IMG/VR virus record: IMGVR_UViG_3300000235_000016
Coordinates: 1-28,156 of that record
Origin: a virus
Reading direction: 5' to 3' (one strand)
Length of the DNA stretch: 28,156 nucleotides
The translations under genes were made by a program, and so were the position numbers. The first letter of the stretch is position 1. Every line of letters starts with the position of its first letter. The notes under the pieces were generated by a model. The model was not told the DNA's origin. It did no database searches and saw nothing but the letters and a program-made list of their open reading frames with translations. This document shows positions 1 through 28,156 of the stretch, piece after piece.

Positions 1-290
1 ATGCGTTCGGATTCGCGATTTGCTGCGGCTTTGCGCTCTTTTGCCCAAGCTATCTTGGCTGTTGTTTCGGTGATTTCTTTTTCAGAATCCCAACCGCAAA
101 GAAGTTTCGTTCCGATTTTAAAACGGCGCGACTCGAAACCTTGCGCATCTAAGCATACCAACCAATTTGTATTCGCTTGTCTTTCAAGCCTTGCATACGG
201 GTATTTTACGAAGATTTCAGCTCCGTAAGATTTCCTGTATTCTGTTAATTTCTTAACTGTTACGTTTTCTTTAACATTTGAAGTTTCCAT
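1..290 (-). CDS. Hypothetical protein, partial (cut by left edge)
   Basis: Reading the minus strand from the ATG at 288-290 gives an open frame that runs to the window edge without a stop, 96 codons visible. The protein starts METSNVKENVTVKKLTEYRK and is basic and charged, with a short central part containing WLVCLDAQGFESRRFKIGTK and a Lys/Arg/Ala-rich visible end. No signal peptide or membrane segment is seen, and I do not recognise a family. A good Bacteroidota-type promoter (314-345) lies just upstream, which supports both the gene and this start. It is the last visible gene of the left accessory block and appears to be transcribed on its own, downstream of the DUF932 gene. The plus-strand frame over the same bases is a shadow. 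Confidence 0.72.
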   Translation of the reverse strand, partial: METSNVKENVTVKKLTEYRKSYGAEIFVKYPYARLERQANTNWLVCLDAQGFESRRFKIGTKLLCGWDSEKEITETTAKIAWAKERKAAANRESER

Positions 291-313
291 AAACTTATCT
301 TATTTTGATAAAA

Positions 314-345
314 CAAAGATACGAGTTTTTTTTTTACCTACCAAA
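314..345 (-). promoter_or_regulatory. Bacteroidota-type promoter
   Basis: On the minus strand TTTG (342-345), a 20-bp spacer and TATCTTTG (314-321) match the Bacteroidota primary sigma consensus TTG/TTTG-N~19-TAnnTTTG. It sits about 24 bp ahead of the ATG at 290. The spacer contains a long A run. It overlaps one arm of an inverted repeat (343-381). Confidence 0.7.
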
Positions 346-381
346 TATTTGCATTTATTTTTTTAAAAAATGCAAATATTT
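343..381. repeat. 14-bp perfect inverted repeat at promoter
   Basis: AAATATTTGCATTT (343-356) is repeated in inverted form as AAATGCAAATATTT (368-381), with an A/T-rich 11-nt centre. The left arm covers the -33 element of the promoter at 314-345, so it could be an operator. As RNA it could instead be a weak terminator after the DUF932 gene, but it lacks a G/C-rich stem. A smaller symmetric site, ATTTTCAC-GG-GTGAAAAT, lies at 416-433. Nothing else is evident in 291-533. Confidence 0.5.
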
Positions 382-533
382 TATAAACTGCTTAATATCA
401 ATGAAATAGGAATCTATTTTCACGGGTGAAAATTAGGAAAAAACATGCAAAGCAACATTGAAGTGAATTTCAGAGAGTTTTTGCAAGCCCCTGTTATACA
501 GCAACTTGCAAAAACTGTGTAATTACTTATTAC

Positions 534-1460
534 TCATTTCGTTAGCTCGGCACAAAATTCAAACGCTCGGCGGTTCAAATCGTAAACACTGCCGTGTGCG
601 TTACCAAATGCCCGTTCCTTCTGCTTTCGTATATGTGTCGTGTAATATGTAACCGCGTGAAACAACATCAGTGCATTGTCTCCAATGTCAAGCCGTTCGC
701 GTTCAATCGCTTGATTAAGTGCCAAGATTTGATTCTGTCGTTGCGCGCTCAGTTCGTCCGGTGCGCAATTTTCGTCAATATCGAAAATTGCGCGTATCAG
801 TGCGGCGCGGTCGCGCTTCTCTATTTTTTGCCCGGCAAATTTCTCGAAATATGACTTCAGTCTGACTTCGTGCTGTTGGAAGGTTCTGAAGTTTTCTTCC
901 ATAAGGCGAATTTGGTCGGAATTCGTAGAGGTATGGTACGCCTTCATTTTCTTGTCGAGCTGTGTGAATTGGTTAGCGCATCGTATCATGTTGTGCGTGT
1001 GCCCGAAAAAAAAAGCGCTGCTTCCGTCGTGACTGTTGCCTATCAACATATAGCGGTCGTTCGAAAATCCGGCAATATCGGCACGTTCGCCTTTCAGCCA
1101 TGCCATAACTTTCCGCCCTTCGTTGAGTTCGGATGTTCCGGCAATTGAAAAGCCGGTATAATTCGCAAGGCGTTGCACGGCTTCAGAAAATCGCGCGTTC
1201 GTGGTCGGCGTGTAAGAGTCGCGTGCAATATGAATACTTTCGCATGTGTCGGTTCGGTCCAAGCTCTTCCATCCGGTAAGCTGTCGCCCGTATCTGTCGA
1301 ATATCGTCGCGGGTTGCACGTCCCAAGAAAAAAGATTTCCCGTGTCGAAACATTCAACGGCTTCGGCTTCGATTATTTCGTTAGCTTGCGCCGGAACAAT
1401 TGCCGGAAAATTTTCCGCATTTTTTTGCGGTTGTCTAAAAAAAAATGATTTATTTTGCAT
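534..1460 (-). CDS. DUF932 phage/plasmid-like protein
   Basis: This 308-residue protein resembles the DUF932 family (phage/plasmid-like protein), whose biochemical role is not established. Family-like features are DRYGRQLTGWKSLDRTD near residue 55, the central run with NARFSEAVQRLANYTGFSIAGTS, and GNSHDGSSAFFFGHTHNMIRCANQ around residues 140-165. The last 130 residues are helical and charged, including two Glu/Arg-rich stretches, and end with NRRAFEFCAEL. DUF932 proteins are common in phage, plasmid and ICE accessory regions. It lies downstream of the coiled-coil gene at 1607-2263 with about 145 bp between them and has no promoter of its own that I can see, so the two may be co-transcribed. 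The stop is TGA. The family call is from remembered motifs rather than a search. Confidence 0.7.
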   Translation of the reverse strand: MQNKSFFFRQPQKNAENFPAIVPAQANEIIEAEAVECFDTGNLFSWDVQPATIFDRYGRQLTGWKSLDRTDTCESIHIARDSYTPTTNARFSEAVQRLANYTGFSIAGTSELNEGRKVMAWLKGERADIAGFSNDRYMLIGNSHDGSSAFFFGHTHNMIRCANQFTQLDKKMKAYHTSTNSDQIRLMEENFRTFQQHEVRLKSYFEKFAGQKIEKRDRAALIRAIFDIDENCAPDELSAQRQNQILALNQAIERERLDIGDNALMLFHAVTYYTTHIRKQKERAFGNAHGSVYDLNRRAFEFCAELTK

Positions 1461-1506
1461 GTTTGAAAAATTGAAAAATTTAAAAGGTTAAAAACTTTTC
1501 GAATGA

Positions 1507-1540
1507 GGGGGAGTCGCTGTAACGGCTCCCCCTTTTTTTT
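1507..1540 (+). terminator. Intrinsic terminator, plus-strand orientation
   Basis: A 10-bp stem (1507-1516 with 1523-1532, one T-G pair; GGGGGAG against CTCCCCC at its base) with loop CTGTAA is followed directly by eight T on the plus strand. The orientation is unexpected, because every gene nearby is on the minus strand. Read from the minus strand the stem has an A run before it and no T run after it. Confidence 0.65.
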
Positions 1541-1606
1541 CACTTGCTCGCGGTAGGCTTACTATCTTCTGCCATGTCGCGCTTAGGTGTCGCCTGTGTC
1601 ATCGTC

Positions 1607-2263
1607 TTACATATTGTTAATTTCTACTATTCGCGCGTTCAGTTCGTCGCGTTTGCTTTCGATTTCGCTCATAAGTGCCTCTACAATACGCACTATAACG
1701 AAATTTTGAGAAACAGAAAACAAAACAGAACCACTTACCAGGTTAACCACTTGAAATCCAAAAACAGATTCCGCGAAATCGTCGGCATGTCTCACAAGAT
1801 CGAGAACTTCATCGGCGCGCTCAAATGCGCCGGTTAGGGTGTCGTGTTGTTTTTTCAGGCGTTCGCGCTCGGCGGCAAGTTGCACAGCCTGTTCAATACT
1901 TAATCGATGGCGGTTCAGGCGTTGCTCGAGTTCTTTGTTCTGCGCCGCTAAATGCATCATCATTCTGCGCACGTCCTCGAGTTCGTTCGGCTGTGGTACC
2001 GGCTCTCGGCTTGGCTGTAGTTCAACTTCGCTCTCGTTTTCATAATCCTGTGTGAATGCGTCCGCCGGTAGGCTTCGGAATTTATCCGCATCCACAAATC
2101 CGCCTTTTTTAAATTTTGATTTTGCTTTCTTAGTCGAAACTTCTGTTTCGACAATATCGCCGGCATGTAATTCGGAAACGAAACAAAAAACCTCCGCATT
2201 TTCGCGGTCAATGAAATCGAAGGTTTGACCTTCATCGTTCGTAATTTGAAAAAATTGAAACAT
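1607..2263 (-). CDS. Hypothetical coiled-coil protein
   Basis: A 218-residue protein I do not recognise. The first ~80 residues look globular (MFQFFQITNDEGQTFDF, then a Lys-rich KKAKSKFKKGG stretch). Residues 80-95 are Pro/Glu-rich and linker-like. From about residue 95 to 150 there is a predicted coiled coil (MMMHLAAQNKELEQRLNRHR and following Glu/Arg/Leu heptads). The C-terminus has a hydrophobic segment FQVVNLVSGSVLFSVSQNFV and ends in a charged helix. The ATG at 2263 is preceded by a run of A/T like those in front of other genes here, and a TATCTTTG promoter element lies 60 bp upstream. It begins the left accessory block, after the terminator that ends the packaging operon. Stop TAA. Confidence 0.68.
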   Translation of the reverse strand: MFQFFQITNDEGQTFDFIDRENAEVFCFVSELHAGDIVETEVSTKKAKSKFKKGGFVDADKFRSLPADAFTQDYENESEVELQPSREPVPQPNELEDVRRMMMHLAAQNKELEQRLNRHRLSIEQAVQLAAERERLKKQHDTLTGAFERADEVLDLVRHADDFAESVFGFQVVNLVSGSVLFSVSQNFVIVRIVEALMSEIESKRDELNARIVEINNM

Positions 2264-2323
2264 GATTAAAAAATTAAAAAGTTAAACGGCTGTAACCGTG
2301 AGTAATTATTTAATTACCTGATA

Positions 2324-2331
2324 CAAAGATA
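2324..2331 (-). promoter_or_regulatory. Bacteroidota -7 element TATCTTTG
   Basis: The minus strand reads TATCTTTG, an exact TAnnTTTG match, about 60 bp ahead of the ATG at 2263. No clear TTG lies at the usual -33 distance; the upstream region is A/T-rich. The same octamer is used in the better promoter at 314-321. The rest of 2332-2500 is A/T-rich with no gene I can support. Confidence 0.5.
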
Positions 2332-2500
2332 CATATAATTTTTGATTAAAAAAATAGTGCTGATTTTCAATACGTTATAAACAATGTAAAATGCTGTGTA
2401 TTAAATACATACATCAAAAACAAACCATTTTGATAAAAATTTTAGTTAAAAAGTGTTAAAAATAGAGTGCAGAAATACAGTAAATCAATACAATACAGTG

Positions 2501-2536
2501 AAAAAAAAAAAAGGGTTGTCAGGGAATCACCCTGAC
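2501..2536 (-). terminator. Intrinsic terminator ending the packaging operon
   Basis: On the minus strand GTCAGGG pairs perfectly with CCCTGAC (2530-2536 and 2518-2524) around a 5-nt loop, followed by AACCC and then twelve T (2512-2501). It lies 430 bp after the large terminase stop, so the hairpin array at 2626-2967 would be transcribed as a 3' untranslated region or processed from it. Confidence 0.75.
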
Positions 2537-2625
2537 TTCCATCGCCGATGCGCGCCCCGCCCTGTCCTCTTGGGTGTTTTTCCGTGCAAATTTAGCGTTA
2601 TATGTAAAGTTTAGCAGACTTCGGG

Positions 2626-2967
2626 GCACATACTAAAAACGCCTTCGTGTAATGAAAATTCAATTTCGGTTTTTGAGTATGCGAAAAAACCGAAATTGAA
2701 TTTTCATTACACGAAAGCCTTCTGAAATCATATCAAGATGGTATTGAAGTATGAAATTGAATCTTGATATGTTATACCCAAAGTGCCTTTCTCTAATGTT
2801 TGAGTGCGCGAAAATATTAGGGTTAATATGTCCGAATCGTATTGAAGAATGAGATGTGATTCGGACATACCCAAAGTGCCTTATTGCGATAGTGATAGTA
2901 GCGTTATCCTTTTTGAGTATGCGAAAAAAGATATAGCGGATAGCACGGTATTCGCCCAAAGTATCTT
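2626..2967 (-). repeat. Alternating two-class hairpin array (A-B-A-B-A)
   Basis: Five stem-loops lie between the large terminase stop and its terminator. Class A has the plus-strand loop GAGTRYGCGA: A1 arms 2644-2674/2685-2715 (31 bp, perfect), A2 arms 2793-2801/2812-2820 (9 bp, one G-T pair), A3 arms about 2886-2914/2925-2955 (imperfect). Class B has a loop like GTATTGAAGWATGA: B1 arms 2729-2739/2761-2771 (11 bp), B2 arms 2827-2838/2858-2869 (12 bp). Units are joined by TACCCAAAGTGCCTT (2775-2789 and 2868-2882, exact), CGCCCAAAGTATCTT (2953-2967), AAAGCCTT (2714-2721) and a related CATACTAAAAACGCCTT ending at 2645. Stem sequences are mostly unrelated between units but remain complementary, while loops and joints are conserved. 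I do not recognise it as REP, attC, CRISPR or a known RNA family. The open frame at 2660-2959 is a by-product of the repeats. Confidence 0.8.
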
Positions 2968-4612
2968 ATTGAAACATATTGCTTAACGACAAATGCGAAT
3001 GTACCGACGACACTCTGAAATTGTTACAACCAATGAACAAAGTATCCCAAGCATCGCCGCCGTCGGTGCGATGTTCAACTGGATCTTCAGAAGAATCTTC
3101 TGTCTTCTCTCCTGATTTGTCTTTGCCCCAACCGTTTGGCGATATGCGTGTCCCTGTGTTCTCCATGCCCGTAAGCAAGTCTTCATTGTTAGAATGATTA
3201 AACATAGGTAACAATCCGCGTCTGCCCTTGAGAGCATCATCAATGTCCTTGTGCTTATCATCGTGCTTCGGGGCTTGACCAATGTATTGTTCTGTTACAA
3301 TCCATCCGACTTTTGTAAGCTCGTTCGATATAGTTTGGTAGAATGTCTCTGTTGAATTACCTGAGCGACCTTGTAAGAATGTGTGGTCATAATAGAATAT
3401 GACTGACTTATTTGGGAGGCTCGAATAATATTCAGTGAATTTCTTAACGACTTCCGGCAACATCGCAGGAGACTTGACAAAGAATGATTTCAATGTGTTA
3501 AGCCTATTCTCTTGGTAGTCCGCTTGTCCAACAACTAACCAGTTGATATTGATATTGGTATCAGAAGCAATGACTAACGGTAAGCTGTGATTGATGTCGG
3601 TATCATCTTCGCATGAGAATGAATGATTTGTAGCAACTTTCCAATCAATATCGCCGTAATCCGAGCGGAATTTGTTCAGTTTTGAAATATTCACAGCATC
3701 ATAGTAATGTTTTTTTTCATCCAACGCGCCGTAAAATGCGCCTTCTGTGGTTTTGATTTGCTGTGATAATAGCCCTGTTCTGAACACGAACGGGGTTAAA
3801 TTTCGGTGCATGTCGGCAACATAACGCTCGCCGACAATTTCAAGGTTGTCAAGGATATTAAATACTTGATACAATGTAAGTTCTTTTCGGAATAAGTCTA
3901 TCTGATTTCGCAATGCTAATATAGGCTTGGTATCATAACCTGTATTTGCGAGTTTCATGCGGAAATACTTGTGCATCATGCCTACTAACACAGTCAGCAG
4001 TTCTTTGTCCATGTTCTGCTCTTCCTTCAATATCCATAATCCGCGTTTGTTCGTGGGCATGTCTGTAACGAACATCACGCCTGTATGCCAAGGATTATTC
4101 TTGAATTGCGGCAAGCCGGAAACAGCAGGAAGTGTTTCATTGATTAGCTTATCGCGGTTCAGTGTTTTCGCCTCGTCTCCGATTAAGTAATCCATTGTCA
4201 GAGAGTTGGACGAATACGGAATATCTTGAGAGATAATCGGATTAACCGAACCATTATACCAATGAATGAAATAATCCCAAGAACGCGGCATTATAAAAGG
4301 ATCGGCAAATCCGGATGTCTTAGGGGCTTTTCGCCCTACAAAATAATGAATCCCTTCGCGATAGCCAAGGCGTTCCAATGCAAATAGTGTAGCGGGCAAA
4401 GTTCGCGTGAGAACTTGCTTATAGGTTGAGCCGATAAGCCCGCCCGATGAGCGCGGCATGGACTGCACATTCTGTAATAATCGCGGCATGATAATGCCTT
4501 CGGACTTTCCGAACCGCCGAGAGGCAATGATATAATTATTTCGAGCTGCAATAGTATGCACATACCGTTGCGCCTTGTTCATATAGAACTTCTTACACTT
4601 CGGTGCGTCCAT
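2966..4612 (-). CDS. terL: Phage terminase large subunit
   Basis: At 548 residues this is the size expected for the ATP-driven DNA-packaging motor that also cuts the concatemer. The ATPase domain shows a Walker A-like ASRRFGKSEG (residues 30-39, Lys36) and Walker B YLIGDEA with Asp146-Glu147. The RNase H-fold nuclease domain has the expected acidic positions: Asp351 in VIASDTN, Asp409 in FYYDHTF, and the Asp517-Asp523 cluster DGGDAWDTLF. The sequence before the last motif (about 495-516) is Lys/Glu/Asp-rich. The gene overlaps its upstream neighbour by 20 nt, so translation is probably coupled. It is the last gene of the head and packaging operon and is followed by the hairpin array. This order, with terminase after the capsid genes, differs from the common terminase-portal-protease-capsid arrangement. 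Confidence 0.92.
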   Translation of the reverse strand: MDAPKCKKFYMNKAQRYVHTIAARNNYIIASRRFGKSEGIIMPRLLQNVQSMPRSSGGLIGSTYKQVLTRTLPATLFALERLGYREGIHYFVGRKAPKTSGFADPFIMPRSWDYFIHWYNGSVNPIISQDIPYSSNSLTMDYLIGDEAKTLNRDKLINETLPAVSGLPQFKNNPWHTGVMFVTDMPTNKRGLWILKEEQNMDKELLTVLVGMMHKYFRMKLANTGYDTKPILALRNQIDLFRKELTLYQVFNILDNLEIVGERYVADMHRNLTPFVFRTGLLSQQIKTTEGAFYGALDEKKHYYDAVNISKLNKFRSDYGDIDWKVATNHSFSCEDDTDINHSLPLVIASDTNININWLVVGQADYQENRLNTLKSFFVKSPAMLPEVVKKFTEYYSSLPNKSVIFYYDHTFLQGRSGNSTETFYQTISNELTKVGWIVTEQYIGQAPKHDDKHKDIDDALKGRRGLLPMFNHSNNEDLLTGMENTGTRISPNGWGKDKSGEKTEDSSEDPVEHRTDGGDAWDTLFIGCNNFRVSSVHSHLSLSNMFQ

Positions 4613-5168
4613 GTTTCAATATTTCAGCATCTTGAATAATTCCGTATTTTTTCATAAGCTCAGCTTTCCGAGCTTCTAAGTTCTTTATAGGTTCAATTCC
4701 CAATACGCTGACATCCGAAGTAATTTCAGGCATAAAAGGAATAATCTGGTCGTAAGGCAACCGAACAGTGTCTTCTTTGTCGGTAAGCTTATGCTTACCG
4801 TAGATGTTAACTGCATACGCCATGTTATACTCATTTCCGTTCACAATTGCTTTTGCAATAGCCATTTTCGTAACTTCAGAAATGAAATATCTGTCCCACG
4901 TCCTATGCGGATCTCCGTTTGGATCTTTTTCGAATGCAATAATCCGTTCGGCAACAGAAATGTAGCGTACTGCCTCCGGGAATCCGCCTCGAAAACCGTT
5001 TTTTTTCAGACGCTTATAAAGATCAAAATCTGAAAGAGCAATGTTTTTCAATTTCTCTTCCATAATAAACTCAATGCGCTTCCGATATTCAGTTTCAGCC
5101 GTGTTGAGCACAACAGATTCATCCTTGTAAGAATCAAGAATTTTGGCTATGACTTGATCTATTTTCAT
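4593..5168 (-). CDS. Hypothetical packaging-operon protein, possible terminase partner
   Basis: A 191-residue protein directly before the large terminase and overlapping it by 20 nt; its own ATG overlaps the previous stop (ATGA). It is mostly helical and charged. The middle has GFPEAVRYISVAERIIAFE and DPHRTWDRYFISEVTKMAIA, and the C-terminus ends in a short helical segment (EARKAELMKKYGI). I do not recognise the family. Position suggests a terminase small subunit or packaging accessory factor, but the protein at 5165-5422 is the better HTH candidate, so this one might instead be a connector or packaging chaperone. The function is inferred from context only. Confidence 0.62.
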   Translation of the reverse strand: MKIDQVIAKILDSYKDESVVLNTAETEYRKRIEFIMEEKLKNIALSDFDLYKRLKKNGFRGGFPEAVRYISVAERIIAFEKDPNGDPHRTWDRYFISEVTKMAIAKAIVNGNEYNMAYAVNIYGKHKLTDKEDTVRLPYDQIIPFMPEITSDVSVLGIEPIKNLEARKAELMKKYGIIQDAEILKHGRTEV

Positions 5169-5422
5169 AAGTTCGCCTTTGTTTTTACAATAATTCGAGC
5201 TAATTCTTCCTGAGCTTTTGGGCTTCCGGATTCAGCCATTTCCACTAATTCAGTTCGTAATTTCACTTCTGCGGATAATATACCAATAAAGTAGGCGCGA
5301 TGTTCGTCGGTGCTGTCATCGTTAATCTTATCAATGAAGTTATCTACATCTACATCAATCAGATATGCAATTTCGCGCGGCTTGAAAAATAAACCTGCAT
5401 ATTTCTTAATTTCTTCAATCAT
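5165..5422 (-). CDS. Small HTH protein, terminase small subunit candidate
   Basis: An 85-residue protein whose first half fits a helix-turn-helix of the type in small terminases: YAGLFFKPREIAYLIDVDVD (residues 8-27), where a first helix is followed by REIAYLIDV and a recognition helix. The second half, FIGILSAEVKLRTELVEMAE and SGSPKAQEELARII, resembles the helical hairpin that follows the HTH in many TerS proteins of Bacteroidota phages. Full TerS proteins are usually longer, so this may be a minimal form or act with the 191-residue neighbour. Both ends overlap the neighbouring genes in ATGA arrangements, giving tight translational coupling in the packaging operon. Confidence 0.6.
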   Translation of the reverse strand: MIEEIKKYAGLFFKPREIAYLIDVDVDNFIDKINDDSTDEHRAYFIGILSAEVKLRTELVEMAESGSPKAQEELARIIVKTKANL

Positions 5423-5898
5423 ATCATCTTAGAATTCAAATCTAACGAGGTGAATTGATTCATTATACAATCGGCATCATCACCGAAAAAAATAATACCT
5501 GACTCATAAGCAGGATTCGGAGTTGCATTTGCCGTCTGAATTACACCAATTCTGTGAGTTTTTGACTTAATATAGAACATTTTTTCGTGAAAGTTACCGA
5601 CAAATACACCATAGAAAACATTCGTTACAAATCTGTTAATATCAGACTTATACCGCTTAACAGCAACATTTGCATACAGAAATGACAATCGAATTAAGCC
5701 TTCTGATTTCAACTTCATTACAGTGCGAATGAACTCCTCAGAGTATGAAAATGTTGAAATGTAAACATCCGCTTCTCCTGTTTTCGACAGCAAATAGGAG
5801 AGCAGATGGTATGAGCTCCATCTGCCTTCCGTGAAAAAGACTTTCGGCGATTGTGAAATATCGCCGATAACGTCTGTCAGTAACTCATGTTTTGTCAT
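5419..5898 (-). CDS. PLD-like (HKD) domain phage protein
   Basis: A 159-residue protein with the layout of a phospholipase D-superfamily domain, a fold used by nucleases and phosphodiesterases. The N-terminal half has the beta-alpha pattern ADVYISTFSYSEEFIRTVMK (residues 43-62). The active-site-like part is NFHEKMFYI (His104-x-Lys106), followed by IQTANATPNPAYESGII with Asn124, Asn128 and Glu132, which fits HxK...N...E. Only one such motif is present, so an active enzyme would need a dimer, as in Nuc-type members. The gene sits between small structural genes and the terminase cluster. A job in packaging, host DNA attack or exclusion is possible, but nothing in the sequence decides it. It overlaps the next gene by ATGA. 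Stop TGA. Confidence 0.62.
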   Translation of the reverse strand: MTKHELLTDVIGDISQSPKVFFTEGRWSSYHLLSYLLSKTGEADVYISTFSYSEEFIRTVMKLKSEGLIRLSFLYANVAVKRYKSDINRFVTNVFYGVFVGNFHEKMFYIKSKTHRIGVIQTANATPNPAYESGIIFFGDDADCIMNQFTSLDLNSKMI

Positions 5899-5985
5899 TC
5901 TGTGGTATGTGCGGATAAGAATTCAAGGCACTATATTTGCAATAACGTTACCGTTGCTGATTTTTGTGAATGAGACTGCCATATA

Positions 5986-6234
5986 TTATTGTGTGTCAAT
6001 TAATTTCCAATTTGATTGAATGGTTTCGTTTGTTTCAACTATAAGTGTTGCAAGTTGCTGTTTTTCAGTGCCGTCGGCTATGAGTTTCAATTTCGCGTGA
6101 TACGCTTTCAACTCCCGATACAGTTTTGTATTATCAAGAAAAGCCTTCTTCCCAACGAGAAAAAGGCTTTCGTTGTTCAGAAATGTTTGTTTTTCCTTGT
6201 ATGTCAGATTCGACCACTCAGAACTTAGGAGACG
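5986..6234 (-). CDS. Small helical protein with unclear start
   Basis: A minus-strand frame that is protein-like over about 80 codons and ends with TAA at 5986-5988, in what would otherwise be a 326-bp gap between genes. It reads roughly SSEWSNLTYKEKQTFLNNES, then a Lys-rich helix with KKAFLDNTKLYRELKAYHAK, and ends NWKLIDTQ. There is no ATG, GTG or TTG in frame before the conserved-looking part; the first candidate is a CTG at about 6207. The frame reaches back into the end of the 6225-6539 gene in the -1 phase, so it may be made by frameshifting, from a rare start, or may have lost its start. Phage head operons often have a small helical protein of this size here. Coordinates give the protein-like extent, not a decided start. 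Confidence 0.45.
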   Translation of the reverse strand, partial: RLLSSEWSNLTYKEKQTFLNNESLFLVGKKAFLDNTKLYRELKAYHAKLKLIADGTEKQQLATLIVETNETIQSNWKLIDTQ

Positions 6235-6539
6235 ATTTCTTTCTCGCTTTCCGATTCCGATATTTCCGTTTCCGGTGTCGGAAACTCTTGTACTTTCTGA
6301 GCTGATTTCTCTGCTTTCAAGTTCAACATGGCTTTCGGCTTTTCGGAAGATTTTTTTTTAGATGTGCGTTCAACATAGGCTATGTCATTGACAAGCATAC
6401 GATAGTGCATTCCTTCTTCTGTGCGGTCAGCTACGCCGGCATTCTTGTAGAATTTGAGTTTCTTATCGTAACTCGGATGCGATTTGCCTTCATTCTCGAA
6501 GGTATCTAACAACTGTTTATATTTCGGTTTTTGTGCCAT
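6225..6539 (-). CDS. Small Lys/Glu-rich hypothetical protein
   Basis: A 104-residue, highly charged protein. Residues 1-60 look structured (KYKQLLDTFENEGKSHPSYD, then MHYRMLVNDIAYVERTSKKK) and residues 60-104 are low-complexity Lys/Ser then Glu/Ser-rich, ending in SESESEKE. No family is recognised. It comes directly after the terminator that ends the 6607-7551 gene, so its expression depends on read-through or on a promoter I cannot identify. It lies between capsid-related genes and the packaging cluster, where small head-completion or decoration proteins are often found, but that is position only. Its 3' end overlaps the protein-like frame at 5986-6234. Confidence 0.6.
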   Translation of the reverse strand: MAQKPKYKQLLDTFENEGKSHPSYDKKLKFYKNAGVADRTEEGMHYRMLVNDIAYVERTSKKKSSEKPKAMLNLKAEKSAQKVQEFPTPETEISESESEKEIVS

Positions 6540-6561
6540 TGTGTTATGAATTAGAACGTTA

Positions 6562-6590
6562 GAAAAATAGGAGAGACCGAAGTCCCTCCT
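6562..6590 (-). terminator. Intrinsic terminator with TTCG tetraloop
   Basis: On the minus strand AGGAGGGAC-TTCG-GTCTCTCCT forms a 9-bp stem (one wobble) capped by a stable TTCG tetraloop and followed by ATTTTT. It starts 16 nt after the TAG stop of the 6607-7551 gene and sits before the small gene at 6225-6539, so it probably attenuates rather than ends the operon. Confidence 0.75.
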
Positions 6591-6606
6591 GATATAAAAA
6601 ATTCAA

Positions 6607-7551
6607 CTACGCAAAATCTCCTCCGGTGATGATGTAGGTAGTAGTATCGAATTTGGTTATCTCGAACCATTCGCCAGCCGCGTCGATTGTAGCAGTTGCA
6701 CCGAATGCTCCGGAGAATGCCAACGATTCAGCCGAAAGTGCATCAAATTCAATTCGCAGAACATCGCCTTCTGACATGTTCGTAACAGAAGCTAATATCT
6801 TGCTTGCAGTGTTTGCTCCGACTACAACGCGTGAACCAAGACTATAATCTAAGGTCGTAGCATCAACAGCCAAACGAACAGGCGCATATACAACTTCATT
6901 TTCAGTTACAACAGAACCGTAATAGAACATTGGAGCTTTGCAGGAAGCAGCTTCAAACGTGAAGGTAATACCTTTTTCATCCGAATACGCTTTTCCTGAG
7001 TTTTCGCTCGGCGAAACAGTTGCAGGTATATCGGAAGTTCCGATAACTCTTAATTTTCCTGAGCTAACTTCTTTCACGATAACGACTACGTCTCTATCTT
7101 TCAAGGTCGTTGCAAGTCCTACCGCATCTTCCGATGTGCGCGGGTGGAAAGCAGTAACAGTGCCTCTAAAAAATTTTCCGTCAGTAGGTCCGTCGGTTTC
7201 GGCAATGAGTTCGCCCATTTCCTTCGTGCTATACAGCGTGTACCAATACTTATTCGCATTCAGCGAGAAATCGCCGACATATTTCACAAGGTCGGCAGGG
7301 GTAACAAGTGCGCCTATACTTGGAAATGCAGCAATGTCATCCAACGGAATAACATACACAATGGTTGCAACCCCTGCCATGTTACAAGCTGGAGTTTTCG
7401 CGAGCGATACCAAAGGCACGAGTGTCACGGTATACATTGATACAGAAAATATCGACGTATTAAACATTGTGTCGATGACAGCCAAACATAAAAGCATAAG
7501 AATCATGGCAATGGCTAAGATATTTCTGTGGAATTCTGATAATTTTTTCAT
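6607..7551 (-). CDS. Putative virion structural protein after capsid gene
   Basis: A 314-residue protein directly downstream of the major capsid gene. From about residue 59 it is rich in beta-type, Gly/Ala/Thr/Val sequence with repeated small domains (ATIVYVIPLDDIAAFPSIGA, then SSGKLRVIGTSDIPATV), as in tail-tube, decoration or head-completion proteins. The first 58 residues are unusual: a basic start (MKKLSEFHRN) and hydrophobic stretches at about 11-25 and 35-50. That could be a membrane anchor or signal, or the true start may be the Met at residue 39 or 58. It is flanked by its own terminator on the 3' side and the capsid terminator on the 5' side, suggesting expression tuned separately. 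Stop TAG. The exact virion role cannot be told from sequence alone. Confidence 0.6.
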   Translation of the reverse strand: MKKLSEFHRNILAIAMILMLLCLAVIDTMFNTSIFSVSMYTVTLVPLVSLAKTPACNMAGVATIVYVIPLDDIAAFPSIGALVTPADLVKYVGDFSLNANKYWYTLYSTKEMGELIAETDGPTDGKFFRGTVTAFHPRTSEDAVGLATTLKDRDVVVIVKEVSSGKLRVIGTSDIPATVSPSENSGKAYSDEKGITFTFEAASCKAPMFYYGSVVTENEVVYAPVRLAVDATTLDYSLGSRVVVGANTASKILASVTNMSEGDVLRIEFDALSAESLAFSGAFGATATIDAAGEWFEITKFDTTTYIITGGDFA

Positions 7552-7574
7552 GTGTAAATAATTATGAAATTAGG

Positions 7575-7600
7575 AAAAAAGGAGAGCCTTTCGGCTCGCC
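7575..7600 (-). terminator. Intrinsic terminator after major capsid gene
   Basis: On the minus strand GGCGAGCC-GAAA-GGCTCTCC forms a stem with one mismatch and a GAAA tetraloop, followed by six T. It begins 5 nt after the capsid TAG stop. Terminators right after capsid genes usually allow partial read-through and give capsid mRNA in excess. Confidence 0.8.
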
Positions 7601-7604
7601 TATG

Positions 7605-8639
7605 CTACACGGTATAATCTCCGGAAAGTGCGACTGCAGTTAATGAACCGTCGTTCACTTGGAATTCCTTCGGATGAATTGAGAATATTCGCGTTCCGAA
7701 TCCGGCTTGTAACCAGAATTGAACGGTGTTTGGGTCAGTTTTAACGTTACGCACTTGAACGAAGTCAAGATCGCTCATGGTGTCCATACCGAAATGCAAG
7801 TTGCCGGGTGTGGTCAGAATCAATCGGTCGCCTATGCCCATGTGGTTAGACGTAACCAAACGAATATTCGATGCGGATTTTTGGTTGATGTAATTTTCAA
7901 CGCCGTTCAAATCCCAAGCGCGAGCCGAGTATTTGTTTTCGAGCGCATCCATCATGAACTGATAGATACCAAGCGGCAATGAAAGCATACCTGAGCGGCG
8001 CAACAATTTGCTTGCGCTTCGGATGAAAGCTACAACTTGCTCAATCGCAGTGAAGTCCGTTTCGTCCACCGGCGCAACAATCGCACCTGTGGTTACGAGG
8101 TTCTTGTTTCCTGCGGAAATATCTCCGGCAGTTACCATGTCAGCAATTTTTGTTTCAAAACCGTCGAAGCAGTCTTGCGCACTCGGCGTTACAGCGCCTG
8201 TATTATACACACCCGTGAACAATGCGTCCAACGCATCTTCCGATGCGGTTTTCACAACATTCGCAGTTATGAGATCCTCGAACGGATGTTTTTTCGTTTG
8301 GTTAATACCTGTTCCGCCTTGCGGTTGGTTCAACATCTTTTTCGTAACATAGTTCGTGATGTTGTCTTGCATAGAAATGTATGCAGTTTTCGTTTCGAGA
8401 GTTACCTCACGAAAACGCATTGCATCATCATTTTGGTCGATAAAACCTGCAACATACGGGCGCAGCATGTCGCCGCGACGTTGCGCCTGAATCATTACAT
8501 CAATGCCGCGCACTTGCATCAGAGAGATCCCTTGTTTAGCAAGTTCTTCACCTAAGATGTAGTAAGGCAACATTCTGAGTTGGGTTTGATACTTTTTGGC
8601 TTCCTCAGATAAGCCGTTTACGGTGATTATGTCTGCCAT
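7605..8639 (-). CDS. Major capsid protein
   Basis: At 344 residues this has the size and composition of a HK97-fold major capsid protein. The N-terminal arm (about 1-60) leads into RRGDMLRPYVAGFIDQNDDA. A long middle follows with VTLETKTAYISMQDNITNYV and a Gly-rich loop QPQGGTGINQTKK (E-loop-like). The C-terminal half has IRSASKLLRRSGMLSLPLGI, MGIGDRLILTTPGNLHFGMD, and ends with a beta-rich tail including QFWLQAGFGTRIFSIHPKEF. Similar proteins occur in Bacteroidota phages and prophages. Context agrees: the S49 protease/scaffold gene lies 18 bp upstream, and a terminator follows at once, as expected for a protein needed in hundreds of copies. Stop TAG. No cleavage site for the protease can be stated from sequence alone. 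Confidence 0.85.
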   Translation of the reverse strand: MADIITVNGLSEEAKKYQTQLRMLPYYILGEELAKQGISLMQVRGIDVMIQAQRRGDMLRPYVAGFIDQNDDAMRFREVTLETKTAYISMQDNITNYVTKKMLNQPQGGTGINQTKKHPFEDLITANVVKTASEDALDALFTGVYNTGAVTPSAQDCFDGFETKIADMVTAGDISAGNKNLVTTGAIVAPVDETDFTAIEQVVAFIRSASKLLRRSGMLSLPLGIYQFMMDALENKYSARAWDLNGVENYINQKSASNIRLVTSNHMGIGDRLILTTPGNLHFGMDTMSDLDFVQVRNVKTDPNTVQFWLQAGFGTRIFSIHPKEFQVNDGSLTAVALSGDYTV

Positions 8640-8657
8640 AATGGTATAATTTTCGAG

Positions 8658-9038
8658 TTATTTCCGTGCGTTATCTAAGACAGTCTTGAACGCTGCGAAT
8701 TGGTCTGCGAAAGAACCTTCCGGCAAATCAATTACTGTAGGTGAAGCAACATAACCGTCTGTGGCTTTGGTAGCTACGGCAGTTTGCGCACCGGGTTGGC
8801 TTTTCAACGCGGCGATGTTTTGCTCGAGCATGTAGATTTCTTGTTGCATTGCCGTTTTGTCGGCTTCTGCCTCTGCTAATTGCTTAGTCAGATGGGCGAT
8901 TTCAGAATCTTGAATGAATCGGTCTGCTTTCAATTGTTCCAATTGCTCAGCTGCGACCTCTTTTTGAGGTTTCAGACCAAACATTTTTTGAAACCAATTG
9001 CGTGCATCCTCTTCGGTTTGGAATTGGAAGTTACTCAT
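8658..9038 (-). CDS. Possible nested scaffold protein (internal start)
   Basis: An in-frame ATG at codon 281 of the S49 gene (9036-9038) would give a 126-residue protein beginning MSNFQFQTEEDARNWFQKMF. It matches exactly the point where the peptidase domain ends and the coiled-coil part begins. By analogy with lambda C/Nu3, this could be made separately as the internal scaffold. There is no strong Shine-Dalgarno site, but few genes here have one. It shares its stop codon with the full protein. Confidence 0.4.
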   Translation of the reverse strand: MSNFQFQTEEDARNWFQKMFGLKPQKEVAAEQLEQLKADRFIQDSEIAHLTKQLAEAEADKTAMQQEIYMLEQNIAALKSQPGAQTAVATKATDGYVASPTVIDLPEGSFADQFAAFKTVLDNARK

Positions 9039-9878
9039 GGCTTGATTATTTTGATTAGAAAAAGATTTCGGAAAGATAGAAATAGTAGATTCAATAGCGG
9101 CATCGAATGAGCCGATAGAATCAACCAATGAGCCTATCACATCTTTTGCGTGATAGACTTTTCCTGAAAGCATGTCATCTGTGATATTTGGACGGTTTTC
9201 GCGGATGAATGTGCGAAATGCGTCCGCCAACGGATTAAGTCGCTCCTTGATATAGTCCGTATATTTGCCTGCGCGAATTTCGTCGAACATTTTATTTTTA
9301 TCAGAGCTTTGGTCAGCAAGTAAGGTATGGAATTTCACGCCGGCAGCTTCCCACATCGGTTGCATGTCCAAGAACGAAGTCATTACGCCGATACTTCCGA
9401 CAGAATCGAAATTCGTAGAAGCAATAATTTTGTCGGCGGCGGAAGCAATCCACATGCCTGCAGATGCCGCCATACCGTTTACGAATGCGACAATCGGTTT
9501 TTTTGTATTTCGGATTACTTCAGCCAAGGCAATTGTGCCGTCCACAGTTCCGCCGGGCGTATCAATGTCCAGAAGAATCGCATCAATATCGAAACTTGAA
9601 TCAGCACGCATGATTTGGTTTCCAATTTCAGCCATGCCGATAGGGCCGCACATCTGAGTTTCTTTAGTGAGCGGACCTTTGATAGGAATTACCCGAACGC
9701 GCTTTTGCGTTCCGGAAGAATCAGAAGCAACGGTTGTATAAGGAGATTCGGCTATCACGTCCATTTGGACATTTTCACCAGCAAGCAAACTTGATACGAA
9801 ACTTCCATAAACAAATGCAACCTCAGGTGATATTGCCCAAACTCCTTTTGATAGAGCTGTCGGTATTCCGATTTTCAT
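8658..9878 (-). CDS. S49-family capsid maturation protease with scaffold-like C-terminus
   Basis: A 406-residue protein. Residues 60-270 form an S49 (SppA/ClpP-fold) peptidase: VRVIPIKGPLTKE starts it, LLDIDTPGGTVDGTIALAEV (102-121) is the family glycine motif, and VNGMAASAGMWIAS (133-146) contains the likely nucleophile Ser139. A Lys near 194-196 (SSDKNK) is the candidate general base. Residues 280-406 are different: a Gln/Glu-rich coiled coil (about 300-365) and an acidic/Ala tail, as expected for a scaffold. Phage S49 proteases process scaffold and capsid during prohead maturation, and protease-scaffold fusions with a nested scaffold are known from lambda C/Nu3. The gene lies just upstream of the major capsid gene. 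Confidence 0.85.
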   Translation of the reverse strand: MKIGIPTALSKGVWAISPEVAFVYGSFVSSLLAGENVQMDVIAESPYTTVASDSSGTQKRVRVIPIKGPLTKETQMCGPIGMAEIGNQIMRADSSFDIDAILLDIDTPGGTVDGTIALAEVIRNTKKPIVAFVNGMAASAGMWIASAADKIIASTNFDSVGSIGVMTSFLDMQPMWEAAGVKFHTLLADQSSDKNKMFDEIRAGKYTDYIKERLNPLADAFRTFIRENRPNITDDMLSGKVYHAKDVIGSLVDSIGSFDAAIESTISIFPKSFSNQNNQAMSNFQFQTEEDARNWFQKMFGLKPQKEVAAEQLEQLKADRFIQDSEIAHLTKQLAEAEADKTAMQQEIYMLEQNIAALKSQPGAQTAVATKATDGYVASPTVIDLPEGSFADQFAAFKTVLDNARK

Positions 9879-9954
9879 GCAGTAATTATTAGTGATACAC
9901 TATTAGAAATTGCAAAATTCAGAATTCATACAGTATGAAAAAAGGACGTTTTTT

Positions 9955-10425
9955 CTAATCGGTTATAAGGGTGAGTGCATCGTGCTCTGATGCGAACTTC
10001 AAAATTAAATCAGTTCCGGAGATATAACCTTCGTTAGTTTTATCAAATTCAAGAAAGCAGAAATTCATCAGGTCTCCGAATAATTTCGGAACGACTTCTG
10101 CAAAATCACACCTTATTATAAGAGGTATATTAAGAAGCGATTCTAATTCTAAGAGCGTTTCAATGTCATCGCCCGGAGCAGAAAATGTAATTTCGTGCTC
10201 ATAAATTTTGCCTTCGTCGCTTTGGCTTGCTTTTGTAGAAACTGAGATTGAACCGATAGTTGCAAAAATCTGCTTCCAATCTTTTGCAGGCGCAAATACC
10301 GCTGAGAAGTTTCCGTTTCCGTTATCGGTCAGTTGTTCGATGTCCGGGTCTGTTCTTTTTTGTTCGGCATAGTAAATTCTAATTGCTGGCTGAAAACTGT
10401 TTCTTTTTTTTTGGGAGATACTCAT
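9955..10425 (-). CDS. Hypothetical head-operon protein
   Basis: A 156-residue protein counted from the ATG at 10425 (MSISQKKRNSFQPAIRIYYA); an upstream in-frame Met at 10518 would overlap the previous gene and adds a Cys/Tyr-rich stretch that looks untranslated. The middle includes GNGNFSAVFAPAKDWKQIFA and FATIGSISVSTKASQSD, and the C-terminal half has GDDIETLLELESLLNIPLII followed by a beta/alpha stretch ending ALTLITD. I do not recognise the family. It lies between the first gene of the head operon and the S49 protease, 77 bp upstream of the latter, where a head-completion or portal-associated protein might be expected. Stop TAG. Confidence 0.6.
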   Translation of the reverse strand: MSISQKKRNSFQPAIRIYYAEQKRTDPDIEQLTDNGNGNFSAVFAPAKDWKQIFATIGSISVSTKASQSDEGKIYEHEITFSAPGDDIETLLELESLLNIPLIIRCDFAEVVPKLFGDLMNFCFLEFDKTNEGYISGTDLILKFASEHDALTLITD

Positions 10426-10471
10426 TTTGTAATGTATAGATAATGAATAATAGCAGAGGACAAAACGTATT

Positions 10472-10930
10472 TTATTTTTTATAGTTCTGAAAATCAAAGT
10501 AATGCCTGTCCTCCGCACTTCTTTGCATGAATTTTATGATGGTTTCAAGTGCAATGTCATCTTCGGTGATGCCAAAATACGAATTGAACGTCTCAATTGA
10601 ACGCTTTCGCTCGAAGTGCGGATTCCATAATTTTTCATGCATCACATATTGAATTAGCTCCTGCCGATAGATATCTTCGACCAACGAATTGAAGTCGTAT
10701 ATATTACCGGCAGAGAGTGTGAGTTCAAATTCATGGTCGAACTCAATGAAAATGGATGAGCGAAAAGCGGAAGTTTCACGCGCACGCGCAAAGTGCTCCG
10801 AAAAGCTTTTCACAACTAACTTACCGAAAATACTGTGGTGTGAGATCTTGATGATGTGTTGCGCCTTGAACTTCTTGACGATATACTTCTTCAAGTGTGG
10901 GCGAACAGGAATGGTGGCTTGAATTATCAT
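10472..10930 (-). CDS. Hypothetical protein, first gene of head operon
   Basis: A 152-residue basic protein beginning MIIQATIPVRPHLKKYIVKK. The first half is beta/basic with HHSIFGKLVVKSFSEHFARA, and the second half is helical with YDFNSLVEDIYRQELIQYVM, ending in aromatic-rich residues DRHYFDFQNYKK. I recall similar openings (RPHLKKYI) in small proteins of Bacteroidota phages and conjugative elements, but cannot name a family. It follows a promoter-like pair of elements at 10955-10984 and would be the first gene of the late head operon, so it could be a late regulator or a virion assembly protein. Stop TAA. Role unknown. Confidence 0.62.
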   Translation of the reverse strand: MIIQATIPVRPHLKKYIVKKFKAQHIIKISHHSIFGKLVVKSFSEHFARARETSAFRSSIFIEFDHEFELTLSAGNIYDFNSLVEDIYRQELIQYVMHEKLWNPHFERKRSIETFNSYFGITEDDIALETIIKFMQRSAEDRHYFDFQNYKK

Positions 10931-10954
10931 GTTTTGCGTATTTGAAATTCAAAT

Positions 10955-10984
10955 CAAATTTACGCATAAATAAGCATCTCAAAA
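10955..10984 (-). promoter_or_regulatory. Candidate promoter of the head operon
   Basis: On the minus strand TTTTG (10980-10984), a 17-bp spacer and TAAATTTG (10955-10962) fit the Bacteroidota -33/-7 pattern, 24 bp ahead of the ATG at 10930. The spacer is slightly short of the usual 19. Confidence 0.5.
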
Positions 10985-11136
10985 CGCAAAGTTATTGTGA
11001 GTTATTAACAAGTTTAGTTGTATGTAACGATCCCCAAAAATATAGATTTATTGTGTAGTAATTATTAGACTTAAAACACCAACAAAAACATTTATTTTAG
11101 TTTCTATAAAATAGTTTAAAAGTGCACCTACGCCAG

Positions 11137-11380
11137 CTACAAGAACTACAAAAATACAACTATCTGAAAATAAGGATTAAAAACGCTTAGACATTTGAAA
11201 TACATGTAAAAAACCTGTAGTTTTGAAACTTAAAAAAACTACAAAACTATTTCAGACATGTTTGTATTTAATTACTAAAACTACAGCGGCTTCAGAATAG
11301 CTTCAGTTATTAGTATTCTAATTAATATAATATATTAAATATTAACAACTTACATTTTGTCGGAGCTGTAGCCGGTGTAG
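11137..11380. other. Non-coding region with repeated CTACA/TGTAG motifs
   Basis: No gene is supported between 10931 and 11443. Within it the pentamer CTACA or its complement TGTAG occurs seven times in 244 bp: CTACA at 11137, 11146, 11239 and 11281; TGTAG at 11216, 11367 and 11376. The last two form a tandem TGTAGCCGG repeat. Around 11217-11250 TAGTTTTG and CAAAACTA form an inverted pair. The surroundings are strongly A/T-rich (for example 11310-11345), as in replication origins or multi-operator control regions. The function is not known. Confidence 0.45.
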
Positions 11381-11444
11381 CCGGCGAATTTTATAATTTG
11401 AACGCGAAAATAAAAATATCAAAAATTACAAAAACAAAATACAC

Positions 11445-11473
11445 AAAAAAAGCCCCGCCGAGTTGGCGAGGCT
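11445..11473 (-). terminator. Intrinsic terminator after the inverted-repeat ORF
   Basis: On the minus strand AGCCTCGCC-AACTC-GGCGGGGCT forms a 9-bp G/C-rich stem with one internal mismatch, followed by seven T. It lies 60 bp beyond the stop at 11534 and separates the early block from the non-coding region and head operon. Confidence 0.8.
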
Positions 11474-11500
11474 TGAAGATAGTGGAGTGAGCTTAGTATG

Positions 11501-12073
11501 GGCATTACGGCTATTATTTGCCGTTATCGGTAATCAAATAGGATTATCAAATAATTTTATTAAACTTGAAAAATCACTTTTAAATTCATCAATCCAAACA
11601 CATTTTTCTACGAAATTATATTTGATTAAATATAGTTCTAATTTTTTAGCAATTATTGGTTTAATGAATTTATAAACTTTTTCAACAAATTCTATTTCAG
11701 AATGACATTCTCTATGTTGTAATGCCCCGATTTTATTATGATATTCTTTCGTTATTTCTAAATTAAGTTTGTATAATTTTTTATAAATTGTTAGTTCAAC
11801 TAAATCTTTGATTAACATTGCAGAAAAAGCGAATATATCGGAGTTCCTTATCATTTCATCTAAATTGTATTCGTTAAATGTTCTTTTTGATATTTCATAA
11901 GAAGAAGAATAATAAGTTAGTTTTTCAAACTCTGCCGATTTTTTTAAAAAAAAATTTTCGATTGCATCTACTAATATATTTGCTTGCAAAACTGTTTGAT
12001 TTTCTATATTAATTTTCATAAAAGATTGATATTATGATAAAAATACCGATAACATATAATAGCCGTTAATGCC
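11501..12073. mobile_element. 573-bp unit bounded by ~30-bp imperfect inverted repeats
   Basis: The left end 11501-11532 reads GGCATTACGGCTATTATTTG then CCGTTATCGGTA. The right end 12044-12073, read on the other strand, is GGCATTAACGGCTATTATAT then GTTATCGGTA. They agree at 28 positions with one mismatch and two small gaps. The inverted repeats frame exactly one ORF (11534-12019): its stop abuts the left repeat and its start is 24 bp from the right repeat. No target-site duplication is evident and no transposase is encoded, so this could be a MITE-like or cassette-like insertion, or a long-range RNA stem. Confidence 0.6.
11534..12019 (-). CDS. AT-rich orphan ORF inside inverted repeats
   Basis: A 161-residue protein coded in DNA clearly more A/T-rich than its neighbours, using mainly A/T-ending codons. 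It is predicted to be helical and Lys/Ile/Glu/Phe-rich, with SSSYEISKRTFNEYNLDEMI and FAFSAMLIKDLVELTIYKKL in the middle and the pattern GALQHRECHSEIEFVEKVYK near residues 98-117, the only His/Cys-rich part. No membrane segment is convincing. I do not recognise it. It is the only gene in the inverted-repeat unit 11501-12073 and has its own terminator at 11445-11473, an arrangement like a moron gene acquired as a cassette. A defence, superinfection-exclusion or toxin-like role would be typical of such genes but nothing in the sequence shows it. Confidence 0.62.
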   Translation of the reverse strand: MKINIENQTVLQANILVDAIENFFLKKSAEFEKLTYYSSSYEISKRTFNEYNLDEMIRNSDIFAFSAMLIKDLVELTIYKKLYKLNLEITKEYHNKIGALQHRECHSEIEFVEKVYKFIKPIIAKKLELYLIKYNFVEKCVWIDEFKSDFSSLIKLFDNPI

Positions 12074-12130
12074 TTGCTTTTGTGCTATTTAGATACTTTT
12101 ATCCGTTATTAAACTTTTTAACTTTTTCTT

Positions 12131-12162
12131 AGCTTACGTGCGGATATTTCGGCACGTAAGCT
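12131..12162. other. 11-bp perfect stem-loop between genes
   Basis: AGCTTACGTGC (12131-12141) and GCACGTAAGCT (12152-12162) form a perfect stem with loop GGATATTTCG. It lies just after the DUF3310 stop on the minus strand. Neither side carries a solid T run (plus side ATTATTTT, minus side AAGAAAAAG), so it may be a weak plus-strand terminator, an mRNA processing or stability element, or a protein site. Confidence 0.5.
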
Positions 12163-12173
12163 ATTATTTTGCG

Positions 12174-12434
12174 TTAGGCGCTAATTGAATCCTTTTCTAT
12201 GCGTCTGATTTCCCGCACCAAATACCATTGCGCTTTTCGGAGGTCTACAAGAGTGGGACCCTTCTTTCCGGCACGCGAAATGTATTTCAGCACATTGCCG
12301 AGGCAAAAGCTCAATTGCCAAGCTTCAATAACATTGATTGCTTCATACACATTATCAGCACCGCCGTAATGCTGTGGATGATCGATTTTTTCTTCGGGAA
12401 TAATCACAACGTTTCTCATTTTTTTTTTTTCCAT
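12174..12434 (-). CDS. DUF3310 family protein
   Basis: An 86-residue protein with the DUF3310 signature common in phages: DHPQHYGGADNVYEAINVIE, then SFCLGNVLKYISRAGKKGPT and the final DLRKAQWYLVREI helix. The family is widespread next to phage nucleotide-metabolism and replication genes; a role in nucleotide metabolism has been suggested but is not settled. I use the ATG at 12434, which lies 13 nt after the end of the upstream DUF5131 gene; a start at 12473 would overlap that gene by 26 nt. The second to sixth codons contain a run of twelve A, a likely slippage site. It ends the replication operon, followed by the stem-loop at 12131-12162. Confidence 0.8.
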   Translation of the reverse strand: MEKKKMRNVVIIPEEKIDHPQHYGGADNVYEAINVIEAWQLSFCLGNVLKYISRAGKKGPTLVDLRKAQWYLVREIRRIEKDSISA

Positions 12435-12447
12435 GATTTCAGATATA

Positions 12448-13254
12448 TTATTTTGGGAAATTACGATACTCAAACCCTCTCACGTGCTCATAGCTGACTT
12501 GTTCAGAGGCATTGTAACAATATTCGCCGGTTATTTTTGGCGGTTTCAACATAATTGCATTGCGCTCTTTTACAGTCAGATTCTCTATCGGAACATACTT
12601 GCCCCAACTCTTGAAGAATACCTGTATATTGAACATCTCGCACTCTTCTATTAGTGATTCAGCCCACTCCATGCGCATCGGTGTGGCTTTCGTGCCTGAC
12701 ATGCCGCCGATGATTACCCATTTAATTTTTTCTGTCCATTCAGTTTTCAGATTCACATGCCCCGTAAGCGGCTCGAAAGAAACGAAATGCAAAGCCGCCG
12801 GACGTTCCAATAATGCCGGAATGCGCATATCTGCCGATTCCTGATTCTCGCACGAGGTGCCAAAACATAAATTAGGCGGGTAATAATCAAACTCTAATAT
12901 TTGCGGGAATTTCGTAAGCATCTGAAAAGAATGAGACTCATTGAAATGAATGCGGTCAAGAACTGCTCGGCGTATAGTTCTGTTCCAAAATGCCGGGTCA
13001 GACATTGAATTAACAAACACACGCGAAGGTTTTTTCGGAAATTCCGCAAACAGTCTATGGTCTAACATTGTAGGTGTAAATCTCGCTACATCTTCAAATA
13101 TGTTTTTTCTTTTGTTAAGCGTAGCCTCACGCTCTGCAATAGGTTTCGCAAATCGCTTCGCTATGCCGCGTGCATAGCAGTAGTTGCATCCGCCCAAGCA
13201 ACCCCACACGGGATTCCACGTGTAATCTGTCCATTGGATTTTTGATTTTTGCAT
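12448..13254 (-). CDS. DUF5131 (phage Gp37/Gp68-like), radical-SAM-type protein
   Basis: A 268-residue protein of the phage Gp37/Gp68 (DUF5131) family. The N-terminus KIQWTDYTWNPVWGCLGGCN places Cys19-x3-Cys23-x2-Cys26, exactly the radical-SAM 4Fe-4S motif, followed by YARGIAKRF. Family landmarks downstream are FVNSMSDPAFW (about 80-90), LCFGTSCENQESADMRIPAL, FVSFEPLTGHV and the Gly-rich WVIIGGMSG (about 178-186), then VFFKSWGKYVP. The substrate of this family is not established; such proteins are frequent in phages near DNA modification or replication genes. Here it lies between a collapsed methyltransferase and the DUF3310 gene. The start ATG is 27 nt beyond the methyltransferase remnant. 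Confidence 0.82.
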   Translation of the reverse strand: MQKSKIQWTDYTWNPVWGCLGGCNYCYARGIAKRFAKPIAEREATLNKRKNIFEDVARFTPTMLDHRLFAEFPKKPSRVFVNSMSDPAFWNRTIRRAVLDRIHFNESHSFQMLTKFPQILEFDYYPPNLCFGTSCENQESADMRIPALLERPAALHFVSFEPLTGHVNLKTEWTEKIKWVIIGGMSGTKATPMRMEWAESLIEECEMFNIQVFFKSWGKYVPIENLTVKERNAIMLKPPKITGEYCYNASEQVSYEHVRGFEYRNFPK

Positions 13255-13280
13255 GATTGAAAAATGTATTGTTTGAAAAT

Positions 13281-13432
13281 AATTGATTGAAAAATTCTAT
13301 CTGCTACTTCTGGAACTATGACGTTCCCGAGTGCTGCTCTGCGGCAAGTTCAAAGCCTCCGATGCCGCTGAACAGGCTTCCGTGTGTAATTTGTTCAATA
13401 TCAGAATGGTGAATTATCATCTTTTGGTTCAT
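13281..13432 (-). pseudogene. C5 cytosine methyltransferase remnant (both ends only)
   Basis: From the ATG at 13432 (or 13420), overlapping the primase end, the frame reads to the C5-methyltransferase motif I: THGSLFSGIGGFELAAE, the SAM-binding start of Dcm-type enzymes. It then runs into QHSGTS and a TAG at 13316. In another frame immediately after, the DNA encodes ALGNVIVPEVADRIFQSI, which matches the C-terminal motif X of the same family (typically GNAVVPQ). Motifs II-IX, including the catalytic Pro-Cys, are all missing, so a single internal deletion of several hundred codons, out of frame, joined the two ends at about 13335-13350. It cannot be an active enzyme. It implies the ancestor methylated its DNA. 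Confidence 0.75.
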
Positions 13433-16400
13433 AGTTAGGAAGTGGTTGCGGAGTTTCGTGATATGGTTGCAGTGTATCGTTACGGCTGCTGAGGTCAATG
13501 CCGAGCATATCGTAGTCAAATGCCCAACCTGTGGTTACGTTGTCGAAGCGTGTGCTTTTCGAGCGACCTAAGAAGGTCTTGCTGTGTTCGATGTAATATT
13601 CAAGCGAGCGTTTCGGCATAATTTCTTGTCGCGTTTTTGCGCACAGTTCGGCATAATAATTATAGATTGTGCTCATTTTCAGATACAATATTTGCTTACT
13701 TCCGTTTTTGTAGCCTGAGAAATCAAATCTCTTTTCTTCCGTTGATGCACCATTCTTCACAAGCAAGGTGATGAAGATTTCGTCAATGATTCGGTAATTA
13801 TCGCCGTGTCGAATTATGCCGCGTTCGGCAAGAGATACAAGGCTTTCCCAGAATGCACTGACTTCGTTGGAGCTGTTCATAATCGTATATTGCTCACGAA
13901 TGCGATTCAGTGAGAGTTGAAACACATCTTCGTATTTGAACGCGACACTCACGCGCGATTCCAATATCTTGAATGTCGCTATAAGAATCGCATAATTCTT
14001 AATCAATCGCCCGTCCACCGACGAAGATACTTGCTCCGACAAATCCTTCTCAACATCGTAGAACGTTTGTTCGTATTCTTTTTCAATAAGCGAACGGAAT
14101 CCGAGCAGCTCTTCAACTAAGTGTGTTAATCCTTTTTTCTCAATCGCTTTCAGTTCATTGAACTTGTTTTTTTGCGTTTGCGAATATTCCGGATTATAGT
14201 AAGGGAGGAAAACAAGACGCGAAAACAAGGCGACATCCGCCGTCGGCATTTCCTGACCGCACAGTAATGCCATGGAATTAACTTGTGTCGTTTCGGTCTT
14301 AATTCCTGCCTTGATTGAACCGCGCACACGTCCGTCGCGGTTATAGATAGATTTCAGATATTCCAACTTATTGATGTCTAACGAATTCTTATACTCGTCA
14401 ATCAATGCAAATGCGTTTTTGAAATTCTCCATGTGCACTGCGGCGGCATATTCCGTGCCTTTGTGAATGTTGAGCAGGTTCTGCTCATCTCCGAAAAAGT
14501 TAAGCAGACTCTTGGCATGTTCTGTTTTTCCGGTGCCTTTCACACCGAAAAAATTTACCAAAGGCAAGTTCCCAGTAATCGAAAAAATATAATCCGAAAA
14601 CACAGACGTAAGCAGTGCGCAGGTAGATAGTTTGCTATTTTCACCATAGACAGAAATGAACTTTTCAGACCATTGAAAAAACGAAATGTCTTGCGGTTTG
14701 CGAACGAATTTGCGCTCAGCCTTGAATACTGTTCTATCATGTTTGTACAACTCCGAAAATGCAGGGATGTAATAATTCGTATTTAGGACGGTTACAGTTC
14801 CGTAACTGTCCACAGGCACAAACTGACGTTCATACACAATTCCGTTCGCCCATGCCCAAAAACCTTGCTTTTGCCAGCCTAAGTTTTCGATATTCTTGCA
14901 AAATTTCGTATCGGCATACAGGCGTTGTTTCAATCGAGTGAATTTCGTTTTGTCTCCCCAAAAAAGGAAATTGCCTTTACTTTCGCAGAATATTTGCCAT
15001 TTGTCAATCTTGACCATGCTTTCAATATCAACTTCGATAATCTGTTTTTCGTTCTTGAAATTTATGATTTCAAATAGTTTGCGCGTTTCGTTGATGCTTT
15101 CTATATGGAAGAGCGGGCGAATAATATAGTTAGAATAAGGAACAGAACCGCCGCTTTTTTCCTCGAAAAACAACTGATTATCTTTCTCAAACAAGCCGTA
15201 TTTGTCAAGCGATTCGAGCTGTTCTTTCGTCAATCCGTGCGGATTATTCGCATATATGGTAACTTCCTTATTATCGGAACGTTGGTTCTCTTTGAGATAA
15301 TCTGAAACGATCTTTTTGAAATCGCCTTGATTGATGACATATCCATTACTTTTGAATCTTGAAACAACATGATTAATTTTTAACATCCGCTCAGTCTCAG
15401 ATAAGAATGATATTATTTCTGCGGATTTCTCAATTGCTGATTTCTTAGACTTATCATTACTACCTTTGATTGAACCTATTTGCAGTTCAAAATAGAAGTC
15501 AATGAATGAAGTAGTATCTTCTTTATCGTCGATCTCATTGAAATATGTAATCTCAAGGTTAAACCCAACTGAAATAAGTTGCTTGAAAAGTTTCAAAAGC
15601 TTCGTTTCTCCGTTTGTATCAATCAAATCAAATTGCCCAAGCGATTCTGAAACGCTAATATTTTTCGTAAGCTTATGCAGCTCATTGAAATATGAATAAG
15701 CTGTATTTTCTGTGAATCCGACAGTGTTAAGTTCGTTATTGAAATGCTTTTCAATAACGAAATCATTAGAAAAAACCAGATTTGCAACATTCTTTTCCTT
15801 GATAGCTTCCTTCGCTTCTTCCCAGGCAAAAAAGCCTATAACGCATTCTTTTTCTTCGGAAAGTTTTGCAGTTTTTTTGTCAAGGAGCTTTTCTTCGATG
15901 CCGAATTTTTGAGAAAGTTTTTTTCTCAAAATAATACGTTCGGCTTCATTGTCAATGAATGAAATTGAGGTTGCAATGGTTTCGGCAACTTTCACAATAT
16001 CTTTTGCGGAAACGCTGCCGTTCAACAGCGTTTTCGCCTGAAATTCAAAGAAATCAACTTTGTTTTCAAGAATATAATTCAACACTTCATCCTTTGTGCG
16101 CGACTTACCGAAGCTGTCCGGGTCTTCGCCTTCGGGCAGGATGCAAACATTAACCACGAAATCTTCGGAAAGAAACTTGTCAATGCTTTTCATTGCCGCA
16201 TTTTTGCCGGCATTATCGGCATCGAACAGCAGAATCACGTGGTATGTGAAGCGTTGAATCAGTTTCACTTGCATAGTGCTCAGAGCGGTTCCGGATGTGG
16301 CAACGGTGTTCGCAATGCCGAGCTGATGGAAACGCATCACGTCGGTATTGCCTTCAACTAAGAAGCACTCATCGTAGGCAACAATCGCTTTTTTTGCCTG

Positions 16401-17138
16401 AAATAAGCCGAAAAGTATTTTGCTTTTGTCGAAAAGCTCTGTATTTGAGCTGTTTATGTATTTCGCTTCGCTTTTGTCGGCGGTAAGAATACGGCTTGTA
16501 AAACCGATAACTTTTCCGGATAAATCGAAATACGGAAACATAACGCGATTTCGGAAACGGTCATATAGTGAGCCGTCTGTTTTCTTGGTTCCGGAAAGTC
16601 CGCTTTCCGTCAATAATTCAGCTTTGTATGCGCGTTTAAGTGCGGCAACGCTCAGGAATTGCCAATCATCTTTCGCATAGCCGATATTGAAATCGCGCAA
16701 AATTTCAGCATTGAAACCGCGCTCAATGCTCATATATTGGTGTGCTGCGGATTTATCGAACGAATGTAGAAAGACTTTCTGTGCAAATTCAGTAACAATT
16801 GCAAGGCTTTCCTTGTGCGTTCGGCGAGCGGCATCGTCGGAGGATTCTGATTCTGCAACGGGAACGTTATATTTTTTCGCAATCCATTTCACTGCTTCCG
16901 GATAATTCATTGCTTCGTGTTTCATTACGAAACTGAACGCATTGCCGCTTTCGCCGCAACTGAAACATTTGTAGATGCCTTTTGCCGGAGATACCGAGAA
17001 TGACGGGGTTTTTTCGTTGTGAAACGGACAAAGTCCGAGATGTGCTGTGCCTTTTCGCCGCAAATTAATGAAATCGCCGACGACATCTTCAATCTTGACG
17101 ATTGATTTCAAGTGGTTTATGGTGGATACCTGTATCAT
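13401..17138 (-). CDS. Primase-helicase (CHC2 zinc finger, TOPRIM, P-loop ATPase)
   Basis: A 1245-residue replication protein. Residues 37-61 form a CHC2 zinc finger (Cys37, His40, Cys58, Cys61 in CPFHNEKTPSFSV and YKCFSCGESGNAF). The DnaG-like catalytic core includes YDRFRNRVMFPYFD (192-205) and a TOPRIM fold with VEGNTD (Glu262), FDADNAG (Asp306, Asp308) and EGEDPDSF (336-343). After a long linker, a C-terminal ATPase has Walker A GVKGTGKT (865-872) and Walker B-like ALIDEYK (Asp914-Glu915). It would synthesise primers and, with the ATPase half, probably unwind DNA; the ATPase is not of the DnaB type and looks closer to DUF927/SF3-like modules. The ATG overlaps the upstream stop (ATGA), and the 3' end overlaps the methyltransferase remnant. 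Confidence 0.88.
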   Translation of the reverse strand: MIQVSTINHLKSIVKIEDVVGDFINLRRKGTAHLGLCPFHNEKTPSFSVSPAKGIYKCFSCGESGNAFSFVMKHEAMNYPEAVKWIAKKYNVPVAESESSDDAARRTHKESLAIVTEFAQKVFLHSFDKSAAHQYMSIERGFNAEILRDFNIGYAKDDWQFLSVAALKRAYKAELLTESGLSGTKKTDGSLYDRFRNRVMFPYFDLSGKVIGFTSRILTADKSEAKYINSSNTELFDKSKILFGLFQAKKAIVAYDECFLVEGNTDVMRFHQLGIANTVATSGTALSTMQVKLIQRFTYHVILLFDADNAGKNAAMKSIDKFLSEDFVVNVCILPEGEDPDSFGKSRTKDEVLNYILENKVDFFEFQAKTLLNGSVSAKDIVKVAETIATSISFIDNEAERIILRKKLSQKFGIEEKLLDKKTAKLSEEKECVIGFFAWEEAKEAIKEKNVANLVFSNDFVIEKHFNNELNTVGFTENTAYSYFNELHKLTKNISVSESLGQFDLIDTNGETKLLKLFKQLISVGFNLEITYFNEIDDKEDTTSFIDFYFELQIGSIKGSNDKSKKSAIEKSAEIISFLSETERMLKINHVVSRFKSNGYVINQGDFKKIVSDYLKENQRSDNKEVTIYANNPHGLTKEQLESLDKYGLFEKDNQLFFEEKSGGSVPYSNYIIRPLFHIESINETRKLFEIINFKNEKQIIEVDIESMVKIDKWQIFCESKGNFLFWGDKTKFTRLKQRLYADTKFCKNIENLGWQKQGFWAWANGIVYERQFVPVDSYGTVTVLNTNYYIPAFSELYKHDRTVFKAERKFVRKPQDISFFQWSEKFISVYGENSKLSTCALLTSVFSDYIFSITGNLPLVNFFGVKGTGKTEHAKSLLNFFGDEQNLLNIHKGTEYAAAVHMENFKNAFALIDEYKNSLDINKLEYLKSIYNRDGRVRGSIKAGIKTETTQVNSMALLCGQEMPTADVALFSRLVFLPYYNPEYSQTQKNKFNELKAIEKKGLTHLVEELLGFRSLIEKEYEQTFYDVEKDLSEQVSSSVDGRLIKNYAILIATFKILESRVSVAFKYEDVFQLSLNRIREQYTIMNSSNEVSAFWESLVSLAERGIIRHGDNYRIIDEIFITLLVKNGASTEEKRFDFSGYKNGSKQILYLKMSTIYNYYAELCAKTRQEIMPKRSLEYYIEHSKTFLGRSKSTRFDNVTTGWAFDYDMLGIDLSSRNDTLQPYHETPQPLPNYEPKDDNSPF

Positions 17139-17458
17139 TCGATTTCAATTAATTTGTATAAGCCAAAATAAATATCATGTGTCTGAATTTCAGAGCCGTA
17201 TTTCTTAACAAGTAACTTTTTGAATTCGGAAATATCAACTCCGAAACAGAGTTTGATAATGAATTCTACCAATTGCAACATGCTGAAATGGATTTTGTGA
17301 TAATCTTCAATTCTGATAACAGCCTTTTTTTCGTCGATTTGAGCTTCAATTTCTTTTGGCTCAAATATATTTGCCCATTCTGCATCAATCTCGGAATCGG
17401 CTTTCACAAATACGAAATAGTTATGCGTGTTTTGAGACTTTATTTTGAGAGGTTTCAT
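17135..17458 (-). CDS. Hypothetical early protein upstream of primase
   Basis: A 107-residue protein counted from the ATG at 17458 (MKPLKIKSQNTHNYFVFVKA); an alternative ATG at 17491 would overlap the preceding gene by 71 nt instead of 38. It is acidic with an Ile/Phe-rich C-terminal helix region (MLQLVEFIIKLCFGVDISEF) and ends YFGLYKLIEIE. I do not recognise the family. Its stop overlaps the primase start (ATGA), so it is translationally coupled to the primase and could be a partner such as a loader or single-strand-DNA-binding accessory; this is inference from position. Confidence 0.6.
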   Translation of the reverse strand: MKPLKIKSQNTHNYFVFVKADSEIDAEWANIFEPKEIEAQIDEKKAVIRIEDYHKIHFSMLQLVEFIIKLCFGVDISEFKKLLVKKYGSEIQTHDIYFGLYKLIEIE

Positions 17459-17933
17459 TTTTTTGCGTGTTTGGTTGTGAGAATAAGGCATAGTAAGTCG
17501 TAATAATTTCAGAAACTTCTGGCAAAAAGCTATGTTTCAAGCCGTATAGCACAGTCGAATGGTCTATTCCTATAAGATTTCCAATTTCAGAAAGCGAAGC
17601 TTTGGTATCGCGATTTGCTATATAACAAAAAGCGTATCTTGAAGAAACAAGATAGCGTTTACGAAGTTTCGATTTCATTGAAAAATCAGGCACATTTGCA
17701 ATGTTGGCAACTCGGCTCAATATGACAAGTAAAGAGGCTTGTTCATTTTTAGACCAAATAGAATTGACCGATTCAGCAAGAACTTCGCTGATATTGATTG
17801 CAAGAGTCAAGTCAGGAATAAGCTCTCCCTGTATAATACGCAATAGAAATTTGCGTGTAACTTTGAGAGCATTTGCAGCTTCTTCAAGCGTAACTCCTTT
17901 GAATAACATAATATTATGGATGTTATTCTTCAT
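17421..17933 (-). CDS. XRE-like HTH plus DnaA domain IV-like protein
   Basis: A 170-residue protein from the ATG at 17933; a TTG at 17963 would add ten residues within the upstream gene and seems less likely. Residues 5-60 look like a Cro/CI-type helix-turn-helix (GVTLEEAANALKVTRKFLLR, then a Leu/Ile-rich segment). Residues 93-135 match the DNA-binding domain IV of DnaA: YLVSSRYAFCYIANRDTKAS, then LSEIGNLIGIDHSTVLYGLK with the DHSTV signature (124-128). No AAA+ domain is present. Phage proteins with a free DnaA C-terminal domain are known. Here the joined HTH and its place two genes ahead of the primase suggest a replication initiator or regulator that recognises DnaA-box-like sites. The C-terminal tail (145-170) is polar and low-complexity. 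Confidence 0.72.
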   Translation of the reverse strand: MKNNIHNIMLFKGVTLEEAANALKVTRKFLLRIIQGELIPDLTLAINISEVLAESVNSIWSKNEQASLLVILSRVANIANVPDFSMKSKLRKRYLVSSRYAFCYIANRDTKASLSEIGNLIGIDHSTVLYGLKHSFLPEVSEIITTYYALFSQPNTQKNETSQNKVSKHA

Positions 17934-18099
17934 ATTCTTTTGGATTAATACCTTGTTTTTCAAGGTATAGATTATAGGTAATCTCCCACTTTTTCAAGTC
18001 AGCCTGCAACTCAATGCGAGCTAACTCATAGGATGTTTCCAGGTACCTATAAATTGGAATTTCACTGATAATCTGATTGATAAGTTCCTTGATGCTCAT
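17923..18099 (-). CDS. Small helical protein (58 aa)
   Basis: A 58-residue protein read from the ATG at 18099: MSIKELINQIISEIPIYRYL, then a Glu/Leu-rich helix with ELARIELQADLKKWEITYNL, ending in NPKEYEE before TAA. Its ATG overlaps the stop of the upstream gene (ATGA), and its end overlaps the start of the HTH/DnaA-like gene by 11 nt, which is good evidence that it is translated as part of the operon. It is nearly all helical and might be a small dimeric partner; no family is recognised. Confidence 0.65.
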   Translation of the reverse strand: MSIKELINQIISEIPIYRYLETSYELARIELQADLKKWEITYNLYLEKQGINPKEYEE

Positions 18100-18260
18100 A
18101 ATACATATATAAAAAATAGTGCAATACCGCCTCCGCCAAACAGCAAAGCAAAAATTAACTTAGCACGATGCTTGTCGCACAATAGCTTTTGTAATAAGGC
18201 TGACCAAAAGCCTTTTTCGCCGCAAATTTCGCAGCTGTTCCCGTGCTTACTCTTGCTCAT
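18096..18260 (-). CDS. Small Cys-motif membrane protein (54 aa)
   Basis: A 54-residue protein from the ATG at 18260: MSKSKHGNSCEICGEKGFWS, then LLQKLLCDKHRAKLI, then a hydrophobic helix FALLFGGGGIALFFIYVL to the stop. Cys10-x2-Cys13 with Cys28 and His31 looks like a small zinc-binding knuckle, followed by one likely transmembrane segment (about 36-54). It overlaps the upstream gene by 14 nt and the next gene by ATGA, so it is embedded in the early operon. A membrane-anchored small zinc protein is unusual in a replication operon; a host-takeover or anti-defence role is possible but unproven. Confidence 0.65.
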   Translation of the reverse strand: MSKSKHGNSCEICGEKGFWSALLQKLLCDKHRAKLIFALLFGGGGIALFFIYVL

Positions 18261-18609
18261 ACTCGGATATTGCTTTTCTTATTTTCACTTGCAATTCCGA
18301 AGCATCGGATATTACTTTTGTTGTTGATTCTGCTAACTTATACAGTTGCAGCGCAAGCGCATCTTCCATTATTGCGATAATCATTCCTTGTTTTTTTGTC
18401 GGAATTAATTTCGGATTATGAAACCGTCCTTTCCAAGTCTGATAGTTCATTTCGCCCATTTCCCCTAAGAATTGGTTGAGCCATTTGAACATGTCCTTAC
18501 GTCCATCCGGCGGAATGATACCAAAATATTTCCCGGCAATAAGCGGCGGAAGATTTTCAGATGTGTAATCGCTTTTACAAATCCGATTATTTTCATTTTC
18601 TTTGTCCAT
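18247..18609 (-). CDS. Hypothetical first gene of early operon
   Basis: A 120-residue protein beginning MDKENENNRICKSDYTSENL. It has GKYFGIIPPDGRKDMFKWLN (about 27-46) and MNYQTWKGRFHNPKLIPTKK (54-73), then a helical C-terminus ending IRKAISEYEQE. No family is recognised. It is the first gene of the minus-strand early block and lies directly behind a 20-bp palindrome at 18616-18635, so it is probably under control of whatever binds there. It overlaps the small membrane protein gene by 14 nt. Confidence 0.62.
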   Translation of the reverse strand: MDKENENNRICKSDYTSENLPPLIAGKYFGIIPPDGRKDMFKWLNQFLGEMGEMNYQTWKGRFHNPKLIPTKKQGMIIAIMEDALALQLYKLAESTTKVISDASELQVKIRKAISEYEQE

Positions 18610-18615
18610 GCGAAA

Positions 18616-18635
18616 TAATTTAAACGTTTAAATTA
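18616..18635. promoter_or_regulatory. 20-bp perfect palindrome, probable operator
   Basis: TAATTTAAACGTTTAAATTA is a perfect palindrome 6 bp ahead of the first early gene (ATG at 18609). It lies in the spacer between the early genes and the broken repressor-like gene, where a lysogeny operator would be expected. Confidence 0.55.
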
Positions 18636-18657
18636 ATCGCTAAATACGGAATTAAAT

Positions 18658-18720
18658 AAGTAAAAACAAAATTTAAAGTAAATATTTACTTAATTAAGAA
18701 TTATTCTAAATTAAGTAAAA
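18658..18720. promoter_or_regulatory. AAGTAAA operator-like cluster with 16-bp palindrome
   Basis: AAGTAAATATTTACTT (18676-18691) is a perfect 16-bp palindrome. The same half-site AAGTAAA recurs at 18658-18664 and 18714-18720, giving four half-sites in 63 bp. This is the pattern of a dimeric repressor operator. It precedes the broken HTH gene on the plus strand. Confidence 0.5.
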
Positions 18721-18735
18721 TAGAATACCGCTAAT

Positions 18736-19077
18736 ATTGAGAAGGTTGTAAAATTCAAACGCTATACGTCAAAACAAATAAGTGAGGTACTTGAGATTTC
18801 AGCCAGCACATAGCAGAATTATATAAACGAAAGAAGGATGCCGAGCGAAAAGATAGAAATACTCTCTAAGTTACTACCAATGAGCCTTGAAGAATTATTT
18901 CAAGAATACCCGAATGAATATGAAACAACAGAACAAAAAAGCATTGTTAGCGAAGAAATCGCAGAGTATAAGAAGTCTATACAGCAAGAAACTGATATTC
19001 GGAAAGTATTGAAAGAAGTAATCGAAATTAAGAAGATATTGACTGACAATATCATTAAGCCTACTGAAAAACAGTAG
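18736..19077 (+). pseudogene. Broken HTH repressor-like gene (no start, internal amber)
   Basis: The plus-strand frame ending with TAG at 19075-19077 reads upstream through a helix-turn-helix: FKRYTSKQISEVLEISAST, then TAG at 18811-18813, then QNYINERRMPSEKIEILSKL and LPMSLEELFQEYP. The amber falls inside the HTH, just where the recognition helix starts. The frame also has no ATG, GTG or TTG before it; ATT at 18736-18738 stands where a start would be expected. The short remaining ORF from ATG 18838 (79 residues) lacks the HTH and has a charged helical tail. TAG is a normal stop elsewhere in this window, so reassignment is unlikely. It sits next to palindromic sites and a recombinase fragment, consistent with a decayed phage repressor. 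Confidence 0.65.
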
Positions 19078-19146
19078 ATTATAGCCGCAATATCGGCATG
19101 AAATCGGCACAAAATGATGCAAATATTACAAAAGTTGCATTTATAA

Positions 19147-19443
19147 TATGCTGAAAATCAATGTGCGTTTTCGGACAAAATGAAACCAGGTATGAATGAA
19201 AAACAGACAAAATACGCAGGTCGCAGATGGTTACAGCTCCGAAAAGATTTGAAGCTGAAACCTGAATATCACATGTATAGCCTGCGCGATACAGGTATAA
19301 TCCAGATGCTTCGTGACGGCATAAGCCATGATGAAGTGGCAAAGCAAGCAGGGCATAGCTCTATTGAAATAACAAGTATCTATGCCCTGCACGCTAAAAA
19401 GACTGCGAACTCGCAAATCATGAGAAAAGCCGGTAAGTTCTAA
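19147..19443 (+). pseudogene. Tyrosine recombinase C-terminal fragment
   Basis: The frame after TAA at 19144 gives about 98 residues, the end of a phage-type tyrosine integrase: AFSDKMKPGMNEKQTKYAGR, then YSLRDTGIIQMLRDGI with the second catalytic Arg, DEVAKQAGHSSIEITSIYAL with the GHS box and the nucleophile Tyr in SIYALHA. The N-terminal and core-binding domains and the first catalytic Arg are missing. The ATG at 19180 gives 87 residues but cannot make an active recombinase. It converges with the minus-strand gene at 19440-19928, the two ends overlapping by 4 nt. Together with the broken HTH gene it is the only plus-strand coding in the window and looks like the remains of an integration module. 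Confidence 0.75.
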
Positions 19444-19928
19444 GCTTTTTCTTCTAAAATAATTTCTGGATATGCCTCCATAATTGCGCGATGTTCCGGC
19501 AATAGTAATTCAAGATAAGTTACTACACCTGTTTCTGTCGCTTTTCGGAACTCAGCCGGAATATCCGACTGCATTGCCATAAGCAATTGACCGAGCGCAT
19601 TGCCGGAGTTTGTTGCCGATTTCACAATTCCGTCCGGAATATACACGCGGATCGGACGCAACGGGAACAGCCAGTTCTCATTTTCCGATACTTTGAACGT
19701 CGGAAATACTTCCAATTTCAATGCTTCGTAACATAGTCGTATCAAGGCTGATTCAATGTTATAAGCTGCATTGATGCTGAAATTATTATAAGTATGAGAA
19801 TTCGCCTTACAAGGCGATTTCACGCTGTTGAATTCTTGCGTAACGAAAACAACGCGATTGAGAGTGTTATTTACGTCGGTGATTTCAATAACTGTACCTG
19901 TTGTGGTATTGATAAGTTTCATATTCAA
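19440..19928 (-). CDS. Hypothetical protein downstream of tail spike
   Basis: A 162-residue protein, last gene of the tail block. It starts MNMKLINTTTGTVIEITDVN, has VFVTQEFNSVKSPCKANSHT, and a basic/aromatic run WLFPLRPIRVYIPDG near the middle, then a helical, Ala/Glu-rich C-terminus (LLPEHRAIMEAYPEIILEEK). I do not recognise it. Being directly after a tail spike, it may be a spike chaperone, a base component or a second host-binding protein. It is 10 bp from the tail-spike stop and its stop overlaps the end of the recombinase fragment coming from the other strand. Confidence 0.6.
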   Translation of the reverse strand: MNMKLINTTTGTVIEITDVNNTLNRVVFVTQEFNSVKSPCKANSHTYNNFSINAAYNIESALIRLCYEALKLEVFPTFKVSENENWLFPLRPIRVYIPDGIVKSATNSGNALGQLLMAMQSDIPAEFRKATETGVVTYLELLLPEHRAIMEAYPEIILEEKA

Positions 19929-19938
19929 TTTATTAAAA

Positions 19939-21249
19939 TTATTTCAAATAATTTCCGCCGGCATCTGTTGTCGGAACCCACTGGCGTGCGGTACCTCCGC
20001 TGTTATCTGTGGCAGTGGTAACATAAGTAACGTTCTCGAAAATTGCATAGTCTGCGCCGAGTGCATTGACTATGGCCTTCGCCGAACAATCTCGGAACGA
20101 ATTATAATCTCCGTTATTAGTAATCGTATTTGTTACAACTACTGATGAAAAAATAGAATTATTAGTATCAACTGTAAGAGCAGACGTTGCAGAGTTATTG
20201 ACAAGAGCCTGCGCGATTCTGAGATAAGCTGATACATTTGAAAATGTGAAATTTGAATTTGTTATTTTCAATAATGAGATATTAAAAAAAGCATTAGATG
20301 CACTTTTGATTGTAATACCTGTTGAATTAACTATATTAAGATTTGTTACAGTTAGTAAATTAACATTCTGAAAAGTTAAGTTCGAGCTATTGATTATGCT
20401 ACAATTTGTGATACTTCCTTGTATAGACATTTGAATATTAGAACAGTTCAATATTGATTCAATTGTAATCCCAGCCCCCAAAAAAGCCAAGTTTTTACTG
20501 TTCGATAATCTCAAACCGGTAGCATATATAGGGAATTTATTGCTCGAAATCGCATTAAGATTATTAATACTATTATAAGTTGCCGTAAGAAAGAAGAAAA
20601 AATTCGACCATACAGCTAAGGTATTACTGCCGGAAACTATAACATTATCAATTATACAAGAATTCCCTGAACAGTAAAAAATATTATTATTATATGTTCC
20701 AACAGATAACACAATATAGCAATCTCTTAATAAGAAATAAGATGAGAAATAGTTTCTGACATTCATATTTGAGAATGTCATAGTGGAGTTAACTATATAA
20801 GCATTAGCGGCGGATATTCCAAATTGTTCGACTACTGCTGAAAAGGTTAAACTGACATTCTCAAAAATAAATGATGTTAGTTTGAATAGTGGCGTTGAAA
20901 AAGCCCCAATATAAGAATTTATAATTTTCAAATTTAAAATAGATACAGTTCCAGAACTTATTAATTGATAAGCTGTTGATAGAGAAAATCCGTTACCGTC
21001 GATGAAGATGTCACTGCCTGAGGTTCCTGCACTTGTTTCTGTTACATTGGAAATTAGCTTAATTTTTTTCTTACCTGCTGCAAAAGCAAGTCTTAATGTA
21101 GTGTAATCGCCTCCTGTGCCAACCGTCACAATGTCATTCGCAATCCTTGCCGCCTTTGCCAAATCTATAAGCCCTTCCGACCCAGACTTCGTTCCATATA
21201 CCGAATGTCCGTTATTTTCAATTGGTGTATAATCTATTACCCTTCCCAT
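19939..21249 (-). CDS. Beta-helix tail spike / receptor-binding protein
   Basis: A 436-residue protein with the composition of a right-handed beta-helix (pectin-lyase fold): after an N-terminal anchor, TVGTGGDYTTLRLAFAAGKK (about 42-61) is the usual entry, then many Asn/Ser/Thr/Ile-rich short coils such as GTVSILNLKIINSYIGAF, NSSNLTFQNVNLLTVTNLNI and NSTGITIKSASNAFF. The repeat-like coils are shorter and more A/T-rich in DNA than the flanks. The C-terminal ~60 residues change composition, ending RQWVPTTDAGGNYLK, perhaps a trimerisation cap. Tail spikes bind and may cut surface polysaccharide; catalytic residues cannot be named here. It starts 1 nt after the upstream stop, in the tail block order tape measure, baseplate, spike. 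No variable repeat or reverse transcriptase for a diversity-generating system is seen. Confidence 0.75.
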   Translation of the reverse strand: MGRVIDYTPIENNGHSVYGTKSGSEGLIDLAKAARIANDIVTVGTGGDYTTLRLAFAAGKKKIKLISNVTETSAGTSGSDIFIDGNGFSLSTAYQLISSGTVSILNLKIINSYIGAFSTPLFKLTSFIFENVSLTFSAVVEQFGISAANAYIVNSTMTFSNMNVRNYFSSYFLLRDCYIVLSVGTYNNNIFYCSGNSCIIDNVIVSGSNTLAVWSNFFFFLTATYNSINNLNAISSNKFPIYATGLRLSNSKNLAFLGAGITIESILNCSNIQMSIQGSITNCSIINSSNLTFQNVNLLTVTNLNIVNSTGITIKSASNAFFNISLLKITNSNFTFSNVSAYLRIAQALVNNSATSALTVDTNNSIFSSVVVTNTITNNGDYNSFRDCSAKAIVNALGADYAIFENVTYVTTATDNSGGTARQWVPTTDAGGNYLK

Positions 21250-21250
21250 A

Positions 21251-22804
21251 TTAGTTGATCATTAATGTTGAATAACTGTTGTCTTGTAAGCAATTATAGC
21301 TGTTGTCTAATAATTTCCCGTTATCAAAAATCAATTCGCCCGAGCATGACCCCGTCCAACTTACGCGTGAAACATGGCAATATGCTGACAAATCAAGCGT
21401 TATCGTTGTATTTTCTCCCACATCGAGCAGAATCGGATATACTTTCACAATTGCAGGGTTCGTGTCAGTGGACAGAACTACTTCGCCTACACCGTCAATC
21501 AACTCGAATGTGTCCGTTCTTACAATAGTAAGCGAGAACAGTTCAGTTATTGTATTATATTCGGCATCTTGGCATCGGAATTTCGCCTGCGGAATACCCA
21601 AAAATGGCGTTTCAAGGAAATCAGAATAATGACCTTCGTTATACGCAGTCTTATATTTGAACTCGAAAGAAAAAAGATAGTTCTTGTCTTGATATACTTT
21701 CAACGAATCTGACTGCGGAATAATTTCTACAATGTGATTCTTATACGCCTCATACACTTCTTCGCTGAGAAGTAATTCAGTCATATAATCTTGCGCGCGC
21801 TGTGCGTTCGTATATTTCGAGTTCATCCAACCCGAATTTGTTGTTTTTTCGGAATCGTAATTCACGAAAAATACGCGGTTCTGTCCTTCGTCCGATATGC
21901 CGCTTTCACGGTTGAACTTGTTTTCAACCTCCGAAAGGCCGTGCAGCAACACACAATCGTAACCGCCTAAGCTGTTGTGAAATATGAATTGCCGCGCGAA
22001 GTGCATGTAACTGCGATCAATCGTATAAGTTTTCGTTTCCGAAACTTGCTCGAATGTTACGCCCGAACCGCCCAACACATAGAAATCGAAACTGACAATC
22101 AGCTTATCAATCTCATATTGTTCGAGTTGGTGTGCGAAAAATGAAGCATTTAATGTATAGACTGTCCACTCCGTTGCCGTAATTGCTGCGGATGTGATTG
22201 TCTGCGTGGTTGCATCGTCGAATGACAGCACGAATTGATATTTCAATTCTGCCAACAGCGTATTGAGATAATATAACATCTCAATTTGTGTCGGCATAAG
22301 CTTTTTCGGCATCTGCCAACTAAGGAATCGGTTTTCTGTACCTATTAATTTCGATAGAAACGTATAGCCCTTAGTGTCATAATATTGTAAAAGTGCACGG
22401 CTTAGTCCGCCGTTGATTGCGAAAAAGTTAGTTGAAATTATTGCATCCCAAGGCTGATTATAACTGTCGTAAGTCTCAAAAAACTTGAATGTATATTCAG
22501 AAGTAAGACCGGCATCAATAATGTCGGTTACAAAAAGGTCTGATAATATAAATTGTTTGCGAGTATCATTCCGAAGATATTCTGAAATATCCATTGTAAT
22601 GACTTGATTTTCTTGCACAATGAAAGAATCCTCTGCAAAAGGGAGATAATATTCGTTAATATAAGGGTTGAAAATTTGGACGTGAAGCCTTCTTATTATG
22701 GCATCGGCATAATATATAGATTTCGGACCAATAGAAATCACAATCTTAGCAGGATTATCGCTGAGGATTACTTTTTCCGGATATGATTGAACTACGAAAC
22801 TCAT
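21251..22804 (-). CDS. Tail/baseplate structural protein (517 aa)
   Basis: A 517-residue protein rich in Tyr, Phe, Asn and Thr with alternating beta pattern, starting MSFVVQSYPEKVILSDNPAK. Features include YYADAIIRRLHVQIFNPYIN, LSFDDATTQTITSAAIT and a beta-rich C-terminus LLDVGENTTITLDLSAYCHV that includes Cys residues. It is typical in size and place of Bacteroidota phage tail proteins coded between the tape measure and the tail spike, but I cannot assign a specific baseplate role. The next gene starts 1 nt after its stop. The 44-bp gap upstream to 22849 shows no features. Confidence 0.65.
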   Translation of the reverse strand: MSFVVQSYPEKVILSDNPAKIVISIGPKSIYYADAIIRRLHVQIFNPYINEYYLPFAEDSFIVQENQVITMDISEYLRNDTRKQFILSDLFVTDIIDAGLTSEYTFKFFETYDSYNQPWDAIISTNFFAINGGLSRALLQYYDTKGYTFLSKLIGTENRFLSWQMPKKLMPTQIEMLYYLNTLLAELKYQFVLSFDDATTQTITSAAITATEWTVYTLNASFFAHQLEQYEIDKLIVSFDFYVLGGSGVTFEQVSETKTYTIDRSYMHFARQFIFHNSLGGYDCVLLHGLSEVENKFNRESGISDEGQNRVFFVNYDSEKTTNSGWMNSKYTNAQRAQDYMTELLLSEEVYEAYKNHIVEIIPQSDSLKVYQDKNYLFSFEFKYKTAYNEGHYSDFLETPFLGIPQAKFRCQDAEYNTITELFSLTIVRTDTFELIDGVGEVVLSTDTNPAIVKVYPILLDVGENTTITLDLSAYCHVSRVSWTGSCSGELIFDNGKLLDNSYNCLQDNSYSTLMIN

Positions 22805-22848
22805 ATTGATGCAAAATTAAGGAAGTAAGACTTCTAAAAAAGGACAAA

Positions 22849-24672
22849 TCAGAAACGAATTGCTGTTGCCTTAACTACTGAAACTCCATTATTACTCAAG
22901 TTATATTCCAAGTCCGTAATGAAATAGGTATTTTCCCCTATTTTATATTTTTTTGTGAAATCGAAATTAAAAATATCTGCCGCATTCATATACAGGTAGA
23001 TTGTATATTCAGCATCAACATCAAGATACCAAGTTAGAAACTTTTTCCAGCGTTCGTAATAAGACCATTGTGCCGAGTAGCTTATCGTATCTTTTTCATC
23101 TTCCGGAGCATCGCCTGACGGAGGAACTCCAAAGAAATACCCGGAAGCTGCGTATGGAATATGTCTGAAAGGCAATGCTGTCATATCATTCGAAAAGTGA
23201 AACATATACCGTAATGAGAAATCGTTATATGGATATTCCGTGCCATTCCGGTTAAGAGCGCCTTGAAAAAAGTTTCCTTTCTGTTTAACTATCGGTAATG
23301 CTCTTAGATTCGATTGGTTCTGACCGTATAACCAGTGCGATATTGAGCAAGAAAATAGTGGAATTTTCACGTCAAGATTGCCGGAAAACATTCCGTTAGA
23401 AATTGCAACATTACGAAATTCTTGGAAATTACCTGAACCTTCCGGAAGGACTTGCCATTCTTCGCCTTGACTAAGAATGGAATATATACCGGGCGGATTT
23501 TCAAAAAAAACAAGTGTTTTTGTATGATCCATCCGATAAGTGAATCTTGCGAAACCTATGGTATCGTACACTGTATAATTCCCATATACAGGATAATATT
23601 CTAACGATGGTAATTCAATATGACTATGTTGGGACTGCGAAAAATCAGGATAATTAGATGCAAATGAGTCAGCACTATCACGTTGCACAGAAATTTCCCA
23701 TCCGTCTGCTTTGCCTGTAATTTTCTTCGTTGTAGTCTTGACATGTTTCGACGAATAATCGATATAACTTTCTGTCATAATCATATCGTATCTCGAAATT
23801 AGTATAGCATGACCATGCCGCACATTGAGAAATAAATTCCAAAAATTTTGTATTGACAACAAAAACTCCGTAACGGGTGTACGCGGAACATGATTCTTCG
23901 CATTATAGGTTCCGAAATCTATCTCATGCCTTGCATATACAATTGTATTAACGGTGAATAGAAGTTGTTTTGGAAACCACGTTAGGAATTGATTATCAGA
24001 AACCTTAGATTCATATAAGGTAATGAAATTCGATAACACCTTATATAAGACATCATCGACAAAAGGGAATGGCGTAACTGCAACAGGATAGTTATATTTA
24101 AAAAAGAATTCATAAGCTTGTGATTCAATCGAATTCACAGTATTCTGTTTCTCAAACGCATCTTTCCAAACACCGCCTTCAACTGTCTTATAATTTTCAT
24201 ATATAGTGTCCTTAAAAAAATCTTCGTTCTGAATCGTAGCCAAAACATATCTCTGCGGATACCGCGTTCCGTTTTCCGCGAACGTTGGCAAAATAAATTC
24301 GCAGTCGTCGCCATAGTCTAAGTCTGTGAGCAGCTTGTCTTTTATTTGGTGATAGAAACCGCCGTTATTCACGAAAATAGTGAACTCAATCGACTTCTGA
24401 CTAATTTCTTCCGCACGCATAATGCCGCGTGCAATCGGAATACCGTGAAAAATTACTTCTGCATCGCCCTCAATAACTTCGTTTTCGTGTTTTTCAGGTC
24501 GAAATGCAAACCCAAAAATACGCTGATTTCGCACCGACATCGGAGCCGAAACAGGTAAAGAATAGCCACCTTCTAATTTGTCGAACGTGAATACATTCCC
24601 GTGCTCAACGATAATAATTTGAAAATCGTCCGGCAGTTCAATGGGCTGTGAGTTGAAGCGAATTTCGAGCAT
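22849..24672 (-). CDS. Tail/baseplate structural protein (607 aa)
   Basis: A 607-residue protein starting MLEIRFNSQPIELPDDFQII, then FDKLEGGYSLPVSAPMSVRN and QRIFGFAFRPEKHENEV. This opening (small beta domain, a Pro-rich SLPV/SAP turn, then an FGF/R run) is similar to one I remember from Bacteroidota phage tail proteins following the tape measure. The rest is aromatic-rich and beta-structured, with GIPIARGIMRAEEISQKSIE early and YKIGENTYFITDLEYNLSNN near the end. It would be a distal tail or baseplate hub component. Its ATG overlaps the stop of the upstream gene (TAATG), indicating coupled translation. Confidence 0.68.
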   Translation of the reverse strand: MLEIRFNSQPIELPDDFQIIIVEHGNVFTFDKLEGGYSLPVSAPMSVRNQRIFGFAFRPEKHENEVIEGDAEVIFHGIPIARGIMRAEEISQKSIEFTIFVNNGGFYHQIKDKLLTDLDYGDDCEFILPTFAENGTRYPQRYVLATIQNEDFFKDTIYENYKTVEGGVWKDAFEKQNTVNSIESQAYEFFFKYNYPVAVTPFPFVDDVLYKVLSNFITLYESKVSDNQFLTWFPKQLLFTVNTIVYARHEIDFGTYNAKNHVPRTPVTEFLLSIQNFWNLFLNVRHGHAILISRYDMIMTESYIDYSSKHVKTTTKKITGKADGWEISVQRDSADSFASNYPDFSQSQHSHIELPSLEYYPVYGNYTVYDTIGFARFTYRMDHTKTLVFFENPPGIYSILSQGEEWQVLPEGSGNFQEFRNVAISNGMFSGNLDVKIPLFSCSISHWLYGQNQSNLRALPIVKQKGNFFQGALNRNGTEYPYNDFSLRYMFHFSNDMTALPFRHIPYAASGYFFGVPPSGDAPEDEKDTISYSAQWSYYERWKKFLTWYLDVDAEYTIYLYMNAADIFNFDFTKKYKIGENTYFITDLEYNLSNNGVSVVKATAIRF

Positions 24673-25112
24673 TACTTATGTATATCGTTGAATTTTTTCG
24701 AGTAGAATTCCGTTATCACTGTTAGTTTTTCGATGCTAGATGCAAGTAAGACGTTCGATTTCGAGAACATATCGAAACTATCTGAAAACTTGGAAATTAC
24801 CTTAGTATTTTCAACAATTACAGATAAGTTCTGCTTCGTATTATCCTCCATGTGGTCAATGAATCGCGTAGAAATAACATTCATTTCCTTGATAGCTTCG
24901 TCGCGTTCCTTATATGCCCTGTCCATTGCATTCTTATAATCAATATCGCGCTTTTCTTGTAGTTGTTGATCTTTTTTCGCTTGGTAACGAATAATGAAAA
25001 TCGAAAATGCAAGCATAATTCCGAAGGAACCATAATCAAGAAGTTTCATTTCGGGTGAAGCAACATCCACAGGAACTTGCAACAGAATTGAAAAGAGAAG
25101 ATACATCAACAT
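24672..25112 (-). CDS. Small membrane/coiled-coil protein, holin-like candidate
   Basis: A 146-residue protein. It opens with a hydrophobic segment MLMYLLFSILLQVPVDV, and a second, GSFGIMLAFSIFIIRYQ (about 28-44), is a likely membrane helix. Residues 45-80 form a highly charged helix (AKKDQQLQEKRDIDYKNAMD) and 80-146 a Ser/Val/Lys-rich coiled coil. BhlA/holin-like and tail-associated membrane proteins have this layout, and lysis genes are often coded near the tape measure. No endolysin is recognised in the window, so the holin call is tentative. It overlaps the next gene. Confidence 0.6.
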   Translation of the reverse strand: MLMYLLFSILLQVPVDVASPEMKLLDYGSFGIMLAFSIFIIRYQAKKDQQLQEKRDIDYKNAMDRAYKERDEAIKEMNVISTRFIDHMEDNTKQNLSVIVENTKVISKFSDSFDMFSKSNVLLASSIEKLTVITEFYSKKFNDIHK

Positions 25113-25166
25113 AACTCAATAACTTTAATACAAATTTCTAAAAAAAATCAGAGTGCAAAAAGGACA

Positions 25167-28156
25167 TTACAACACCGAAGTATCGTTTCTTACCTTGTTA
25201 ATTTTCGCCTCGTAATCCTCCAAATCCGTATAGACAATTTGCGCTTTCAGTTTTCCCTTGAAATTTTGTAAGTCCGAACGCATGTTTCCGAGTTCGGAGC
25301 GCATCGCACGCAGTTCGGCAATCATTTCGGAGTTATCCGCATGCATCGTTGCAGGAACATTCGTTCCTGCAGTTTGGTATTTCCCGCGTGCGCGCTGAGG
25401 CACACGCAAACTACGCATCCTTGATATAGCCTGCGCATGATCCATTACCGTCATGCCGTATCTGTCCGTTTTCACATTATATAAGGTGCGATTGTCCACC
25501 ACGAACTCCGGCTCTTCCGCTACCAATGTAGGCTTGCGCACAATGCCGGTGCTGAGTGTCGGAACCAACGGCGCGGCGTAATGTTTGCCGTCATCCTCAC
25601 CTACTACGTCATACTTTCCGTCGGCGAGCTGCATTACAGCATTGCGCTGATTGGTAGCGGCTAAGGTCGATGCGCCGGCTTGCGCAGTGAGCGCAATATA
25701 CGCAAGACCACCAGCAATAGGATTAGTCAATGCAAGTGCGGCGGCTTCCATGTAGGCTTTGGCGGCTGTAGCAGCAATTTGCGCGAGTGTGATTGCAAAT
25801 TCAATATCGGCATATTTCTTTTGGATTTGCTTTTTCTTCTCCTCATCATCGCCCACACGTTGCAGTTCACGCTCTTTGGCGGCGTTCGTCAATGATTCGC
25901 TTGCGCTGATAACTGACGACATTTGCGACAAGTTCTCTCTGCGGCGTTGCATTTCTTCATCGTGCGCGGCTTGGGCTTGCGCATCCAATTGCTTCAGATG
26001 TTCCGTTCGCAGAATGAACAATGCCTGTTCGTATTCCGCTTCTGTCAGTAATTCTTGATCCTTATATGCTTTCAGTTGGTCAAGCTGCTGTTGATATTTG
26101 TCTGCATCGCTAATAAGTCCGTATTGCTCCCGAATGGATTGAATCATCTCTGTATGTTCTTTTTCCTTAGCTTCGAGATACGCCTTTTTCTCGGCATCGC
26201 GCACGGTTTCAAGGTCGGAAATAATGCGCAGATATTCCTCACGTCTGGCGACATCTTCGGATGCGAACTTCGTTGCGGCATCAATTTGCTTTTGATATTT
26301 TCCGTCAATTGCCGCAAGTTCAATTTCGTTCAATCGTTCCTGTTCGGTTACGATGCCGCGTTGCGCTTCGGTTACGAATGCCTCAATATCTTGGTAGCGT
26401 TTCAGTAATTCGTCTTGATATGCCTTTTCATTCTCGATACGTTTGGCGGTATACGCGGCATCCAATTGCGAGAGTGCATAATTCTTTTGCTCTTCCGATA
26501 CTTTCGCCATCAATATTTTCTCCTGCTCTTTCGTGAACCAGATTTCCAATTCAGCCGCAGCGCGTTTGCGCTCGTCCTCAATTGCATTGATGTTTAATTG
26601 TTGAATGAGCTCGAAAAGCATACGAGAATCATCGGCTTTGGCTTGGGCGTTTGCGGTTCCGCCTCCTGTCCCATTCCCTGAATTTGCCGCTTCTTCGCTT
26701 CCTGTTATAAGCGTAGAATAAAATTCTCCTATACTTTTTTTCCCATTTTCAAACTCAAGTGCGGCACGTTTTGTATCCGAAACAAGATTCCGAAGATTAT
26801 CATCAATAATACTATATCCTGTCGCAGACTGAACTGATGCGCTTATCTGATCGGCTGTTAAGCCGGCATTTGCCGCAGCTTGAAACCAAGCGAAATTAAA
26901 CGTATCAAGTCTATCAATAACAGATGGTTTAATCGTTTCATTGAAAATTTTAAAAATTTCACGTTGTGACCTTAAGTATTCCTTGTTTAGATTTATAAAT
27001 TCCTCTTTTTTACTTTCAATCGCAATATTTTGTAATAATGCCTCATTTACTGCTTTTTGAGCTTTTTCAATATCTTCTAATGAAGTCTGCTGTGTAAGAA
27101 GATTAGGCAAATATGTTTTATATTTTTCGTTAACAGCCTTCAATACATTGTCGTAAGATTGCGTGCCTTTTTCTGTTGTTTTCAGCATCTCAAAAAGAGC
27201 ATCACTTTCGCCGACAACCTCAGCCATTTTTTCAGAATATATATCACCTGCTTTTGCAAGATTAAGCAGAGGTTTTTCAGCTTCTTTAGCCTTTTCACGG
27301 AATAATATAAAAGCCGTAATTGCAGCAGCAACTCCGGCTATTATCAAACCCCAAGGCGTTTTTTTCATTGAAATACTAAGAAGGTCGTTGGCTTTTTTCA
27401 AGACTAATGTTGCTTTTTCTTGCAAAAAAGTTGCAATTGTCGCACCTTTCGTAACGACAGTATAAGCTACAATTCCGGCAACAGCAATTTTCAAATACTT
27501 CGCAAACGTGTCCCAATTTTTTATAATCGTAACCAACACTTTCAACAAATACGAAAACGCATTCGTACTGAATGTGAGGGCAGGGGCGAGCTGTTCGCCC
27601 AGCACAATCGCATTTTCTTGGGCGCGGTTTTTTGCCTGTTCGAGTTTGGCGGCGTTATTATCTGTGTTAATTGCTGCTTGCTCAATTGCCGTGTTCGTGC
27701 CGGTAACGGCTTTTGTCAGTTCGTCGTATTTTAGGATGTTGCCAAGCAAAATAGAACCTACCGTAATATTTTCAGCACCGAACAATTTCATTTTCAGCGC
27801 ATCTTTCTGCGCTTCCGTGCCTTGTTTTTCAAGTTGTGCGTTCGCTTCTAACAAAGCATCGCGCATGTTGAACGTGCCTGATGCGTAACCCACGCCGGTT
27901 TGTTTTAATTTCAATAATGCACCACGCAATTTCGTTCCGGCTTCTTCCGAATAGATTTGTTTGTCACCCAAAACCTCCAATGCCGCAACCGTTTCTTCGA
28001 GAGTCATGTTGCTTTCCGATGCCACCGTTCCCACGTTCTTGAACGATTCTCCAAGGCTGTCCACCTCCGCACTGCCTGCCTTCGAGCCTGCCGCAAACAC
28101 ATTGATAATACGGCGACTTTCATCTGCGCCAAGTCCGAACTGATTCATGGCGGCGG
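25167..28156 (-). CDS. Tape measure protein, N-terminus outside window
   Basis: The frame is open to the right edge (Ala-Ala before the Met at 28148), so the true start is beyond the window. The visible ~995 residues begin with the phage tape-measure core: FGLGADESRRIINVFAAGSK, SESNMTLEETVAALEVLGD, and TKLRGALLKLKQTGV (TP901-1 core-type). A hydrophobic stretch at about 219-240 (LKIAVAGIVAYTVVTKGATI) and another at 265-283 (PWGLIIAGVAAAITAFILF) are the membrane-active parts typical of these proteins. Residues ~500-800 are a long coiled coil of Gln, Glu, Lys and Ala. The C-terminus ends in a charged helical part after an Ala-rich run TLAQIAATAAKAYMEAAALA. It sets tail length and helps DNA enter the cell. 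Confidence 0.88.
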   Translation of the reverse strand, partial: AAMNQFGLGADESRRIINVFAAGSKAGSAEVDSLGESFKNVGTVASESNMTLEETVAALEVLGDKQIYSEEAGTKLRGALLKLKQTGVGYASGTFNMRDALLEANAQLEKQGTEAQKDALKMKLFGAENITVGSILLGNILKYDELTKAVTGTNTAIEQAAINTDNNAAKLEQAKNRAQENAIVLGEQLAPALTFSTNAFSYLLKVLVTIIKNWDTFAKYLKIAVAGIVAYTVVTKGATIATFLQEKATLVLKKANDLLSISMKKTPWGLIIAGVAAAITAFILFREKAKEAEKPLLNLAKAGDIYSEKMAEVVGESDALFEMLKTTEKGTQSYDNVLKAVNEKYKTYLPNLLTQQTSLEDIEKAQKAVNEALLQNIAIESKKEEFINLNKEYLRSQREIFKIFNETIKPSVIDRLDTFNFAWFQAAANAGLTADQISASVQSATGYSIIDDNLRNLVSDTKRAALEFENGKKSIGEFYSTLITGSEEAANSGNGTGGGTANAQAKADDSRMLFELIQQLNINAIEDERKRAAAELEIWFTKEQEKILMAKVSEEQKNYALSQLDAAYTAKRIENEKAYQDELLKRYQDIEAFVTEAQRGIVTEQERLNEIELAAIDGKYQKQIDAATKFASEDVARREEYLRIISDLETVRDAEKKAYLEAKEKEHTEMIQSIREQYGLISDADKYQQQLDQLKAYKDQELLTEAEYEQALFILRTEHLKQLDAQAQAAHDEEMQRRRENLSQMSSVISASESLTNAAKERELQRVGDDEEKKKQIQKKYADIEFAITLAQIAATAAKAYMEAAALALTNPIAGGLAYIALTAQAGASTLAATNQRNAVMQLADGKYDVVGEDDGKHYAAPLVPTLSTGIVRKPTLVAEEPEFVVDNRTLYNVKTDRYGMTVMDHAQAISRMRSLRVPQRARGKYQTAGTNVPATMHADNSEMIAELRAMRSELGNMRSDLQNFKGKLKAQIVYTDLEDYEAKINKVRNDTSVL

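Follow-up and report, generated by a model that had tools for sequence, protein, structure and literature searches.

How does a phage come to carry, on the strand opposite to its other accepted genes, the remains of a repressor and an integrase? The question is raised by the virus record IMGVR_UViG_3300000235_000016, which belongs to a virus of Bacteroidota-type bacteria. We analyzed its 28,156 bases, called here the window, and both ends are cut inside genes. The accepted genes of the window lie on the minus strand, with the exception of the stretch 18721-19443 (+). A sequence-only reading had offered two origins for this stretch, a once temperate phage that lost integration and repression or a defective prophage. 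Our results argue for the first. The stretch is very probably a decayed lysogeny module in an otherwise sound tailed phage. This phage would be ancestrally temperate, and it would have lost the integrase first and then the repressor.

The comparison of genomes involves two distinct metagenome sequences. The first is the window together with DYSM01000001.1, a contig of 40,595 bases that matches the window at 100% along its whole length. The contig is assigned to a MAG with the label Draconibacterium orientale SulCav_PC08_3_8_40_26, and to judge by this bin the host may be Draconibacterium-like. Both probably come from the same sample, and the contig would extend the phage without adding an independent sequence. 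The exception is a repeat array at window 2640-3000, in the region of the terminase 3' end, which is 303 bases longer in the contig (at the 2882/2883 junction); the array must be collapsed or expanded in one of the assemblies. The second sequence is the relative IMGVR_UViG_3300000236_000003 (G001, 32,241 bases). Its identity to the window is mostly about 97% (95-98% over 12180-28156 and 92% over 453-2538), and it gives no coverage of window 2966-12174. DYSM01000001.1 aligns to the window or to G001 except for its outermost few hundred bases, and its ends are repeats. Between these phages, a gene for a pentapeptide-like repeat protein (recognized by eye) has only ~82% DNA identity. It lies at 503-1333 of DYSM01000001.1 (276 aa) and at 27712-28578 of G001 (288 aa).

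The integrase is represented by a stub at 19147-19443 (+). It consists of the C-terminal 98 codons of a tyrosine recombinase, with an ATG ORF at 19180-19443 (87 aa). Positions 19147-19440 match PF00589 over the cut-off (E 7e-8), only through profile positions 107-170 of 172. The stub also matches the PHROG_1 integrase. The full integrase of Porphyromonas gingivalis phage024a (P0004, 386 aa) aligns only by its residues 289-386, with 39.8% identity in the window and 37.8% in G001. With the integrase of the related locus L092, the identity is 45.7%. A C-terminal remnant had been claimed for this position, and an open stub is indeed there, although it is about a quarter of the protein and not a third. 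The BLAST homology reaches 19147, upstream of the ATG at 19180, as expected of a truncated gene. In a frame-blind profile search, the integrase match stretched to 19087 through two stops (TGA and TAA). A few more decayed integrase codons may lie upstream of 19147.

The stub retains the YSLRD, GHSS and Tyr part, and the conserved His and Tyr are present. The region of the first catalytic Arg (RPKE in P0004), which belongs to the complete catalytic set of a tyrosine integrase, is absent from the stub. Likewise, the N-terminal SAM-like/core-binding domain is missing, and PF13102 is present in the two intact relatives scanned. Residues 1-288 of P0004 gave no match in the window or G001 (tblastn, E 1), and on this ground we rejected the idea of a split gene whose N-terminal portion would lie elsewhere. 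Searches with PF00589 and with an integrase alignment found the stub alone on the window, G001 and C322. On none of them did these searches match the full-length integrase expected of a temperate phage genome. An intact integrase elsewhere in the genome was also looked for on the near-complete 40.6-kb contig, and none was matched. The other integrase matches in the MAG lie on other contigs. A serine recombinase as a substitute was rejected, since the phage contigs have no PF00239 (resolvase) match.

Between the repressor relic and the stub there is a junction of 69 bases (19078-19146, +). Intact relatives have here a spacer of ~230-680 bases plus roughly 290 integrase codons. The stub and the junction are common to G001, with zero gaps over 1,880 aligned bases. 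The truncation is shared by both genomes, and therefore it predates their split.

The repressor presents a different picture. A pseudogene of the CI/Cro type covers 18721-19077 (+), as judged by its frame, its stops, its PHROG matches and its alignment to intact ORFs of 114-125 aa. The frame 18724-19074 (+) reads as a small CI/Cro-like repressor with a charged C-terminal part, and a TAG at 18811-18813 (+) interrupts it within the HTH. With an X placed at the stop, 18736-19074 matches PHROG transcription regulators (phrog_8 with E 7.7e-7, phrog_3 with 2e-4), and these matches show the HTH homology expected of such a repressor. All matches of Pfam HTH models to the relic are below their cut-offs, and its tblastn against phages returned nothing at E 0.1. 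The start of the intact 117-aa repressor of L092 aligns to the codon at 18721 with no relative gap (16% identity, which is low). This codon, 18721-18723, is a second TAG. The continuous frame with a start codon that defines a CI/Cro-type repressor is consequently lost, at 18721 and at 18811. An HTH gene without start and with an amber inside the HTH had been described from the letters of the window, and both defects stand. The gene had been placed from 18736, and it begins instead near 18721. From the first downstream ATG, a residual frame of 79 aa is open in both genomes (18838-19077, +); it corresponds to the C-terminal part of the repressor.

At 18811, DYSM01000001.1 has the same TAG and G001 a sense codon. 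In G001, the start position 18721 is open and the frame could start there. Nevertheless, this genome has its own TAG at 18820-18822, a different codon from that of the window. The repressor frame is thus broken in both genomes, at different codons. A shared truncation with private stops suggests that the integrase was lost first and the repressor later. With no start, a stop in the HTH and no integrase core, the phage is expected to lack functional forms of both proteins.

The region upstream of the relic (18610-18735) has 126 bases and 18% G+C. Its best inverted repeat is an operator-like element of 35 bases at 18685-18719, with arms of 17 nt and one mismatch; it is perfect in G001. None of 500 dinucleotide shuffles matched it. 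A single base separates the repeat from the former start position of the repressor, a placement that would suit an operator through which the repressor also controlled its own gene. A second palindrome lies in the divergent region at 18614-18637 (arms of 12 nt, one mismatch). Of the 500 shuffles, 8 equalled its exact 20-base core (18616-18635, arms of 10), which makes it weaker evidence. A third one, at 18674-18693, has a half-site in common with 18685-18719 and is perfect in G001. The exact half-site of the 35-base repeat occurs nowhere else on the contig, where fewer than one was expected by chance. Between the window and G001, 18674-18719 shows two differences in 46 bases and is no better kept than its surroundings. 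The sequence-only reading had placed palindromic operators next to the relics. The repeat at 18685-18719 agrees with this beyond chance, as a prediction from sequence. These palindromes would be former operators, and it is possible that the early operon reuses them.

The genes around the relics complete the layout. The first gene of the early operon (18247-18609, -) is divergent from the repressor relic and has no PHROG or Pfam match. An early gene at 17421-17963 (-) encodes a protein with an HTH_3-like stretch and a DnaA C-terminal domain (Bac_DnaA_C, E 2.9e-12, over the cut-off; HTH_3, E 2.6e-4, just below it). This protein is a candidate present-day user of the putative operators. The synteny anchor is a primase-helicase-like early gene at 13401-17138 (-), which matches a PHROG DNA primase with E 5e-109. 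On the other side, the last gene of the late operon (19440-19928, -), which has no PHROG match, converges on the integrase stub with a 4-base overlap. The rest of the phage looks functional, with clear relatives for the protease, tape measure, terminase and primase. The last two can be aligned with their best phage counterparts across 94-96% of their length.

The relics had also been called the only plus-strand coding. It is so within the window, but G001 has further plus-strand ORFs at 29233-30072. They fall in a stretch of 1.1 kb (29041-30124) without alignment to DYSM01000001.1, with two plus-strand ORFs of 112 and 148 aa. One of the ORFs has a weak HTH_3 match (E 0.003). A different or additional regulator could be missed in this stretch or in the repeat-bound contig ends.

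Intact homologues of both genes, which the proposal of a once temperate phage called for, were found in the same order at three related loci. In MT835875.1, a human gut phage fragment (L012), a 114-aa HTH gene (HTH_3, E 1e-6) precedes a 394-aa integrase (PF00589, E 2.7e-9, and a SAM-like domain) on one strand, with the primase and early ORFs on the other. This order and orientation are those of the window. Unlike in the window, both genes are intact and their spacer has 500 bases instead of 69. Beside this integrase, at L012:14120-15692, there are ORFs that by eye resemble a reverse transcriptase, as in diversity-generating elements. At the locus L033, where the layout is the same, the two proteins have 125 and 385 aa; the pair lies opposite a primase-led early operon and has a spacer of 227 bases. 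Its integrase matches PHROG_1 with E 6.6e-22, and its HTH gene was judged by alignment alone. The third pair, in L092, comes from the same MAG bin as DYSM01000001.1. It has 117 and 377 aa, a spacer of 676 bases and an HTH_3 match of 19.8 bits, below the cut-off. The contig ends there, so the early operon is not visible. This intact pair (L092, L102) occupies 28131-30280 of G028:C535, where it closes a different contig of the bin.

Truncation is not the norm for this integrase family. Of the 42 records in the phage collection with a match to the L092 integrase, 39 cover at least 80% of it. Two of the remaining three cover 49% (both are Leef_1) and one covers 74%. We also searched 26 whole IMG/VR records, out of 67 loci. 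This integrase was found in 9 and no match in 17, on records that may be fragments. No clear integrase stub was seen in these 26 records. One match runs to ~20 bases from a contig end and may be cut there; another is limited to profile positions 118-376, inside a frame of 382 aa. A tblastn of 66 primase loci gave a single full-length match of the P. gingivalis type (L033). The same loci include Ingeline itself (L036) and five others with weaker matches to the integrase of Ingeline. A scan with the integrase alignment covered the best 80 of 233 relatives; these are all long matches and cannot serve to count stubs.

The P. gingivalis phages (phage024a_F0570, BK068105.1) have an integrase of the same family, with 39.8% identity over the stub. 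In phage024a, the integrase and an annotated repressor are on the strand opposite the primase-led early operon. Unlike the present phage, which retains only 98 C-terminal integrase codons and a broken repressor, phage024a has a full-length integrase (386 aa), and on its linear record this gene and the annotated repressor stand at opposite ends. Cellulophaga phage Ingeline_1 (Duneviridae) is similar in its opposite-strand integrase and small gene before a primase-bearing operon. The small gene encodes 89 aa, is annotated as hypothetical and matches only a PHROG of unknown function. Its integrase differs; it is full length (398 aa), belongs to another branch and does not match the window even at E 1.

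Polaribacter phage Leef_1 (Helgolandviridae) has a shortened integrase of 157 aa beside an annotated DNA-binding protein of 72 aa. Both genes lie opposite in strand to their neighbours and occupy the genomic junction that corresponds to that of the window. For the 72-aa protein, Pfam gave nothing and PHROG only weak matches (E 0.016-0.044), and its repressor nature rests on the annotation. At MT732473.1 17391-18144 (L013:1436-2189), the integrase homology runs into the end of the 72-aa ORF. In contrast with the window stub, where homology begins at residue 289, that of Leef_1 begins from about residue 191. A second integrase, of 287 aa, is annotated in Leef_1 as well. The published description of this phage takes the presence of an integrase as a sign of temperate potential (PMC8776804). 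The part of that paper available to us does not mention the integrase truncation.

We compared the substitutions between the window and G001 in the relics and in 14 other genes. The 14 genes come from outside window 2966-12174 (the part without G001 coverage), and overlapping gene ends were counted twice. They have 437 substitutions and 0 stop differences, where about 20 would be expected under neutrality. The repressor frame has 14 substitutions and 2 stop differences, with 0.86 expected if neutral. The contrast between the two is significant (Fisher's exact P 0.0009). It means that the repressor frame differs from constrained genes only, and its 2 stops are no excess over a neutral frame. 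In the integrase stub there are 4 synonymous and 5 nonsynonymous substitutions (binomial P 0.08). In the C-terminal part of the repressor there are 3.5 of each; P is 0.02 if counted as 3 nonsynonymous of 7, and 0.12 if counted as 4. The synonymous lean is slight and the changes are too few to decide, which leaves room for weak selection on the shortened proteins. Other genes with few changes (19440-19928, 22849-24672 and 17135-17491) also have nonsynonymous to synonymous ratios near 1, so these ratios are noisy.

This lean is one reason to consider that the shortened products are still used in trans. The 79-aa repressor part and the 87-aa integrase end could, for example, act against repressors or integrases encoded by related prophages. 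Neither ORF is interrupted in the two genomes or has a stop difference inside it, the stub keeps the conserved His and Tyr, and a related intact pair exists in the same MAG bin. Also, a short integrase ORF persists in the isolated phage Leef_1. However, with only 9 and 7 substitutions this openness is expected by chance. The integrase homology begins upstream of the ATG, and the end point differs in Leef_1 (~191 against 289), which argues against one conserved short protein. We therefore consider a use in trans unlikely. Its fuller version, in which the shortened ends persist as small proteins acting in trans against related resident prophages, with a switch from lysogeny to interference, seems quite unlikely. 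If it were true, Leef_1 would be a second, independently truncated case.

Sequencing or assembly errors could also have produced the stops, with the real repressor intact. The data are indeed two distinct metagenome sequences only, and the TAG at 18811 is absent in G001. Yet both repressor frames have stops, and the absence of stop differences among the 437 substitutions of the 14 genes indicates that the contigs are not rich in random errors. Given this contrast, the TAGs are unlikely to be assembly noise. The contig DYSM01000001.1 (17x coverage in its title) has the same sequence, though probably from the same reads. Moreover, the truncation of the integrase does not depend on single bases. 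An intact repressor hidden by errors is thus very unlikely.

A defective prophage decaying in a host chromosome was the other origin in the sequence-only reading. A point in its favour is that one copy lies in a MAG bin. However, the 40.6-kb contig aligns to phage records, namely the window or G001, nearly to its ends. The 14 genes without stop differences and the nearly full-length alignment of the terminase and primase to phage relatives also speak against decay of the whole genome. This origin is disfavoured, and we regard it as highly improbable. One scan of genome contigs gave two loci, the identical contig and a distant relative, and no flanking host DNA was recognised. Finally, TAG does fall within the repressor frame of both genomes, but its recoding as an amino acid is practically negligible as an explanation and was rejected: TAG serves as a stop in 4 of the 25 listed minus-strand genes and in several G001 ORFs, all 25 genes read open under the standard code (a given, since the list was built that way), the other genome has a different residue at each of the two TAG sites (Trp and Tyr), and the integrase would stay unrestored.

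The decay of a lysogeny module thus accounts best for the locus, and the intact relatives and the lack of a second integrase match sustain the idea of a once temperate phage. In the ancestor, a small CI-like repressor would have bound palindromic operators between divergent repressor and early promoters. An adjoining tyrosine integrase of ~380-390 aa would have inserted the genome into the host. A deletion, older than the split of the two genomes, would then have cut away roughly the N-terminal three quarters of the integrase together with some of the spacer between the two genes. Once integration was gone, the repressor would no longer be under selection, and each lineage could acquire its private stop in the HTH. 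Barring help in trans, the present phage would neither integrate nor repress itself, and its growth would be lytic only.

Lytic phages that keep traces of a lysogeny module are already known, with precedents among the virulent phages of lactococci and of Streptococcus thermophilus. The present locus is a new case of this decay, with a readable order of events. The loss of lysogeny seems to be caught part-way, and the comparison of two genomes suggests the order of its steps, with the repressor broken separately in each lineage. In addition, an "integrase" match is no proof of a temperate lifestyle. The integrase of Leef_1 is truncated at this same place, though a second annotated integrase is present in that phage.
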